NCBI GenBank assembly: GCA_017630195.1 | Contig: JAGBVS010000037.1 | Location: 1-62,908, forward strand | Origin: Bacteroidales bacterium | GTDB taxonomy: Bacteria > Bacteroidota > Bacteroidia > Bacteroidales > F082 | Direction: 5' to 3' | DNA: 62,908 bases | The notes under the pieces: generated by a model | Database searches by the model: none | The model's input: the letters and a program-made list of their open reading frames with translations, nothing else | Told to the model about the DNA's origin: nothing | Shown: piece by piece, positions 1 to 62,908 of the stretch | Position numbering within the stretch: the stretch's first letter is position 1 | Layout of the letters: each line of letters opens with the position of its first letter | Position numbers and translations under genes: made by a program

Positions 1-26
1 TCACATTGGAAGGCAGTGTCGGTTGA
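1..26 (+). CDS. sufB: SufB C-terminal tail (partial)
   Basis: The first 26 bases read in frame as TLEGSVG followed by TGA. A Leu-Glu-Gly-Ser-Val-Gly ending is what I expect for SufB of this phylum, and the next gene, 28 bases on, is SufC, SufB's usual neighbour. SufB is the scaffold subunit of the SufBCD complex that assembles iron-sulfur clusters in the cytoplasm. Only seven residues are visible, so the assignment rests mainly on gene order. Confidence 0.75.
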
Positions 27-54
27 TGTTTTAACTTAAAGAAAATTAATAGTT

Positions 55-807
55 ATGTTATTCGAAATAAAAAATTTACATGTCTCAGTAGGAGGCAAAG
101 AAATATTAAAAGGTTTTAATTTAAGTGTCAATGAAGGTGAGATTCACGCCATCATGGGACCTAATGGAACTGGAAAGAGCACCTTGGCAGCTGCCATCAC
201 AGGAAGAGACGGATACGAAATCACAGAAGGTGAGATTTGGTTTAAAGGCAAGAATATCATGGAGATGAGTCCTGCCGACCGCGCCAACGAAGGCATCTTC
301 CTCAGCTTCCAATATCCAGTTGAAATCCCAGGCGTAAGCATTCAGAACTTCATGCGCACTGCAATAAACGCAAAGCGTGAGTATCAAGGACTTCCAAACA
401 TGCCAATGCCTGAATTCATCAAGAGGATGAAAGAAAAACAAGCAATGGTTGAAATCACAGCAAAATTGCAAAACCGTTATGTTAACGTCGGTTTCTCAGG
501 CGGCGAGAAAAAGAAAAACGAGATTTTCCAAATGGCAATGCTCGAACCACAACTCGCAATACTTGATGAGACAGACTCCGGTCTCGACATCGACGCTTTG
601 AGAATTGTCGCTAATGGCGTAAACCAACTTCATAAAGACGATAACGCATTCATCGTAATCACTCACTATCAACGACTTCTCGACTATATCGTTCCTGATT
701 TCGTTCATGTTATGTACGACGGACGCATCGTCAAGTCAGGCGACAAATCACTCGCATTAGAACTTGAAGAAAAAGGTTACGAATGGATTAAAGACACCAT
801 TCTTTAA
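55..807 (+). CDS. sufC: SufC, Fe-S assembly ATPase
   Basis: ABC-type ATPase that powers the SufBCD iron-sulfur scaffold in the cytoplasm. The 250 residues are the normal family length. Visible are a Walker A loop (GPNGTGKST, about residues 35-43), the ABC signature FSGGEKKKNE (about 148-157) and the SufC-specific Walker B/D-loop stretch LDETDSGLD. There are no membrane segments, as expected for a soluble SufC rather than a transporter ATPase. It sits between the sufB tail and sufD with short gaps, so it is co-transcribed in a suf operon. The ATG at 55 gives the expected N-terminus, with the first beta strand of the ATPase starting at once. Confidence 0.97.
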   Translation: MLFEIKNLHVSVGGKEILKGFNLSVNEGEIHAIMGPNGTGKSTLAAAITGRDGYEITEGEIWFKGKNIMEMSPADRANEGIFLSFQYPVEIPGVSIQNFMRTAINAKREYQGLPNMPMPEFIKRMKEKQAMVEITAKLQNRYVNVGFSGGEKKKNEIFQMAMLEPQLAILDETDSGLDIDALRIVANGVNQLHKDDNAFIVITHYQRLLDYIVPDFVHVMYDGRIVKSGDKSLALELEEKGYEWIKDTIL

Positions 808-825
808 TTTTAAAATTTGTAACTC

Positions 826-2214
826 ATGGAAAATCAAGAAAATAAAACATTACAGAATCAATTCATCGAATACGCTAATAATTCGATGGAGATGATTTCT
901 GCCAACGACACTCCAAGAGTGAAACAGTTGCGTCAAGAAGCTCTTAATAGATTCATCGACAATGGCTTCCCAACAAAAAAAATGGAGAAATGGCGTAACT
1001 CAAGAATGATTGAATGTGTCAATGAGGATTTCAATATAGATAAAATAGAAAGCAAAAAACATGATTTCTGCTGCGTGATACGTGAACTCGACACTGAAGT
1101 CATTTCAATGACAAACGGCAAATTCACTGAAGGCGAAAGCCTTAGAGTTTTAGGCAACGGCATCGTCATCGGCAGCACACGCAGTGCGATGCAGGAATAT
1201 CCAGAATTATTCGAGAAATATTTCGGAACCTGCAACATCAACGACAACAATGGTTTCTACGACATCAACACAGCTCTCTGGCAAGACGGATTCTTCATCT
1301 ATGCCCCTAAAAATGCTGTGGGCGAAAAACCAATCCAGATAATAAAAATCATCGATGAGGAAAACAATCCGTTCATACAGACACGAAACCTCATCATCGT
1401 TGAGACAAACGCTCAGCTGCAAATCATTGATTGCGACGACTCTATAAAAGAACAATCAAGTTTTGTCAATTCATATACAGAAATATTCATTGGAGAAAAC
1501 GCTCAACTGGAGAACTACAAACTTCAAAATTTGAACGACAATTCTTCATTGTTAAACACAAATACAGCTAAACAATTAGCAAACAGCAGATTACAGACTC
1601 ACACCATCAGTTTCAATGGCGGCAAAATCCGTAACAACATACACGTTGACATTGACGGTGAAGGTTCTGAATGCAATCTTTACGGATTATACCTCGTTGA
1701 CAAAACTCAACACGTTGATAATCAAGTAAAGGTAAATCATAACGTAGCTAATTGTAACAGCAACGAGAAATTCAAAGGCATTCTCGATAATGAAGCTACT
1801 GCCGTTTTCAACGGCCATGTTTATGTAGCACCTAACGCACAGAAAACCAACGCATATCAAAACAACAGCAATATCATTTTAACAGATAAAGCTAAAATCA
1901 ACACATTGCCATTCCTTGAAATATACGCCGACGACGTGAAATGTTCACACGGTTCATCAATCGGACAATTAGATCAAGAAGCGATGTTTTATATGCAACA
2001 AAGAGGCATCAGCAAAGAAAACGCACGTATGCTTTTGATGTACGCTTTCGCTGCTGAAATAAGCAATAACATTGGCATTGAAGCACTTAGAGAACGTATC
2101 GACGATATGATAAAACGTCGTTTGAAAGGCGAGTTATCATCATGCGAAAACTGTGTATTCCAATGCAATACGCCTAAAGAATACGATTTCAAGATTGATT
2201 TAAGCAAGATATGA
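826..2214 (+). CDS. sufD: SufD, Fe-S scaffold subunit
   Basis: SufD pairs with SufB and SufC to form the iron-sulfur assembly scaffold. The 462-residue product has the long central beta-helix region typical of the SufB/SufD core, with stretches such as GEGSECNLYGLYL and the conserved C-terminal-side KCSHGSSIGQLD motif (about residues 367-380), where His is a family hallmark. The C-terminus carries a Cys pair (SSCENCVFQC) near the end, which may be incidental. It starts 18 bases after sufC, and its last four bases overlap the start of sufS (ATGA), so the two are translationally coupled. Confidence 0.95.
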   Translation: MENQENKTLQNQFIEYANNSMEMISANDTPRVKQLRQEALNRFIDNGFPTKKMEKWRNSRMIECVNEDFNIDKIESKKHDFCCVIRELDTEVISMTNGKFTEGESLRVLGNGIVIGSTRSAMQEYPELFEKYFGTCNINDNNGFYDINTALWQDGFFIYAPKNAVGEKPIQIIKIIDEENNPFIQTRNLIIVETNAQLQIIDCDDSIKEQSSFVNSYTEIFIGENAQLENYKLQNLNDNSSLLNTNTAKQLANSRLQTHTISFNGGKIRNNIHVDIDGEGSECNLYGLYLVDKTQHVDNQVKVNHNVANCNSNEKFKGILDNEATAVFNGHVYVAPNAQKTNAYQNNSNIILTDKAKINTLPFLEIYADDVKCSHGSSIGQLDQEAMFYMQQRGISKENARMLLMYAFAAEISNNIGIEALRERIDDMIKRRLKGELSSCENCVFQCNTPKEYDFKIDLSKI

Positions 2215-3437
2215 CAAATAATTTTGACATAAACGAGATACGCCGACAATTTCCAATTTTAGACAGAACTGTCTATGGAAAGCCATTGGTATATTTCGAC
2301 AACGCCGCCACGACACAGAAGCCTCTTTGCGTAATTGAAAGAGAACGAGACTATTATCTCAACGAAAACTGTAACATACACCGTGGCGTACATTATTTAA
2401 GCCAGGAAGCGACAGAGGCATACGAGAACGCTCGTAAGACCATAGCGTCCTTCTTAAATACAAAAGACTCTAACGAAATAATATTCACCAGAGGAACGAC
2501 AGAATCGCTGAATCTTCTTGCAACAAGTCTCGGCAAACTTCTTGTCAATGAGGGCGATAAGGTTTTGGTATCAGCGATGGAGCACCATTCCAACATGGTT
2601 CCATGGCAGCAGATGACACAAGAAAAACACGGTGAGCTTTTAGTAATTCCTATGGATAAAAATGGCGTTTTAGATTTAAACGCTTACGAAGAGTTATTGA
2701 AGCAATCGCCTAAAATTGTAAGTATAGCTCACATTTCCAACACATTAGCCACCATCAACCCTATCAAAGAGATGATAGCGATGGCACATAAATACGACAT
2801 TCCAGTCATTATCGATGGAGCTCAATCCATCGCACATCATATCATTGACGTTCAAGACCTTGACTGCGACTTCTTTGTCTTTTCAGGACATAAGATGTAC
2901 GCTCCTATGGGAATTGGCGGACTTTATGGCAAGATGGAATGGTTAGAGAAGATGCCGCCATATCAATATGGAGGCGAGATGGTTGACAAAGTAAGCTTTG
3001 AGAAGACGACATTCAACAAAGTGCCTTTTAAGTTTGAAGCAGGCACGCCTAATGTCGGGGCAGCGCTTGGATTGGAAGCAGCGGTAAAATTTATACAAAG
3101 CATTGACAGAAAAGCTGTTGAAGAATACGAAGAGCATCTCTTAAATTATGCCGTAGAACAACTTTCAAAGATTGAAGACATCAGATTCATCGGACAAGCT
3201 CCAAAGAGAAGCGGACTCGTTTCATTCTTAATCGGCGACATTCACCCTTACGATTTAGGAACTTTAGTTGACAAGATGGGCGTTGCTTTGAGAACCGGAC
3301 ATCACTGTGCAGAACCAGTGATGACATTTTTCGACATTCCTGGAACAGTAAGAGCATCTTTTGCGATGTACAACACAATAGAAGAAATTGACATTTTCAT
3401 TAAAGCTGTAGAAAAAGCAGCCAATATGTTAAGATAA
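2211..3437 (+). CDS. sufS: SufS cysteine desulfurase
   Basis: PLP-dependent group II cysteine desulfurase that takes sulfur from L-cysteine for the SufBCD scaffold. The 408 residues match the family. Visible are the PLP lysine in FSGHKMYAPMGIGGLYG (about residue 226), the substrate and cofactor motif TTEHHSN-like MEHHSNMVPW (about 122-131), and the catalytic cysteine loop RTGHHCAEP (Cys near residue 365), which in this family hands persulfide to SufE. It begins inside the sufD stop codon region (ATGA overlap) and is followed 16 bases later by sufE, its sulfur acceptor. Confidence 0.96.
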   Translation: MTNNFDINEIRRQFPILDRTVYGKPLVYFDNAATTQKPLCVIERERDYYLNENCNIHRGVHYLSQEATEAYENARKTIASFLNTKDSNEIIFTRGTTESLNLLATSLGKLLVNEGDKVLVSAMEHHSNMVPWQQMTQEKHGELLVIPMDKNGVLDLNAYEELLKQSPKIVSIAHISNTLATINPIKEMIAMAHKYDIPVIIDGAQSIAHHIIDVQDLDCDFFVFSGHKMYAPMGIGGLYGKMEWLEKMPPYQYGGEMVDKVSFEKTTFNKVPFKFEAGTPNVGAALGLEAAVKFIQSIDRKAVEEYEEHLLNYAVEQLSKIEDIRFIGQAPKRSGLVSFLIGDIHPYDLGTLVDKMGVALRTGHHCAEPVMTFFDIPGTVRASFAMYNTIEEIDIFIKAVEKAANMLR

Positions 3438-3453
3438 ATAAAAAAAGAACGAA

Positions 3454-3876
3454 ATGACTATCAAAGAGATACAAGATTCTATAGTTGAAGAATTTTCAAT
3501 GTTCGACGATTGGATGGACAGATATTCAATGTTGATTGAAATGGGAAAAGACTGTCCTATGATTGACGCTCAATACCGCAACGACAACTACCTCATCAAC
3601 GGATGTCAGTCCAGAGTTTGGTTACATGCCAAGATGGAAGACGGCAAAGTTTATTACAGTGCCGACAGCGACGCCGTAATTACTAAAGGTATCATCAATC
3701 TGTTAATCAAAGTCTTTTCAGGACAAACACCTAAAGACATCGTTGAAGCAGACATGAGTTTCTTGGATGAGATTGGTTTAAAAGAACATCTCTCCCCTAC
3801 TCGTTCCAACGGATTATTGAGTATGGTAAAACAGATGATGTTATACGCAGAAGTATTTAATTCACAAGACAAATAG
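3454..3876 (+). CDS. sufE: SufE sulfur-acceptor protein
   Basis: SufE accepts the persulfide sulfur from SufS and delivers it to SufB. At 140 residues it has normal length. The active cysteine is in INGCQSRVWL (Cys51), the family hallmark, preceded by the KDCPMID stretch. It lies 16 bases after sufS. Downstream there is a 75-base spacer with an inverted repeat before the sufT-like gene, so full-length transcripts may be processed or attenuated there. Confidence 0.95.
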   Translation: MTIKEIQDSIVEEFSMFDDWMDRYSMLIEMGKDCPMIDAQYRNDNYLINGCQSRVWLHAKMEDGKVYYSADSDAVITKGIINLLIKVFSGQTPKDIVEADMSFLDEIGLKEHLSPTRSNGLLSMVKQMMLYAEVFNSQDK

Positions 3877-3879
3877 ACA

Positions 3880-3923
3880 CAAAGACTCAGGGTCACAGAG
3901 ATAAAAAGGACTTTGAGTCTTTG
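3880..3923. repeat. Inverted repeat between sufE and sufT-like gene
   Basis: Perfect 9-base arms CAAAGACTC (3880-3888) and GAGTCTTTG (3915-3923) enclose a 26-base loop in the only sizeable gap inside the suf operon. No T-run follows the second arm, so it is not a classical terminator. It could be an mRNA processing or attenuation hairpin, or a relic of an intergenic repeat. Function unknown. Confidence 0.5.
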
Positions 3924-3951
3924 CGACTTTACGTCACTAAGACTTTAAACT

Positions 3952-4332
3952 ATGTGGGATATTTTTAAAAAGAAAGAACCAATGACAGCAGAAGAAAAGG
4001 AATTATTAAAAGAAAGAATCATTGCGGTTTTAGGCACTGTTTACGACCCTGAGATTCCTGTTGACATATATAAATTAGGATTGGTTTATGAGATTAACAT
4101 CGACGATGATGCTAACGTGCATATTTTGATGACTGTCACAGCACCTAATTGTCCTGTCGCGGACCAGCTTCCTATGCAGGTCAAGGAAAAAGTCAGCACA
4201 ATGATGGGTGTCAAGAAATGTAAAGTAGAATTAACATTCGAGCCAGCATGGACTCCAGCAATGATGAGCGAAGAAGCACGCGCCGAATTAGGATTCGACG
4301 ATGAATTCGGCATGGGAGATATGATGTATTGA
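3952..4332 (+). CDS. sufT: SufT-like DUF59/MIP18 Fe-S maturation protein
   Basis: A 126-residue cytoplasmic protein of the DUF59 (MIP18/SufT) family, which helps mature iron-sulfur proteins. The family core is visible: VYDPEIPVDIYKLGLVYEI (about residues 31-49), then VTAPNCPVADQLP with the conserved cysteine (about residue 64) and the closing VELTFEPAWTP motif. The last gene of the suf operon, it is followed by a strong hairpin terminator at 4354. The exact role of SufT proteins is less settled than that of SufBCDSE; the gene symbol is assigned by family and position. Confidence 0.88.
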   Translation: MWDIFKKKEPMTAEEKELLKERIIAVLGTVYDPEIPVDIYKLGLVYEINIDDDANVHILMTVTAPNCPVADQLPMQVKEKVSTMMGVKKCKVELTFEPAWTPAMMSEEARAELGFDDEFGMGDMMY

Positions 4333-4353
4333 TCCATTAAACAACACGAAAAC

Positions 4354-4386
4354 AAAAAAATCCCGACATTAAATCGGGATTTTTTA
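4354..4386 (+). terminator. Bidirectional terminator of the suf operon
   Basis: The stem AAAAAATCCCGA / TCGGGATTTTTT has a short CATTAAA loop. A-tract and T-tract flank it symmetrically, so it can stop transcription from the suf operon (plus) and from the convergent kinase gene (minus). A second AT-rich hairpin (TTCTAAAA/TTTTAGAA, 4409-4432) lies between it and the minus-strand gene. Confidence 0.9.
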
Positions 4387-4435
4387 TTTATTGAACTAAA
4401 CTCTAAAGTTCTAAAATTATAGAGTTTTAGAATTC

Positions 4436-5305
4436 TTATAATGTGTCGTAAGCATCTATTAAGTCTTTTGCAAAGCCGTAGAACATCTGAGCTACTGCTG
4501 TGAAATCCATGTTGAGGTCTTTACTCAAACCAATCATTTCTTTAAACATAGCCACATTGTACCATTGCAAGCATTGGAATGCTCTGTGGAAATGAAGACG
4601 TTTCAACTCTTCACTTGTTGGTTTATGTCCGAGGTAAGCTTCTAACAAACTCAAAGCCTTATCGAAACCGGCGTTGCCGTAGCAAGCGATATCGTAATAA
4701 GGGTCGTTCATACCTGCAAATTCCCAGTCGAGGATATACAATTTTTCACCATCAATAACCAAGTTTGTTGGCTGGTAGTCGCAATGACAAGGAACGTGTT
4801 TTATATCTTTATATGTGTCACGCATTGCATTCAGGCGATTGCGTAATTCCACATATTCTTGAGGATGAGTAAAGCCTAAATCTGTACAATATTTTTCATA
4901 AGTATCGAGACGATCGAAGGCATTATATTCATTGAATTGCAAATCGCTATTGTGCAATTCTTTCAAGGCCTTTGCTGACATCTCATTATAAGAAACGATG
5001 TCGGTATTTGACATGATTGTACCTTCAACATAAAGAGCGAGTTTTTCACCAGTTCTCAGCTCAACGTATTCTGTTTTATTGTTAACACCGAGTTTATCTA
5101 CTTTTTGGATGTTATCCCATTCTTCGTTTCTATCAACAAAACGTTCTGCAAATTTACCAGGAACACGATACGTATATTTAATTCCTTGACATTCTACAAC
5201 GTATGTATAATTACTCATTCCTCCTTCGAGACGTTTCACTATTTTAGCATCAGTAGCGTTCATTAAGAGATTCACTCTTTTAACGATATAAGCTTCCATT
5301 TCCAT
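4436..5305 (-). CDS. LicA-like choline/ethanolamine kinase family protein
   Basis: A 289-residue phosphotransferase of the choline kinase/APH fold. It shows the catalytic motif HCDYQPTNLVID (HxDxxxxN type, about residues 174-185) and the Mg-binding DWEFAGMNDPYYDIACY segment (about 195-211). N-terminal SNYTYVV and YRVPGK resemble the nucleotide-binding loop and lysine of LicA-type kinases. Such enzymes phosphorylate choline, ethanolamine or other small alcohols; substrate is not readable here and no licBCD partner is adjacent. ATGs at 5305 and 5299 are both possible; a promoter box lies at 5343-5350. Monocistronic, convergent with the suf operon. Confidence 0.82.
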   Translation of the reverse strand: MEMEAYIVKRVNLLMNATDAKIVKRLEGGMSNYTYVVECQGIKYTYRVPGKFAERFVDRNEEWDNIQKVDKLGVNNKTEYVELRTGEKLALYVEGTIMSNTDIVSYNEMSAKALKELHNSDLQFNEYNAFDRLDTYEKYCTDLGFTHPQEYVELRNRLNAMRDTYKDIKHVPCHCDYQPTNLVIDGEKLYILDWEFAGMNDPYYDIACYGNAGFDKALSLLEAYLGHKPTSEELKRLHFHRAFQCLQWYNVAMFKEMIGLSKDLNMDFTAVAQMFYGFAKDLIDAYDTL

Positions 5306-5342
5306 TGTTTAGTTATTTAATTTATAGTTTATTAATTGTGTG

Positions 5343-5350
5343 CAAATGTA
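5343..5350 (-). promoter_or_regulatory. -7 promoter box for the LicA-like gene
   Basis: CAAATGTA on the plus strand reads TACATTTG on the minus strand, matching the Bacteroides -7 consensus TAnnTTTG. It lies about 38 bases upstream of the ATG. I see no clear -33 TTTG partner. Confidence 0.5.
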
Positions 5351-5394
5351 AAAAAATATATAAAATAATCACATCATTTTGCAATATTTTTTTG

Positions 5395-5402
5395 TAGTTT
5401 TG
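5395..5402 (+). promoter_or_regulatory. -7 promoter box for tRNA-Ala
   Basis: TAGTTTTG matches TAnnTTTG and ends 14 bases before the mature tRNA 5' end. This fits a short 5' leader that RNase P would remove. Confidence 0.5.
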
Positions 5403-5416
5403 CACTGAACAACAAT

Positions 5417-5489
5417 GGGGGTTTAGCTCATCAGGTAGAGCGTCAGGTTCGCAATCTGAAGGCGGCCGGTTCGAGTCCGGTATCCTCCA
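5417..5489 (+). tRNA. tRNA-Ala (anticodon CGC)
   Basis: A 73-base cloverleaf: acceptor GGGGGTT/ATCCTCC, D arm GCTC...GAGC, anticodon stem TCAGG/TCTGA with loop TTCGCAA (anticodon CGC, reading GCG), T arm GCCGG TTCGAGT CCGGT, discriminator A. The G3-T70 wobble pair is the alanine identity element, which confirms the anticodon reading. The acceptor has a T6-T67 mismatch. CCA is not encoded (CAC follows). Confidence 0.93.
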
Positions 5490-5555
5490 CAAATCATTAT
5501 AACATATCTTATAATCCAAATACATTTACATATAGACTTATTTTTTATCTTTATT

Positions 5556-6470
5556 TTATTCCCCAATGTACTCCCACTGTAAAGGCAAGGCTTCATCTAT
5601 ATCTCCAGTCATTTTTCCGATATATATTTGGCCGCCCCTCAGATCATCAAAATAGATTCGTCCCCGTGGACTTTCAAGATAAACATTTTTATACTTGGGA
5701 AGCAACGATATATAGCAGTACTTTTCATTCTTTTCATTAACATAAAAACATGAATTCGGAACTTCTTCTCTATATTCTTCAAACGACATTGTTTCTTCAT
5801 TCCATTGCACTTTGAAATATTGAGGAGCTACAGCCGTACCATATAATTTTTTTATTCCTAACAAATCTAATTTGACTATTGAATTTAAATTCTCTATTTT
5901 TTCTTCACGTAAATCGATGTAAATATTACCTTTTATATCTTTTTTTATTGAAACCGTAGCTGTAATTTTAGCCAAATGGTAATTACCTAATTCCTCCATA
6001 TTGCCTTTCTGAACAGATAATACCATATTCATACCTATATGAATACCTGTTCCTTTATGATAAAGTTTTTTTACATTTAACACATTATTTTCTTTACAAG
6101 CACTCCCAAAATAATATAATTCTACAACGCCTTCTTTCAATAATTTAGATTCTGGAATTTCTCCTGTAAATACCATTCTTTCACTTGGAATATCAAATTC
6201 TGCCGTTAATTCTATCATTTCACCCAAAACCTTCCCATCATATATAGTACAATTAGGAACAGCCATATATAAATATTCCCTTCCACATTCATTGCCCCAC
6301 AATATTTTTCCTTCTGGCAATACTAATCCAAAAAGTGTCCTGTTATCTTGATTCATTGAGAGTTCAAGTTTCACAGGTATCTTCGCCTCATCATTAACAT
6401 TTTGAATATCATCTTTCTTGCATTGAACAAATAAGAAAGCAAATACAATTATCAATAACACATTCTTCAT
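5556..6470 (-). CDS. Surface lipoprotein, possibly fimbrillin-like
   Basis: A 304-residue predicted lipoprotein: signal peptide with lipobox FVQC (Cys about residue 17) followed by KKDD. The rest is beta-rich with no transmembrane segment. The layout (short linker, then strands with a NRTLFG...GKILWG stretch, later YHLAKITATVSI) loosely recalls Bacteroidales fimbrillin-like proteins, but I cannot assign a family firmly. It overlaps the upstream 85-residue gene by four bases, so the two are translated together and probably act together at the cell surface. Confidence 0.6.
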   Translation of the reverse strand: MKNVLLIIVFAFLFVQCKKDDIQNVNDEAKIPVKLELSMNQDNRTLFGLVLPEGKILWGNECGREYLYMAVPNCTIYDGKVLGEMIELTAEFDIPSERMVFTGEIPESKLLKEGVVELYYFGSACKENNVLNVKKLYHKGTGIHIGMNMVLSVQKGNMEELGNYHLAKITATVSIKKDIKGNIYIDLREEKIENLNSIVKLDLLGIKKLYGTAVAPQYFKVQWNEETMSFEEYREEVPNSCFYVNEKNEKYCYISLLPKYKNVYLESPRGRIYFDDLRGGQIYIGKMTGDIDEALPLQWEYIGE

Positions 6471-6724
6471 TTCACATCCTCCCTATTTTTTAATATTGAA
6501 TAAAAAACACTTACCACTAACAATATAAGCAATCCATTTCCAAGTGGCGCATGTTCAACAATTTCCATATTTTTCAAACCCAAGCCTTCTTCATCAGCCA
6601 ATATTATCAGACACCTATCAGCTCGGTCATCTTGACAATTAAAGAAAGCATCTGTCTTTCGTTGCGCCATAATCGTTAATGACAAAACAAGGCACAACAC
6701 TAATGTTGCAATTTTTGTTCTCAT
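6467..6724 (-). CDS. Small exported protein with C-terminal PLGNG-membrane anchor
   Basis: An 85-residue protein. An N-terminal signal peptide (hydrophobic to about residue 20, ending MAQ) is followed by a short polar middle with a Cys pair (NCQDDRADRC). Next come APLGNGLLILLVVSVFY, a hydrophobic membrane segment, and a positively charged KNREDVK tail. This tripartite end (short motif, helix, basic tail) resembles a sorting-type signal. First gene of a two-gene unit with the lipoprotein; promoter box at 6760. Function unknown. It is real rather than chance because of the signal peptide, four-base coupling and promoter placement. Confidence 0.65.
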   Translation of the reverse strand: MRTKIATLVLCLVLSLTIMAQRKTDAFFNCQDDRADRCLIILADEEGLGLKNMEIVEHAPLGNGLLILLVVSVFYSILKNREDVK

Positions 6725-6759
6725 AAATTTTATTTTTGGTTAATCTTAATTTTACTTCG

Positions 6760-6767
6760 CAAAAATA
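6760..6767 (-). promoter_or_regulatory. -7 box for the small surface operon; long AT-rich gap
   Basis: CAAAAATA (minus TATTTTTG) fits TAnnTTTG, 36 bases upstream of the start at 6724. The 491-base gap 6725-7215 separates two divergent units. Apart from this box and the plus-strand box at 7118 it is AT-rich sequence in which I see no convincing gene or RNA. Confidence 0.5.
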
Positions 6768-7117
6768 TAACGTTTTTTTTGAATAAAAAAGTTAAAAATT
6801 GTTAATTTTCAAGAAGTTAACGGTCAACTTTCAAAGTTAACGGAATAAAAATTTAGCTTCAAACTGAAAAATCGTCAAGTTCCATCAACATTTCATATAA
6901 TATAACTTATTATTCCTTACTAAACGTATTACGAGTATTTCGGATACACCTTAATATATATAGCTAATCTTTTTCTACAACAAACGACAACAACAATATC
7001 TTTTACCCACTTAAATCACTAATAATCATCAATCTAATATTTCCGTTCATATTTATTATTATTGAAAATTATTTTAAAAAAATATCAAAGCCGCTATGAT
7101 TTCTTCAATAAATTTCT

Positions 7118-7125
7118 TATTTTTG
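7118..7125 (+). promoter_or_regulatory. -7 box for the 675-residue lipoprotein
   Basis: TATTTTTG fits TAnnTTTG. It implies a leader of about 85 bases before the ATG at 7216; the leader holds a small hairpin (AATCTT...AAGATT, about 7149-7165). Confidence 0.45.
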
Positions 7126-7215
7126 CGAGGCAAAGTGTCTTTAGTAATCTTCTAAAAAGATTCTAAATACAACTGAAACAAATTGAAATCATAACAACTA
7201 ATTAATCAAAACAAA

Positions 7216-9243
7216 ATGAACAAACACAAACTACCATCACGATCAAGAATTGCAAAATTCTTGGGTTTGGCTGCAATGGCAATTTGCATAACATCTTGTA
7301 ATCCAGTTGATCCCAACGCTGAACTTACAAATGTTATCATTAACAACAATAGTGCAGAGTTATCTAAACGTGTCACTATGTATGGAAAAACATCCTCTAA
7401 TAACGACAGAAGCGTTGCCTCTAAATTAATAATGCCAGAAGTTCCTACTCCGGAATATGAGTTAATCATGGATAACAACTATAAGGACTGGGCTGCTGAA
7501 GCAAAAAACTATTTACTTCCAAAAGGAACTGTACTGACTACAGGGATGCAGTTTAAGGATAACACATATTACATTGAAGGTGAGCTCACTATTACCAATT
7601 ATTGGGGAAAAGGAACACTTATCGTAATGCCTGGCGGCAAAGTAAACTATCCATCAAATATGCCTATCCATCAACTGAATATTTTAAGTTATGGAGAGTT
7701 TAACATCACAGGAAGCAATATTTTAAACATCAATTCAGGCTCAACAGTCATGATTTCCGGAGACTTCAGTTATCCTAAGTTATGGGTTGGCGGCAGTCTC
7801 TATGTAAGCGACGGATTGACCACATCAGCCATGGAAGTACGTGAACACGCTGTATGCCAAGTTGACTGCAGTACACAAGTAGATGAATATATGATTCTCC
7901 ACAATTATGCAGATTTCACTGTAGGAAGTTATCTTTCATCTCCATCAATAGAAATGAATTCTGCTTCAATATTACGAATAGAAGCAGGTAGCCTTGTAAG
8001 CACCGAATCTCTCTGTTTGAGAAACCCATGTACTGTTACAGTAAATGGCGGAGATCTCGAGTATGCTGTTCTTTCAGCTGACAAGATTGAGATTCACACA
8101 GGCAATATTAAAGAAATGTTTACAGGATGGCTTGACATTCATTATCAAGAAATTAACAATTACAGCGGCAAAGAATTGGAATGGCTTTCAAGCATCAAAT
8201 TAAATGGTGACACATATCTTACAGCCAACGGATGCCACCCTGAATTCGGCGAACAACCTGAAATTGAAACAGAACCAGTTGTTGGTCTTGAACACATAGC
8301 TCAAGTAGTAACACCAGACCATGGACACTACATTTCTTCAACTTGTATCCAAACAATGTCAGACATGGCATACGTATCATACCATACTCGCGGAGCTGAT
8401 TATCATGGCTGCATTGAAGTTTTGAACGTATCTGAAGATATGTGTTCTATTCTCTCATACATGGAACATCCAACACTTGATTTCAACCACTTGATTTTAG
8501 ACAACTCCAGAATCATTGCAGCTGGCGGCGAACCAAAGAATGGCGCATTCCTTGGTGTCATCAATTTAGGCGGTGGCATATTCCAAACCAATGATGCAGA
8601 ACTCAAACAAATAAAATTAGATGGAGCATCAGCAAGCTGCGTCATTCGCAACGGAAATTACTTACACGCAACAACCAACGAAGGTTATCACACACTCGAC
8701 GCTAATTCATTCAGCACAGTAGCTTCAATTCCTTCAGCAGGTTCTTCTAAGTTTATCAGTTCCGACGGAACAAATATGGGTGTAGTATCACTCACTGATA
8801 AAAATTCAGAACAATCATTAGCCGTTTTAAATATGTATAATGCTTCTGACTACACATTCAGCGATCCTAAACAAACCATCACATTAGACATTATTGCTCC
8901 AGTCAATGGCAAAAACGTTATGCATATTGAAGGCAACGACACCTATGTTTGCTTGGGTAAAAATGGTTTAAAACGTTATACCGACGGCGTTGAAGTTGCC
9001 GAGTTTAAAGTTAGCGGAGACACTATTGCTGCTGCAAACGGTTTGGCTGTTGATAATAAATATGTATATGTTGCTTATGGACACGGCGGTTTGTTTGTCC
9101 TTAACAAAACAGATTTGTCTGTAGTAGCATCATATAGTTACACAGGAGGAAAATCAGCCAACTATGTTACTGTATCTGATGACATTTTGTATGTAGCATA
9201 CGGACTTAGCGGCGTACAGATTTTCCGTTTGATTGAAAAATAA
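7216..9243 (+). CDS. Large lipoprotein: solenoid domain plus beta-propeller-like repeats
   Basis: A 675-residue lipoprotein: a charged N-terminus, hydrophobic core, then lipobox ITSC (Cys28). Residues about 110-340 carry short Gly/Asn-rich strands (GELTITNY, GEFNITGS, GSTVMISGDF) like a right-handed beta-helix. Residues about 355-675 carry repeats ending in phrases such as NKYVYVAYGHGGLFVLN and DDILYVAYGLSGVQIF, typical of LVIVD/propeller-like surface proteins. There is no T9SS C-terminal domain; anchoring is by lipid. It is a monocistronic gene with its own promoter and terminator. A role in adhesion or glycan binding is possible but not shown. Confidence 0.75.
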   Translation: MNKHKLPSRSRIAKFLGLAAMAICITSCNPVDPNAELTNVIINNNSAELSKRVTMYGKTSSNNDRSVASKLIMPEVPTPEYELIMDNNYKDWAAEAKNYLLPKGTVLTTGMQFKDNTYYIEGELTITNYWGKGTLIVMPGGKVNYPSNMPIHQLNILSYGEFNITGSNILNINSGSTVMISGDFSYPKLWVGGSLYVSDGLTTSAMEVREHAVCQVDCSTQVDEYMILHNYADFTVGSYLSSPSIEMNSASILRIEAGSLVSTESLCLRNPCTVTVNGGDLEYAVLSADKIEIHTGNIKEMFTGWLDIHYQEINNYSGKELEWLSSIKLNGDTYLTANGCHPEFGEQPEIETEPVVGLEHIAQVVTPDHGHYISSTCIQTMSDMAYVSYHTRGADYHGCIEVLNVSEDMCSILSYMEHPTLDFNHLILDNSRIIAAGGEPKNGAFLGVINLGGGIFQTNDAELKQIKLDGASASCVIRNGNYLHATTNEGYHTLDANSFSTVASIPSAGSSKFISSDGTNMGVVSLTDKNSEQSLAVLNMYNASDYTFSDPKQTITLDIIAPVNGKNVMHIEGNDTYVCLGKNGLKRYTDGVEVAEFKVSGDTIAAANGLAVDNKYVYVAYGHGGLFVLNKTDLSVVASYSYTGGKSANYVTVSDDILYVAYGLSGVQIFRLIEK

Positions 9244-9268
9244 GACATTCATTATCTATACAAGATAA

Positions 9269-9309
9269 TAAAATACGGGACAGGATTCAATCTTGCCCCG
9301 TATTTTTAT
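9269..9309 (+). terminator. Terminator after the 675-residue lipoprotein gene
   Basis: Stem AAATACGGG (9271-9279) pairs with CCCGTATTT (9297-9305) across an imperfectly paired loop and is followed by TTATTT. It can also serve the convergent minus-strand operon ending at 9346. Confidence 0.85.
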
Positions 9310-9345
9310 TTATATTATTAGGAAATTACTATATTCTTAACGTAA

Positions 9346-10668
9346 TCACATACCTTCAATCTGTGCTAAATCAGATGTCTTCTTTGGGTTCCAAGAATCT
9401 TTATAAGAAGAGAAGAAGAACAATTCTTTGGTATGCGCTAACAAACGTGTGATACGCAAGAAATATCCTGTATAAAAAGTGCTGAAGAATAAATATGGCA
9501 TCAGCCTTTTTTCTTCAGATGACCTTTCTGACACCAACATGATAACACCAAATGCCACCAAAGAAAAACAATATCTAATCAACCATCCTACAATGAATAT
9601 TTCCATCAGTCTATCAGTCTGTGAGAAGACAAGCGACAACATATAGAACACCCAAAGATAATTGAATACACAATCAAAGAGAAGGTTTTCCACATTGGAA
9701 ATCCAGTTAAGGAAACTGAAGTGCTTATATGGCAGCAGTATGTCAAAATGCTTACGCAAACGGAAACGGATGAGCGATTTACTCCAACGCTGGCGTTGTT
9801 TGAAAAGAGCTTTCCACTTTACAGGCACATTAGTCATGCAGATGGCATCCTCGGCAAAGTAAACCTTATCACCGGATTTTCTTATTTTCTGTGTAATATC
9901 TCCATCCAATCCTGGACCAATATCCCACATACCGATCTGCATCAGTTTCTCGCGTTCGAAAGCTCCAAAAGCACCAGAAATAATATGGTAGATGCCCAAT
10001 GTGTTAGTTACCATACGACCCACTTGGATTGTCTTCAAGTATTCTAAGGCTTGCATTGATGTACATAGATTCTCTCCTGAGTTACGAACCTTCACGCAAC
10101 CTCCCACAGCCTTAATCTTTGGATCATAATAGAATGGTATGAGGATTTTTTCTATTGCGTCACGGTCTAAGGATGAATCGGCATCAAGATGAACAATATA
10201 CTTGCCTTTTGCATAATGAACACCAAAATTTGCTGCACTAGCCTTACCTCCACGCACATCGGAACGCAGATATAGATCAATATATCCAGCTTTCTCCAAA
10301 TCTCTACATATCAACGGAGTAGCATCATCAGAGCCATCATCTACGATAATAATCTCATAGTTTTTATAAGTCTGTTCACTGAGCGATTTCACTAACTTAT
10401 AGATATGCTTACCTTCATTTTTTCCTGGAGCCAAGATAGTTATCAGCGGATTCTCTATATATAGTTTCATCCTTGCCACTGCACGTTTTCGTTCTCTGCT
10501 ACGATAGGTGATTTTATACCAAATAGCAATGAGAAATTCTACCAGATAATAACGAGGGAATTCAATAATAAACAAGAACCAATAAGTATTGATTACAGCA
10601 CTCCATGACAGATTTCGAGTAAAACAAGCAACGATACTATCTATTATGTCAAAGCAGAAATCCAACAT
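9346..10668 (-). CDS. Processive GT2 polysaccharide synthase
   Basis: A 440-residue inner-membrane glycosyltransferase of the hyaluronan/cellulose/PNAG synthase type. An N-terminal membrane segment (about residues 24-52) precedes a GT-A domain with VDDGS (109-113), DAD (162-164), the catalytic-base region GLDGDIT (253-259) and QRQRW (291-295), the hallmark of processive enzymes. Three or four more membrane helices follow (about 315-420). The last gene of the set TolC-like, HlyD-like, TackOD1, GT2, 20 bases after its neighbour. It would polymerise a glycan from a nucleotide sugar while extruding it. No PilZ domain is present. The sugar cannot be told. Confidence 0.9.
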   Translation of the reverse strand: MLDFCFDIIDSIVACFTRNLSWSAVINTYWFLFIIEFPRYYLVEFLIAIWYKITYRSRERKRAVARMKLYIENPLITILAPGKNEGKHIYKLVKSLSEQTYKNYEIIIVDDGSDDATPLICRDLEKAGYIDLYLRSDVRGGKASAANFGVHYAKGKYIVHLDADSSLDRDAIEKILIPFYYDPKIKAVGGCVKVRNSGENLCTSMQALEYLKTIQVGRMVTNTLGIYHIISGAFGAFEREKLMQIGMWDIGPGLDGDITQKIRKSGDKVYFAEDAICMTNVPVKWKALFKQRQRWSKSLIRFRLRKHFDILLPYKHFSFLNWISNVENLLFDCVFNYLWVFYMLSLVFSQTDRLMEIFIVGWLIRYCFSLVAFGVIMLVSERSSEEKRLMPYLFFSTFYTGYFLRITRLLAHTKELFFFSSYKDSWNPKKTSDLAQIEGM

Positions 10669-10688
10669 ATTAGTTTATCTATCTTACA

Positions 10689-12098
10689 TCAATTAAGTTT
10701 GCTAATTCTACTGATGAAGGCATCTATCTTTTCACCATCGTACTGATACAGATAATCTTGGTCAACCACCTTTACGCCATCTTGTTTCAGTTCGACAATT
10801 CTCAACAGATCCAAATACTCTTCGTTCATCTGTTCTTTTAACATTTCAAGTTTGTCAGTCTGCACTTTTGCAGCTATATATATGTAGCGGTGATTATACG
10901 AAATGTTATGATAGTAGTATCTTTTCTGAAGATAGCTCACAAAGTCCATGATATTTTCTCTTTTTACCTCATTACCCTCAATCTTGAATCTATTGATAAG
11001 AACAGTCTCATTTTTTTCATGTGAATAAGAGAAGAGGCGTATCTGCGACAAGAATGAATCAAATCGTGAATAGCCTGACCAAATATCTTTACTTACAGCC
11101 AGCAATGCATCGTTTGATGATAGAGCTTTAAGACCTTCGTCAGTGAACTCATAGCTATATATATCTTGCGGCATCAACTCCATTGGTGTCATTGTTTTCA
11201 TGCAAGAAGTACAGTAAACCTTCATCCTTGTATGCAAGAATGTATGGTTACACTCTTGACATGTATATACGTTAGACGGGCGGTCATAATCCACGCCTAT
11301 ATGTCGTAGCATTTGGTGACATTTCGGGCAACGCAATTCACCATCATAGGCATAGCTTGATTCTGGAGAGATATTGGCACAGCGGAAGTGATGCAAGACA
11401 GGTTCTTCATTCAACAATGAAGACGAACACTTAGGACAAGCCTCCATATAAAACAGATGAGAACCTTTGCAATGTGGGCACACATGTATTCTTTCTATGA
11501 AGCTCTCTTGTTTGGCATATCCCAATTCGCACAAGGTATAATTGAATTGAACAAAATCTGCTTTCATATTCAAGAAGAGATTACTCTGCTGAGCGACAAA
11601 CAAGGCTGTATGTCCTTTAGCATAAGCTTCTTCCAATGATATAGTGAAATTATACATACCTCTCGATATGGCATACTTACACAATTTCAAGAAATACACA
11701 TAGTTGTTAGCCTTTACCTCTTTGATGTCAAAAAGTTCAATCAGGGCTAACTTGTCATAAATCTCTTCTATACGTTCGCTCATTTTTTCATCGTCGGGAG
11801 TGGAAACAAAACCATCTACCAATGGTTTTAATTGATATGCACGAGCGATTAGTGTAGAAGCCAAAAATCGAGGTTTCATGTGAGATTTAACGCCATGTAT
11901 TGACGATATATTCTGCAGCTGATATGATAGTTCATAGTGCGACTGGCCAGTATCTTCTATGAAAACCACATCGAAATCTTCCGACTTAACATCATTTATG
12001 GCATCTAAAGGAACAATTCCTTTTACTATAAGTATTTTGCGACCTTTAAGGTTCGTTTTAATCTTATAACTGTAATCCTTATAACTATAATCCATCAT
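10689..12098 (-). CDS. TackOD1-type zinc-ribbon protein
   Basis: A 469-residue soluble protein. A dense zinc-binding core spans about 205-300, with CxxC pairs at C207/C210, C221/C224, C257/C260, C280/C283 and C296/C299, plus HHFRC (C240). The core phrases (LHHFRCANISPES, LRCPKC, LRHIGVDYDRP) match what I know of the TackOD1 output domain, first noted in thaumarchaeal two-component proteins. Residues about 20-75 (KILIVKG...DVVFIED) look like a degenerate receiver-like Rossmann unit; the C-terminal 330-469 is unassigned. It overlaps the adaptor gene by four bases and precedes the synthase, so a regulatory role in glycan export is likely. Confidence 0.75.
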   Translation of the reverse strand: MMDYSYKDYSYKIKTNLKGRKILIVKGIVPLDAINDVKSEDFDVVFIEDTGQSHYELSYQLQNISSIHGVKSHMKPRFLASTLIARAYQLKPLVDGFVSTPDDEKMSERIEEIYDKLALIELFDIKEVKANNYVYFLKLCKYAISRGMYNFTISLEEAYAKGHTALFVAQQSNLFLNMKADFVQFNYTLCELGYAKQESFIERIHVCPHCKGSHLFYMEACPKCSSSLLNEEPVLHHFRCANISPESSYAYDGELRCPKCHQMLRHIGVDYDRPSNVYTCQECNHTFLHTRMKVYCTSCMKTMTPMELMPQDIYSYEFTDEGLKALSSNDALLAVSKDIWSGYSRFDSFLSQIRLFSYSHEKNETVLINRFKIEGNEVKRENIMDFVSYLQKRYYYHNISYNHRYIYIAAKVQTDKLEMLKEQMNEEYLDLLRIVELKQDGVKVVDQDYLYQYDGEKIDAFISRISKLN

Positions 12099-13273
12099 TC
12101 TCTTCCTCTGCTATTAAAATACAACCGATCTTTAAGTTCTTCCGGAACGTCCAAACCTTTCGGTGTTTTTAGCTGCATGTATTCATCCGGTTTTACGTCT
12201 TTGTAATCTCTGTTGTTAAAACGTATCAATACAGGCATGCCATTAACCAGCGACCAAAACGGGATTTTCTGTCCAGGATCAATACGCAACACTGCAATGG
12301 CAGCAGTATGGTTTTTAGACAAGTTGTTGCGATAAGCTTCCGGGATAGGCTCTGTTCGTGCGCCCATAGATACAACAGTTGCAGTATATTCCACATCATC
12401 ATTAACGATGACATTTGCTTTGAAGCCTCGGTTAATATATTTAGCTTTATCAGGTGTAACATACGCCATTATATACACATTGTCCTTTTCCAGGTCGAAA
12501 GACTGCGTCTCGATGACATCCTCGCCGCGCAACACTAATGAGTACTCTGAAATCCAGTTTCGAGTAACCAATCCGGAGTCAGCAGCAACGACATAGTGTA
12601 TAAGGCCCATATTTTTCATTTTCTTCTTGTTGCGTATGTTTTGTATTGTAAATCCTGCGCTTACCTCACTCAAACGATCTACAGCCTCTTGTGATTCTTC
12701 TATAGTCTTACGCATAACTTGTAATCTGCGTTGCAGAGCTTTGAGTTCTTCTTCTGTCTCTTTATAGTCACGTTCCAATTGAAGTTTATACGCATTATCG
12801 CTAAGACCAAAGCGAATATTATGATCTTCCAAGGCAATCTGCCGCTTGATTTCTTGTTTCTTTGCTTGCAAGACGGCTAAATTCTGATAAGCCAATCCAT
12901 ATTGTAACTTCAAGTCTCGTGAGTTCACTATAATTTCAGACTCCGTATTGATATTTCCGAGTTCGTGAAACCAATCTAACGACAGATATGAATATATGGT
13001 ATCGCCAGGCTTAATTAGGTCACCATTGTGCTTATAAATATCATATACAAATATATCCTCCGAAGCACGGAAACGTACATTATGCACAACCACATATCCA
13101 TTGAAATCAATATATACGACCTTACGAATACAATATAAGACTACAATTATTATAACTAAAGCGAATATAAATGCAAACAACGCCTGCTGCTTGTTTTGTT
13201 TCTTTTTTCGTTGCAGCAATATTTCTTCTATTTCAGCCTGTTCTTTATCGCTTGTAAAATGAAAATCTTTCAT
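12095..13273 (-). CDS. HlyD-like membrane fusion (adaptor) protein
   Basis: A 392-residue periplasmic adaptor. A cytoplasmic basic N-tail, one membrane helix (about 30-50) and a half lipoyl-type barrel (about 58-100, GYVVVHNVRFRASEDIFV) are followed by a long coiled coil (about 110-215, Lys/Glu/Leu-rich) and a C-terminal barrel with EYTATVVSMG. This is the build of HlyD, EmrA and the alginate protein Alg44, which bridge an inner-membrane machine to an outer-membrane channel. There is no PilZ domain ahead of the helix, unlike Alg44. Two bases separate it from the TolC-like gene and it overlaps the TackOD1 gene by four. No ABC ATPase is encoded nearby, so the export motor is probably the synthase. 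Confidence 0.88.
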   Translation of the reverse strand: MKDFHFTSDKEQAEIEEILLQRKKKQNKQQALFAFIFALVIIIVVLYCIRKVVYIDFNGYVVVHNVRFRASEDIFVYDIYKHNGDLIKPGDTIYSYLSLDWFHELGNINTESEIIVNSRDLKLQYGLAYQNLAVLQAKKQEIKRQIALEDHNIRFGLSDNAYKLQLERDYKETEEELKALQRRLQVMRKTIEESQEAVDRLSEVSAGFTIQNIRNKKKMKNMGLIHYVVAADSGLVTRNWISEYSLVLRGEDVIETQSFDLEKDNVYIMAYVTPDKAKYINRGFKANVIVNDDVEYTATVVSMGARTEPIPEAYRNNLSKNHTAAIAVLRIDPGQKIPFWSLVNGMPVLIRFNNRDYKDVKPDEYMQLKTPKGLDVPEELKDRLYFNSRGRE

Positions 13274-13275
13274 AA

Positions 13276-14649
13276 CTATTTATTCTCATTTTTTAAATTA
13301 CAAAAATCAAATACAGATTGTTGAAGTAGCAACACTTGCAAGTCTGCAATGCAACAATCTCTCTTATATTGGTATGAATAATAATTTTCCCAACATGTCA
13401 GATAGTGGTTATACTCCTTAATCCTCGATATGAAATTATATTCACCAACATGTCCTTGATAGTTTTCTCTACGAAGCAACATATATTCCCTCAATACTTC
13501 GATACGTTTAAGTTCTCCAGCTAATCCTCTGTTAGCCCTTTCTATTTCAAGCAGGATAGTCTCTACCTCTTCCATCAACAAGGCTGTTTGTTCTTCTTTT
13601 TCCATTGTTTTCTGCAAGCGTTCAGCTGTCAGTGCTTTTTTCTTGCGATATTCTTGTGCTGAAAGTGGTATTTGAAATGAAATGCCCATATCTAAGTTTG
13701 ACGAGTTCGTCATTTCAGGACGCATATAGTATGAATATCTTAAAAACGGTGATAATCCCAATGAAGTCCAATAGCCTGCACTCTCTTCCTTTTGTCGAAG
13801 AATCTCCAATTGCAGATCTAAAGTATGCAACTGCAATGCATTTTCTCGTATATAACTCTTTAATCGAGCAGTATCGATCTGTATAGTCACACCACCTTGT
13901 GGTCGCACCAATTGAGACGCTATAGGATAATCTTCTGGTATAGACTCTAACAATCGTTCAGCTATCGCCTGCTCATCCATAAGTTTCAACAATTCATCAG
14001 TACCGATGCTGCGGTCAGAAACCAAATACATCTGTGCATCTGTCAACAACTGAAGATTATTGATACGGAGTTTCAGAACGCTTACAAGGAGACTATCATA
14101 CTCTTTGCGTAAGTATTCCTTTTGACGTTCTATTATTTGGTTTGCATACTCCTGTTCCAAAGACACACGCTCGAGCTCACCCATAAGAGACAACTCTCTG
14201 AGTCGCTCTTTTCGGTTAATGAGCGAACTATTCATAATATTCCATCTCAGTTCGGCTTGCGCTTTTACCGAATAAACAGCCAAAGCATCATCCTCGTCAT
14301 AATCCACTCCGAGTTCTTGACCTGCTCGATAATAAGTCTGTCCCGAAAAAACCAGACCTGTTTCGGCTTTCAGTGCATATTGTTGACTTTCAACTTTTGC
14401 ATCGATAAGCGAGTCCATAGCATTCACTCCCATTCTCTGAGAAGCTGTATCCATTGCTATTGGTCCGAAATCGGTTGTAGTCGGAACATGCCGAAAAATC
14501 AGCGTGTCCAACATTTTGAAATGCGTTTCGAATCGTTTAAACAGCGTTTCATCTTTTCTAAGAGACTGAGCGTTAACAGACGAAAAGGATAATATTGAGA
14601 GAATCAATAGTATTATGAAGATTGCCGATGATTCTTTTAACAATTTCAC
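13276..14649 (-). CDS. TolC-like outer-membrane channel protein
   Basis: A 457-residue protein with a signal peptide (about 1-28, ending VNAQ) and the long amphipathic helical segments of outer membrane efflux proteins (about 130-225 and 345-430). A beta-rich stretch in between (LSPFLRYSYYMRPEMTNSSNLDMGISFQIPL) fits the membrane barrel strand. Such trimers form an outer-membrane duct that docks onto an HlyD-type adaptor, which is the next gene. It is the first gene of the four-gene export set. Its start lies 17 bases after the small ferredoxin gene, so it may be read through from the longer operon. Confidence 0.85.
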   Translation of the reverse strand: MKLLKESSAIFIILLILSILSFSSVNAQSLRKDETLFKRFETHFKMLDTLIFRHVPTTTDFGPIAMDTASQRMGVNAMDSLIDAKVESQQYALKAETGLVFSGQTYYRAGQELGVDYDEDDALAVYSVKAQAELRWNIMNSSLINRKERLRELSLMGELERVSLEQEYANQIIERQKEYLRKEYDSLLVSVLKLRINNLQLLTDAQMYLVSDRSIGTDELLKLMDEQAIAERLLESIPEDYPIASQLVRPQGGVTIQIDTARLKSYIRENALQLHTLDLQLEILRQKEESAGYWTSLGLSPFLRYSYYMRPEMTNSSNLDMGISFQIPLSAQEYRKKKALTAERLQKTMEKEEQTALLMEEVETILLEIERANRGLAGELKRIEVLREYMLLRRENYQGHVGEYNFISRIKEYNHYLTCWENYYSYQYKRDCCIADLQVLLLQQSVFDFCNLKNENK

Positions 14650-14666
14650 GATTTAGAAATTATATA

Positions 14667-14927
14667 TTATATAAATGTCTTATATTCTTCATAGTTCCTT
14701 ATCAACAAGTTAGGTATATCTAACCTATGAGGGCATCTGCCTTTACATAAATTACAACGTAGGCAGTTTTCTATTCTTTTCATCTTAGTTTTCCATTCTT
14801 CTGTCAGATATTCTTCAAACGATTCGCCACGTAAGAAAAGATTCATTCTTGCGCAATCGCTGATTTTTATACCGGCAGGACATGGCATACAACGTCCACA
14901 TCCGCGACAGATTTCTTCTGTTGACAT
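14667..14927 (-). CDS. Small 2x[4Fe-4S] ferredoxin-like protein
   Basis: An 86-residue protein holding two cysteine clusters: C7-x2-C10-x2-C13-x2-C16-P and C55-x2-C58-x2-C61-x3-C65-P. The spacing and context (CMPCPAGIKISD...CLRCNLCKGRCPHRLDIP) match the C-terminal iron-sulfur domain of [4Fe-4S]-containing aldo/keto reductases (COG1453 type), but the reductase barrel is absent. It is not a stranded fragment: its ATG overlaps the TGA of the Gate-domain gene by one base (TGATG), so it is translationally coupled to that membrane protein. It may pass electrons to or regulate that protein; unproven. Confidence 0.8.
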   Translation of the reverse strand: MSTEEICRGCGRCMPCPAGIKISDCARMNLFLRGESFEEYLTEEWKTKMKRIENCLRCNLCKGRCPHRLDIPNLLIRNYEEYKTFI

Positions 14928-16066
14928 CAGAATATCATTGAAAACAGAACGTACAACCAGTGAGCTGCGACACCTGCAACGAGTCCGCCTACAGTGTGAG
15001 CCAAGATAGCTTTAGATGTGAGGCTACGGAATCCGAGTGAGTCGAGCATAGCTGTATGTGTGCTAAGATAACCGCTCCAGCACATACCCATAGCTGTGAA
15101 AACAGCGATAGCGTTGCCGTTGATGATTCCTTCTTGGATAAAACGTGGAATCAAGCCGAGAGCTGCTCCAACAGCACCGAGGGCTGTGATAGGGAATGCT
15201 ACTAATTGTGGGTTTTCAAAACCGAACAACCACTTGAATACGAAGTTAATTTTTTCAGCGAGATATGGCAATAAAGCAACACCTTCGTAAGCACCGCCTT
15301 GATATCCGCCTTCAGGAGCGCCGAATGTGAGCATCATAACAACTGTTGAAATAATGAGAACACCAGGAATGATAGCAAGACCGATTTCAACACCTGACTT
15401 GCCGCCGTCGAGGATAGCATTCAAGAAACGTAAGAATGCGCTGCCTTCTGACTTGAAAGAAATTTGTTGCTCATCACCTTCTTTGTCGCTGATTTCTGCA
15501 TTGAGTTCAGGGTTAGATTTCAAGATGAAACGTTGCATCAAACGTGTTGAAACGATACTACCGATAACAGCGCCGAGTAAACCAACCAATGCTGCTGGCA
15601 AAAAGCCTTTACCCATCATAAACATAATCACGACGAGACCCATGCCGAAAGCTGTACCGAAGTTTGTTAAAGAAATAAGTTGGTATTTTTTAAAATAACG
15701 TGCGAAGTGAGCGTCTTTAGAAAGACTGATGATGGCTGGGTTGTCTGACAAGAATGTCATGATGCCGCCGAGAGCAGCAACGCCTGGAAGGTTGTATAAA
15801 GGTTTCATGAGAGGACGAAGCACGACTTCAATCAAACGTACCACGCCAAATTCGACTAACAAATTACCCAAAGCACCTGACACAACAGTGATAGCCATGA
15901 TGTAAAATACTGTTTCTAACAATAAGCTGTAAGCTGTCTGCATAATGGTGTTCATCATGTTAGGCAAGCCCATTTTACTTCCAAGATAGCCGAAGAATCC
16001 GAAGAATATCAGTAAGAAGACAACAGCTTCTATACGGCGTTTGGTTAAAAATTTCATGTTTTTCAT
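14927..16066 (-). CDS. Gate-domain (nucleoside-recognition) membrane protein
   Basis: A 379-residue polytopic inner-membrane protein with about 9-10 hydrophobic helices and two Gate-type halves. Each half has a conserved re-entrant phrase: GGIMTFLSDNPAIISLSKD (about 100-118) and MCWSGYLSTHTAMLDSLG (about 327-344). It resembles the CD0519/CD1768 membrane proteins related to spore maturation and nucleoside transporters. The substrate is unknown. It is coupled to a 4Fe-4S protein by a one-base overlap and follows a porin gene by 28 bases. The N-terminal MKNMKF offers two ATGs, three codons apart. Confidence 0.75.
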   Translation of the reverse strand: MKNMKFLTKRRIEAVVFLLIFFGFFGYLGSKMGLPNMMNTIMQTAYSLLLETVFYIMAITVVSGALGNLLVEFGVVRLIEVVLRPLMKPLYNLPGVAALGGIMTFLSDNPAIISLSKDAHFARYFKKYQLISLTNFGTAFGMGLVVIMFMMGKGFLPAALVGLLGAVIGSIVSTRLMQRFILKSNPELNAEISDKEGDEQQISFKSEGSAFLRFLNAILDGGKSGVEIGLAIIPGVLIISTVVMMLTFGAPEGGYQGGAYEGVALLPYLAEKINFVFKWLFGFENPQLVAFPITALGAVGAALGLIPRFIQEGIINGNAIAVFTAMGMCWSGYLSTHTAMLDSLGFRSLTSKAILAHTVGGLVAGVAAHWLYVLFSMIF

Positions 16067-16094
16067 TTGTCTTTATTTTTTGTTTGTTATTATT

Positions 16095-17153
16095 TTATTT
16101 TGCGAAATCAATTCTCCATGTCAAGCCAAGATTGAATTGGAATGCCAATTTAGATTCTATAGGATTTATATCAATGTTGTCAAAATCATATAAAGTTCCT
16201 AATTGGTTAAAAGCGAAAAATCCGTGGAGACGTACGTTTTGATTTCCTTTATATGGATAAGCTTCAAAGCCCAAACCAGCGAATGAATATTCAACACCTG
16301 GTGTTACAGTATAATCAAATGGTATATATTGAGGATGTCCATCTTTATACTCGACATAACTATGTTTGTTTCTATCATAGCCGCCTTTTACAACACCAGT
16401 AAATTTATCTGTGAAAGCATATTTAGCTTCGCCTATGAGAGTGAAGTCGCCCAAGAAGAAATCGCTTTGGTCTAAGAAACCTCTGTTCATAAAGTCTACA
16501 TAGAAGTCAAATTTGCCAAAGTCAAACATATTACCTAAAGCGATGTAATTGATATATTGACCTCTTTTTTGAGACATCATATTAATAGAATATGAAGTTG
16601 TCAAAGGACCCATCTTACCGTACCAAATCAAGTTGTAGGCATACATGCTTTGGAATTTCTCTTTTGTGAAAGGAGAATTAGTTACTTGGAAAATAATGTC
16701 GTGATTGCCGTCATTAGTATGGAATTCCACTTGGCCGCCAACGTCATAGCAGTCGAATGTGTTCCAGAAGTATGATGCGTAATAGACATCTATAGGAGCG
16801 AGGTCATATTCCCAGCCGCCGACAGCGAGAGGCATCTTACCTGCTGTGAAAGAAAAGTTTTTGTTAGCGTGATAAGAAAGAATCATATAATCGGTCTTTG
16901 AACTTCCGTGATACATATCGATTCTTTGGCGAATGCGATAGGAGAAATCGTCAAGGAAAGAACCTTTCATTTCGAAGTTGAAATACTTGCCGTCGATGCC
17001 CGAAGTTGATGATTCGTTTTCATTGAAATAATCGAAGTCGGCACGGCCTTCAATTGACAATTTGTCGATGGTAAAATTTTTCTCTTGTGAGAAACCGATG
17101 TTATTAAAAGCTACTAATAACACCAATAAAAATGCTAAAGATAATTTTCTCAT
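16095..17153 (-). CDS. Outer-membrane porin, possibly OprO/OprP-like
   Basis: A 352-residue protein with a signal peptide (ending GFSQ, about residue 23) and alternating aromatic beta-strands through the C-terminal LGLTWRIDF ending, typical of an outer-membrane barrel. The phrases FSFTAGKMPLAVGGWEYD and DIIFQVTNSP are like phosphate-selective porins O and P. A PiT phosphate transporter starts the same co-directional run, so phosphate uptake is a fair but unproven guess. Its signal-peptide DNA is nearly the same as that of the gene at 21380-21997 (see repeat entry). Confidence 0.72.
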   Translation of the reverse strand: MRKLSLAFLLVLLVAFNNIGFSQEKNFTIDKLSIEGRADFDYFNENESSTSGIDGKYFNFEMKGSFLDDFSYRIRQRIDMYHGSSKTDYMILSYHANKNFSFTAGKMPLAVGGWEYDLAPIDVYYASYFWNTFDCYDVGGQVEFHTNDGNHDIIFQVTNSPFTKEKFQSMYAYNLIWYGKMGPLTTSYSINMMSQKRGQYINYIALGNMFDFGKFDFYVDFMNRGFLDQSDFFLGDFTLIGEAKYAFTDKFTGVVKGGYDRNKHSYVEYKDGHPQYIPFDYTVTPGVEYSFAGLGFEAYPYKGNQNVRLHGFFAFNQLGTLYDFDNIDINPIESKLAFQFNLGLTWRIDFAK

Positions 17154-17167
17154 TTTATAATTTGTTT
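17083..17167 (-). repeat. Duplicated leader/signal-peptide segment, copy A
   Basis: An 85-base block covering the pre-start region and signal-peptide codons of the porin gene. It matches copy B at 21927-22011 without gaps at 76 of 85 positions by hand count. Differences cluster in the middle of the signal peptide, while both ends, including the untranslated bases, are identical. Confidence 0.85.
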
Positions 17168-17180
17168 AATTGTTTTTATT

Positions 17181-20100
17181 TTATTTTTTAATCAGCTTTC
17201 CTGTTTTGACATATTCTCCGCATCTGACGAAATATGTGTAAACACCAGAAGGAAGTCTTTCAAGGTTTAATGTCATCCTACCACAACTGCCTCTGAGTTC
17301 CTCTTTAATAACATTGATACCGAGTGCATTTGTGATGACTAACTCAGCCTTGCTATAGTCAGCTGGCAATGTATATTCTACCTCACTCCATGCTGAGGCT
17401 GGATTTGGAGCTAAATTTACGTTTACCCCCATAGCATCTGCAATATTTGTCTGAATATTGACTCTTCCTCTGCTTGAATTTGAAACTGATGGCAATGTCG
17501 GACATGTTGCTCTTAAAGTCATTGTCTCATCGTTCTGCGCCAAGATAGAATATGCCATCGTCTGTGAGTTGCCGTTGCCGTTTTCTACAATCTCTTCTAC
17601 CATAAGAGTCTCCTCTTCTGTCAATTCTATAATACTGCGACCGCTTTCATATAATGTCTCATATAATCTTACAAGTGTCATATAATCGTTATGTTCTATG
17701 AGTTCAGCACCTTTTAAGTTATAGACGTAAGGTAATATCTCAGCTAAAGCAAGTGCATTTGCAAAATCACCTTCTTGTATGTATGAGGCAACTATAAGAC
17801 GGTCTGACGCCATATCGTTCATGTTTGCCAGCCATGTTCTCAACTCTTCATTGTCTGACTCTTCACCGTTAAGGTTGCTTCTGACAATGTCACCTGCGGC
17901 GAGAAGATATTCTCTTTCTGACTTCGCCATTTGTGATTCCAATGCCGTACGTGCTGTTGTGCCATTAGCCATCTCTCTCAACAACTCAGTCATATACTGA
18001 GGCATTGGGTTATTTTTGTTTTCAAGATAGCTGATAAGAGTGTCTTTCTTTAATTCGTCCGGATTGGCAGATAGGATCTCAAACAAGACTGACGAAGAGA
18101 ACACGTCTTCACGTTGTGCAGCTGTTGTAAGAACTTCATTTGACAGATAAGGAGAAAGGCCTAACAGCTCTGAACGTAATCTCATTGCATCATTAGCAGT
18201 TGCGGTGTTGATGTCCAAAACTTCAGCCTGAGTGTTGCCGCCGTCTATTCTGCTTGTGTAAAGATTGTTCAGCTCGGTAAATGCGTTGAGTGAAATCTTA
18301 TATTCGCTTTGAAGTTCATTAATCTCCTCTGCTGTCCTTGTGATTGTATTATTGCCACCGCCGTAGTGAGAAATACATAAATTTGGATTCGATGTGGCAA
18401 TGGTTAAAACTCGATACCATTTTAAGTTTGCAGGTTGTTGAAGAGAATCATTATTATAATAACAATAATTTATTATATCATCTCCAGCATTGTAGAATTG
18501 ATATTGAGAAGCAGAAAATGTATTGCCAGCAGCTTCCAAATATGAACCTTGATAACCTGCAATACCATTTGCAATGGCTGTCTCATCTCTAATAACACAG
18601 AAATCATTTATATTACTTTCATTGGTGTTACACAAATATACAAGACCTTTTTGTTTTGAACTACTAGCAACTATTGATTTTCCATTGTTTCCCATAGATA
18701 AATTTCCACATGTAAGATTATGGAAATGGTTCTTATATATATTGTTGTTATATGCACCCGAGTTACTGACTAATATTCCATACGTATCGTTGTTAGGCCG
18801 AGCGTTTCCATAAAAGTTATTTTCCTCTATACAGAACTCAACAGCACCATTTATATATACGCCGAAGCTACAATCAGACTTACTACCCACATTAAATTCA
18901 TTGCCAACTATTGTGGCATATCCTGCATTTTCTACATAAATCCCTTTTTCGTTATTATTAAATTTGGAGTTTCTAACTATAAAAGTACGTACAACACTTC
19001 CATCATTAGATGACAAAACGCCATAAGTAAAACCAGTAAATGTGGTACGAACAAGGTCATCTTCAGGACATGGTAAATAATTTGAATCACAATAGGAATC
19101 CACCATAAAGCCCGCATTATAAGCTGCAATACCAGATGTCCATGGTGTTACCTGAGGAACATTTCTGTCAACAGAAAACAAACATCCTGAGAATACTATA
19201 CCTCTAACCCTATCAAGGTCAACATGCTTGTAGAATAGTTCATCACCGATGTAATTTCTGTCTATTGTGAAGGTACAGTTACGGAAATGTGAATCATACG
19301 GCATCTCGTTTCCATTACCAGGATTGAAGTTTGTGTAATTTATGGCATGAACAGCTTTTGCGTTATTACGGAACACTGCGTCAGTAGCATAAACGACACC
19401 GCCTTCGCTACTATAATTACTAGGATTCCACAACTCAACGGCACATATAGCATTTTCAATAGTTGCACCGTTTTTGAGTTCTAAATATCCTTGTTGACGT
19501 TTTCCGTTTATAATATACTGATGTTCACTGTCGTTACCCCACACTTGTATACCTTGCCATTTTTTATCAGAAGCTGAATTTGTCATAACACCACCGTTTA
19601 TAACAAGACTTCCACCAGGTTTAATTACGGTTTTGGCATTATCATTGTTTCTCACTTCTCCTGTAAGCATTACTGTTGCGCCCTCATTTATTACAAAACC
19701 ATCGGAAACAATCATACCTGATAAGGTAGTAGTTGGTATTGTGAGATCTATTTCCTTCTTTACGGTGTAATAGTTGTCGCATGTATATGCGAATGTGAAT
19801 GTTAAGATTGCTTTAGGAGCAAGATATGAGAGTGTAGATTTATACGAAAGATTAGCTATATTTCCCGATCCTGATGACTGACTGAACATCTCTGCTGGCT
19901 CAACACTCCAACTACATGAGTATGGAATTACATTTGGGGTAAATGTATAAGTAGCGTTTCCAACAAACACATCTGGGCCGTCTATCTGAGTATTTGCAAT
20001 ACGACGATAATAAGTGTAAACAGATGACCCCATTGCAATGCCATCCATATTGACAACATCGTGTTTATGATGTTTTGTCAAAGGACCATTGCCCCACTTT

Positions 20101-20591
20101 GATATTAATGTATCTTGATTAACGACAATAGAGGAGTGTTCTGATTCATTATCCAAAATAGTATGAGTATAATCAGTGTACTTACGTACTACAGCGATGT
20201 CACCATAATTGAGATTATTTATGTCAGTAATTTCAACGAATGAACCGTCACATATTTCTTTAAACCATGTTATCTTGCATGGTATTGTTCCTTGTGAAAT
20301 ACCAAAACTATATCCATGGCAATTATAGGTTGGTGTTGCTTCTCCTATTATTGTATGGTTGGAATAATCATCCAAATAACGTTCTTGAATGAATGTTTTT
20401 TCATATCTGGTATAATCTTTACTATCTATAGTAACAACCCATTTATCATCAATCTCATTACTACTCCCATGCTTACCAGGATTATATTGTTCTCCAGATA
20501 ATGTGCAAAAATAATAAGGATCACCATCTCCGAATTGAGCAAATGCACTAATATATGGTAATAATAGTATTAAAAGTAATATCTTTTTCAT
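17181..20591 (-). CDS. T9SS-exported beta-helix protein with NCHGY cysteine-hydrolase-like domain
   Basis: An 1136-residue secreted protein. After a signal peptide (about 1-19), residues about 80-180 hold YNCHGYSFG (C91), then GDIAVVR, EHSSIVV (H152) and SKWGNGPLTKHH, an order recalling NlpC/P60- or CHAP-like Cys-His hydrolases. Residues about 290-720 are parallel beta-helix-like (repeated NNxF/VVNN phrases, inverting-type lyase fold). About 750-1030 is helical. The end (NLAPNPASAW...GVYTYFVRCGEYVKTGKLIKK region) is a type A T9SS sorting domain, so the protein is carried across the outer membrane and attached or released at the surface. Catalysis is inferred from motif order only. Confidence 0.75.
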   Translation of the reverse strand: MKKILLLILLLPYISAFAQFGDGDPYYFCTLSGEQYNPGKHGSSNEIDDKWVVTIDSKDYTRYEKTFIQERYLDDYSNHTIIGEATPTYNCHGYSFGISQGTIPCKITWFKEICDGSFVEITDINNLNYGDIAVVRKYTDYTHTILDNESEHSSIVVNQDTLISKWGNGPLTKHHKHDVVNMDGIAMGSSVYTYYRRIANTQIDGPDVFVGNATYTFTPNVIPYSCSWSVEPAEMFSQSSGSGNIANLSYKSTLSYLAPKAILTFTFAYTCDNYYTVKKEIDLTIPTTTLSGMIVSDGFVINEGATVMLTGEVRNNDNAKTVIKPGGSLVINGGVMTNSASDKKWQGIQVWGNDSEHQYIINGKRQQGYLELKNGATIENAICAVELWNPSNYSSEGGVVYATDAVFRNNAKAVHAINYTNFNPGNGNEMPYDSHFRNCTFTIDRNYIGDELFYKHVDLDRVRGIVFSGCLFSVDRNVPQVTPWTSGIAAYNAGFMVDSYCDSNYLPCPEDDLVRTTFTGFTYGVLSSNDGSVVRTFIVRNSKFNNNEKGIYVENAGYATIVGNEFNVGSKSDCSFGVYINGAVEFCIEENNFYGNARPNNDTYGILVSNSGAYNNNIYKNHFHNLTCGNLSMGNNGKSIVASSSKQKGLVYLCNTNESNINDFCVIRDETAIANGIAGYQGSYLEAAGNTFSASQYQFYNAGDDIINYCYYNNDSLQQPANLKWYRVLTIATSNPNLCISHYGGGNNTITRTAEEINELQSEYKISLNAFTELNNLYTSRIDGGNTQAEVLDINTATANDAMRLRSELLGLSPYLSNEVLTTAAQREDVFSSSVLFEILSANPDELKKDTLISYLENKNNPMPQYMTELLREMANGTTARTALESQMAKSEREYLLAAGDIVRSNLNGEESDNEELRTWLANMNDMASDRLIVASYIQEGDFANALALAEILPYVYNLKGAELIEHNDYMTLVRLYETLYESGRSIIELTEEETLMVEEIVENGNGNSQTMAYSILAQNDETMTLRATCPTLPSVSNSSRGRVNIQTNIADAMGVNVNLAPNPASAWSEVEYTLPADYSKAELVITNALGINVIKEELRGSCGRMTLNLERLPSGVYTYFVRCGEYVKTGKLIKK

Positions 20592-20605
20592 AAAAATCTA
20601 TATAT

Positions 20606-21376
20606 TTAATAATCATATTCGTAATAACGGAATGGTTGACAATCACCATTTTCCGTTATATAATAGGAATAAGTCACATAACCATCTTCATCATGTTCAT
20701 AACAACCTCTTTCTGAGCATGCGCCAAAATTCTTCCAAAATGGTTGGGTAATATATTCCTGCCCGTATCCACCAGAGCCACTATATCCTCGCAGCCAATG
20801 TGGCTGAGTATAATAAGGATGAATATGTTCTCCAAAATCACCATAGACAGTTGTATCTCCTTGGGGATATACATATGTCATATATAAATTTTCATCGTGC
20901 CAAATGAACCTTTTTTCTAAATTATTTGTATTATTTGATTCAATGAGAATCCTACCTTTTTTATCATATTCTCTATATACAGAATGTTTATATTTATCTT
21001 TATAATAAAAATCTATCTGAGTAATTTTCCCATCTTTCATGCGACAGATATAATTTGTCTTGCTGGTATGACCTGGTTCATAAACTGATACTTTCATACT
21101 ATCTTCAGCATAATAATCAAAATCATATTCAAGCTGGTTATATGTTCCAGAGTCTGTCGTTATATGCTCAATTCTTGTAAAATCGTCATTCCAATCTATA
21201 ATAAATATCGGCTTATTTTTGTCTATGATATACTCTCTGACAAGATACTTCTTCACCATAGGTTCTTCCAGTATGGTATCGTTGTTATCGTCAGCTTCAT
21301 TATTTGTCGGATCAGGCTTGCATGCTGTCATCATAACATATAACAAGATTATTGAAAACAATAATATCTTTTTCAT
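20606..21376 (-). CDS. Hypothetical lipoprotein
   Basis: A 256-residue lipoprotein: signal peptide and lipobox MTAC (Cys19), then an acidic Asn/Asp-rich linker. The body has repeated tyrosine-rich strands (GTYNQLEYDFDYYAEDSMKV, IDFYYKDKYKHSVYREYDKKG), like short YD/RHS- or MORN-like beta hairpins. I do not recognise a family. It is three bases from the gene before it and 14 from the gene after it, so it belongs to the surface-protein block of the operon. Confidence 0.65.
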   Translation of the reverse strand: MKKILLFSIILLYVMMTACKPDPTNNEADDNNDTILEEPMVKKYLVREYIIDKNKPIFIIDWNDDFTRIEHITTDSGTYNQLEYDFDYYAEDSMKVSVYEPGHTSKTNYICRMKDGKITQIDFYYKDKYKHSVYREYDKKGRILIESNNTNNLEKRFIWHDENLYMTYVYPQGDTTVYGDFGEHIHPYYTQPHWLRGYSGSGGYGQEYITQPFWKNFGACSERGCYEHDEDGYVTYSYYITENGDCQPFRYYEYDY

Positions 21377-21379
21377 AAC

Positions 21380-21997
21380 TTATTGATTTGCCATGTTAAT
21401 AATTTGTTCTGCAATGTTATTTTTGCTATAAAATTCTTTAAGACCTTCTCGTTGGGTTTTCTTTTCCGAAACTAAATTTGCAATTTGATTTGACCTGCTA
21501 TTTGAGACTGAATCCAAAAATTCATATATCATCAGTTCCATAATCATAAAATCGAAAGAATATTGTCCGCAATCATAATCGTCGCTAATCTGCCTAACAA
21601 AATTAACATCTCTCGAAGAATACATATTTATGAGTTCCGATGCAAAATCATTGCGACCAAATAATTCTTCATATCCGTTAAATTGTGATTTTATTTTCTT
21701 AAAACCATCAATAACATTGTCATTCACAAAAACATTTATATTAAAAGGATAATATAAACATGTTTCCAAAAGTCTTGATGTCGAGATGTTTTCCAAAGTG
21801 TCTGTCGGCAATTGTAAAGACTCAAGCCTTTGGCTATGAGTCATATCTTTCCATGCACTACTTTTAGGATAGACAGGGAATGAATATCCATTATAACGTA
21901 TCACATTGGTTTTATATGGTACAAATTCTTGTGAGAAACCGATGTTATTGAAAGCAACTAACAACATCGCAAAAAGTACTAAAGATAATTTTCTCAT
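21380..21997 (-). CDS. Secreted protein of unknown function paired with NCHGY protein
   Basis: A 205-residue exported protein. Its signal peptide (MRKLSLVLFAMLLVAFNNIG, cleaved after FSQ) is almost the same as that of the porin 4 kb downstream. The mature part is helical and contains phrases such as YPFNINVFV and NGYEELFGRNDFASELINMY. From memory, small proteins of this look often sit beside NCHGY-type T9SS proteins in Bacteroidales, as here; this needs a search. No catalytic motif is obvious. Confidence 0.65.
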   Translation of the reverse strand: MRKLSLVLFAMLLVAFNNIGFSQEFVPYKTNVIRYNGYSFPVYPKSSAWKDMTHSQRLESLQLPTDTLENISTSRLLETCLYYPFNINVFVNDNVIDGFKKIKSQFNGYEELFGRNDFASELINMYSSRDVNFVRQISDDYDCGQYSFDFMIMELMIYEFLDSVSNSRSNQIANLVSEKKTQREGLKEFYSKNNIAEQIINMANQ

Positions 21998-22011
21998 TTT
22001 ATAATTTGTTT
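21927..22011 (-). repeat. Duplicated leader/signal-peptide segment, copy B
   Basis: The partner of copy A at 17083-17167: the same 85-base length and 76 of 85 identical positions by hand count. It spans the region before the start and the signal-peptide codons. The mature proteins that follow are unrelated, so only the expression and export leader was copied. Confidence 0.85.
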
Positions 22012-22018
22012 TTTATTC

Positions 22019-24241
22019 CTATTCGTTTAATTTTGCTTCGCTTCTTAAAACGTGACGCATTTCGGTGATGATAGTCGATGATTCTTGTATTATATTGAGG
22101 TACAATAATCCCAAGTCGATGTTTTCCTTGTTGTTTTGTATTCTGTTCATCTGTTCGTGTGTCATCGCTGTCACATCTTCTTCTCTAAGTCTGATGCGTT
22201 CCATGATGGCATCGACGTCTTTATATTCTGAAGAATAGATGGTGATATCGGTGGCATCAATAGCCCAGAATACCTTTTCTTTAAGGCTTTCCACTTCAGG
22301 GAGATATTTCTTGTCTAATGGAGTGAAGCTGTTATCGACATATTCTTTGCAAGGGTCGCAGATTCTTCTCAAGGAGTAGAGCATCTGTTCGATGCAGTTG
22401 TAAGAGATATGGAACCAGGTGTTCTTGTTCATCATTTTATCGTCGAGGCGACGCATTATCATGATTTCCTTTCTCTTGAGCTGTTTCATTATCTGTTTAG
22501 CGTCGCGGCAGTCGTTGGAGGCTTTTTTCAAAGTCTTGATGTCTTCCTTCACGAAAGCGTCAACGATGTTGGTATATACATCTTTTATGATGTTAAGCAT
22601 TCTGTTCATGCTTTCTTTGTTATGTTGTACGAATGACTCGTATATGACTTCTTTTTCGTTTGCGCTCAATGCTTTTTCGAACAATTCGTCATTGTCTTCG
22701 TTTTTGTTTGTCTTAGCTCTGTTTTTGATGATGATAAATACTGCGAGAGCAATCATCGCTATCATTGCCAACACGCCGCCGTAGTAGAACAGCAATGCTA
22801 TGAGGAAGCATATCAGGAAAGCCACTATCGCGGTAATGAACCATCCGCCGATGACAGAGAACATACCTGTTACGCGATAAACGGCGCTTTCTCTCGACCA
22901 GGCACGGTCAGACAATGATGCGCCCATTGTCACCATGAATGTGACGTAAGTCGTTGACAAAGGCAGTTTCAATGATGTTCCGAGAGCGATGAGCATAGAA
23001 GCAAGCACTATACTTACCGAGCCTCTGATAAGGTCGAAGGCAGCGTTTTCTTCGAGTATCATCTCTCTGTTGTCGAAACGTTTTTCAATCCATACCTTAA
23101 CTTTAGCAGGCAATATGCTGTCGATGGCATTGACCATATTGTTTGAAAATCTTACCAAAGCACGTGCGATAGCAGAAGAGCCGAACGACTCATTGCCGCC
23201 GTTTTGTTTTGATAAGTCTAATGAAGTCTGAAGAACGATTTTTGCTTTTTTGGATGTCAGCAATGTGACAACCATAACGAAGCCAGCCAAGATGATATAT
23301 ACTGTGTTAGCAGCTGACATTGTGTTGAGAGAGTTCATGGAGAGGGCATCCATTGGCACTCCGCTATTTTTCACGTCGATGTAAGTGTCGAGACCTGCGA
23401 GAGGCACGCCGATGAAGTTGACGAGGTCGTTGCCGGCGAATGCCATGGCGAGTGCGAATGTTCCGATGAGAACGACTAATTTCAACACATTGACTTTAAG
23501 GAAGAACAAGATTTGCATCAATATTGTGAAGAAGACAAAACTTGCTCCGAGAAGTTGCAAGGTGTGCGTGTCAATCCAGCTTTTTATGTCGGCTGTCATG
23601 AATGCAGCGCCTTTCATACCTTTGATGAGCATGAAATAAATCAATGCTGTCGTTGCTATTCCGCTGAAGATACCAATCTTCCACTTGAGATTTTTTTCAA
23701 AGTTGAATGAGAAAATGAGACGAGTGATGTATTGTACTATCATACCGAATATGAAAGCGATAGCTACCGATAGGAAGATGCCTACTATCATTGTCAAGGC
23801 TTTGTCGGTGTTGATGAGTTCTCCGAGTCCCACGTCGAGAGCTCCGCTATGCATCTTTATCATCGCGATTGCCACTGTCGCGCCTAACAATTCGAATACA
23901 AGTGATACCGATGTTGATGTCGGCAATCCTAATGAGTTAAACACGTCGAGCAGGATTAGGTTGGCTATCATCACCGCCAAATAAATGTAAATTATTTCAT
24001 TGGCAAAGAAATATTGAGGTGAGAATACTCCGTTTCGCGCTATTTCCATCATTCCGTTGCTCATAAGAGAACCGAATATGATACCGAATGAAGCGATGAT
24101 TGTGACAGCTCTGTAAGACGCTGATTTTGTTCCTACAGCCGCTGACATAAAGTTAGTTGCGTCGTTACTGACACCTGCGACTATACCTAAAATCGCTAAT
24201 ACAAAAATAAATACAATTACGATTGGAAGAAATGTTTCCAT
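22019..24241 (-). CDS. PiT-family inorganic phosphate transporter with PhoU-like tail
   Basis: A 740-residue inner-membrane transporter. Both PiT signature repeats are visible: GVSNDATNFMSAAVGTKSAS (about 23-42) and the second half GNDLVNFIGVPLAG plus LSTTYVTFMVTMGASLSDRAW. About 11 membrane helices run to residue 520. A long charged helical tail follows (about 535-740), similar to PhoU/DUF47 and usual for PiT proteins of this phylum. It imports phosphate with a cation gradient. First gene of the long minus-strand run, with its own promoter at 24269. Confidence 0.93.
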   Translation of the reverse strand: METFLPIVIVFIFVLAILGIVAGVSNDATNFMSAAVGTKSASYRAVTIIASFGIIFGSLMSNGMMEIARNGVFSPQYFFANEIIYIYLAVMIANLILLDVFNSLGLPTSTSVSLVFELLGATVAIAMIKMHSGALDVGLGELINTDKALTMIVGIFLSVAIAFIFGMIVQYITRLIFSFNFEKNLKWKIGIFSGIATTALIYFMLIKGMKGAAFMTADIKSWIDTHTLQLLGASFVFFTILMQILFFLKVNVLKLVVLIGTFALAMAFAGNDLVNFIGVPLAGLDTYIDVKNSGVPMDALSMNSLNTMSAANTVYIILAGFVMVVTLLTSKKAKIVLQTSLDLSKQNGGNESFGSSAIARALVRFSNNMVNAIDSILPAKVKVWIEKRFDNREMILEENAAFDLIRGSVSIVLASMLIALGTSLKLPLSTTYVTFMVTMGASLSDRAWSRESAVYRVTGMFSVIGGWFITAIVAFLICFLIALLFYYGGVLAMIAMIALAVFIIIKNRAKTNKNEDNDELFEKALSANEKEVIYESFVQHNKESMNRMLNIIKDVYTNIVDAFVKEDIKTLKKASNDCRDAKQIMKQLKRKEIMIMRRLDDKMMNKNTWFHISYNCIEQMLYSLRRICDPCKEYVDNSFTPLDKKYLPEVESLKEKVFWAIDATDITIYSSEYKDVDAIMERIRLREEDVTAMTHEQMNRIQNNKENIDLGLLYLNIIQESSTIITEMRHVLRSEAKLNE

Positions 24242-24268
24242 ACTTTTCTCAAATTAAAAAATTTGGGA

Positions 24269-24301
24269 CAAAGATACTGATTTTTTCAAGTCGTTTACAA
24301 A
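24269..24301 (-). promoter_or_regulatory. Promoter of the PiT-led operon (-33 and -7 boxes)
   Basis: On the minus strand TTTG (plus CAAA, 24298-24301) is followed 21 bases later by TATCTTTG (plus CAAAGATA, 24269-24276). This is one of the few places in the window where both halves of the Bacteroides-type promoter are clear. The start codon follows 27 bases downstream. Confidence 0.75.
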
Positions 24302-24312
24302 TGAAAAATCAT

Positions 24313-24356
24313 AAAAAAAAATGAAGCTGCCATAAAGGCAACTTCATAAAAAAATG
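24313..24356 (-). terminator. Terminator of the gph-like gene
   Basis: The minus strand forms ATGAAGTTGCC / GGCAGCTTCAT with a TTTAT loop, one mismatch and a following run of T. It isolates the phosphatase gene from the PiT promoter just downstream. Confidence 0.88.
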
Positions 24357-24376
24357 AAAACGTATGAAAAATTCAT

Positions 24377-25024
24377 TTAATCTATCATATCCGCAATATC
24401 GAGTGGATTTTCTATAAACAGATGAGCTCCATGTTCAGCGAGGAACTCTCTGTCTCTGAATCCCCATAATACTGAAACACAATACACTCCAGCGTTATCG
24501 CCAGTCTTGACATCAACTTCAGAGTCGCCGAAGAATATGGCTTCATCTTTTTCTACTCCGAATTGTTCGCACATCATATTGATGCCGTCCGGAGCCGGCT
24601 TGCGACGACATGTCTCGCTTTCACCCATAACTGCATCATACAATCCTTCAAAATAATGTTTGCAAACGTCTTCTGCCGCAGCTTGGAATTTATTGGATAC
24701 GATGCCTATTTTAAGGCCTCTTTTTTTTAGTATCCTCAACGTTTCCATAATACCATCGTAAGGACGTGTCTTTTCGCAGCAATGTTTTGAATAATGGTCT
24801 TTAAAACAAGCATAGCAATTCTTGAAATCCTCATCGCTGATATTGCTCGGAACAGCACGACGCATCAGATGTTCGACGCCATTTCCTACAAATGAAGTAA
24901 TTTCTTCAAGTGTTTTTGTTTCATAACCAAACAAATCTAAAGTAAAATTAACACTTTGCGTCAAATCGTCTAATGTGTAAAGCAATGTGCCGTCAAGATC
25001 AAAAATTACCAATTTTCTCATCAT
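24377..25024 (-). CDS. gph: HAD-family phosphatase, phosphoglycolate phosphatase-like
   Basis: A 215-residue HAD hydrolase. Motif I is DLDGTLLYT (Asp nucleophile near residue 9), motif II is IVSNKF (about 109-114), the motif III Lys is near RRKPAPDG (about 143) and motif IV is FFGDSEVDVKTG (about 166-177). A helical cap lies between I and II, as in Gph/YjjG-type enzymes acting on small phosphate esters. Substrate is not fixed by sequence; phosphoglycolate is the usual annotation. Two adjacent ATGs (25024, 25021) are possible. Single gene with a promoter box at 25044 and its own terminator. Confidence 0.82.
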   Translation of the reverse strand: MMRKLVIFDLDGTLLYTLDDLTQSVNFTLDLFGYETKTLEEITSFVGNGVEHLMRRAVPSNISDEDFKNCYACFKDHYSKHCCEKTRPYDGIMETLRILKKRGLKIGIVSNKFQAAAEDVCKHYFEGLYDAVMGESETCRRKPAPDGINMMCEQFGVEKDEAIFFGDSEVDVKTGDNAGVYCVSVLWGFRDREFLAEHGAHLFIENPLDIADMID

Positions 25025-25043
25025 TATTTATTTTTTCGTGTTG

Positions 25044-25051
25044 CAAATATA
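25044..25051 (-). promoter_or_regulatory. -7 box for the gph-like gene
   Basis: CAAATATA (minus TATATTTG) fits TAnnTTTG, 20-23 bases upstream of the start codons. Confidence 0.5.
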
Positions 25052-25059
25052 GTCATTAA

Positions 25060-25098
25060 ATAAATAACTCTGATGAAAGTTTCACCAAAGTTATTTAT
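25060..25098 (-). terminator. Hairpin terminator of the alpha/beta hydrolase gene
   Basis: Arms AAATAACT and AGTTATTT enclose a second inverted repeat (GATGAAA/TTTCACC), giving a long, nearly continuous stem. It sits after the hydrolase stop at 25148 and before the gph promoter, so it most likely ends hydrolase transcription. The trailing T-run is weak. Confidence 0.65.
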
Positions 25099-25147
25099 TA
25101 TCTTGATAAAGACATAAACACTATACTATCTGCATACTTTAAGAAGC

Positions 25148-26521
25148 CTATTTTATAGTATTAATCCAATTTGCAATATCGACAAGTACCTCTTCTGAAA
25201 TAGTTTCATCAATTGCGCCGTAATCAATAGCCGTTGCAATTGTGCAATGCTGGAAGAAATGATTCAGAGCATCATACTCTTTTATCACATTCTTCTTATT
25301 TTTTGGAAGATTAGACTTTATGACAGGAAGATTATCCTTACTCAACACTTGCAAATCAAGATTTCCGTTTAATGCCATCACAGGACATTTTATCTTGCGG
25401 ATAGCTTCTGCTGGAGAATATTTAATAAACCAAGTGAACCATTCTCCTCCAGCTGTAATGACTTCTACAAGATTCGCTTTGAGATTATCAATCAACGCCA
25501 AATCATTAGCCTTGCATATATCTTCGACATATTCAGTTTTATTCACGATTTCCTTTCCATCAGCCCTATCTTTGTAAACAATTCTCAAAGCAGTCGTATA
25601 GTCACTTACCATATTTTGTGGCACGCCATGTTGTTGCATTATCGCCTCATTTTGACCAACAATAATATCTATGCCATTTGCTGCGCCACCGGCAAGTGAG
25701 ATAACGAAATCCACACTTTTATTAGCACCCATCATAAAAGCTATAGTTCCGCCTTCGCTATGTCCCAAAACGCCAACCTTTCCAAACTTATCCAAACCAC
25801 GAAGATATGCGATTCCCGCTTCTGCATCCGCAAGATTATTTTCAGTTGTCATTCCTTCCACAGGACCTGACGATTTACCAAAGCCTCTGTCATCATATCT
25901 TAAAGACGCTATTCCGTTCTTTGCTAAGAAATCAGCTATTACAAGAAACGGCTTATGTCCCAAAGCTTCCTCATTACGGTCTTGAGCACCACTTCCAGTA
26001 ACCATCAAAACAACAGGAACTGATTTATTTTTATAATTCTCAAAATCAACGGGATATGTCAGAGTTCCCGACAACACTGCGCCTTCTGCTTCATTTTTAA
26101 AGACAACTTCTTCTGTTGTATATGCAAATGGTTCCAAAGGAGTTTGTGGCCGTTTCAATTCAATACCACCTGATTTAAGATTAAGCGGAAGAGAAATTCC
26201 ATTTTGGACAAATACACCTTCAATATCTTCTGACGACACTTTACGTCCATTATATGACGCTCTCAATATCGAAATAGACATATTCAAACTATCTGCGTCA
26301 TTCTTTATCAGTTCGACAGGAATATTCTTTGCACCTTGTTCTGGAACATCCATAGTGCATGTTTGCGTTCCATCTGGCATAGTTTTGATTACAAAACCAA
26401 CATTAAGTTTTTTTGATCCTAAATCGATTGCGCCAGACCAATTCTCTAATGTCTCAGTTTCTTGCGCATAAGCTGCGACAGAAGCAAAGACTACTGCTAA
26501 TAATACTAATACTTTTTTCAT
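25148..26521 (-). CDS. Exported alpha/beta hydrolase (esterase/peptidase-like)
   Basis: A 457-residue protein with a signal peptide (about 1-19, ending AYAQ), a beta-rich N-terminal domain (about 25-130) and an alpha/beta hydrolase domain (about 135-457). The nucleophile elbow is GHSEGG (Ser about residue 254). Asp in LNGNLDLQV and His in ALNHFFQH complete the likely triad; VTGSGAQDRNEE and YDDRGFGKSSG are family phrases. It acts in the periplasm on esters or peptides; substrate unknown. Single gene, divergent from mfd. Confidence 0.85.
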   Translation of the reverse strand: MKKVLVLLAVVFASVAAYAQETETLENWSGAIDLGSKKLNVGFVIKTMPDGTQTCTMDVPEQGAKNIPVELIKNDADSLNMSISILRASYNGRKVSSEDIEGVFVQNGISLPLNLKSGGIELKRPQTPLEPFAYTTEEVVFKNEAEGAVLSGTLTYPVDFENYKNKSVPVVLMVTGSGAQDRNEEALGHKPFLVIADFLAKNGIASLRYDDRGFGKSSGPVEGMTTENNLADAEAGIAYLRGLDKFGKVGVLGHSEGGTIAFMMGANKSVDFVISLAGGAANGIDIIVGQNEAIMQQHGVPQNMVSDYTTALRIVYKDRADGKEIVNKTEYVEDICKANDLALIDNLKANLVEVITAGGEWFTWFIKYSPAEAIRKIKCPVMALNGNLDLQVLSKDNLPVIKSNLPKNKKNVIKEYDALNHFFQHCTIATAIDYGAIDETISEEVLVDIANWINTIK

Positions 26522-26549
26522 AAGGCTTACGGTTTATTTGTTACTTCTA

Positions 26550-26557
26550 CAAAACTA
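26550..26557 (-). promoter_or_regulatory. -7 box for the alpha/beta hydrolase gene
   Basis: CAAAACTA (minus TAGTTTTG) fits TAnnTTTG, 29 bases upstream of the ATG at 26521. Confidence 0.5.
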
Positions 26558-26602
26558 AATATTAATATTGTAATATCCAAGTATTTAAATCAAAAAAATC
26601 TG

Positions 26603-26610
26603 TAATTTCG
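26603..26610 (+). promoter_or_regulatory. -7-like box for mfd
   Basis: TAATTTCG is one base off TAnnTTTG and lies 19 bases before the GTG start of mfd. It supports that GTG as the true start, because no ATG lies between the box and the first conserved residues. Confidence 0.4.
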
Positions 26611-26629
26611 CAAAATTAATTTTAGAACA

Positions 26630-29600
26630 GTGAAAGATCAGATAAAACAGTATTATCTCGAAAGTCCTAATGTAAAAAAGATAATTGATTTTCTTGACAT
26701 TAAAGACAACATATCATGTTTGGGACTTAGCGGTTCAGCCAAATCGTATGTAGTAGCTGCTACGGCAGATAAAATAGGCGGTCATAATTTCATCATTTGC
26801 AGCGACAAAGAACGAGCCGCTTACTTTTACAACGACCTCGAAAACATATTCGGAGAAAAAGACTTCGACTATAGCAAGAAACGTATTTTGTTTTATCCGA
26901 CTTCTTACAAAAGACCTTACGAACCGGAAAAACCTGACAACACTTATATCTTATCACGAACAGAAGTGCTGCAACGTATTTCATCAAGCGAGAGAAAAAC
27001 GATAATCGTAACTTATCCAGAAGCACTGAGCGAAAAAGTCATTACTCGTAAGGCAATGACAAACAAGACTTATAAATTATCTGTAGGCAACGAAATTTCA
27101 TTAGATTCTCTCACCGACGCTCTCGTTAATTTCAATTTTGAACATGTTGATTTCGTAGTGGAGCCAGGTCAGTTTGCAATACGAGGCGGAATTGTCGATG
27201 TCTTTTCTTTCTCTAACGACTACCCTTATCGTATAGAATTTTTCGGCGATGAAATAGATTCAATAAGAAGCTTCAATCCTATCGACCAATTATCAATAGA
27301 AAAGTTAAAGGATATTATATTAATTCCAAATCTTCAAGATTACAATTCTGAAAACGAAAGAGAGTCGATTTTACAATATCTTAAAAACAAATCTGTTATA
27401 TGGATTGAGGAAGAACATTCTCTTGAAGAAAAAATAGAAAATGAATATCAGAAAGCTGTTAATGTTTTTAAAGAAAAAGAAGATATATTAGAAGAGCCAG
27501 ACAGCATTTTCACGAAAGGCAAAGAGATTGTTTATCAGCTAAAAGGTTTCAAGACCATCTCTTTCGGCAATTTCCTTGACAAAAATGAAAACGCCACGGT
27601 TGAATTCAACATTTCGCCTCAGCCTACTTTCAACAAGAATTTCAATCTTTTATTAGACGACATAAAAGAACTCAAATCGGAAAAATTCGCCATTTATTGT
27701 TTTTCTGAAAGCAAGAAGCAGCTCGAACGTATTCAGAGTATCTTGAACGACATCCAGAAAAAAAATGAAGACTACAGCAATTTCAACCCAGTAAATCATT
27801 CTATTCAAGCAGGTTTTATTGATAAAGACTTGAAGATTTGCTGCTATACCGACCATCAGATTTTTGAGCGTTACCACCGTTTCCGACTTCGTGAAGGTTT
27901 CGCCAGCAGCCAGGCGATAACAATCAAGGAATTATATGACCTGAAGCCTGGCGATTATGTCACGCATATTAATTACGGTATTGGTCGTTTTGACGGTTTG
28001 GAGACTATAGAAAACAACGGCAAGCAACAAGAGGCGATGCGTCTCATCTACCAGAACGGCGACCTTTTGTATGTCAGCATTCACTCTTTGCACCGTATTT
28101 CAAAATATTCGAGCAAAGACGGCATGCAGCCTACTTTGAGCAAACTCGGCTCCAGCTCATGGAACAAGCTGAAAGAGAAGACCAAAAGCCGTGTCAAAGA
28201 CATTGCCCGCGAATTGATAAAATTATATGCCGAACGCAAGAACAGCAAAGGCTTCCAATATATGCCTGATACTTATTTGCAGACAGAGCTCGAAGCCTCT
28301 TTCATGTATGAAGACACAGCAGACCAGCTCAAGGCTACCGTTGACGTAAAACGCGACATGGAATCCGAAACCCCTATGGACCGCCTGATATGCGGCGACG
28401 TAGGTTTCGGCAAAACAGAAATCGCCATACGCGCCGCATTCAAAGCCGTATGCGACTCCAAGCAAGTTGCCGTCCTCGTCCCTACAACAGTACTCGCACT
28501 CCAGCATTATCAGACTTTCTGCAAACGCCTCCGTGGGTTCCCTGTTAACATCGATTATATAAATCGTTTCAAAACAGCTAAAGAACAGAAAAAAACAATA
28601 GAAGATTTAAAAAACGGTCATACCGATATAATAATAGGCACACACAGCATCATAGGTAAAAACATCGTCTTCAAAGACTTGGGACTACTCATCATCGACG
28701 AGGAACAAAAATTCGGCGTTTCCGCTAAAGAAAAACTAAAACAATTACAGACTAACGTTGACACTCTTACACTTACAGCTACACCTATCCCAAGGACGCT
28801 GCAATTTTCAATGATGGGAGCTCGCGACATGAGCATCATAAAAACGCCTCCGGCAAACAGACAGCCTGTCACCACCGAGTTGCATTCTTTCAATCCGGAT
28901 ATTATTCGTGACGCGGTTCAATATGAACTTGCTCGCGACGGACAAGTGTTTTTCATCCATAACAGAATACAAAACATCCAGGATGTTTGCGACATGATAA
29001 CAAATTGCGTCCCGGGAGTAAGAGTAGCCGTAGCTCACGGTCAGATGGAAGGCAGCAAACTCGAGAAAATCATGCTCGACTTCATCGACGAGAAATACGA
29101 CGTGCTTTTATCTACTACAATAATAGAATCAGGATTGGACATCCCAAACGCAAACACTATCATAATCAATGAAGCTCAGAACTTCGGTCTCAGCGACTTA
29201 CATCAGTTAAGAGGTCGTGTCGGACGTTCCAACAAAAAAGCCTTCTGTTACCTTTTGTCGCCTCCTTTATCCACATTGCCCGACGAATCGAGGAAACGAC
29301 TACGCGCCTTGGAGGACTTCTCCGACCTCGGCAGCGGATTCAACATCGCATTGCGCGACTTGGACATAAGAGGCGCTGGAAATCTCCTCGGCGCTGAACA
29401 AAGTGGTTTTATCAACGACATCGGATTCGAGACTTATCATAAAATCTTGGACGAAGCAATACTCGAACTTAAAGAAACTGAATTTAAAGATTTGTTCGAA
29501 GGCGAACTTCGTGAAAAGAAATTCGTCAGCGAATGTGTTTTTGAATCCGACCTCGAAATATTGCTTCCTAACGATTATGTCGATTCATCAGCCGAACGCA

Positions 29601-29986
29601 TCAGTCTTTACACCGAACTCGACCATATTCAAAATGAAGAAGGCCTCGTCAGATTTACAAATAACATCACTGACAGATTCGGACAAATACCGCCTCAGAC
29701 AGAAGATTTATTGAATACGATGAGACTACGTTGGCTTGCTCGCGACCTTGGCTTTGAAAAGATTATGTTGAAAAATAAAATAATGACAGCATATCTCGTA
29801 TCTAACCAAGAGTCGGAATATTATCAAACCGACACCTTCATCAAGATAATAAGATATGCTGCCACACATCCTCGCCGCTGCAAAGTCAAAGAACTCAACG
29901 GCAAAAATATTTTTTATTTAGACGCAATAAACAATGTTGGCGAAGCCTTGAAAGTTATCAGAGAAATAACTCAAATAAACGAATAA
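26630..29986 (+). CDS. mfd: Mfd transcription-repair coupling factor
   Basis: An 1118-residue SF2 DNA translocase that removes stalled RNA polymerase and recruits UvrA for excision repair. Domain order: UvrB-like N-terminal region (about 10-300), RNA-polymerase interacting CarD-like domain (PGDYVTHINYGIGRFDG, about 442-458), then RecA-like motor domains with GDVGFGKTE (Walker A, about 587-595), DEEQKFG (motif II) and the C-terminal QLRGRVGRS motif VI. The C-terminal UvrA-autoinhibition domain is present. Length is normal. The start is GTG, translated as Met. Single gene. Confidence 0.97.
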   Translation: MKDQIKQYYLESPNVKKIIDFLDIKDNISCLGLSGSAKSYVVAATADKIGGHNFIICSDKERAAYFYNDLENIFGEKDFDYSKKRILFYPTSYKRPYEPEKPDNTYILSRTEVLQRISSSERKTIIVTYPEALSEKVITRKAMTNKTYKLSVGNEISLDSLTDALVNFNFEHVDFVVEPGQFAIRGGIVDVFSFSNDYPYRIEFFGDEIDSIRSFNPIDQLSIEKLKDIILIPNLQDYNSENERESILQYLKNKSVIWIEEEHSLEEKIENEYQKAVNVFKEKEDILEEPDSIFTKGKEIVYQLKGFKTISFGNFLDKNENATVEFNISPQPTFNKNFNLLLDDIKELKSEKFAIYCFSESKKQLERIQSILNDIQKKNEDYSNFNPVNHSIQAGFIDKDLKICCYTDHQIFERYHRFRLREGFASSQAITIKELYDLKPGDYVTHINYGIGRFDGLETIENNGKQQEAMRLIYQNGDLLYVSIHSLHRISKYSSKDGMQPTLSKLGSSSWNKLKEKTKSRVKDIARELIKLYAERKNSKGFQYMPDTYLQTELEASFMYEDTADQLKATVDVKRDMESETPMDRLICGDVGFGKTEIAIRAAFKAVCDSKQVAVLVPTTVLALQHYQTFCKRLRGFPVNIDYINRFKTAKEQKKTIEDLKNGHTDIIIGTHSIIGKNIVFKDLGLLIIDEEQKFGVSAKEKLKQLQTNVDTLTLTATPIPRTLQFSMMGARDMSIIKTPPANRQPVTTELHSFNPDIIRDAVQYELARDGQVFFIHNRIQNIQDVCDMITNCVPGVRVAVAHGQMEGSKLEKIMLDFIDEKYDVLLSTTIIESGLDIPNANTIIINEAQNFGLSDLHQLRGRVGRSNKKAFCYLLSPPLSTLPDESRKRLRALEDFSDLGSGFNIALRDLDIRGAGNLLGAEQSGFINDIGFETYHKILDEAILELKETEFKDLFEGELREKKFVSECVFESDLEILLPNDYVDSSAERISLYTELDHIQNEEGLVRFTNNITDRFGQIPPQTEDLLNTMRLRWLARDLGFEKIMLKNKIMTAYLVSNQESEYYQTDTFIKIIRYAATHPRRCKVKELNGKNIFYLDAINNVGEALKVIREITQINE

Positions 29987-29998
29987 TTTCTCATCATT

Positions 29999-31036
29999 TC
30001 ATTGCTTGTCATATTGTTGTACTTCTTCATAAATATATTCAAGCTGTATTCCGGCCATCTTGAACATACTTTCCGATTCGGCGCAGTCGTGGTATTTTCT
30101 TTGACATACCACTCTTACGATACCGCAATTTATTATCAACATGGCACATGTTCTACATGGTGTCATTCTGCAATATAAGGTACTGCCTTCCAATGCTATG
30201 CCTCGTTTTGCAGCCTGAGCTATGGCATTTTGTTCTGCATGAACCGTCCTTACGCAATGTTGCGTGATATGTCCGTCTTCGTGAATCATCTTTTTGAAAA
30301 GATGGCCTACTTCATCGCAATGTGGCAGACCTGTTGGTGCTCCGACGTAACCTGTTACCAAAATCTGGCGGTCTTTCACGATGACGCAACCGCTACGTCC
30401 TCTGTTACATGTTGCACGTTCGGCGACAGTATCAGCGAGATTCATGAAATATTCGTCCCATGTCGGACGCTTATATTCCTGCTCGCCTATTTTATTTAAT
30501 ACTTCTTCCACTTTTTTATGCAGTTCTTCAATTGTTCCGTCGTTAACAAACAGATAATTAGCCTCTCTGATACAAGCTGCTATGTTTTGTTTATTAGGGT
30601 CATCTGAATTCATCTCACGTTCTTCGTTAGCGACGAAAGTCTCGAAACTCACAGAATCCGTTTCTGATTTTCTCTCTCTAATACGTTGATAACGAATCTT
30701 CTGATCAGCGTCAACAGCGAAGAGATAGAAGTTACCTTTTGAACGTAAAGCATTGACTTCACCAATTGCACGAACGCTTTCTATGATAGCGTTTTTTCCT
30801 GTAGCGAAAGCTCTCTCATAAAGCTGCGTCGCTATATAACTTGGCGAATGTTTGGCTCTCAAGTCGTTACCCACTTCCGTAAGAGTATCGCGATTTACTT
30901 CAAGACCTCTTTTTTTCACTTCTTCTGCAATAAAAGCACGCACTGAATAATGCACGTAGCCTTTTTCCTTGACGAGATAATCTACAATAGTGCCTTTGCC
31001 GGCTCCTAATGTTCCTGTGATTCCTATTATATTCAT
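29999..31036 (-). CDS. Fusion of P-loop kinase-like domain and dCMP deaminase
   Basis: A 345-residue two-domain protein. Residues 1-180 form a P-loop domain (GTLGAGKGT, 8-16; later IRYQRIRERKSE) like dephospho-CoA kinase/UPF0200-type nucleotide kinases. Residues 190-345 form a zinc cytidine/dCMP deaminase domain with HAEQNAIAQ (H266, E268) and TPCRTC (C294, C297), plus an upstream RGRSGCVIV strand. The deaminase half would turn dCMP into dUMP for thymidylate synthesis. The same order of parts is known in anti-phage DcdV/AvcD deaminases, which are longer. No promoter box is clear; it may share transcription with the LOG gene upstream. Confidence 0.85.
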   Translation of the reverse strand: MNIIGITGTLGAGKGTIVDYLVKEKGYVHYSVRAFIAEEVKKRGLEVNRDTLTEVGNDLRAKHSPSYIATQLYERAFATGKNAIIESVRAIGEVNALRSKGNFYLFAVDADQKIRYQRIRERKSETDSVSFETFVANEEREMNSDDPNKQNIAACIREANYLFVNDGTIEELHKKVEEVLNKIGEQEYKRPTWDEYFMNLADTVAERATCNRGRSGCVIVKDRQILVTGYVGAPTGLPHCDEVGHLFKKMIHEDGHITQHCVRTVHAEQNAIAQAAKRGIALEGSTLYCRMTPCRTCAMLIINCGIVRVVCQRKYHDCAESESMFKMAGIQLEYIYEEVQQYDKQ

Positions 31037-31060
31037 AATATTTTTAGCTTTGTTAATTAT

Positions 31061-31102
31061 ATGGCTATGCCATACGTTATATCTTTCTGAGCCTTTCAGG
31101 CT
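31061..31102. repeat. Double palindrome between two minus-strand genes
   Basis: Two small hairpins in a row: ATGGC-TAT-GCCAT (31061-31073) and AGCC-TTTCA-GGCT (31090-31102). They look like a REP-type palindromic unit in the gap between the LOG gene and the deaminase fusion. Neither has a T-run. No second copy was noticed in this window. Confidence 0.5.
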
Positions 31103-31109
31103 GATTTTG

Positions 31110-31697
31110 TTATTTACTTTCTTCTTTAATATCCTGAATCCATTGGTCGATGTCGATGGATTTATGTCTGCTTAATTCATTAAATAATGTTTCCGGATTG
31201 TCGCTGACGATAATATTATCGCGATGTTCTTTACGAATAAAACCTTGACTTACTGCATGATTGACAAACTGCATCATACTATCATAATAATTCAATGTGT
31301 TATAAAGAGCTACCGGTTTGTCGGCAATGCGAAGTTGGTTCAACACTGTTATTTCGAAGAGTTCGTCCAAAGTGCCGAAGCCTCCTGGCATTGCTATAAA
31401 AGCATCAGATTCGTTGATAAGCATCAACTTACGTTCCGACATAGAATCAACTTCTATCATTTCAGTCACGCCTTCGTGAGCTATTTCCATATCGGTAATG
31501 AGCTTCGGTATTATTCCAACAACGCATTTTCCTTTTTCCAACATCTTGTCGGCGATGATTTTCATAAGGCCGACATTGGCGCCGCCATAATATAAAGTGC
31601 AATCATGTTGAGCAAGGACCTCGCCCAATTGAGCAGCTGCTTCTTGGTATCTCGGGTCGTTACCCATGCTGCTTCCGCAAAAAACACATACTTTCAT
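31110..31697 (-). CDS. LOG-family phosphoribohydrolase (TIGR00730-like)
   Basis: A 195-residue Rossmann-fold protein with the LOG family signature MPGGFGTLDELFEI (PGGxGTxxE, about 102-115) and an N-terminal VCVFCGSSMGN. Family members cut nucleoside 5'-monophosphates to base plus ribose 5-phosphate (cytokinin activation in plants; role in bacteria less clear). A longer reading frame extends 14 codons upstream, but I chose ATG 31697. It starts directly at the first beta strand, and the promoter box at 31716-31723 lies inside that extension. Confidence 0.88.
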   Translation of the reverse strand: MKVCVFCGSSMGNDPRYQEAAAQLGEVLAQHDCTLYYGGANVGLMKIIADKMLEKGKCVVGIIPKLITDMEIAHEGVTEMIEVDSMSERKLMLINESDAFIAMPGGFGTLDELFEITVLNQLRIADKPVALYNTLNYYDSMMQFVNHAVSQGFIRKEHRDNIIVSDNPETLFNELSRHKSIDIDQWIQDIKEESK

Positions 31698-31715
31698 TAT
31701 GATAATTTTATTTCG

Positions 31716-31723
31716 CAAATATA
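31716..31723 (-). promoter_or_regulatory. -7 box for the LOG-family gene
   Basis: CAAATATA (minus TATATTTG) fits TAnnTTTG and sits 18 bases upstream of the chosen ATG, which decides against the longer reading frame. Confidence 0.55.
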
Positions 31724-31731
31724 ATAAAAAA

Positions 31732-31856
31732 GACCACAAGACTACAAGACCACAAGACTACAAGTTTTTTTTTAGTTAGGAAGTAATGAAGTGATGAAGT
31801 AAATAGTGAAATTATTACATCACCAGAAATCCAAAGCTCCAGAAATCCAGAAATCC
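31732..31856. repeat. Cluster of short tandem repeats in a noncoding gap
   Basis: Three kinds of repeat lie side by side: GACCACAAGACTACAA twice in tandem (31732-31763), GAAGTRAT-type octamers three times (31780-31803) and CCAGAAATCC three times (31823-31832, 31839-31848, 31847-31856). The rest of the gap to 31927 shows nothing I can name. The units differ from each other and are not CRISPR-like. Confidence 0.75.
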
Positions 31857-31927
31857 TTCTCCGCTTCAAAAGGATGCCGCTCCAATCCCTAACGCATCAG
31901 AGGCAACTAAAATCAGTTTCTACATCT

Positions 31928-33049
31928 TCAATTGCAAAGATATATTAACTTCTCAAAAATATCAATTCCTGTGTCAATAATCTCATCTTCAAATTCGTAA
32001 ATCGGACTATGAAGCGGTTCGTGTTCCAAGCCGCAACCAAGACCAAAGAGGCAGGCCGGGCACAAAGTGCCGAATCTTCCGAAATCCTCCGACCATGGAA
32101 ACGGAGCGTTTATCATATTGACCGACAACTTCAATTCCTTGGCAGCCTTTTCGACAGTTTCTACTTCCTCAACAGAATTAATCGTCGCCTCAAACGCCTC
32201 ATGAATACTATACGAAAATCTCAGTTTGAACTCATGTGCCACATATTCGCACAAAGCGATAGTACTTTCTGTTAATTTATTTAAAGCATTATTATCTTGA
32301 CTTCTCAAAGTAATCCAGATTTCGGCATATCCCGGAGTTACGCCAAATGTCTTCTCCCCGATTGAAACATGAGTAACTGTCAAAATAGTATTGTATTTGT
32401 CTTTTTTAAGATTCTCATATTTTTTCTGAAACGCATCGAGAAGAGTCGTGACGACAATCTGCGGGTTGTTGCCTTTCTCTGGTTGCGAGGCATGAGAAGT
32501 AGCGCCTTCAAAAACGAGTTTCAAGCCCTGAGATGCAGAAGCAAAACATCCTTTCTTCAAGACAATCTGATGTTTGGCATAACCAGGAAGATTGTGCAAA
32601 GCAAAAGCTACATCTATCTTCAATTCTTTAAATTGAGAATCATTTATGACAGCTAAAGCTCCTTCCCCATTCTCTTCAGCAGGCTGGAAAAGAAGAATCA
32701 CATCACCTTTTTCCGGACGTTTCTTTCCATAACGCATTGCTAATCCGCACAATATAGCAGTATGACCATCATGCCCGCATCGATGAGAATATTGACTTTG
32801 ATCTTTCGTCTTTCGACTTTCAACCAAAGGAATATTAAGTCCGTCGATATCGGCGCGAATAAGAATATTTTTCCCCGTTTCTTTTCCTTTAAAAATCACG
32901 ATGATACCATAACCGCCAATATTTTTCAAATGAACATCAGGATTTGTCTTTTCCAAAAAGGCATTTATAATCTTATTCGTCTTTTTCTCCTGTCCCGACA
33001 ATTCAGCGTTTATATTCAACTTATGTCGTAGTGATTCAAGCACTTTCAT
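31928..33049 (-). CDS. M20-family amidohydrolase (aminoacylase-like)
   Basis: A 373-residue cytoplasmic metallohydrolase of the M20 peptidase family. Visible are HRCGHDGHTAILCGLA (metal-binding His/Asp, about 89-104), the catalytic Glu pair in FQPAEENGEGA (about 120-130) and the late metal His in GLEHEPLHSP. The C-terminal dimerisation domain insertion (SHASQPEKGNNP) is present. Relatives hydrolyse N-acyl amino acids, hippurate or short peptides; the substrate here is open. Single gene, divergent from manA. Confidence 0.87.
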   Translation of the reverse strand: MKVLESLRHKLNINAELSGQEKKTNKIINAFLEKTNPDVHLKNIGGYGIIVIFKGKETGKNILIRADIDGLNIPLVESRKTKDQSQYSHRCGHDGHTAILCGLAMRYGKKRPEKGDVILLFQPAEENGEGALAVINDSQFKELKIDVAFALHNLPGYAKHQIVLKKGCFASASQGLKLVFEGATSHASQPEKGNNPQIVVTTLLDAFQKKYENLKKDKYNTILTVTHVSIGEKTFGVTPGYAEIWITLRSQDNNALNKLTESTIALCEYVAHEFKLRFSYSIHEAFEATINSVEEVETVEKAAKELKLSVNMINAPFPWSEDFGRFGTLCPACLFGLGCGLEHEPLHSPIYEFEDEIIDTGIDIFEKLIYLCN

Positions 33050-33100
33050 ATTTACATCATTAAACTTAAAACCTTAAATCATAAACTAATTCAAGCTACC

Positions 33101-33108
33101 CAAAAGTA
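33101..33108 (-). promoter_or_regulatory. -7 box for the M20 gene
   Basis: CAAAAGTA (minus TACTTTTG) fits TAnnTTTG, 52 bases before the start codon. Confidence 0.45.
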
Positions 33109-33156
33109 AAAATAATTTTTTCATAATTTTAATATTTCTACAAAAAAGAAAAGTAT

Positions 33157-33164
33157 TATCTTTG
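33157..33164 (+). promoter_or_regulatory. -7 box for manA
   Basis: TATCTTTG fits TAnnTTTG. Transcription would begin near 33170, so a TTG start at 33175 would have almost no leader, while the ATG at 33184 has about 14 bases. This favours the ATG. Confidence 0.6.
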
Positions 33165-33183
33165 TAGCAATAAATTGACGTCA

Positions 33184-34173
33184 ATGAGTGTTTTATATCC
33201 TTTAAAGTTCACGCCATCATATTTTGAAAAAATATGGGGTGGACAACACGTTAAAACCATTCTAAACCAAGACTTTGGTAATTTAATGAATTGTGGAGAA
33301 GCATGGTTGCTCTCCGGCCTTGAAGGTCAAAACAGCATCGTAAGCAATGGCGATTTTGCAGGCGACGAGCTTAATGATTTAATAGAAACCTTCATGGGCG
33401 ACCTCGTAGGCGATGAGGTCTTCAACAAATTCGGTGAACGTTTCCCATTATTAATAAAGGTGATTGACCCATTAGATAATTTATCTATTCAGGTACATCC
33501 AGACGATGAACTTGCACAAAAGATAGATTTATATAATGGCAAAACCGAGATGTGGTATGTCATGCATGCCGAAAAAGGAGCTAAACTTGTATCCGGATTC
33601 AACAAAGAAGTAACACCTGAAGAATTTGAAAAAGCCATCACTGAAAAGAACATCGAAGGCATGCTCAACTATGAAAATGTACAAACCGACGATGTGTTCT
33701 TCATTCCTGCAAGAAAGATTCATGCTCTCGGCGCAGGCTGCATGGTAGCTGAAATTCAACAGACAAGCGACACATCTTATCGCGTTTATGATTGGGACAG
33801 AATAGACCGCTTCGGAATGCAACGCCAGTTGCACATAGACGAAGCTCTCGCCACAATCAATTTTAAAAAAGAAGACAGCGGCAAAGTCAAATACGACAAA
33901 AAAATTAAAAATTCAACTGTCAATTTGGTAAGTTGCCCTTATTTCACCACTAATATAATTAATTTAGATGCCAAATCGGCTCTCAAAAAAGACTATTCCG
34001 AATTAGATTCATTCGTGATATTGATGAGCGTTTCTGGAAATTTCATCTTATCATACGAAGGCGGAACCGAGTTGATAAAAGCCGGCGAATGTATTTTGGT
34101 TCCTAACATAATCAACAAGGTGGATATTATAACCAACGAAGAATGTAAATTATTAGAAGTATATATTGTATAA
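33184..34173 (+). CDS. manA: Mannose-6-phosphate isomerase, class I
   Basis: A 329-residue zinc enzyme that interconverts fructose 6-phosphate and mannose 6-phosphate, feeding GDP-mannose and mannosylated glycans. The cupin metal site is visible: SIQVHPDDELAQ (about 106-117), GKTEMWYVM with the zinc Glu, and FFIPARKIHALGAG (zinc His). Length fits the short bacterial class. A TTG three codons upstream could extend it by MTS; the ATG is preferred from the promoter position. A TlpA-like gene follows after 17 bases, so these may form one operon. Confidence 0.93.
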   Translation: MSVLYPLKFTPSYFEKIWGGQHVKTILNQDFGNLMNCGEAWLLSGLEGQNSIVSNGDFAGDELNDLIETFMGDLVGDEVFNKFGERFPLLIKVIDPLDNLSIQVHPDDELAQKIDLYNGKTEMWYVMHAEKGAKLVSGFNKEVTPEEFEKAITEKNIEGMLNYENVQTDDVFFIPARKIHALGAGCMVAEIQQTSDTSYRVYDWDRIDRFGMQRQLHIDEALATINFKKEDSGKVKYDKKIKNSTVNLVSCPYFTTNIINLDAKSALKKDYSELDSFVILMSVSGNFILSYEGGTELIKAGECILVPNIINKVDIITNEECKLLEVYIV

Positions 34174-34190
34174 CTAAATCAAATTAAACT

Positions 34191-34679
34191 ATGAAAAAGA
34201 CATTAGTATTATTGTTTTTAAGCGTTCTTTTCTTAGGCGCTAAGGCTCAATCAGATTTGCCAAACGTAACATTGAAAAACTTAGATGGCGAAACAATTAA
34301 CATTACAGAATTAAACAACGATGGCAAACCATTCGTTATGACATTCTGGGCAACATGGTGCGGACCATGCGTTAAAGAACACAACGCTTTAAGCGAAGTT
34401 TACCAAGATTGGCAAGATGAAACAGGCGTTAAAATCTTCGCTGTTTCTATCGACGACTCACGTTCAACTCCACGTATCAAACCTTTCGTAGAAGGTAAAG
34501 GCTGGGAATTTGACGTTTTGTTAGACGTTAACAAAGACTTGGCAAGAGCTATGAACGTAAGCAATCCTCCTCACACATTCTTATTCGACGGCAACGGCAA
34601 AATGGTTCACCAACATGCTGGTTACTTCGAAGGCGCAGAAGATGAACTTTACGAAGAAATTTTAAAACTTGTTAAATAA
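34191..34679 (+). CDS. TlpA-like periplasmic thioredoxin
   Basis: A 162-residue exported thioredoxin-fold protein: signal peptide (about 1-20, ending AKAQ), then the active site WATWCGPC (C57, C60) and the cis-Pro region NPPHTFLF (about 123-130). TlpA/ResA proteins keep periplasmic cysteines reduced or help fold envelope proteins. It leads a set with a DUF6029-like barrel and an Omp28-like lipoprotein that carries its own CxxC, so they probably share a thiol-related job at the outer membrane. Confidence 0.92.
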   Translation: MKKTLVLLFLSVLFLGAKAQSDLPNVTLKNLDGETINITELNNDGKPFVMTFWATWCGPCVKEHNALSEVYQDWQDETGVKIFAVSIDDSRSTPRIKPFVEGKGWEFDVLLDVNKDLARAMNVSNPPHTFLFDGNGKMVHQHAGYFEGAEDELYEEILKLVK

Positions 34680-34699
34680 TTTTCTTTAAGTTTGAAAAA

Positions 34700-36439
34700 A
34701 TGAAAAGATTTTTATTATCTGCAGCATTATTCTTATGCTCCACAGGTTTATTTGCTCAATCCATTAACGAATCACAAGTTAATGGCAGTTTCCAAATAGA
34801 CGGTCAATATTATAAGGTTGATGAGGCTATCGGCATTACTGAAGAATCTATAGACGGCAAGAAATTTGGTCTTAACGGCTTCGGTAAAATCAACTACTCT
34901 TTGGGCAATTTCACAGCTGGTCTTCGTTATGAAGCATACTTACCACAAATGTCAGGTTTCGACACAAGATTACAAGGTTGTGGCATCGCAAACTACTATG
35001 CATCTTACGACAACGGAACAATCTCTGTTACAATAGGTGACATCTACGACCAATTCGGCAATGGCTTTATCTTCAGAACATACGAAGAATGGGCATTAGG
35101 TTTCGACAACTCACTCCGTGGTATGAGAGTTATCTACCGTCCAGCAGCAGGCGTTACTTTGAAAGGTGTTTATGGTAAACAAAGATTCTTCTGGAACTCA
35201 TACGGCGCAACAGAAAAAAGAGGTATCGTTCGCGGCATCGACGGCGAATGGGATCTCAACCAAAGCTTCAACGCAATGAATGACACAAAATTCAGAGCAA
35301 GCTTAGGCGGTAGCTTCGTAAGCAAATACCAAAAAAATACCAATACAACCTATAACATCCCTGAAAACGTTGGCGCTTTCGACGGTCGTATCAACTTAGG
35401 CTACGGTCGCTTCGCTTTCACGACAGAGTATGCTTATAAAATCAACGACCCTTCAGCATTCAACAACTACACATACAATGAAGGTCAAGCTATCCTCTCA
35501 TCATTGTCATATTCTCAAAAAGGATTCGGCGTTATCTTACAAGTTAAACGCGTTGACAACATGAGCTTCAAATCAGACTATCAAGGTGTGAAAAACGACT
35601 TGGACATCAACTTCATCCCTCCAATCAACTACACTCACACTCACAGCCTCCCAGCAATCTATTCTTACGCAACACAACCTCTCGGTGAAATGGCAATGCA
35701 GTTGCAAGTCAACTACACAATTCCTAAAAACACCATCATCGGTGGTAAATACGGAACTAAGTTGACTCTCGACTTCAGCCAAGTTAACGACATCAAGAGA
35801 AATTATATCATTGCAGAAGGTCAAGGTCAGCCTACACACATCGCTGGTCATAACGGAACACTCGGCTATACATCACCATTCTTTGCAGTCGGAGACCGTA
35901 AATTCTTCCACGATTTCAACATCGAACTTGAAAGACGTTTGAACAAAAAATGGAAACTTATCGCTCAATACATCAACTTGTATTACGATATGGAAACTAT
36001 CGAAAACCACCCAGGCGCAGAAGTTGTAAAAGCTAACATCGGTTTCGTTGACGTATCTTACAGAATCACAAGCAAACAAAGCATCCGTTTTGAGTTACAA
36101 CACTTATGGGACAACATCAACAAGAACAACACAACAGAAGCTTCAACAGTAGGTCATGAAGACGTCTATAAGAAAAGAGGCAACTGGGCTGCTGCTTTAG
36201 TTGAATATTCTATCGCTCCTAAATGGTTTGTTTCTGTAGCTGACAAATACAACTATGGCAACCCTATAGCAGACAACCGCGACCATTATTATACAGCATC
36301 TGTTGGTTACATCAAAGAATCAACAAGAATAACTCTCACAGGCGGTCGTCAAAGCGAAGGTATGGTTTGCGTCGGTGGCGTTTGCCGCGTAGTTCCAGCT
36401 TCAAGCGGTGTATCAATTTCAATTACAACATCATTCTAA
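34700..36439 (+). CDS. Outer-membrane beta-barrel protein, DUF6029-like
   Basis: A 579-residue protein with a signal peptide (about 1-19, ending LFAQ) and many alternating hydrophobic strands up to the C-terminal VSISITTSF, whose terminal Phe is the outer-membrane barrel signature. GLNGFGKINYSLGNFTAGLRYEAYLP and DIYDQFGNGFIFRTYEEW-type phrases fit the Bacteroidetes DUF6029 family. CVGGVC near the end holds the only close Cys pair. It lies between a TlpA-like and an Omp28-like gene with gaps of 20 and 13 bases. Confidence 0.82.
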   Translation: MKRFLLSAALFLCSTGLFAQSINESQVNGSFQIDGQYYKVDEAIGITEESIDGKKFGLNGFGKINYSLGNFTAGLRYEAYLPQMSGFDTRLQGCGIANYYASYDNGTISVTIGDIYDQFGNGFIFRTYEEWALGFDNSLRGMRVIYRPAAGVTLKGVYGKQRFFWNSYGATEKRGIVRGIDGEWDLNQSFNAMNDTKFRASLGGSFVSKYQKNTNTTYNIPENVGAFDGRINLGYGRFAFTTEYAYKINDPSAFNNYTYNEGQAILSSLSYSQKGFGVILQVKRVDNMSFKSDYQGVKNDLDINFIPPINYTHTHSLPAIYSYATQPLGEMAMQLQVNYTIPKNTIIGGKYGTKLTLDFSQVNDIKRNYIIAEGQGQPTHIAGHNGTLGYTSPFFAVGDRKFFHDFNIELERRLNKKWKLIAQYINLYYDMETIENHPGAEVVKANIGFVDVSYRITSKQSIRFELQHLWDNINKNNTTEASTVGHEDVYKKRGNWAAALVEYSIAPKWFVSVADKYNYGNPIADNRDHYYTASVGYIKESTRITLTGGRQSEGMVCVGGVCRVVPASSGVSISITTSF

Positions 36440-36452
36440 ATAAGTTAAAGAA

Positions 36453-37274
36453 ATGAAAAAATTAATGTTCTTATTAGCAATGGCATTCTTCATGGCAGGA
36501 ATGGTTGCTTGTGATATAATTGAAGAACCATATTTTAAAGATAACAACAACGGCGGCGGTGAAACACCTGAACCAAAGGTTCAAAAATATGTTCTTTTAG
36601 AAGACTATACCGGCGTTAAATGCGTCAACTGCCCTGCTGCTGGCGAGTTCGCACTTCAACTTCAAGAACAATATCACCATAAAGTTATCGTTCTCGGCGT
36701 TCATGCTGGAAGTTTAGCATTCTACCCTCCTTTCAACCTTACAACACAAGAAGGTGATGCTTGGTGGAGCTTCTTCAATTTCCAACAAAACCCAACCGGT
36801 ACTATCAACCGCAAAATGATCAACGGCGGTTATGCTTATGATACTCCTATGTGGGCTGACGCTGTAGCAGAAACTCTTCAAGAAGAAGCTGCTCTCGAAA
36901 TAATACCTACTATCGAATATGACGAAGCAACACGCAACTTAAAAGTTGATGTAACTTCTAAATTCATCGCTGAATTACCAGACACATACAGCCTTACAGT
37001 ATGTATTATGGAAGATAGCATCGTTGGTATGCAAGTAACTCCAGAAGGTAACAACTCTAACTTCTTACACCGTCACGTATTCCGCACTACTATGAACGGC
37101 GCTTGGGGTGAAGACATCAACACAACAGCTATCGCTCCTGGTGATGAAATTAAAAAATCATACACAAAAACTTTAGACGCTGCTTACAACGCAGACCAAT
37201 GCTATATCATAGCTTACGTTTCAAACAGCGATACTAAAGAAATTCTTCAAGTAACAGAAAAGAAGATAAAATAA
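36453..37274 (+). CDS. Omp28-family lipoprotein with CxxC
   Basis: A 273-residue lipoprotein: lipobox MVAC (Cys20), an acidic Gly/Asn-rich linker, then a thioredoxin-like domain with EDYTGVKCVNCPAAGEF (C57, C60), the mark of the Omp28 family described from Porphyromonas gingivalis. The C-terminal half (about 150-273) is beta-rich. The CxxC suggests that it exchanges electrons or disulfides with the TlpA-like protein encoded two genes earlier; this is inference. Last gene of the set; a terminator follows. Confidence 0.87.
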   Translation: MKKLMFLLAMAFFMAGMVACDIIEEPYFKDNNNGGGETPEPKVQKYVLLEDYTGVKCVNCPAAGEFALQLQEQYHHKVIVLGVHAGSLAFYPPFNLTTQEGDAWWSFFNFQQNPTGTINRKMINGGYAYDTPMWADAVAETLQEEAALEIIPTIEYDEATRNLKVDVTSKFIAELPDTYSLTVCIMEDSIVGMQVTPEGNNSNFLHRHVFRTTMNGAWGEDINTTAIAPGDEIKKSYTKTLDAAYNADQCYIIAYVSNSDTKEILQVTEKKIK

Positions 37275-37306
37275 GCCATTGGCTTTTGAGCCAAAGCTTT
37301 TGAACT

Positions 37307-37343
37307 AAAGTCGTGGAGATAAATTCTTCACGACTTTTTTATT
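37307..37343 (+). terminator. Terminator after the Omp28-like gene
   Basis: AAAGTCGTG (37307-37315) pairs with CACGACTTT (37329-37337), followed by TTTATT. A smaller stem TTGGCT/AGCCAA (37279-37294) precedes it just after the stop codon. Confidence 0.88.
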
Positions 37344-37374
37344 AATAAAAATCAACAGCCTTAGTAAAAAAACT

Positions 37375-37402
37375 TTAGCCATTAGCCATTAGCCATTAGC
37401 CA
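37375..37402 (+). repeat. Four tandem TTAGCCA heptamers before purE
   Basis: TTAGCCA is repeated exactly four times (28 bases). The array ends eight bases before the purE -7 box, so it occupies the place where the -33 element would lie. Confidence 0.9.
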
Positions 37403-37409
37403 TTTTTCT

Positions 37410-37417
37410 TATCTTTG
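37410..37417 (+). promoter_or_regulatory. -7 box for purE
   Basis: TATCTTTG fits TAnnTTTG, 17 bases before the purE ATG. The upstream -33 zone is taken up by the heptamer array. Confidence 0.65.
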
Positions 37418-37434
37418 CAAAAACGCATAACAAT

Positions 37435-37938
37435 ATGAATCCAATAGTAAGTATCATCATGGGAAGCACTTCAGACCTTCCTGTTTTAGAAGCCGGCATC
37501 AAGTTTTTAGACGAGATGGGCATTCCATTTGAAATGAACGCATTGAGCGCACACCGTACTCCTGAATTGGTTGAAGAATTCGCTCGCGGCGCACAAGCAC
37601 GCGGCATCAAGGTTATCATCGCCGCTGCTGGCATGGCAGCTCACCTTCCAGGCGTCATCGCTGCTATGACTCCAATACCTGTCATCGGTATTCCTGTCAA
37701 GACTAACATGGAAATGGACGCTCTCTTCTCTATCGTACAAATGCCTCCAGGAATACCTGTAGCAACAGTTGGTATCAACGCTTCTCTCAACGCTACAATA
37801 CTCGCAGCACAAATCTTGGCAACAGCCGACGCTGAGATAGCCCAAAAAGTAGTTGACTATAAAGAAGGCCTCAAGAAAAAAATCGCTAAGGCTAACGAAG
37901 ACCTCAAAGAGATAAAATATAAGTTTAAAACTAATTGA
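37435..37938 (+). CDS. purE: PurE, N5-carboxyaminoimidazole ribonucleotide mutase
   Basis: A 167-residue enzyme that converts N5-CAIR to CAIR in de novo purine synthesis. The signature IIMGSTSDLPVLEAG (about 7-21), ALSAHRTPELVEEF with the catalytic His (about 42-55) and IAAAGMAAHLPGVIAAMT (about 62-79) are all present. Length fits the class I (bacterial) form. No purK is adjacent. A hairpin (37948-37975) lies between it and the rhomboid gene. Confidence 0.96.
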   Translation: MNPIVSIIMGSTSDLPVLEAGIKFLDEMGIPFEMNALSAHRTPELVEEFARGAQARGIKVIIAAAGMAAHLPGVIAAMTPIPVIGIPVKTNMEMDALFSIVQMPPGIPVATVGINASLNATILAAQILATADAEIAQKVVDYKEGLKKKIAKANEDLKEIKYKFKTN

Positions 37939-37947
37939 TTTAAGCCG

Positions 37948-37975
37948 TGAGCAATGAGTTCAAGACCATTGCTCA
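37948..37975 (+). promoter_or_regulatory. Hairpin between purE and rhomboid gene
   Basis: Perfect 9-base arms TGAGCAATG and CATTGCTCA surround a 10-base loop in the 53-base gap. There is no T-run, so a processing or partial-attenuation site is more likely than a full terminator. Confidence 0.55.
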
Positions 37976-37991
37976 TAGTTCATTGTGAAAT

Positions 37992-38711
37992 ATGACAAAT
38001 CAAGATGATAAAAAACTTCTGCTTGGAAGCACAATTGTCCCGACAATATTAGTCGTGTTAATGTGGCTTGTCAAGATGACTGAAGAGGTTTTTCATCTTG
38101 ATTTTTCTTTTCTTGGAATAAAGCCATTGTCAGCCGAAGGCATTCCCGGAATATTTCTCTTTCATTTCATCCACGGCGATTGGGAACATCTCTTTGCCAA
38201 TACGATTCCATTACTCGTCTTAGGTTCAGCTTTATATTATTTTTACAGACCATTAGCCAATAAAATATTACTCATCTTAATATTCTCAACAGGATTATTA
38301 ACATGGTGCGGAGCTAGAAGCGGCACTCACATAGGAGCCAGCGGTTTAGTCTATGGCCTCACCTTCTTCCTTATGCTCAGCGGTTTCATCCGACGCAACA
38401 AAAGACTCATCATCATTTCTCTGATTGTAGTATTTTTATACGGCAGTCTCGTTTGGGGACTTTATCCACAATACGCTATAGCAAACAATATCTCATGGGA
38501 AGGACATCTCAGCGGTTTCGTCATGGGAATCGTTCTCGCTTTCTTTTATAAAGGAGAAGTATGGTACGAGGACGAGAACGAGAATAGAGATGAGAACGAG
38601 GACGATGACGAAAATGAAGATGATATTGACCCTGTGACTCAGAGGCCTTATTGGGATGTACCGGAGCCTGATAAAGATGATCTTACTGTCAGATATAGAT
38701 TTAGAAGATAA
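37992..38711 (+). CDS. Rhomboid intramembrane serine protease
   Basis: A 239-residue membrane protease with about six helices. The catalytic Ser is in HIGASGLVYG (GxSG, about residue 118) and the partner His in WEGHLSGFVMG (about residue 168). HFIHGDWEHLFANT gives the helix-2 HxxxN-type oxyanion motif (HxxxxHxxxN). It cuts membrane-spanning substrates within the bilayer. The C-terminus is a very acidic low-complexity tail (DENENRDENEDDDENEDD, about 193-210), which is cytoplasmic and unusual for the family. Substrate unknown. Confidence 0.92.
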   Translation: MTNQDDKKLLLGSTIVPTILVVLMWLVKMTEEVFHLDFSFLGIKPLSAEGIPGIFLFHFIHGDWEHLFANTIPLLVLGSALYYFYRPLANKILLILIFSTGLLTWCGARSGTHIGASGLVYGLTFFLMLSGFIRRNKRLIIISLIVVFLYGSLVWGLYPQYAIANNISWEGHLSGFVMGIVLAFFYKGEVWYEDENENRDENEDDDENEDDIDPVTQRPYWDVPEPDKDDLTVRYRFRR

Positions 38712-38782
38712 AGGATTTTTTCTTGTTTTTATCAAAATAAATAAGTAATATTGCACGTTACAAACATTAAAATATAAATAAC

Positions 38783-39328
38783 ATGTTAAAATTAAAAAAA
38801 TTATTATTGTTAGCATGTGCTTTAATTTTGGGCACATCCCTCTTCGCACAAGAAGTACAGAAAGATAGGAAATTGTTTTTAGGCGCAAACTTTGGAGTTG
38901 GTTTGGGCCAACGACAGCATAAAAGCAGTGGCAGTGACTATTTGGGCATACCATTTACACGCACAAGTGACTTTATTCCTTTTAAAGGAGGAATTGATAT
39001 AGCATATGAAGCCATTGAAGACATTTCCATAGGTGTATATAGCGCAATAGGAACCGATTCCAGAAAAGAATACCAACTCTTTGATTTAGGAGCCTTGCTT
39101 TTAGTCGGTATAAACGAGTCTTCATCATTGATTCTCGGAGCGGGCGCTCACTCTATTGATTATAAATACAACGGCGGCAGTTTTAGATTAGGCGTTTTAA
39201 CTCCACGAAATGTATATCTAATGCTTGATGCCACCTATAATTATTACGTACGTAAGGATTATTATTTACCCAAAAATTCAACTACAACTTTCTCGCTTTT
39301 GATAAGTTTCGGATATAGAATATTTTAA
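38783..39328 (+). CDS. Small outer-membrane beta-barrel protein
   Basis: A 181-residue exported protein: signal peptide (about 1-22, ending SLFAQ), then about eight amphipathic strands ending in FSLLISFGYRIF with a terminal Phe, the outer-membrane insertion signal. The size fits an OmpW/OmpX-like eight-strand barrel. I cannot name a ligand. Single gene with a weak promoter-like TAATATTG about 30 bases upstream. Confidence 0.75.
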   Translation: MLKLKKLLLLACALILGTSLFAQEVQKDRKLFLGANFGVGLGQRQHKSSGSDYLGIPFTRTSDFIPFKGGIDIAYEAIEDISIGVYSAIGTDSRKEYQLFDLGALLLVGINESSSLILGAGAHSIDYKYNGGSFRLGVLTPRNVYLMLDATYNYYVRKDYYLPKNSTTTFSLLISFGYRIF

Positions 39329-39386
39329 AAATTATGGATGACATCATAATTTTTCCCAACTGCTAAAAAACATATAATAATTATTG

Positions 39387-39394
39387 TATCTTTG
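39387..39394 (+). promoter_or_regulatory. -7 box driving a possible small RNA
   Basis: TATCTTTG fits TAnnTTTG, yet no plus-strand gene follows for 5 kb. It points at the structured segment 39400-39474. Confidence 0.5.
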
Positions 39395-39399
39395 CAGCA

Positions 39400-39474
39400 A
39401 TAAAAAAACTCATAGAATTGGCACCACAGGGATTTATACATCTTCCTGCTACCGGCTGTTCTCTGAGTTTTTTC
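39400..39474 (+). ncRNA. Candidate small RNA (about 75 nt)
   Basis: The segment begins about six bases after a good -7 box and ends in a T-run. Its ends pair as AAAAAACTCA (39403-39412) with TGAGTTTTTT (39464-39473). Inside, GAA (39415-39417) can pair with TTC (39459-39461) and CAGG (39427-39430) with CCTG (39445-39448), giving a long rod. It overlaps the stop codon of the interrupted minus-strand gene. The hairpin may simply be a two-way terminator, but the promoter box argues for a transcript of its own. I recognise no known RNA family. Confidence 0.4.
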
Positions 39475-39904
39475 ATTTCCTGTCTGAATAAAAACTCTTC
39501 AAAATGTTAGTTCCTGTAGTACTTCTTTTCAAAGCAACTATCAATTTGAAGATTTGTCCATTTTGTTTGTAAGTATAAATCATATTGTTATCATTGACAT
39601 TTACTTCTCCTTTTCTGATAACATCACAAAAATTCAAAATCTCATAAGCACTCACTTTACCTACATTTCCTTGATAATGTTTCAATAAAATATGGAGTAC
39701 ACCATCGTCAAGTTTATTTGTACATAAAACAAATCATATAGTATTATTATATTTATCAACTATCTCAAATTTATATGGTTTAGCTCTTCTGTAAACAAAT
39801 GCATTATATACTCTTTTATTTTCTTCTGTTAAATTAAAACATTTAACTTCTTCACAAAATTCATTTGTCTTGCGTTTTATTATGTTATTTTGTTTTTGGT
39901 TCAT
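39473..39904 (-). pseudogene. Small gene broken by an in-frame TGA
   Basis: Read on the minus strand from ATG 39904, the frame gives 56 residues (MNQKQNN... ending KYNNTI), a TGA at 39736-39734, then 86 more in the same frame to TGA at 39473. Both halves have the same composition and no other stop, and the second half alone lacks a proper start. The product would be 143 residues. Its C-terminal part (NNMIYTYKQNGQIFKLIVALKRS, then a Lys/Arg-rich end) faintly recalls barnase/RelE-like phage-type nucleases; this is a weak guess. A TGG-to-TGA change is the simplest cause. Confidence 0.7.
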
Positions 39905-39941
39905 TTCGTTTAAGTTTCATATTTTTCACAAGTCCTATTAT

Positions 39942-40667
39942 TCAAAACTCCAAATACAGCCTTAATCTTTCTTCAATATCATCTCTTGTCACCACCTTTT
40001 TATACTGTTCCCAATTAGTTATCATTCCTTTGGTTTCCCGATAGTTAACAATTTTCTTGACATCTTCATATTCTATATATGGATGACGTAAGATTGTTTT
40101 AAAATCATCATAGTTAATTCGTATTTTCCTAATCGAAACGCTATCAATATTAATGTAAGGCATGATTATTTCAAATATAGAAGAGTCGAGTCTGTAAACT
40201 TCAAGCAGTTGTTTTTTATCGATAAAACCTCCTAATTTTTCTCTGTACGCAACAATATTTCTTGCAAAGAAAGGTCCTATTTCCGGAAGCTTCATAAAAC
40301 TTATAGTGTCGGCAGTATTAATGTTAACTATTTCAATTTCTTTTTTAGACACAACATTTTCCGCAATTTTATCTTTATTTTTAATTTCAGCTTTCTTGAG
40401 TTTTTGATATTTTTTCTTTTCATTCTCTTCTTTTGCTTTTTGAATACGAGCCTCTCTTTCAAGCTGTTCGGCAACATATCGAGCATTAAGTTCATCAACA
40501 GCAGCTTCATGTAATGCCATTATCGAATCTAAATCATGTAAATTTTTATTAACTTTTGAAGGGTAATTTGCCATAAAAAAATTAGCAGCGATGAGAAGAA
40601 ATATCACCGCTGCTAAAATTATTATCGCTACTCGTTCACCCTTGGTAAACGTTAGGAAATTGTTCAT
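39942..40667 (-). CDS. ComEA-like helix-hairpin-helix membrane protein
   Basis: A 241-residue protein. One N-terminal membrane helix (about 13-32) is followed by a charged coiled-coil stretch (about 55-100) and two helix-hairpin-helix units. The first is classical ComEA: VNINTADTISFMKLPEIGP (about 113-131) with FARNIVAYREKLGGF. The second (about 180-241) is more divergent. ComEA-type domains bind DNA, in competence or other envelope tasks. No other competence gene is in the window. It is anchored in the inner membrane, facing the periplasm by homology. Confidence 0.82.
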   Translation of the reverse strand: MNNFLTFTKGERVAIIILAAVIFLLIAANFFMANYPSKVNKNLHDLDSIMALHEAAVDELNARYVAEQLEREARIQKAKEENEKKKYQKLKKAEIKNKDKIAENVVSKKEIEIVNINTADTISFMKLPEIGPFFARNIVAYREKLGGFIDKKQLLEVYRLDSSIFEIIMPYINIDSVSIRKIRINYDDFKTILRHPYIEYEDVKKIVNYRETKGMITNWEQYKKVVTRDDIEERLRLYLEF

Positions 40668-40702
40668 ATTTTAAAATTTTAGAATTCTATAGTTTTATGT
40701 TT

Positions 40703-42043
40703 TTATATTAATTGGTTAATAAATATCGCTAAAATCACTATTGGAGCAACGAATTTTATTATGAAATAAATAAAATTCTTCACGCTCACTTTCAATGTAT
40801 TTTGATTTGTTATTTCATCGTAAAAGCTTTCTTTTCCCATTTTCCAGGCTGTGAAAATAACTATAAACAAAGCTCCTATAGGCAACAAGAAATTAGCAGA
40901 GAATTTATCCATGAAGTCGAAGAAAGTCATGTCACCGAATGTGAATACAGAACCTTTTCTAAGACTTAACGTACAGAATACGCCCAAGAACAATGATACT
41001 AATGTTCCTATCCAAGTTGCTGTATTTCGTTTGATTCCATATTCTTCAGAAAGGAAAGCCACAATAACTTCGAGCAACGAAATTGTTGATGTAAGAGCTG
41101 CGATGGCAAGCAATATAAAGAATATTATGCAGAAGAAATAACCACCTGCCATTTTGTTAAAAATCATTGGCAATGTATTGAATGCCAATCCTGCTCCTGC
41201 TTCAGGCTGTATTCCAAAGGTGAAAGCCGCAGGGAAAATGATGATACCAGCCATGATAGCCACCAATGTATCTGCAGCAACGACTGATAATGATGTAGTT
41301 GTAAGATTATCTTTTTTGTTTATGTAAGAACCGTAAGTGATGAGAGCGCCCATGCCTACACTTAACGAGAAGAAAGCCTGACCCAAAGCTGCAAGCACGA
41401 CATTTCCATCAACTTTAGAGAAATCTGGTTTAAACAAAAACTTCAATCCTTCACCTGCTCCACTCATTGTCAAGGATTTAACGCATAATACAATAAGTAT
41501 CACGAATAATGCGGGCATCAGAATCTTGGTATATTTCTCAACACCATCTTTCACGCCTTTAAAAATAATGAAAGCGGTAATTCCCATAAAGATAAATTGC
41601 CACAAGAAAGGACGGAATGGATTATTATGAAAATCTGTAAAGCCCTGTTCTATGGTTGCTATATCTTTATTGGCGAAGAAGTTAGTCACTGCTTTATATA
41701 TGTATTCCAAAGTCCAGCCCGAGACTGTGCTATAGAATGCGAGAACAACGAAAGCCGCCAATATTCCGATGTAACCAATTAAATTCCAATGTGTTTTAGG
41801 CGCCAATACTTTTATCGAACCGACAGGATTTTTACCGCCTCGACGACCGATGTAAAACTCAGCCATCATGATAGGAATGCCGAGGCACAATACTATCGCT
41901 ACATAAATAAGCAAGAAGGCGCCGCCGCCGTTTTCACCTGCCAAACAAGGAAAACGATAAATATTACCTAAACCGACAGCCGAACCAGCTGCCGCCGCAA
42001 TGACTCCTAATTTAGAGCCAAAACCATCTCTTTTTTCACTCAT
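40703..42043 (-). CDS. NSS/SNF-family sodium-dependent transporter
   Basis: A 446-residue inner-membrane symporter of the LeuT fold. The N-terminal signature GVIAAAAGSAVGLGNIYRFP (about 13-32) forms the sodium and substrate site, followed by NGGGAFLLIYV. About 11-12 helices are seen, the usual number for prokaryotic members. It imports an amino acid or related small molecule with sodium; the identity is not readable. The FemAB-like gene ends 13 bases upstream in the same direction. Confidence 0.92.
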   Translation of the reverse strand: MSEKRDGFGSKLGVIAAAAGSAVGLGNIYRFPCLAGENGGGAFLLIYVAIVLCLGIPIMMAEFYIGRRGGKNPVGSIKVLAPKTHWNLIGYIGILAAFVVLAFYSTVSGWTLEYIYKAVTNFFANKDIATIEQGFTDFHNNPFRPFLWQFIFMGITAFIIFKGVKDGVEKYTKILMPALFVILIVLCVKSLTMSGAGEGLKFLFKPDFSKVDGNVVLAALGQAFFSLSVGMGALITYGSYINKKDNLTTTSLSVVAADTLVAIMAGIIIFPAAFTFGIQPEAGAGLAFNTLPMIFNKMAGGYFFCIIFFILLAIAALTSTISLLEVIVAFLSEEYGIKRNTATWIGTLVSLFLGVFCTLSLRKGSVFTFGDMTFFDFMDKFSANFLLPIGALFIVIFTAWKMGKESFYDEITNQNTLKVSVKNFIYFIIKFVAPIVILAIFINQLI

Positions 42044-42056
42044 AATACAATCTTAT

Positions 42057-42983
42057 TTATTTACCTATTATTTTATATGCTAATTTAAATATTCCTCCGA
42101 GCCTATTGTAGTTAACTTCAGGGTAAAAAATCTCTTTTCCTCCGAAACCCTTATAAAATCGGGCAAGCCCTTCGTTGTCGGAGCCTTCAAAATCAAAAAC
42201 ATAACTCGACTCGCTAAATTCTTTTATAACATAATTCAACATATAAGTCAAAGCATGCTTATTTTTTTGATTTTCATCACAGCCAGAAAATAAAAATATT
42301 ATTCTATCGTGGCTATACATAAAGACACCACCAGCAATAGTCTGTCCGTCAATGTCATTAACTCCACAAACAAAACATGATTCATGATATATTGCAGTGT
42401 CAATCAAATCGAGAAGACGTTTGTATTCCTTTTCTTTCCAATGACTTACGTCCTTTCCTCTGTTTTCAGCGAAAAGCTTTATTATTGTTTCCGGCTTTAT
42501 ATCTTTATCAATTGTAAGTTGAGCCGCTTCAGCCTTTGCGAGATTACGTTTTGTGTTTCCGTTATAATTGGCTTTAAGAGTTTGATAATCATATATCAAA
42601 TCGAGTTCAACATTACGATGCGGCTCATAAACGCCTGATATATAATCAACTTTATTATATTCGTTAAGTCTATATTTTACGACACTATATTTTTTAGGTA
42701 TAGAGTTAACAAAAGTTTCTACTATTTCTTCATTCAAAGACGATTGAGAATAAACGCCGAGTTGCTGTACGAAAAAAGGCTGAAACATATATGAAACGCC
42801 AAACTTTCTACTTGGTGTCAAAGGCATAACTCTCTCATAATCATTCTCTATCAACGCTTCCCAATTAGGATGGACAATATCAAGATACCACGACCAAGCA
42901 TAAACACTTCCGTTGAACGACTTTGCGATACAATCGTCCCAACGTCTTTTGTCTATCATATTATGAGTCAGATGCTTTATCAT
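42057..42983 (-). CDS. FemAB/GNAT-fold acyltransferase-like protein
   Basis: A 308-residue soluble protein resembling FemAB-like (double GNAT) transferases. N-terminal NGSVYAWSWYLDIV and the central region with KRNLAKAEAAQLT (about 141-153) are followed by GQTIAGGVFMYSHDRIIFLFSG and the C-terminal FDFEGSDNEGLARFYKGFG (about 268-286), a common acetyl/aminoacyl-CoA or tRNA substrate loop of the fold. FemAB proteins add amino acids to peptidoglycan or other envelope polymers. It overlaps the polysaccharide-deacetylase-like gene by 23 bases, which suggests a shared cell-surface pathway. Confidence 0.7.
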   Translation of the reverse strand: MIKHLTHNMIDKRRWDDCIAKSFNGSVYAWSWYLDIVHPNWEALIENDYERVMPLTPSRKFGVSYMFQPFFVQQLGVYSQSSLNEEIVETFVNSIPKKYSVVKYRLNEYNKVDYISGVYEPHRNVELDLIYDYQTLKANYNGNTKRNLAKAEAAQLTIDKDIKPETIIKLFAENRGKDVSHWKEKEYKRLLDLIDTAIYHESCFVCGVNDIDGQTIAGGVFMYSHDRIIFLFSGCDENQKNKHALTYMLNYVIKEFSESSYVFDFEGSDNEGLARFYKGFGGKEIFYPEVNYNRLGGIFKLAYKIIGK

Positions 42984-44301
42984 AATCCATTAAAATATAA
43001 TCAAGAATTTTTCTATATAATGTTATCCAACCTTCCCAACGTTTTTCTCCCGATAATGTTTCATTGTGCCACAAAAGAATAAATGTTCCATTAACATTTT
43101 TCACTTCATCAACAAGTTTCTTGGCTTTTTCGTATGACTCATTTACATCGAGGTCTAAATAATCACGCATCGTTCCATCCATCAAAGCGAACGGATGAAT
43201 ATTCAGTTTTGTCTTCATATCATTTTCCAAATCAAAGAATTGGAAAGTATCAGCATAACCAGCTCTAAACCCGGCTTGAGAGGCATAACCCATTGTATAA
43301 TCGTCGGTTACATCCAATTCGTTAAGAATCTGATAACTCGAAGGCAAACACAATCTAAGGAAATGCTGTCGGCTCATTGTGACTTCTCTATTAAGCACTT
43401 CAGAGAGTCTGCTTATTTCTTCCTTCACGACATCTTTTTTAAGATATGAAGAAAAAGAAGGATGGATTCCGACAAGAGCGTAATCACCAATACGTTTAAT
43501 AAGATTCTGGAAATTCTTGTTTCTTATTGAAATATTTTTGTCATTTGTATTATAATCGCCGCATAGAATAAAATACAAAGGTTTCAGTTTCAGTTCTTTC
43601 TGCAATTCTATCTGATAATCGAAAGTATCGAACGGATCTATTCTTTTATTACGCAGCACATTCCATCTTTCCTTAATTTCATTCTTATCAAAGAAAAGCA
43701 CATCTTTCAGGAAAGCCGCCGCAGTCCTGAAGAAACCTTTATTTTTATACGCCCAAGCCGCATCAATATCGTATGTTGGAACAAATTTGAAAGTCTTTTT
43801 TTTAAGTTGAATATCAGGATAAACCTTCTTTATCTCATTGCCGAGTTCTTTCGCCCAAAGATTTATTATAGGTTTTTCTATCACTTCCATTTTATATAAG
43901 ATGGAATCGTGAGGCTGAAATCTATTGTATTGATCACATACATGAGGCAGATATTCCTCATATCGGCTTATGATATAAAAAGATGCAGCAAAAATGTCAA
44001 AAGGAAACAAGGAACTGTCATTAAAGACAGGATATATTGCCTTAGAATCTTTGTAATTACATATCTTAATATTCTGGTCTGCGATATCACGTTGAAAAAG
44101 GAGATCTACCGACTGCTGGAACAATGCAGGTTCGTTTTGTAAAGGAGATTTTCCATAGTGAAACTTAGGACCCTGATAGGCGAGATACCTTTCTTCTTCT
44201 AAAGTAAATTTAAAATCTATGCCTAACTCTTCCTTGAACAACAGTTCAAAAATGTAGAATAACCTATTGGTCATCTTTGGCACTAATATCAGCATTTCCA
44301 T
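42961..44301 (-). CDS. Polysaccharide deacetylase-like protein
   Basis: A 446-residue protein. The C-terminal two thirds (about 165-446) resemble the Bacteroidetes branch of the polysaccharide deacetylase (NodB-like) fold. TYDIDAAW (about 174-181) supplies the metal/base Asp pair, GIHPSFSS the metal His motif, RQHFLR a conserved Arg/His and LLWHNETLSG the late catalytic His. The N-terminal 160 residues match the DUF7033-like extension often found on it. It has no signal peptide, so a cytoplasmic sugar or carrier-linked substrate is likely. Own promoter box at 44338. Confidence 0.75.
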   Translation of the reverse strand: MEMLILVPKMTNRLFYIFELLFKEELGIDFKFTLEEERYLAYQGPKFHYGKSPLQNEPALFQQSVDLLFQRDIADQNIKICNYKDSKAIYPVFNDSSLFPFDIFAASFYIISRYEEYLPHVCDQYNRFQPHDSILYKMEVIEKPIINLWAKELGNEIKKVYPDIQLKKKTFKFVPTYDIDAAWAYKNKGFFRTAAAFLKDVLFFDKNEIKERWNVLRNKRIDPFDTFDYQIELQKELKLKPLYFILCGDYNTNDKNISIRNKNFQNLIKRIGDYALVGIHPSFSSYLKKDVVKEEISRLSEVLNREVTMSRQHFLRLCLPSSYQILNELDVTDDYTMGYASQAGFRAGYADTFQFFDLENDMKTKLNIHPFALMDGTMRDYLDLDVNESYEKAKKLVDEVKNVNGTFILLWHNETLSGEKRWEGWITLYRKILDYILMDYDKASDS

Positions 44302-44337
44302 AAGTTCTCCTATTTTTTACAACATCTAATCACATTG

Positions 44338-44345
44338 CAAATTTA
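44338..44345 (-). promoter_or_regulatory. -7 box for the deacetylase/FemAB-like operon
   Basis: CAAATTTA (minus TAAATTTG) fits TAnnTTTG, 37 bases before the start at 44301. Confidence 0.5.
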
Positions 44346-44444
44346 AGACATAAATTGATTGATGTAAAGTTAAAAATTGTTAAAAAAGTAATCTTCTTGA
44401 ACATTATTTTTCTCTTTATGTTTAGCGATTAAAATACATGATTT

Positions 44445-45032
44445 ATGAAAACATACGATTTACACGACCGCGCCATGGAGCCTGTCAGACATTGGTGGAT
44501 GTACTTGATTATAGGCGTATTGGCATTTGTTTTAGGTGTTTTTATGCTGACAAATCCATCAATCACTTACGAAATGATGACTTTGCTACTTGGATTAGCA
44601 TTGGTTGTCTTCGGCATCATCGAGTTGATTGTCGGGCTCTTCAGCAGAAACATTTTTGTATCAAGAGCCGCTGTGATTATCGGGGCAATACTTAATATTG
44701 TATTAGGTATTCTTCTTGCAGCAAATCCTGGCATTGCAGCATTGACACTTCCACTCATTTTAGGAATGTGGATGCTCTACCAAAGCTTCATGATAATCAG
44801 TTATGCCGGCGACCTTAAAGGCTTTAAAGTCAAAGGTTACGGACTTACCATGTTCTGTGGCATCGTGCTTCTTGTATTGGCTGTACTGATTTTGCTTCGT
44901 CCTATCACTATTGGTATGATGACCGCAGCAATCTATATAGCCCTGTCGTTTATCATCTACGGATTGTCGGAAATTGTATCTGCATTCAGATTAAAATCAA
45001 TCCATAACATATTAGATGATAATCAATATTGA
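44445..45032 (+). CDS. HdeD/DUF308-family membrane protein
   Basis: A 195-residue inner-membrane protein with six predicted helices in three pairs. Repeats such as WMYLIIGVLAFVLGVFMLTNP and VIIGAILNIVLGILLAANPG show the internal duplication of the DUF308 family. In E. coli the relative HdeD takes part in acid resistance at high cell density; the role here is unknown. Single gene followed by a terminator. Confidence 0.9.
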   Translation: MKTYDLHDRAMEPVRHWWMYLIIGVLAFVLGVFMLTNPSITYEMMTLLLGLALVVFGIIELIVGLFSRNIFVSRAAVIIGAILNIVLGILLAANPGIAALTLPLILGMWMLYQSFMIISYAGDLKGFKVKGYGLTMFCGIVLLVLAVLILLRPITIGMMTAAIYIALSFIIYGLSEIVSAFRLKSIHNILDDNQY

Positions 45033-45035
45033 CAA

Positions 45036-45075
45036 AAAATAGAGTCATAGAAATTTCTACGACTCTATTTTTCAT
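45036..45075 (+). terminator. Terminator after the HdeD-like gene
   Basis: AAAATAGAGTC (45036-45046) pairs with GACTCTATTTT (45061-45071) and the loop TAGAAATTTCTA is itself self-complementary. T-rich on the plus strand and A-rich on the other side, so it can also end the C25 peptidase transcript. Confidence 0.92.
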
Positions 45076-45087
45076 TTATTAAAAAAC

Positions 45088-48000
45088 TTATTCGATAACA
45101 ATCTTTTCTGTTACATTCATTTCTGAATTTCTGATATTGACAAAATACAATCCGGAATTGATATTGTCAAGTTTAATGTCAGCCTTATTGCTTAATCCTG
45201 CATTTTGATATACCACTTGTCCCATTGTATTGTAAATTGTCACAACGCTTTCCTTATCACCAAGTTCAATGCAGAATGCGCCATTGTTAGGATTAGGATA
45301 GACTTCGATATTTTGTTCTACTACTGTTTCAACGTCAACGACAACTGCTGTTGGAGGGAATTTGATATTGTCGAGCCATACGCAGTCTTCACCTTCATCA
45401 TATCCATAATCTTTGCTATATTCCCATCTTAAAGTATGAGTACCAGCTGACAACATATATGTTTCCTTGCTCCAGTCGATTTCGCCTGACCATTCGCCTT
45501 TCTTGCTATTGTCAACATAGAAGTTAAACATATCGTAACTCAATTCTGATGACACTTTTTTGTAGAAACTTATCTCTGAATCTTGTTTCACTTCAACAAC
45601 TATTTTCAATCTTGTAACATTATCACCACCAATAGTTCCCGATTTGACTGAATATTGTCCATCATAAACTTTGTCAGTTGCTATAGTCCAGTCAGCGTCA
45701 CCTTCAAACTCCCAGTTGTATGCTGAGAAGTCGCCTGATTCAAAATCTTCTGTCACGCTACCGACAATAAATGTATATGAAGATGTTGTCATATAATTTC
45801 CAGAATAAGCAGCTATTACCATTTCGTAAGCTGTACCTATTTCAGCGTTTTCATTTACTGCGAATGTAAAGTCAACATCAGAATTTGCACCAGACTCTAA
45901 AGTATTGATATAGAATATATCTTCCTCAGCTGTTGTTTCTGGGAAAGAGCAGAACACTCTGAATACTGTGTTAGATGCTGCGCTGTTACCTTTGTTGACA
46001 ACATTGAATTTAACTGTTGCGGTCTCACCTGGATTCACTTCAACAGAAACAGGTTTTACGATTTCCAATTCCGGTGCGTAAATCTTTGTGCTGAGTTTGC
46101 TTGTCCAAGTATCGTTGCCATTGCTACAAGTGATAAAGAATTTAACGTCAGTATTGTTAGGAACGTTGTCGCTTACTTTGAAAGAGAAAGCATCTTCGAT
46201 AGTTACATTAGACTCTGCATTGAGATCTCCAATGTTTGCTGTGGCATTTGTTATTTCAATATATTCAGGTTTATCTGTTGATAATGTTGCTGTTAAATTT
46301 TCAGCATCAATAGTTCCAACATTAGCGAATGTCATATCCATTGTGACAGATTCGTTATAATCGATTTGATTATTGTCGTCGTTAAGCGCATATTCATTAT
46401 AAACTACATAAGCGGCATTGTTAGGAAGAGCAACTACATCCAATACAACAGGATAAGCGTTGAGGCCTGTCACGTAGAGTTTCATGTCACCGACGACATT
46501 AAGACCGCCATCGAAAGTGATTTCCGCAACGCCATCTTCGTCTGTCACGGCAAAGCCAATCACATCATCTTCAAACACCAAGCTGCAGCGGAAACCTTTT
46601 TGAGTTTTGTTGTTATTATCTTTAACGACGACTTCCATTGAAGGATCGCCTAATAATATTTCTTCTTGGCACTGAATATCAGCTTCGTATGGTTCATCGA
46701 GCCAAGGAATTATAGCGACGTCACCCAAGATGTTCAAGTCATAGAAATTCCATCTGAGAGCACCTTCTTCCCATTGTCCAGGAGCGTTGACGAAAGGAGC
46801 AGTCTGACATTTGGCATCAGACAATTGCATTCCGAGGAAAGGGATACGGTCGTTATATTGAGCATCGACCATTTCTCTATGAAGGTGAGCTGCCGGTCCT
46901 TCTGTCTGTCCTTCATTAAACCAACCGTTACGTGAGTTACCTATAGCTGCGACTGCAAAGTTTTGAATCGTAATCATTCTTTCCATGATACAATCTGCTT
47001 CAAAAGAGCCACATACGCAACCATGTGAATGGAAGAAAGTATAATTATGATCAACGCCATTAGCCCCGCTGAAATTAGAGTCAGTGATGTCGCTGTTGTA
47101 CCATTCTGCTACAGTATTTGTGTTGGCATGACCAACATGTTGAACATATTGAACACCGCCATTGATTGTATTTTTCAATTTGTTAGGTCCCCAATTGCCA
47201 TTTTCATCATAATGACGTATAAAGTTGTAATCTTCTGGAATACCTATTGTTGTGTAACCATTATCATCATGTTCGCCGATAAGAAGCTCAAGATAATCGC
47301 TGCCGAATGTTTGAGGATTATCAAACAACCATTCGCCACCCATAGCGACTTTTCTAAACTCACCCAAAACAGGTTCACGTCTGTATTTCAATGTCTTATT
47401 GATAATATTAGCTTGTTTTTTTGAATTATCGAACGACATACGAGCGATGCCAATTTCTGGGAGCAAGTCGTCTTCGCCTATCTCACCCCACTTGCTGTTG
47501 TTATTGTCGTTCCATGTACCGTCGAGAGCGCTGAAATAAAGGTCTGCTGGGATATTGCTATCAGTATAAACACTGCTACTTTGAACAGTGGCATATAATC
47601 CACGATAAGGGACAATATTGACATCGCCGCCCATCAACACCATGATGATACCATTGTCGGCATATTCCTTAATGATATAATTACGAATTTTTTCTTGGTT
47701 ATCTGCTCCTTGTGATGAAGTGTAAATATCAGTTAATGTGACTATTCTATTACGAACGCCTATGCTTTCATAATATTCCATATATTCCTCAAAACCAGCC
47801 ACATAATCCTCACCAGTAATAATAAGCAGATCGTAAGCGCTTATGTCTCTACCTCTTGTCTTATATGAGCTGATCATTTCTGGATTGTCTGCCAATGACT
47901 GAACCTTACTGTTTATATAAGGAGTATTCCACAACATTGCAGAATTGTCTCTTTTTGCAGAAACAACATCAACCTTTACAGTTGCAGTCTTTGCGTAAAA

Positions 48001-48471
48001 TATCTTTCCTGAAGATGGTTCATATTGAACAGGGGTGAAAGAAGTGAAAGCAAAAGCGTGACCATTAAGATATTGTGTCGTCAACACACCGTGATTTTCT
48101 TGAGGATAAACGCTTTTTGAAGAATATATATCTTCATTCTTCACGAAAGCCTTGCGTTCCGGCTTTGAATATGGACGCGCTGCCTGATATGGAAACAGCT
48201 GTTTATCCAATTTAATCTCTTCAAAATCAGAGAGAACAACTTCAACAGAAGCTGCTTCAGAACCATTAGGCAACAACAAACTTACAGCCTTATAAGGCAA
48301 TGACGGATTGCCTTCGACTGCTGTCTGCATACATCCTTTAAACTCAAGTTGATTATAGCCTTGTATTTCGCTAACTACAGGATTTTCAAAGTGATATACT
48401 TGTTCAACAGTTTGAGCTGAAACAAATAAAGCTATCATTGATAAAAATAGTAAAAAACTGATTTTTTTCAT
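45088..48471 (-). CDS. C25 (gingipain-family) peptidase exported by T9SS
   Basis: An 1127-residue secreted protease. A signal peptide (about 1-19) is followed by a propeptide-like region to about 205. The C25 caspase-fold domain (about 210-600) has YVQHVGHANTN (His448) and FFHSHGCVCGSFE (Cys485), the expected His-Cys dyad of gingipains. Ig/CARDB-like repeats (about 700-900), a MAM/jelly-roll-like carbohydrate-type domain (about 910-1035) and a type A T9SS domain (EVYPNPNNGAF onward, about 1055-1127) complete it. Cleavage preference is not evident. Single gene, promoter box at 48507. Confidence 0.9.
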   Translation of the reverse strand: MKKISFLLFLSMIALFVSAQTVEQVYHFENPVVSEIQGYNQLEFKGCMQTAVEGNPSLPYKAVSLLLPNGSEAASVEVVLSDFEEIKLDKQLFPYQAARPYSKPERKAFVKNEDIYSSKSVYPQENHGVLTTQYLNGHAFAFTSFTPVQYEPSSGKIFYAKTATVKVDVVSAKRDNSAMLWNTPYINSKVQSLADNPEMISSYKTRGRDISAYDLLIITGEDYVAGFEEYMEYYESIGVRNRIVTLTDIYTSSQGADNQEKIRNYIIKEYADNGIIMVLMGGDVNIVPYRGLYATVQSSSVYTDSNIPADLYFSALDGTWNDNNNSKWGEIGEDDLLPEIGIARMSFDNSKKQANIINKTLKYRREPVLGEFRKVAMGGEWLFDNPQTFGSDYLELLIGEHDDNGYTTIGIPEDYNFIRHYDENGNWGPNKLKNTINGGVQYVQHVGHANTNTVAEWYNSDITDSNFSGANGVDHNYTFFHSHGCVCGSFEADCIMERMITIQNFAVAAIGNSRNGWFNEGQTEGPAAHLHREMVDAQYNDRIPFLGMQLSDAKCQTAPFVNAPGQWEEGALRWNFYDLNILGDVAIIPWLDEPYEADIQCQEEILLGDPSMEVVVKDNNNKTQKGFRCSLVFEDDVIGFAVTDEDGVAEITFDGGLNVVGDMKLYVTGLNAYPVVLDVVALPNNAAYVVYNEYALNDDNNQIDYNESVTMDMTFANVGTIDAENLTATLSTDKPEYIEITNATANIGDLNAESNVTIEDAFSFKVSDNVPNNTDVKFFITCSNGNDTWTSKLSTKIYAPELEIVKPVSVEVNPGETATVKFNVVNKGNSAASNTVFRVFCSFPETTAEEDIFYINTLESGANSDVDFTFAVNENAEIGTAYEMVIAAYSGNYMTTSSYTFIVGSVTEDFESGDFSAYNWEFEGDADWTIATDKVYDGQYSVKSGTIGGDNVTRLKIVVEVKQDSEISFYKKVSSELSYDMFNFYVDNSKKGEWSGEIDWSKETYMLSAGTHTLRWEYSKDYGYDEGEDCVWLDNIKFPPTAVVVDVETVVEQNIEVYPNPNNGAFCIELGDKESVVTIYNTMGQVVYQNAGLSNKADIKLDNINSGLYFVNIRNSEMNVTEKIVIE

Positions 48472-48506
48472 ATTACCGCAAATTAAATTGACTGAATTAT
48501 TTATGT

Positions 48507-48514
48507 CAAAGATA
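48507..48514 (-). promoter_or_regulatory. -7 box for the C25 peptidase gene
   Basis: CAAAGATA (minus TATCTTTG) fits TAnnTTTG, 36 bases before the ATG at 48471. Confidence 0.55.
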
Positions 48515-48555
48515 TGATTTTATTGATTTATATACCAAGAAGATTATATTAAAAA

Positions 48556-48999
48556 TTATCTCTTCTTCTCGAAAAAGCCTTTTAATACATTAAGACATTC
48601 TTCTTGCAAAACTCCTGTTGCAATTTTTGTCTTAGGATGTAAGAGATTACCATGCTTACTGAAACCGTTTTTTTTGTCATCGCATGCCCAAACCACTCTG
48701 CTTACATGAGCATGAGCCAAAGCTCCGGCACACATCACGCAAGGTTCCAACGTAACATATAAAGTACAGTCTTCCAAATATTTAGCACCCATTGAATTAA
48801 ACGCCGACGTTAAGGCAAGCATCTCGGCATGGGCTGTAACATCGTTAAGCTGCTCCACTTGATTATGAGCTCTCGAAATTATTTTATCGTTACAAACGAT
48901 AACAGCACCAACAGGCACTTCATCGTTTTCTTCTGCAAGAAGAGCCTCATTAAGAGCCTGTTGCATATAATATTCGTCAGAAAAAACGCTTAGCTTCAT
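48556..48999 (-). CDS. tadA: TadA, tRNA adenosine(34) deaminase
   Basis: A 147-residue zinc deaminase that makes inosine at the wobble position of tRNA-Arg. Zinc ligands and proton shuttle are visible: TAHAEMLAL (H57, E59) and EPCVMCAGAL (C87, C90). The sequence VPVGAVIV at the first strand and ACDDKKNGF are family phrases. Length is normal. Last gene of the DPM1-pyrC-ywqK-tadA operon; its start overlaps the lipoprotein gene by four bases. Confidence 0.95.
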   Translation of the reverse strand: MKLSVFSDEYYMQQALNEALLAEENDEVPVGAVIVCNDKIISRAHNQVEQLNDVTAHAEMLALTSAFNSMGAKYLEDCTLYVTLEPCVMCAGALAHAHVSRVVWACDDKKNGFSKHGNLLHPKTKIATGVLQEECLNVLKGFFEKKR

Positions 49000-49439
49000 C
49001 TTAAATCCCTGTTGACTTCTTTAATCAAATCGCCGTTTTCTTTATAAAATTTCCAGATGCCACATTCTTTACCATTAACATAAACACCTTGGTATTTTAC
49101 GTTACCATTTTCATAATAAGTAAAAGCATCGCCTTCTCTGACACCATTGACAAAGGTACCTTTACTCATCAATGCTCCTGATTTATAATATGTTTCAAAA
49201 GCACCATTTCTCTTTCCATCAGCTATTGGACCATCAAGATGCTTCATTCCTTCGTCATAATACAAAGTCTCTCTGACATAATCCTTGCTGCCATCGTCTT
49301 TAATTATGTAATAAAGCACTTCCTTTTTGTTACCGCTTTCATGTCTTGTCAGAACTTCTTCATGAACATTTTTATTAGATTTATTAGAACATGAAAAAAA
49401 AGAAAGCAATATTAAAATAAAAAATGTTAACTTTTTCAT
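48996..49439 (-). CDS. YwqK-like lipoprotein with MORN-type repeats
   Basis: A 147-residue lipoprotein: signal peptide and lipobox FFSC (Cys17), then four or five copies of a roughly 22-residue repeat of the type G-x-YYxNGxxxxxG-x-F-x-NG-xxxG (for example YYKSGALMSKGTFVNG and YYENGNVKYQGVYVNG). This is the antitoxin-YwqK/MORN_2 family. Such repeats are thought to bind partners at the envelope; no toxin gene is adjacent. It lies between pyrC (two-base gap) and tadA (four-base overlap). Confidence 0.87.
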   Translation of the reverse strand: MKKLTFFILILLSFFSCSNKSNKNVHEEVLTRHESGNKKEVLYYIIKDDGSKDYVRETLYYDEGMKHLDGPIADGKRNGAFETYYKSGALMSKGTFVNGVREGDAFTYYENGNVKYQGVYVNGKECGIWKFYKENGDLIKEVNRDLR

Positions 49440-49441
49440 AT

Positions 49442-50791
49442 TTATCTATTAAATATCAATCGTTTACCTCTATAATTCTCTTTAAATACACCATTATTGT
49501 AAACCAATTCACCATTGATAAAAGTATGGCTTACGCTGCACGACAATTCCAAACCTGAATAAGCTGTCCATCCACATTTATAATGTACGCTTTCGTTTGT
49601 AATTGTTTGATTCTTTTTAGGATCGATAAGAACCAAATCTGCATAGTAGCCTTCTCTTATAAAACCACGTTTATTGATTCTGAACAAGATAGCAGGATTA
49701 TGAGACAACAGTTCCACTGCTTTTTCTTTTGTAAGGACTCCCTTCAATGCGAGGTCGAATGTTCCAATAAGTAGATGCTGTACCGACGTTCCTCCTGAAG
49801 GAGCCGAAAAATAAGGTTTATTTTTCTCTTCCAATGTATGAGGTGCATGGTCTGTCGCCAATATATCAATATGATTATCAATACATCCTTGAATTATTGC
49901 CAATCTGTCATTTTCAGATTTGACAGCAGGATTACACTTCAGAAGCATGCCTTTAGTTTCATAATCCCTATCGTCGAAGAGAAGATAATGCAAACAAGTT
50001 TCCGCTGTTATCTTTTTATCTTTCAATGGAATATTATTATTAAAAAGTTGTATTTCCTTTGCTGTAGAGAGATGTAATATATGAAGCTGTGTTCCATATT
50101 TTGATGCGAGTTCCGCCGCAAAAGACGATGTCTTGTAACAAGCCTCAGCGCTACGTACCAAAGGATGTATAGAAGCAGGAGCGTCATCGCCATATTTTTC
50201 CTTATACAATTCCATATTTTTGCGCACTATTGCTTCGTCTTCACAATGTGTCGCAATAAGACAAGGCGCTTCTTGGAATAGTTGTTCCAAGGTTGACTGG
50301 TTATTAACCAACATATTACCGGTACTTGAACCCATAAAAGCCTTAATACCGCAGATCTTCTTAGGATCAGTTTTTAAAACCTCATCAATATTATCATTCG
50401 ACACGCCCATGTAGAACGAATAATTTGCCATTGATTTTTCTGCCGCAATATCATACTTATCTTGTAAAAGACTTTGAGTCAAAGTATTAGGAACAGTATT
50501 AGGCATATCCATGAAAGAAGTGACTCCACCTGCCACAGCAGCGCGGCTCTCTGTTGCGATATCGCCCTTGTGCGTCAAACCAGGATCTCTGAAATGAACC
50601 TGATCGTCAATAGCACCAGGAACAAGATACAGTCCTTCCGCATCAATCACTTGATAGGATTTATATTGTTGCAACTCTACTTCTTCGCCTTGAAGTAATA
50701 TCTTTTCTATAGTTTCCCCTGAAATGACAACACTTGCCATAAAAGTCTTACCTTCATTGACAAGTGTCGCGTTCTTTATGATATAGCTCAT
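49442..50791 (-). CDS. pyrC: Dihydroorotase (class I)
   Basis: A 449-residue amidohydrolase for the third step of pyrimidine synthesis. Metal-site motifs: GAIDDQVHFRDPGLTHKGD (about 59-77), GVTSFMDMPNT, LHILHLSTAKE (metal His) and ATDHAPHTLEEK (about 304-315, Asp base). Length and PGxxDxHVHFRDPG-like pattern place it in the class I PyrC branch; allantoinases and hydantoinases are related alternatives. Note Gln in QVHFR where His is usual (HVHFR). It overlaps the DPM1-like gene by four bases. Confidence 0.88.
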   Translation of the reverse strand: MSYIIKNATLVNEGKTFMASVVISGETIEKILLQGEEVELQQYKSYQVIDAEGLYLVPGAIDDQVHFRDPGLTHKGDIATESRAAVAGGVTSFMDMPNTVPNTLTQSLLQDKYDIAAEKSMANYSFYMGVSNDNIDEVLKTDPKKICGIKAFMGSSTGNMLVNNQSTLEQLFQEAPCLIATHCEDEAIVRKNMELYKEKYGDDAPASIHPLVRSAEACYKTSSFAAELASKYGTQLHILHLSTAKEIQLFNNNIPLKDKKITAETCLHYLLFDDRDYETKGMLLKCNPAVKSENDRLAIIQGCIDNHIDILATDHAPHTLEEKNKPYFSAPSGGTSVQHLLIGTFDLALKGVLTKEKAVELLSHNPAILFRINKRGFIREGYYADLVLIDPKKNQTITNESVHYKCGWTAYSGLELSCSVSHTFINGELVYNNGVFKENYRGKRLIFNR

Positions 50792-51525
50792 GATTTTTTT
50801 GCTTTAATTTTTCCAATCATACCTCTCCATCTTAAATTTATGACGCCGAATATAGCCTCTTTAAAAATGCCTTTCGACATTTTCGACGTACCTTCTGCGC
50901 GATCGGTAAAGATGATAGGCACTTCTTTAACGTTAAAACCAAGTTTCCACGCAGTATATTTCATTTCTATTTGGAAAGCATAACCAATAAATTTAACCTT
51001 ATCCAAATCTATGGTTTCCAGCACTTTTCTTGTATAACACACAAAACCAGCTGTTGTATCTCGCGTCTTCATTCTTGTAATGAATCTCACATATGCAGAA
51101 GCATAATATGACATCAAGACTCTACCCATAGGCCAGTTAACCACGTTAACTCCTGTGATATAACGAGAACCTACAGACAAATCTGCTCCGTTGGCACAAG
51201 CGTCGTGAAGCTTGATAAGATCGTCCGGATTGTGTGAAAAATCGGCATCCATTTCAAAAATATATTGATAATGGCGAGCCAAAGCCCACTTGAATCCATG
51301 AATATAAGCTGTACCAAGGCCTAATTTACCTTTTCTCTCTTCAATAAAAAGTCGATCCGGAAATTCTTGCATCAATCTTTTAACAATATCTGCCGTACCA
51401 TCTGGACTATTGTCTTCAATAATAAGAATATCAAAAGACATAGGCATTTGGAAAACATATCTAATAATCTTTTCTATGTTTTCTTTTTCGTTATATGTTG
51501 GTATTATTACAAGATTATCTGACAT
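50788..51525 (-). CDS. Polyprenol-phosphate mannosyltransferase, DPM1-like
   Basis: A 245-residue family-2 glycosyltransferase without membrane helices. Visible are LVIIPTYNEKENIEKII (nucleotide-sugar entry), IIEDNSPDGTADI (about 36-48), EMDADFSHNPDDL (DxD site, about 94-106) and the C-terminal FTDRAEGTSKMS motif. It would move mannose (or another hexose) from GDP-mannose to polyprenyl phosphate for use outside the cytoplasmic membrane, as in protein O-glycosylation. First gene of the four-gene operon; promoter box at 51571. Confidence 0.9.
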   Translation of the reverse strand: MSDNLVIIPTYNEKENIEKIIRYVFQMPMSFDILIIEDNSPDGTADIVKRLMQEFPDRLFIEERKGKLGLGTAYIHGFKWALARHYQYIFEMDADFSHNPDDLIKLHDACANGADLSVGSRYITGVNVVNWPMGRVLMSYYASAYVRFITRMKTRDTTAGFVCYTRKVLETIDLDKVKFIGYAFQIEMKYTAWKLGFNVKEVPIIFTDRAEGTSKMSKGIFKEAIFGVINLRWRGMIGKIKAKKS

Positions 51526-51570
51526 AAAAATTCTTTTTTGTTGCGTTTTTTTAATACAATCTTAACGCTA

Positions 51571-51578
51571 CAAAGTTA
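51571..51578 (-). promoter_or_regulatory. -7 box for the DPM1-like operon
   Basis: CAAAGTTA (minus TAACTTTG) fits TAnnTTTG, 46 bases before the start. The rest of the 170-base gap is AT-rich and featureless to me. Confidence 0.5.
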
Positions 51579-51695
51579 AGAATTAATATGAATATTTTGA
51601 AATAAAAAAAAGTTAATTTTTATTATGAAAACTTAATGTTTCAGCGACTTAAAAAATCGAATGTCAACGTTAAATAGCGATGTCGTTTAGAGTTA

Positions 51696-54206
51696 TTATT
51701 CTTGAAAATAAATCCTCTTAACTCGATGAGAAATAGTTGTCAGGATTTCATAAGGTATTGTATTGCATGCTTCTGCAATTCTCTCAATAGGATAATCTTC
51801 ATTAAACAATATCGCAGTATCGTCTTCTTTGCAATCTATTCCCGTCAAATCAATCATACACATATCCATACAAATATTACCGATAATTGGTGCTGGCTTG
51901 CCATTCACATAAAAACAGGCAGCGCCATTGCCAAGTTTACGGTTCAGTCCATCAGCATAACCGATAGGCACAACTCCTATTTTTGATTTTCTGTCAATTA
52001 CTCCTTTTCTGCTATAGCCAACTGTCTCGCCCACTTCATATTCTTTTATTTGTACTATTGTAGTTTTTAACGAGATTACATTTTTCAGTTTGCCTTTATC
52101 ATCCTCGCATGGTGACACGCCATAGACTCCAATGCCCAAACGCACCATATCATATTGATAGTCAGTAAAACGACTAATTCCCGCACTATTCAGCACATGA
52201 CGTAAAATCTTATACGGGAAAGCAGAAACAATCTTCTGACTCATATTTTCAAAAGCATTTATCTGCTTCATGGTAAAACTGTCAAATTCTTGAGCATCAC
52301 TGCCTGCAAGATGTGAGAATACGCTTTTTACAACTATATTTTTATTATTTTTTAACCTTGACAAAAGCTCATCAATATCATCAGGCAAGAAACCAAGTCG
52401 ATGCATTCCGGTATCGAGTTTTATGTGAATACCTATCTTCGTGTCAGAAGGCAGCCCTGAATTTACAATAGCATCTTCCAAAAGAGAAAGACTTCTGAAA
52501 CTATAAATATCTGGCTCTAAGTTATTTTTGATTATGCTTTCAAAAGTATTGATTTCAGGTGTCATTACCATAATTGGAAGATTGATACCTTTACGTCTCA
52601 ACTCTATACCTTCATCAGCATACGCAACAGTAAGATAATCAGCATGATGAAACTCAAGAACATTTGAGACTTCAAATGTTCCGCTTCCATAAGCGAATGC
52701 CTTAACCATTACCATCAACTTAGTGTCTCTCTTCAGTTTAGAACGATAATAATTCATATTCCTGACGAGATTGTTAAGATTTATCTCAAGAATTGTCTCA
52801 TGTGCTTTCTCCTGCAAAACTCTACTGATTTTCTCAAAACCGAAATCACGAGCTCCTTTCAACAGAATCAACTGATTATGAAATGATTCAATAGGATAAT
52901 CAGACAAAAACTCATTGGTATTTTTATAAAAAATCTTCTTAATATCAAACTTATCTTTCTGACGCGTTATCGCCTCGCCTACTCCTATAATATAATTAAC
53001 TCCTTTATTTTTAATAAGTTGAGCTATTTTTCCATATAAATCATTTTCATTCAACTCACTTTGCAAAATATCAGAAAGGATAACGACGCGTTCTTTATGC
53101 TGATGCTGCTGATTCATGAAGTCTATTGCTATCGTAAGCGAATTAAAATCAGAATTATAACTATCGTCAACAATTTCACAGTTATTGATTCCAGATTTAA
53201 GTTCCATTCGCATTGCAACAGGACTCAAACGCTTCATTTTTTCCGCAATAACTTCGTCGCTAATATTGAATTTCAAAGCTACAAGCCAGCAATGGATGGC
53301 ATTTTCAATTGATGCGTCATCAACGAATGGAATAGTGATTTTAGACTTGCAACCTGCGACATCAAAGTTTGAACATCTACTATTAAAATTAGCCTTAACG
53401 GTTGTAATATCATTTTCTTTTTCAATGGAATACACAAAAACATCAGCATTTTCGTTTATCCTGCTCCATGTAAAAGTATTAACGTTCAACCTTTTGACTT
53501 CATCATCAATATCTTTGTAATCAAGGCAATAGATCAAGGTTTCAACATCAGAGAAAAGTTTTATTTTCTCTTTTATTTTATTATTGATGTTATCGAAATT
53601 CTTTCCGTGAGCTTGACCAATATTTGTAAAGACTCCTACTGTTGGCCTTATAATTTCTTTAAGATTCTGCATCTCATCAGGTCGAGAAATACCAGCCTCA
53701 AATATTGCAACATCGTGCAAATCATTCAATTGCCACACCGACATCGGAACGCCTATTTGTGAATTATAGCTTTTGGGGCTTCTCACCACAGAAATTTCCG
53801 GACTAAGAATCTGGCAGAGCCACTCTTTGACAATCGTCTTTCCATTGCTGCCCGTAATACCTATTATTGGAATATCGAAATTCTCACGGTGAAAAGAAGC
53901 TGTTCTCTGGAGAGCTTTTAAAGTATCATCTACAAGAATGAAAGTAGCATCATCTTTATTTTCAATTATTTTAGCAATGGAATTTGAATTTTCCACCACA
54001 AAGGCCTTAACGCCTTTTGCATATAAATCGTCAATATATTTATTACCATCATTACGATGACTTTTCAAAGAAAAAAACAATGTGTTTTCAGGAGAAACGA
54101 GCAACCGACTATCAAAGAGTAAATCTTTAATAATCAAATTATTATTAAGGCCATTTGTTATTTTTCCTTCAACAATTGATGCTATTCTTTCAACAGTATA
54201 ATTCAT
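51696..54206 (-). CDS. MurF-alanine racemase bifunctional fusion
   Basis: An 836-residue fusion typical of this phylum. The N-terminal half is MurF-like (UDP-MurNAc-tripeptide:D-Ala-D-Ala ligase) with the ATP loop GITGSNGKT and DDSYNSD. The C-terminal half is alanine racemase with the PLP lysine in VMVKAFAYGSG (about residue 500), MVRLGIGVYG and the catalytic Tyr in GETVGYSRKG. One chain thus makes D-Ala and joins the dipeptide for peptidoglycan. The frame extends 19 codons further to a TTG, but ATG 54206 begins the normal MurF start MNYTVERIA and lies four bases after a promoter box. Confidence 0.95.
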   Translation of the reverse strand: MNYTVERIASIVEGKITNGLNNNLIIKDLLFDSRLLVSPENTLFFSLKSHRNDGNKYIDDLYAKGVKAFVVENSNSIAKIIENKDDATFILVDDTLKALQRTASFHRENFDIPIIGITGSNGKTIVKEWLCQILSPEISVVRSPKSYNSQIGVPMSVWQLNDLHDVAIFEAGISRPDEMQNLKEIIRPTVGVFTNIGQAHGKNFDNINNKIKEKIKLFSDVETLIYCLDYKDIDDEVKRLNVNTFTWSRINENADVFVYSIEKENDITTVKANFNSRCSNFDVAGCKSKITIPFVDDASIENAIHCWLVALKFNISDEVIAEKMKRLSPVAMRMELKSGINNCEIVDDSYNSDFNSLTIAIDFMNQQHQHKERVVILSDILQSELNENDLYGKIAQLIKNKGVNYIIGVGEAITRQKDKFDIKKIFYKNTNEFLSDYPIESFHNQLILLKGARDFGFEKISRVLQEKAHETILEINLNNLVRNMNYYRSKLKRDTKLMVMVKAFAYGSGTFEVSNVLEFHHADYLTVAYADEGIELRRKGINLPIMVMTPEINTFESIIKNNLEPDIYSFRSLSLLEDAIVNSGLPSDTKIGIHIKLDTGMHRLGFLPDDIDELLSRLKNNKNIVVKSVFSHLAGSDAQEFDSFTMKQINAFENMSQKIVSAFPYKILRHVLNSAGISRFTDYQYDMVRLGIGVYGVSPCEDDKGKLKNVISLKTTIVQIKEYEVGETVGYSRKGVIDRKSKIGVVPIGYADGLNRKLGNGAACFYVNGKPAPIIGNICMDMCMIDLTGIDCKEDDTAILFNEDYPIERIAEACNTIPYEILTTISHRVKRIYFQE

Positions 54207-54210
54207 ACCG

Positions 54211-54218
54211 CAAAGATA
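54211..54218 (-). promoter_or_regulatory. -7 box directly before murF-alr ATG
   Basis: CAAAGATA (minus TATCTTTG) is a full TAnnTTTG match. Only four bases separate it from the ATG, so the transcript would start at or beside the A of ATG (leaderless). Confidence 0.55.
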
Positions 54219-54295
54219 GGAAAATTGACCGAAGATAAGAGCTGAAATATGAAAGTTTTTCAACTTTCGTACGATTTTATTCTATTCAAAAAGCT

Positions 54296-55378
54296 TTAGT
54301 CACGATGCCAATTACCGAAGGTATCTTCTGTCCATCGGTTGCCGTGTTCATCCACACCTTCCCAGCTATTTTCTCCAACATATATTGTTTTTTTATTGGA
54401 CGATTTCCTTCCACTCATACTGAATATCATCAATGCCAATAAAGCTATTACGACAATGATAAGCAATGATATAAAATACACAAGTATTACAACGGTAGCC
54501 AAAGAACCAATCAGATATATTATTGAACACCAGACTGATCTCATTATTCCTTCACGTGCTGTAACACCTTTAAAGATAACAAAAATCTGTATCAGTTGGA
54601 AAAGAGCAAACAAAGCAAGAGCGATTTTAAAGTATGAGTCCCACGATTTCAAGGCGCATATGACTGTAGCTATAACGAAGACGACCCAAGAGCAAACGCC
54701 CCACCACAAGGAGAAATAACCGCGTCCTTCTGAATTAGCAAGCACTACAAACAAAGACATTACTTGATTGCATGCCACGAATCCAAAGACTAAAAAATTT
54801 ATAATTGTCCAAATCCATCCCACGCTATCTGGCTGACAGAACCATAGAGCTTCAGAACCCATCAAGACGAAATACACTATTTCAACTATTGATATCGTCA
54901 AAAGCAACAGTCCTTTAATCACATGAATTGTTCTGAAGAAAATATCGTCAGCCGAATCCCTTATAAACCATAACACACACGACAATGCCAAAATAACAAA
55001 CACAATCCATCTTACATTCCATGTCGCATAAAGATCAATATCGAAGCTATCAAATGAGAAATTGCTCAAAGAAAGATTATCACGATTAATTTTTGGAATT
55101 TTAACTTCAGTCTTGGTCGTTGAATCAGTTTGTTTCTGTTTAATATATTGTGCGGAAACATATGCCGTTTTATCTCTGTAATTGATTCTCGCCCAATTAT
55201 TTTTTATTTCATAAACCTCTATTGTGGCTCCATTTTGCAAACTTCCTATAATATATCCGTCAGCTGAAGCTTCGCAACGCACATTCAATATTGTCTTAGT
55301 GCACACCGTGTACTGCGTCTGTGCGTTTAGAAAAAACGTCATACAAAGCAAAAAAACAACCAAAATATACTTCTTCAT
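54296..55378 (-). CDS. SH3-domain membrane protein
   Basis: A 360-residue protein with a signal peptide (about 1-20, ending LNAQ), a bacterial SH3 domain (TILNVRCEASADGYIIGSL...WARINYRDKTAYVSAQYI, about 27-83), a linker and about seven or eight membrane helices (about 118-320). The polar tail ends GWEGVDEHGNRWTEDTFGN-like. SH3b domains often bind peptidoglycan or peptides in the periplasm, so it may sense the wall. ATG 55378 is preferred over a TTG two codons upstream. Function unknown. Confidence 0.75.
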   Translation of the reverse strand: MKKYILVVFLLCMTFFLNAQTQYTVCTKTILNVRCEASADGYIIGSLQNGATIEVYEIKNNWARINYRDKTAYVSAQYIKQKQTDSTTKTEVKIPKINRDNLSLSNFSFDSFDIDLYATWNVRWIVFVILALSCVLWFIRDSADDIFFRTIHVIKGLLLLTISIVEIVYFVLMGSEALWFCQPDSVGWIWTIINFLVFGFVACNQVMSLFVVLANSEGRGYFSLWWGVCSWVVFVIATVICALKSWDSYFKIALALFALFQLIQIFVIFKGVTAREGIMRSVWCSIIYLIGSLATVVILVYFISLLIIVVIALLALMIFSMSGRKSSNKKTIYVGENSWEGVDEHGNRWTEDTFGNWHRD

Positions 55379-55455
55379 AATCAAAACACTTTCTGTTTAT
55401 TTTAGTTTTTATTGTTATTATCCAAAATTTGTTTAAACCGTGGAATTCATAGAAA

Positions 55456-56481
55456 TCACAAATTATCTGAAGTCCTATTTCTCAGAATGTCGATTGCGAG
55501 ATAAATTGCATGACGGAACGAATCAGGATTAGCTACATTTCTATTTGCGATGTCATATCCGGTTCCGTGGTCGGGAGCGGTTCTGATTACCGGCAATCCT
55601 GCTGTGAAATTGACTCCGCCGTCAACAGCGAGAGTTTTGAACGGCACCATCGCTTGGTCGTGGAACATACACAAAACCCCGTCATATTTCAGCCAAGCGG
55701 CAGAACCGAAGAATCCATCGGCAGAGAAAGGTCCGAATACCAGAAGGCCTTTTTCACGAGCTTCTTTTATTGCTGGAATTATCGTTTCAATTTCTTCTTT
55801 TCCATAGAGTCCGCCATCGCCGTAATGAGGATTGAGACCCATAACAGCAATACGAGGTGTGGAAATACCAAAATCTTTCTGCAATGTTTTGTGGAAAACA
55901 TCCAATTTACTGACGACCAATTCCTTTGTAATTATTTCAGAAACATCTTTCAAAGAAACGTGATTAGTAACGCTTCCCACTCTTAACTTATTAGACACCA
56001 TCAACATCAAAGGCGTACATTCGGGACAAAATGAACTGATATATTTTTTCTGACTTGAGAAATGAAAATGCTCCGACTGAATATTACCTTTATTAACTGG
56101 AGCCGTAACCAAAGCGTCAATATTGTTTTTGTACAAATCATCGACAGCCAATTTCAGCGCATCGAATGAAGCTTTTCCGGCAATTTCCGTAGAAGTTCCA
56201 GGCTCTATTTTAAGTTCAGAATCAGTGTGATTGATGATGTTTATTCTTCCCGGCTGTGCCTGACGAGCCTCTCTAATCAACGCATAAGAAAGCTCCTCCA
56301 TATTGAAATTCTTCTTATAATAAGAGAACACTTTCGATTGTCCATAAATGACAGGAACAAAATAATCAAAAATTCTACTATCACATAAGGTTTTCAATAT
56401 TATTTCGTAACCTATTCCGTTAATGTCGCCTTGCGTAATTCCAATAACGGGCAATCTTTCGGAGTCTTTCTGTGTAAACAT
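55456..56481 (-). CDS. pdxA: PdxA, 4-hydroxythreonine-4-phosphate dehydrogenase
   Basis: A 341-residue NAD-dependent enzyme of pyridoxal phosphate synthesis (DXP-dependent branch). Visible are GITQGDINGIGYEII (about 14-28), ALVTAPVNKGNIQ (about 123-135) and the metal/active-site stretches NPHYGDGGL and MFHDQAMVPFKTLAVDGG (about 283-300), with TAPDHGTGYDIA near the end. Length fits. Single gene with a promoter box at 56505. PLP made here serves SufS and Alr elsewhere in the window. Confidence 0.95.
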   Translation of the reverse strand: MFTQKDSERLPVIGITQGDINGIGYEIILKTLCDSRIFDYFVPVIYGQSKVFSYYKKNFNMEELSYALIREARQAQPGRINIINHTDSELKIEPGTSTEIAGKASFDALKLAVDDLYKNNIDALVTAPVNKGNIQSEHFHFSSQKKYISSFCPECTPLMLMVSNKLRVGSVTNHVSLKDVSEIITKELVVSKLDVFHKTLQKDFGISTPRIAVMGLNPHYGDGGLYGKEEIETIIPAIKEAREKGLLVFGPFSADGFFGSAAWLKYDGVLCMFHDQAMVPFKTLAVDGGVNFTAGLPVIRTAPDHGTGYDIANRNVANPDSFRHAIYLAIDILRNRTSDNL

Positions 56482-56504
56482 AATGTGTTAGTTTTGAGAG
56501 ACTT

Positions 56505-56512
56505 CAAAGATA
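56505..56512 (-). promoter_or_regulatory. -7 box for pdxA
   Basis: CAAAGATA (minus TATCTTTG) fits TAnnTTTG, 24 bases before the ATG at 56481. Confidence 0.55.
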
Positions 56513-56562
56513 TAATAAAAAAATAAAAAAACAAATATAAAATTATTTTTTTTGCAATATTT

Positions 56563-57801
56563 TTATAAACCTTTATAAATCAGAATATTTAGATTTTCAT
56601 TGTCAAATATTTCATTTGCAACATCCAAAATATCCTCAGATTTCAAGTTTCTTATTTTCCTTATCGTTTCGGAAAGAGGTTCTATCTCATCTTTATAGAA
56701 TGCATCTCTGGTCATAGCGAGCAATTCTCCGAGTCCTGACTCACCGCTAAGTGCAAGCTGTCCAACGAGTTGATTCTTTGCATTCGACAACTGCACAGTT
56801 CCCAACTTAATATTTTTCAATTTTGTAAGTTCCTTAAAAACCAAATCGACAGCTTTATCAAGAGAATGCGGGTCAACGCCCATATATATTGAGAAATTTC
56901 CAGTATCAGAATACGCATTATACTGTGATTCAATAGTATAAGCAAAACCATATTTCTCTCTGATATTAAGGTTCAATCTCGAATTCATACCTGGTCCGCC
57001 CAAAATATTATTCAACAGAACCATGTGCATTTTCTTCTCATTTTCAACAGGATAAGCTAACCCGCCAATCATGCAATGCGACAGATGACTATTCCTTTCC
57101 TGAACGACATTAAAAGTTGGCAGCTGCATAAATCTATTTCTATGATATTCTGTATTATAACGTTTGTAATCGCCGAAATGAGCAATTATTTTATTTTTAA
57201 ATTTCTCAAAAGGAATATCACCTATTGTAGCGATAACAATTCTATCAGTTGAATAATTGTTTTTAAGGAAGTTGCACAAGTCGTTTCTGGAGAATCCTTC
57301 CACTAATTCCCTTGTTCCCAATATATTGCGGCCCATCTCGTGGCCTTTGTACAGATTATTTTCGAAATCGTCGTAAATTTCTTCTGCCGGGCTGTCGAGA
57401 TAAGAATTTATTTCATCGAGAATGACTTCTTTTTCTTTTTCAAGTTCGTTTTCAGGATACAAGCTATTAAAAGCCACATCTGAAATGAGTTCAATAGCCT
57501 TATTGTAATAATCCTTTAAGAAAGAAGCGTGGATACAAGTTTCCTCTTTGGTTGTGTAGGCATTGAGTTCGCCGCCTACGTTCTCAAGGCAGCTCAGCAC
57601 ATGATAAGCCCTGCGTTTTTTGGTTCCTTTGAAGAGCATGTGTTCTATGAAATGAGCCAGCCCATTTTCATTGGCAGCCTCGTCGCGCATTCCCGTATTT
57701 ACCATCAACGACAAATGCGCGACAACACCTGCTCTATATTTATGCAATATCTTTATTCCGTTAGGAAGAATATATTCAGTAATAACACTTTCCTCGAACA
57801 T
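56563..57801 (-). CDS. M16-family (insulinase-like) zinc peptidase
   Basis: A 412-residue metallopeptidase with the inverted zinc motif HFIEH (H50, E53, H54) in LAHFIEHMLFKGT and the distal zinc Glu in EKEVILDEIN (about 120-130). The C-terminal half has the usual second, inactive M16 repeat, including GPGMNSRLNLNIREKYGFAY. There is no signal peptide, so it is cytoplasmic like PqqL/YmxG-type processing peptidases. It follows a lipoprotein gene by 11 bases and is co-transcribed with it. Confidence 0.93.
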   Translation of the reverse strand: MFEESVITEYILPNGIKILHKYRAGVVAHLSLMVNTGMRDEAANENGLAHFIEHMLFKGTKKRRAYHVLSCLENVGGELNAYTTKEETCIHASFLKDYYNKAIELISDVAFNSLYPENELEKEKEVILDEINSYLDSPAEEIYDDFENNLYKGHEMGRNILGTRELVEGFSRNDLCNFLKNNYSTDRIVIATIGDIPFEKFKNKIIAHFGDYKRYNTEYHRNRFMQLPTFNVVQERNSHLSHCMIGGLAYPVENEKKMHMVLLNNILGGPGMNSRLNLNIREKYGFAYTIESQYNAYSDTGNFSIYMGVDPHSLDKAVDLVFKELTKLKNIKLGTVQLSNAKNQLVGQLALSGESGLGELLAMTRDAFYKDEIEPLSETIRKIRNLKSEDILDVANEIFDNENLNILIYKGL

Positions 57802-57812
57802 TCCGCATTATA

Positions 57813-58868
57813 TTATTTCATCCAAATATCAAACGAATTACTATTCGATGATGTTTTAGTCTTTGCAGAACTTTTTGACATCCATGCATCTTGCTCTGCC
57901 AATCCATCATAATCTTTCAACACGCGGAAAGTGTTTTTTGGAGGCAATCCAGGGTGACCGCTTGTCTCAAGCAACACAACGGCTGTATGAAAATCTTCAA
58001 GTCCTTCTTCTGTCTTTCTTCCGCTATATATAAACGACTGTTGGGCGTAATATCCATTAACATATCCCTCATCAATATAATAACAAGTGAAACAATCGTC
58101 TTTACCTGTCACTTTCACGCCATAATAAACATATTCATCAAATTCATTATTCTCTACGTCAAATTGTTTCCAATAGCAATTCATTTGTTTGTTGTTATAA
58201 ATGAAACCGAGATATAAATCTGAGAAAAACTGTTCTGTGCCATCATTTCCCATATCAGATTGATATACTAAATAATGAGGTGAAGAAATATACTCTCCTT
58301 TCATGTCGGGAGGATTGATACCAGAATATATAGGGATATATTTTGTTACTTCATCATAAATCTCTTCAGGAAGGACATAATCCGGAACTTCATGGACCAG
58401 ATTATCTTCATCTTTTTTTTGCAACTCCCCTTTATAATATCCCTCGACTTTATTACTATATTGGTCAAGACAGTCTATTTCTATTGTATAACCATCTGAC
58501 GATCTGTCAACTATCACTTTACCGGAGACGATGTTTCCCATATTGGTATAACTTCCGCTTGAAGTATATCCAATAACCCACGAACCTGCCAAATCGGTAT
58601 ATGTAGTGCTTTCTATATATTCAGCATGTTCCGAGTCCAAATTAAAATTAATAAAATCTTCTTCATTCTCACAATACAAGCGCAAATCCAAGTCAAAATA
58701 ACCGTTTTCCTCACCATTATTTATAATGCAGCCATATACCAATTCGTATGTATCCTCTCCAACCGTAAAATAGTTCTTAGGTTTTCTTGTTCTTATGCAT
58801 GATGACAACAAAACAACGACAAGTAATAACGCACTAACACTTAATAAATTAAAATGATTCTTTCTCAT
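57813..58868 (-). CDS. Hypothetical lipoprotein upstream of the M16 peptidase
   Basis: A 351-residue lipoprotein: signal peptide and lipobox LSSC (Cys near residue 24), then a beta-rich body with many acidic and tyrosine residues (YFDLDLRLYCENEEDF, YYGVKVTGKDDCF) and a Ser/Lys-rich end. I do not recognise a family. ATG 58868 (MRKNHF) is preferred to a GTG three codons upstream because it gives a normal basic signal-peptide start. First gene of the unit with the M16 peptidase; promoter box at 58886. Confidence 0.7.
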   Translation of the reverse strand: MRKNHFNLLSVSALLLVVVLLSSCIRTRKPKNYFTVGEDTYELVYGCIINNGEENGYFDLDLRLYCENEEDFINFNLDSEHAEYIESTTYTDLAGSWVIGYTSSGSYTNMGNIVSGKVIVDRSSDGYTIEIDCLDQYSNKVEGYYKGELQKKDEDNLVHEVPDYVLPEEIYDEVTKYIPIYSGINPPDMKGEYISSPHYLVYQSDMGNDGTEQFFSDLYLGFIYNNKQMNCYWKQFDVENNEFDEYVYYGVKVTGKDDCFTCYYIDEGYVNGYYAQQSFIYSGRKTEEGLEDFHTAVVLLETSGHPGLPPKNTFRVLKDYDGLAEQDAWMSKSSAKTKTSSNSNSFDIWMK

Positions 58869-58885
58869 AATAAACACATTTTTTG

Positions 58886-58893
58886 CAAAGGTA
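58886..58893 (-). promoter_or_regulatory. -7 box for the lipoprotein/M16 operon
   Basis: CAAAGGTA (minus TACCTTTG) fits TAnnTTTG, 18 bases before the chosen ATG. Confidence 0.55.
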
Positions 58894-58980
58894 TAAATTA
58901 TTTATTTACCGATGCTCATTTTTAACACATATTAACATAATTATTTTTCTTCAAAATAAGTATAACTAAAAAACGTTTAC

Positions 58981-58988
58981 TATATTTG
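58981..58988 (+). promoter_or_regulatory. -7 box for the barrel-waaA-pepA run
   Basis: TATATTTG fits TAnnTTTG, 20 bases before the ATG at 59009. The three following genes are spaced by 5 bases each, so this may drive all of them. Confidence 0.55.
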
Positions 58989-59008
58989 CAAGGTTAAAAT
59001 AGTTTGAG

Positions 59009-59776
59009 ATGAAATTAAGACATTTTATTTTATTAATATTTTTTTTATTTCCTTTTATCGTTAAGGCTCAGAAAGATATAAAAAAAGAGTGCATTTCACT
59101 TTCCATGTTCAGTGCGACATATTCGTACCAGTTTCCTGGCGCTGACACCAAAGATATATACGGCAACAACTCTACGATAGGCGCGAGCTTTCAATACAAA
59201 ACCGACAAGAACTGGTTATGGACAGCCAGCGGCAATTTTATTTTTGGCGACAGCATCAATATCACTCGTGAAGATTTGTTAGGAATCATTTTAGACAATA
59301 ACGGCGAACTGATAACAGGCGACGGCATTTACGGCAGTTACGCAACATTCCAACGCGGCTATCATATTCAGGCAAAAGTAGGTAAGATTTTCAGTTTCTG
59401 GGCGCCTAATCCAAACAGCGGTTTCTTCATCAACGGAGGCTTAGGCTATCTCCTTAACAGAGTACGTATCGAGTTCTCATCAACAGCATCACCTCCGGCC
59501 AATCTCTCCGACGATTATCTTTACGGCTACGACAGAATGAGAGGCGGCTTCGCTTATTCGGGCGAAATAGGCTACCTTTTCATGAGCAGTTCACGCATCT
59601 TCAATTTCTCTGTCTCCTTAGAATTCGTTCAAAGCCACTCAAAACCTTTACGCAAATGGGACTTCAACCTTATGGCCCCCGACCTTAACACATACATAGA
59701 CAGATATTACGGAATACGTTTCGCTGTATATATCCCTACATATAAAAGAATGCCAGACGAATTTTATTACTATTAA
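59009..59776 (+). CDS. Outer-membrane beta-barrel protein
   Basis: A 255-residue exported protein: signal peptide (about 1-20, ending VKAQ), then amphipathic strands with aromatic ends (GYHIQAKVGKIFSFWAPNPN, GFFINGGLGYLLNRVRIEF, YSGEIGYLFM), fitting a roughly 8-10 strand barrel. The family is not recognised; similar genes in this phylum often precede Kdo transferase. It starts a run with waaA (five-base gap) and leucyl aminopeptidase. Confidence 0.75.
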   Translation: MKLRHFILLIFFLFPFIVKAQKDIKKECISLSMFSATYSYQFPGADTKDIYGNNSTIGASFQYKTDKNWLWTASGNFIFGDSINITREDLLGIILDNNGELITGDGIYGSYATFQRGYHIQAKVGKIFSFWAPNPNSGFFINGGLGYLLNRVRIEFSSTASPPANLSDDYLYGYDRMRGGFAYSGEIGYLFMSSSRIFNFSVSLEFVQSHSKPLRKWDFNLMAPDLNTYIDRYYGIRFAVYIPTYKRMPDEFYYY

Positions 59777-59781
59777 CAATC

Positions 59782-61023
59782 ATGAATCTTTTATATTCGA
59801 TAGCAATAAGAAGCTATAGCGGAGCAATCGCTATAGCTTCTTTAGTTGGTAACAAAAAAGCCCAACTTTGGTGGAAAGGCAGAAAAAAACAATGGGAAAA
59901 CTTAAAATCCTTTAACAAAAACGACGAATGGATTTGGGTTCATGTGTCTTCTCTCGGTGAATTTGAACAAGGTCTCCCCGTGATTGAAAGACTAAAACAA
60001 GATTTTCCTAAATACAAAATACTATTAACATTCTTCTCCCCTTCCGGTTACGAACCAAGAAAGAATTTCCAACTTGCCGACAAAGTGGCTTATATGCCTT
60101 CCGACACATTGGCGAATGCAAAGAAACTTATAAAAAACTTTAACATAAAAGCTGCATTTTTCGTCAAATACGATTTCTGGTTCAATTATATGAAAATGCT
60201 GAAAAAAAACAATATTCCTTTATATTACATATCAGCATTGCTTCACAAAGACCATTATTTCTTTAAACATTACGCATTCTGGTTCAGAAAACAACTGAAG
60301 AACGTGACGCATTATTTCGTTCAAAACGAAGATACCGCAAAACTGTTAAATTCTATTAACATAAATAATGTCACTATAACCGGCGACACACGTTTCGACC
60401 GTGTTTTTGAAATAGCAAAGCAGTCGCAATCATTCCCGGAAATAGAGAAATTCATCAACGGAAGACAATGCATTATCGCAGGTAGCTCTTGGCAAAGCGA
60501 TGAAAAATTCCTCATTCCTTTCTCAAAGAAAATGCCTGATAATTATTGTCTTATCATCGCCCCTCACGACATTTCCGACTCTCACATAAATCAAATCAAA
60601 TCTCAATTAGACGATTATATTTTATACAGTCAATTAGGAACAGAAAACAAGAAACGAGAAACCGAGAATAGAGTTCTTGTTGTTGACACCATAGGAATCT
60701 TAAAGAAAATTTACAAATACGCTCGCTTCGCATACATCGGCGGCGGCTTCATGAGCAGCATTCATAACACACAAGAAGCGCTCGTGTTTGGCTGCCCTGT
60801 CGTTATCGGTCCTAAATATCACAAATTCGTAGAAGCTGTCGATTTAGTCAATGCCAATGGCATGTTTTCCGTTAATAACCAAAAAGAATTTGACGAGATT
60901 TTTGAACAATTGATGAACGACAACACATTTTACAACAAAGCTTCCGAAATTTGTCAAAATTATGTAAGACTGAGTATCGGAGCAACTGATAAAATAGCAA
61001 AACATTTAGAATCAAAATTATAA
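59782..61023 (+). CDS. waaA: Kdo transferase WaaA (KdtA)
   Basis: A 413-residue glycosyltransferase that adds 3-deoxy-D-manno-octulosonic acid to lipid A precursors at the inner membrane. N-terminal hydrophobic anchor (about 8-24), WVHVSSLGEFEQGLPV with the catalytic Glu (about 53-68), FFSPSGYE (about 90-97) and the C-terminal donor site YIGGGFMSSIHNTQEALVFG...PVVIGP (about 316-346) are visible. Length is typical. Its presence shows that the organism makes an LPS-type outer membrane. Confidence 0.95.
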   Translation: MNLLYSIAIRSYSGAIAIASLVGNKKAQLWWKGRKKQWENLKSFNKNDEWIWVHVSSLGEFEQGLPVIERLKQDFPKYKILLTFFSPSGYEPRKNFQLADKVAYMPSDTLANAKKLIKNFNIKAAFFVKYDFWFNYMKMLKKNNIPLYYISALLHKDHYFFKHYAFWFRKQLKNVTHYFVQNEDTAKLLNSININNVTITGDTRFDRVFEIAKQSQSFPEIEKFINGRQCIIAGSSWQSDEKFLIPFSKKMPDNYCLIIAPHDISDSHINQIKSQLDDYILYSQLGTENKKRETENRVLVVDTIGILKKIYKYARFAYIGGGFMSSIHNTQEALVFGCPVVIGPKYHKFVEAVDLVNANGMFSVNNQKEFDEIFEQLMNDNTFYNKASEICQNYVRLSIGATDKIAKHLESKL

Positions 61024-61028
61024 CAAAA

Positions 61029-62447
61029 ATGAACACCATTATTAAAACAACATCAAGGAAAGACTTCAAAGCGAAAGTCTATCTCCTTGACATGATAGAA
61101 CAAATAGACAACATTGAATTAAGCAAAGTCGAAACTGATTATATCAACGAATGCTATGAATCTTCAAAAGGCAAGAAAACCATACATATAAACAGATTCA
61201 CGGAACATCTGTATTTTTATATTTTCGCCAAAGAAGAACACTATCGTCGTTTGGAAGAAGCACGCCGAAGCGGAGCTGCCATGACAACACGCATCAACAA
61301 ACACAAAATCGAGGAGGTTTTGATTACAGATGTCACAGGCGTAAATCATGACGAGACCTTCGCTTATGCAGAAGGAATGGCATTAGCAAATTATCAGTTT
61401 AACAAATATAAATCAGAACCTAAAGACAACAGCTTGAATACTATTTATTTAGAAGAAACTGATGAAGAATTGTTAAATAGACTTAACATAACAATAGAAT
61501 CTACCTTTATGGCACGCGACCTTGTCAACGAGCCTGTCAATCATCTCAACGCTATCCAATTTGCCGACAATATAAGTTTGAAGCTTCGTGAAGTCGGTGC
61601 TCATGTCGAGGTTCTAAACAAGAAAAAGATAGAAGCACTCAAGATGGGAGGTCTGCTCGCTGTTAACGCAGGAAGCATTGACGAGCCTACTTTCACTATA
61701 GCCGAATGGAAGCCTGCCAACAAGCGCAACGAGCAGCCTTTTGTTTTGGTTGGCAAAGGTGTCGTTTATGACACTGGCGGATATAATCTGAAGCCAGGCG
61801 CATCGATGGCGACCATGAAACATGACATGTCGGGTGCAGCTACTGTAGCGGCAGCTCTTTATGGAATTGCCAAAGCGAAATTACCTTATCATGTGGTAGC
61901 CTTGATTCCAGCCACCGACAATCGCATCGACGGCAACGCTCATGTTCCGGGAAATGTCGTCACTATGTTTGACGGAAGCACTGTTGAGATTGCCAACACC
62001 GATGCAGAAGGCAGAATGATTTTGGCCGACGCTCTTTCTTACGCTAAAAAATACGAACCGATGTTGGTTATGGATTTCGCCACTTTGACAGGAGCTGCAT
62101 CTAACGCCATAGGACCTCATGCGACAGTCGTGATGCATAGCAATGCCGATTGTCATTTAGAATCTCTTAAAAAGCTTGGAAACGACGTTTATGAACGTCT
62201 TGTAGAGTTTCCTCTTTGGGACGAATATGCAGAATTGATAAAATCTGATATTGCCGATGTAAAGAACGTTGGCAGCAAATATGGAGGTGCCATCACTGCC
62301 GGAAAATTCCTTGAACGTTTCACCGATTATCCTTGGATTCATTTCGACATAGCCGGAACTGCGTTTTTGGAATCGAGAGACAGCTACCGCGGAATGGGAG
62401 CTACCGGCATTCACGTAAGATTGTTGATGAAATATTTTGGGGATTAA
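61029..62447 (+). CDS. M17 leucyl aminopeptidase
   Basis: A 472-residue cytosolic aminopeptidase with two-metal active site. The family signature NTDAEGRMILADAL (about 319-332) and the lysine-containing stretch LVGKGVVYDTGGYNLKPG (about 239-256) with MKHDMSG are clear; Arg in the signature is the expected catalytic residue. The N-terminal regulatory domain (about 1-150) diverges from PepA of E. coli. It removes N-terminal residues from peptides in protein turnover. Third gene after barrel and waaA; a terminator follows. Confidence 0.93.
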   Translation: MNTIIKTTSRKDFKAKVYLLDMIEQIDNIELSKVETDYINECYESSKGKKTIHINRFTEHLYFYIFAKEEHYRRLEEARRSGAAMTTRINKHKIEEVLITDVTGVNHDETFAYAEGMALANYQFNKYKSEPKDNSLNTIYLEETDEELLNRLNITIESTFMARDLVNEPVNHLNAIQFADNISLKLREVGAHVEVLNKKKIEALKMGGLLAVNAGSIDEPTFTIAEWKPANKRNEQPFVLVGKGVVYDTGGYNLKPGASMATMKHDMSGAATVAAALYGIAKAKLPYHVVALIPATDNRIDGNAHVPGNVVTMFDGSTVEIANTDAEGRMILADALSYAKKYEPMLVMDFATLTGAASNAIGPHATVVMHSNADCHLESLKKLGNDVYERLVEFPLWDEYAELIKSDIADVKNVGSKYGGAITAGKFLERFTDYPWIHFDIAGTAFLESRDSYRGMGATGIHVRLLMKYFGD

Positions 62448-62493
62448 GAAAGGCTAATGGCTAAAGACAAAAGTCTAATGGTTAAGAGCACAG

Positions 62494-62532
62494 AAGTTGG
62501 AGTCAACAAAATTGTTGATTTCAACTTTTTTT
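62494..62532 (+). terminator. Terminator after the M17 aminopeptidase gene
   Basis: AAGTTG/CAACTT forms the outer stem and TCAACAA/TTGTTGA the inner one, followed by a long T-run on the plus strand. The 46 bases before it include CTAATGGCTAA, the reverse of the TTAGCCATTAG motif seen before purE. Confidence 0.88.
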
Positions 62533-62572
62533 ACATTAAAAAGATATTGAAGATACCTGCGATAAGTGGAAA

Positions 62573-62603
62573 CAAAAAAAGAGGACAGCTTTCAGCGTCC
62601 TCT
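62573..62603 (-). terminator. Terminator of the initiator tRNA gene
   Basis: On the minus strand AGAGGAC pairs with GTCCTCT, with an extra inner pairing of AGCT-type bases, followed by TTTTTTTG. It lies seven bases past the tRNA 3' end. Confidence 0.92.
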
Positions 62604-62609
62604 TCTTAG

Positions 62610-62683
<74 letters not shown>

Positions 62684-62731
62684 TCGTGAATTTCAAAAAA
62701 AACAACTTTTTTTTTGTTTTGTTTGCGAGTG

Positions 62732-62739
62732 CAAAGATA
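62732..62739 (-). promoter_or_regulatory. -7 box for the initiator tRNA
   Basis: CAAAGATA (minus TATCTTTG) fits TAnnTTTG, about 49 bases upstream of the mature tRNA 5' end, so a 5' leader is expected. Confidence 0.5.
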
Positions 62740-62788
62740 TATTTTGTTTCTTTGCAAGTCAAGTATTTTTTAAAAAAAATTTTTCAAC

Positions 62789-62908
62789 ATGAATCACAAA
62801 GCAGGTTATGTAAACATTATAGGCAAGCCAAATGTCGGAAAATCAACGCTTATGAACGAATTCGTAGGCGAAAAAATTTCTATCGTAACATCGAAAGCAC
62901 AGACCACA
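62789..62908 (+). CDS. era: Era GTPase (partial, N-terminus)
   Basis: The first 40 codons of a GTPase of the Era family: [20 protein letters not shown] contains the P-loop GKPNVGKST (about residues 12-20), followed by [20 protein letters not shown], where the final TSKAQTT matches Era's switch I. Era binds 16S rRNA and helps assemble the 30S subunit. The gene runs off the window. The related GTPase EngA/Der is less likely because of SKAQTT. Confidence 0.92.

Follow-up and report, generated by a model that had tools for sequence, protein, structure and literature searches.

The locus described here raises the question of whether four closely packed genes in a Bacteroidales genome encode a machine that makes and exports a glycan, as was originally predicted, and how such a machine would be controlled. 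The genes lie on contig JAGBVS010000037.1 (assembly GCA_017630195.1), whose 62,908 nucleotides are called the window here; the host is a probable gut Bacteroidales bacterium. The module consists of four intact minus-strand ORFs at 9346..14649, at the positions given originally, in the order TolC-like > HlyD-like > TackOD1 > GT2. Spacings of 2, -4, and 20 bases agree with the close packing claimed for them. The features are as follows:

13276..14649, minus strand: TolC-like predicted outer-membrane duct, 457 aa, GTG start, hydrophobic N-terminal segment
12095..13273, minus strand: HlyD/EmrA-like predicted periplasmic adaptor, 392 aa, a single strong hydrophobic stretch at residues 31-49
10689..12098, minus strand: TackOD1 protein, 469 aa, PF18551, probable control or coupling subunit
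11148..11573, minus strand: TackOD1 core, residues 176-317 (Pfam)
10692..11147, minus strand: C-terminal part of the TackOD1 protein, residues 318-469, where the alignment places the GGDEF-like domain of relatives
9346..10668, minus strand: GT2 membrane glycosyltransferase, 440 aa, with the motifs VDDGS, DAD, GDIT, and QRQRW
7216..9243, plus strand: predicted lipoprotein, 675 aa, lipobox-like ITSC, convergent neighbor and possible fifth part

The glycosyltransferase carries the hallmarks of a processive synthase (GT2 fold family; D, DxD, D, QxxRW). It matches PF00535 with an E value of 5.9e-27, and the motifs claimed for it are all in place: VDDGS at residue 109, DADSS at 162, GDITQ at 256, and QRQRW at 291. 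The catalytic D, DxD, and D residues and the QRxRW motif are conserved in 40 of 40 aligned GT2 rows. The PgaC/IcaA poly-N-acetylglucosamine synthase family (TIGR03937) was the top NCBIfam match for the window protein and three relatives, that is, for all four members scanned. Yet their scores, 139-156 bits, fall far under the cut-off of 422, and since the window protein reaches 150.3 bits against an equivalog cut-off of 422.3, Pga was rejected as a family label. It is unlikely that the enzyme is non-processive, its product being a short oligosaccharide or glycolipid for export through HlyD and TolC; the small size of these enzymes (about 440 aa) and the presence of NodC, an oligosaccharide synthase, among the weaker NCBIfam relatives of the same four members would fit such a product, whereas the QRxRW motif in every aligned row and the top rank of a polymer synthase in 4/4 members indirectly suggest otherwise.

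The proposed HlyD-like adaptor and TolC-like duct hold at the profile level. Neither window protein matches a Pfam family at E values up to 0.01; in NCBIfam, the TolC-like protein has no match and the HlyD-like protein a single weak one, far under the cut-off (16.8 of 156 bits). Their identity is therefore drawn from profile matches instead of a direct Pfam match. An alignment of the HlyD family matched EmrA among solved structures at 2e-16, and hhalign paired the TolC profile of the window's clade with the TolC family from the remaining loci (98.8%, E 6e-17), whose member at locus L038 matches PF02321 OEP at 2e-11. The TolC alignment matched nothing among solved structures, and in that family's alignment the window protein is without the C-terminal extension that many relatives have.

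The third protein had been described as a zinc-ribbon protein with a TackOD1-like core, and its match to PF18551 (E 1.5e-43, 148.9 bits, curated cut-off 32) and its cysteine pattern bear this out while ruling out a misnamed zinc protein of another family. The pattern comprises five CxxC motifs (C207/210, C221/224, C257/260, C280/283, and C296/299) and one HxxC (H237xxC240); 11 cysteines and the HxxC are invariant in 24 of 24 aligned TackOD1 rows. As hydropathy analysis revealed no hydrophobic segment, the protein is probably cytosolic. The same five CxxC motifs and one HxxC are reported for the domain in archaeal response regulators, where TackOD1 is an output domain whose function was termed obscure in a 2018 survey (PMC5847659). 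No glycosyltransferase was found near TackOD1 in four of five haloarchaeal plasmid records; Halorussus has the order TackOD1 > DUF2334 > GT2.

The four genes are a conserved module that recurs in other bacteria. Each of the 26 TackOD1 genes read in Bacteroidota is directly adjoined by a GT2 of one subfamily, and HlyD is also present in 26/26 loci; the TolC family is found in 24/26, both misses being at contig ends. Among 393 genomes of the order, TackOD1 occurs in 12 and this GT2 in exactly the same 12, and since no other genome has it (12/12 versus 0/381; Fisher 4e-23, ignoring relatedness), the association goes beyond chance. A chance neighborhood was rejected on this co-occurrence together with the adjacency in 26/26. 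TackOD1 and GT2 distances correlate over 24 distinct loci (r 0.89, against 0.25 for the best of 1000 shuffles), a figure that leaves shared species history uncorrected. Pairs of the two genes were found again in proteobacterial records, and TackOD1 immediately precedes GT2 in 15/15 of the bacterial plasmid or chromid records read; with an incomplete gene table, HlyD is annotated in 10 of these and TolC in four. The joint conservation of the four families is thus borne out in Bacteroidota, and Aeromonas plasmids carry the complete set as well. The module is nevertheless rare, being over the cut-off in 2/60 genomes of the window's genus, the window counted, and the viral contigs scanned contained no relatives. 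Every count excludes four sub-cut-off PF18551 matches (G047, G045, G086, and G092; L055-L058), around which a GT2 of the module family was not found, and locus L059, whose contig equals G053:C60 in length and whose phmmer scores are the same, was counted once, as L032.

The neighborhood also bears on what the export genes carry. It is quite unlikely that the HlyD and TolC homologs serve another cargo as an EmrA-like tripartite efflux system or a type I path, with a pump encoded elsewhere and the GT2 glycosylating the carrier or its cargo. The adaptor profile is nearest to EmrA, a partner of MFS pumps, and the Plesiomonas HlyD matches TIGR00998 in NCBIfam; however, the constant partner is a GT2 (26/26) and not a pump, and Pfam and NCBIfam gave neither an ABC ATPase nor a PilZ match in the four proteins, in line with the absence of both that had been claimed. 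As no ABC transporter accompanies HlyD and TolC among the four genes, type I secretion was rejected as a family label. Two further families appear in these neighborhoods. A TviB-like nucleotide-sugar dehydrogenase, which speaks for the glycan reading, is found in 6/26 Bacteroidota loci. Relatives of the predicted lipoprotein at 7216-9243, which itself has no Pfam or NCBIfam match, lie within three genes of the module in 12/26 loci; the family occurs in 11/314 genomes of the order, nine of them TackOD1 genomes, and may represent a fifth part of the module.

The original prediction also contrasted the locus with c-di-GMP-controlled systems, casting the metal-binding protein as a regulator of a different kind. 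That it is a true TackOD1 protein stands, but a receiver domain and a degenerate GGDEF domain are common among its relatives, so that the contrast applies at most to this lineage. The GGDEF domain was found in gammaproteobacterial relatives, and a profile comparison recovered it from the Bacteroidota set; for most alphaproteobacterial TackOD1 proteins, the C-terminal GGDEF homology is just 27-48%. The window copy has no detectable receiver or GGDEF domain (hhalign 0.5-1.4% for GGDEF in the C-terminus of its clade). No GGDEF or PilZ gene was found in the window genome, which is 84% complete, and no PilZ in the GT2; the control of the PilZ search was positive in 5/14. A pseudo-receiver part as a receiver homolog was unsupported (0.2%), as was a pseudo-receiver in the stretch between receiver and TackOD1 of Roseibium and Palleronia (0.9-2%). 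Because relatives carry these domains, the TackOD1 family probably reads phospho-signals and c-di-GMP; because neither is detectable in the window protein and the genome has no GGDEF or PilZ gene that could be found, control in this Bacteroidales lineage has probably moved to other signals.

Taken at the level of sequence, the locus is likely to be a synthase-dependent glycan secretion module across both membranes. The inner-membrane GT2 would polymerize a sugar nucleotide and carry the chain over the inner membrane, and the HlyD/EmrA-like adaptor would span the periplasm to the TolC-like duct, where the polymer would leave the cell. The synthase would have the soluble TackOD1 protein as its dedicated subunit for control or coupling. 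Relatives with a receiver domain ahead of TackOD1 and a degenerate GGDEF domain after it could take in a phospho-signal or c-di-GMP, as reported for MxdA of Shewanella; in the window's Bacteroidales lineage, signals other than receiver phosphate or c-di-GMP would take their place.

Going by published descriptions, the nearest system is the mxdABCD biofilm system of Shewanella. In Shewanella oneidensis, a degenerate-GGDEF effector is reported to be encoded next to a membrane-bound glycosyltransferase and a protein with efflux-like features, with a putative exopolysaccharide as the product, and effector, GT2, and HlyD/efflux-like protein are encoded together there as in the window. MxdA has a degenerated GGDEF domain, is a c-di-GMP effector, and binds CheY3 (PMC7666153, PMC3409153, PMC11395469); MxdB is a glycosyltransferase and MxdC is efflux-pump-like, and mxd mutants are deficient in aggregation and biofilm formation (PMC3691769). 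These accounts, together with the matching order TackOD1-GGDEF > GT2 > HlyD in Plesiomonas, give an even chance that the locus is a Bacteroidota branch of Mxd, with MxdA a TackOD1 protein and only the apparent loss of c-di-GMP sensing new. The window order differs, however, without a detectable GGDEF or an identified mxdD counterpart; no GGDEF or PilZ was found in the window genome; and c-di-GMP acts through MxdB according to PMC8683041. Such a reading would be compatible with the glycan secretion mechanism proposed above, the difference lying in novelty.

Two other systems share parts of the plan. For cyanobacterial Xcs cellulose, a GT2 synthase, an HlyD-like adaptor, and a TolC-like duct have been proposed as a single XcsA-XcsB-TolC path, experimentally unproven according to a review (PMC12430437). 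Unlike the window, Xcs has a PilZ domain on XcsA, the endoglucanase XcsC, and genes that are scattered in T. vulcanus, and the available description mentions no TackOD1 (PMC12430437). Xcs was rejected as a family label, PilZ being absent from the window GT2 and not found in the genome. The rhizobial mixed-linkage glucan system BgsA-BgsB also pairs a GT2 synthase with an HlyD-like-domain protein; it is under c-di-GMP control through binding to the synthase C-terminus, and its available description includes neither TolC nor TackOD1 (PMC9495663). The gene set is accordingly new in part: its order differs and its control probably does, but the set resembles mxdABCD, and a GT2-HlyD-TolC path had already been proposed for cyanobacteria. 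The module appears to be a new variant form of synthase-dependent exopolysaccharide secretion. More tentatively, and less likely than not, TackOD1 could be the obligate coupling subunit of a separate, phylum-spanning class of glycan secretion machines. It would then be a zinc-ribbon platform to which the GT2 is bound and which reads the signal of its exchangeable end domains (receiver phosphate, or c-di-GMP via the degenerate GGDEF), with these inputs replaced in those Bacteroidales that have no detectable c-di-GMP genes and the protein encoded at 7216-9243 acting as an outer lipoprotein in the exit route.

From a biological perspective, the locus would provide an operon for a complete GT2-HlyD-TolC set, a path until now only proposed, for cyanobacteria, and would show such a module surviving where the genome has yielded no GGDEF or PilZ gene. 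If MxdA belongs to the TackOD1 family, the fused receiver domains of relatives would explain the binding of CheY3 to MxdA in Shewanella. Finally, the poorly understood metal-binding TackOD1 domain gains a clear working context: since bacterial TackOD1 is linked by co-occurrence to a single GT2 subfamily that comes with an export path, its function is now directly testable.

Four intact minus-strand genes, tightly packed with spacings of 2, -4, and 20 bases, make up the module, as the original prediction had it:

13276-14649, minus strand, TolC-like protein
12095-13273, minus strand, HlyD-like protein
10689-12098, minus strand, TackOD1 protein
9346-10668, minus strand, membrane glycosyltransferase family 2 protein (GT2)

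The TackOD1 protein is a strong match to PF18551 (Pfam, 1.5e-43). Its published pattern (PMC5847659), 11 cysteines plus the histidine of HxxC, is invariant in 24/24 aligned sequences, including that of the window. The GT2 sequence contains the synthase motifs first read in it (VDDGS, DAD, GDIT, QRQRW). Neither the HlyD-like nor the TolC-like protein of the window had a Pfam match at E up to 0.01, and both labels come from family profiles: the HlyD family profile matches EmrA structures (2e-16), and the window TolC matches by profile the TolC proteins encoded at the other loci (98.8%), one of which (locus L038) has an OEP match (2e-11).

The same-strand upstream neighbor of the module (14927-16066) encodes a membrane protein that NCBIfam assigns to the CD0519/CD1768 family (575 bits). 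Elsewhere, the window encodes a C25-family peptidase with a propeptide and a type IX secretion sorting tail (45088-48471), an 855-aa fusion of a Mur ligase and an alanine racemase (51696-54263), and a 1136-aa protein whose type IX sorting-tail match (0.00018) is below cut-off (17181-20591).

The module is real and conserved. PF18551 is sparse, being over cut-off in 4/100 relatives (2/60 within the genus), 12/393 order-wide, and 12/395 phylum-wide (window's genome counted each time). We read the neighborhoods of 26 distinct TackOD1 genes from Bacteroidota, namely that of the window, that of record L060, and 24 others. A same-family GT2 gene adjoins TackOD1 on the same strand in all 26, with gaps of -26 to +39 bases. 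All 26 also have a HlyD-family gene, at most three genes upstream in 25 and downstream in L052, and 24 have a TolC-family gene, the exceptions (L048 and L050) stopping at a contig edge. The claim that the four families are conserved together thus holds in Bacteroidota. An independent GT2 search of the 393 order genomes (E up to 1e-50) returned exactly the 12 TackOD1 genomes (Fisher 4e-23, relatedness not corrected for). TackOD1 and GT2 distances correlate across 24 distinct loci (r 0.89; best of 1000 shuffles 0.25), and shared species history contributes to this correlation.

Beyond Bacteroidota, tblastn against 72,556 plasmid records gave 21 matching records, and the surroundings of the best 20 of the 21 were read (15 bacterial, 5 haloarchaeal; the Photobacterium stretches, which carry no annotation, through their ORFs). 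Among the matches listed, TackOD1 immediately precedes GT2 in 15/15 bacterial records. An annotated HlyD comes next in 10 of them (Plesiomonas, two Aminobacter, three Phyllobacterium, Rhodobacteraceae M382, Alisedimentitalea, and two Aeromonas, where it stands after TolC); the gene in that position is "hypothetical" in Palleronia, Roseibium, and two Methylocystis records and unannotated in Photobacterium. Co-conservation outside the phylum therefore stands for the TackOD1-GT2 pair and for the full four-gene set within one stretch of Aeromonas caviae pKAM329_3, but TolC is annotated nearby in only 4/15 records (two Aeromonas, two Methylocystis). The Alisedimentitalea TackOD1 gene is annotated as two pieces (L073:5878-7163) and is a single ORF in the same context in Rhodobacteraceae M382. 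In four of the five haloarchaeal records, no glycosyltransferase was found in the stretch read; the Halorussus order (short TackOD1 protein, DUF2334, GT2; L080:4950-7911) hints at a TackOD1-GT2 link in archaea. When the window GT2 served as the query instead (best 60 of 114 records), the top 13 were all TackOD1-linked and ranked above PgaC and IcaA; both Aeromonas records ranked lower, and the weakest of the TackOD1-linked records overlap other GT2s if bit score is the only measure.

The relatives' TackOD1 proteins bear on control. A GGDEF domain follows TackOD1, over the Pfam cut-off, in three gammaproteobacteria (Plesiomonas 1.4e-10, Aeromonas 1.6e-8, Photobacterium 4.7e-7); judging by eye, we take its signature to be degenerate in L061, L082, L067, and L071. 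The 24-row Bacteroidota profile matches GGDEF structures over its C-terminal part (3e-7). Outside the window clade, Bacteroidota C-termini match the three gammaproteobacterial rows at 91%, and four gammaproteobacterial rows plus one Rhodobacteraceae row at 95%; other alphaproteobacterial C-termini reach only 27-48%. The window-clade C-terminus had no profile match to proteobacterial C-termini (0.5-1.4%), so a GGDEF-like identity in the window would follow from position. At the other end, a receiver-like stretch opens 6/24 aligned Bacteroidota rows (by Pfam in L038 and L039, by alignment in the rest) and the Palleronia and Roseibium proteins. Exactly those six Bacteroidota loci have a separate 106-119-aa gene directly upstream. 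By profile, its product corresponds to the N-terminal domain found in the proteins that lack a receiver (99.3%, E 2e-20), so this piece occurs both as a fusion and on its own; the same domain is matched at 94.6% by the N-terminus of the window clade. This "pseudo-receiver", named from position only, had no profile link to true receivers (0.2%).

The TackOD1 family seems to derive from c-di-GMP control. In the window's genome (84% complete), neither GGDEF nor PilZ was found by searches positive in 8/14 and 5/14 control genomes, respectively, which makes c-di-GMP control unlikely there. The proposal of a regulator independent of c-di-GMP can at best apply to this lineage, since relatives have GGDEF domains.

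The closest described system is Shewanella mxdABCD. MxdA has a degenerated GGDEF domain (PMC3409153) and is described as an effector that binds c-di-GMP and interacts with CheY3 (PMC7666153, PMC11395469), although PMC8683041 has c-di-GMP acting through MxdB. MxdB is a membrane glycosyltransferase, MxdC is efflux-like, and MxdD is given an unknown role; mxdA and mxdB mutants are aggregation- and biofilm-deficient (PMC3691769). The Plesiomonas order of TackOD1-GGDEF, GT2, and HlyD is that of mxdA-B-C. The module is probably kin of Mxd, and our guess is that MxdA is itself a TackOD1 protein. Export through GT2, HlyD, and TolC was proposed for cellulose in cyanobacteria, a route that PMC12430437 calls experimentally unproven, and mixed-linkage glucan offers a known case of a GT2 paired with a HlyD-like protein (PMC9495663). 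In the literature searched, which leaves most subscription papers outside, a single paper names TackOD1, and among the matches listed none describes it with this gene set in its title or opening abstract.

Further parts may belong to the machinery. A predicted 675-aa lipoprotein (window 7216-9243) has relatives at most three genes from the module in 12/26 loci, the window included, and 9 of these 12 fit a loose lipobox pattern. Relatives occur in 11/314 order genomes, 9 of them TackOD1 genomes and 7 of these 9 with the relative on other contigs (conservative Fisher 2e-13; G793, G796, and G818 possibly outside the draw). Its working label is LVIVD-like, the best Pfam LVIVD match (0.057, relative L037) being below cut-off. 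A nucleotide-sugar dehydrogenase gene is present in 6/26 Bacteroidota loci. Two such enzymes scanned with NCBIfam were closest to TviB (485 and 463, below the cut-off of 592), and the nearest solved structure to that of L060 is a UDP-ManNAcA dehydrogenase; these likenesses suggest that the product of those loci contains an N-acetylhexosaminuronic acid. A 57% identical dehydrogenase is encoded on another contig of the window's genome. In two Rhodobacterales loci, galE directly behind HlyD (L072:9523-10533, L073:9522-10532) hints at the sugar used. In the larger TolC family, 13/20 rows are at least 670 aa long with an extra C-terminal domain (fusions at L038:5541-7670, L049:5073-7664, and L082:8215-10299), which the window TolC lacks. 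In L038 this domain bears a weak likeness to GH18 that stays below cut-off (3.9e-5), and it is visibly similar in the Aeromonas alignment; the L049 protein has a SPOR domain in addition.

The analysis establishes gene content, conservation, and the relatives' domain plan, while polymer, export, and control are inferred: the most likely mode of action of the module is that of synthase-dependent exopolysaccharide secretion. It ties the orphan domain TackOD1 to a testable machine.
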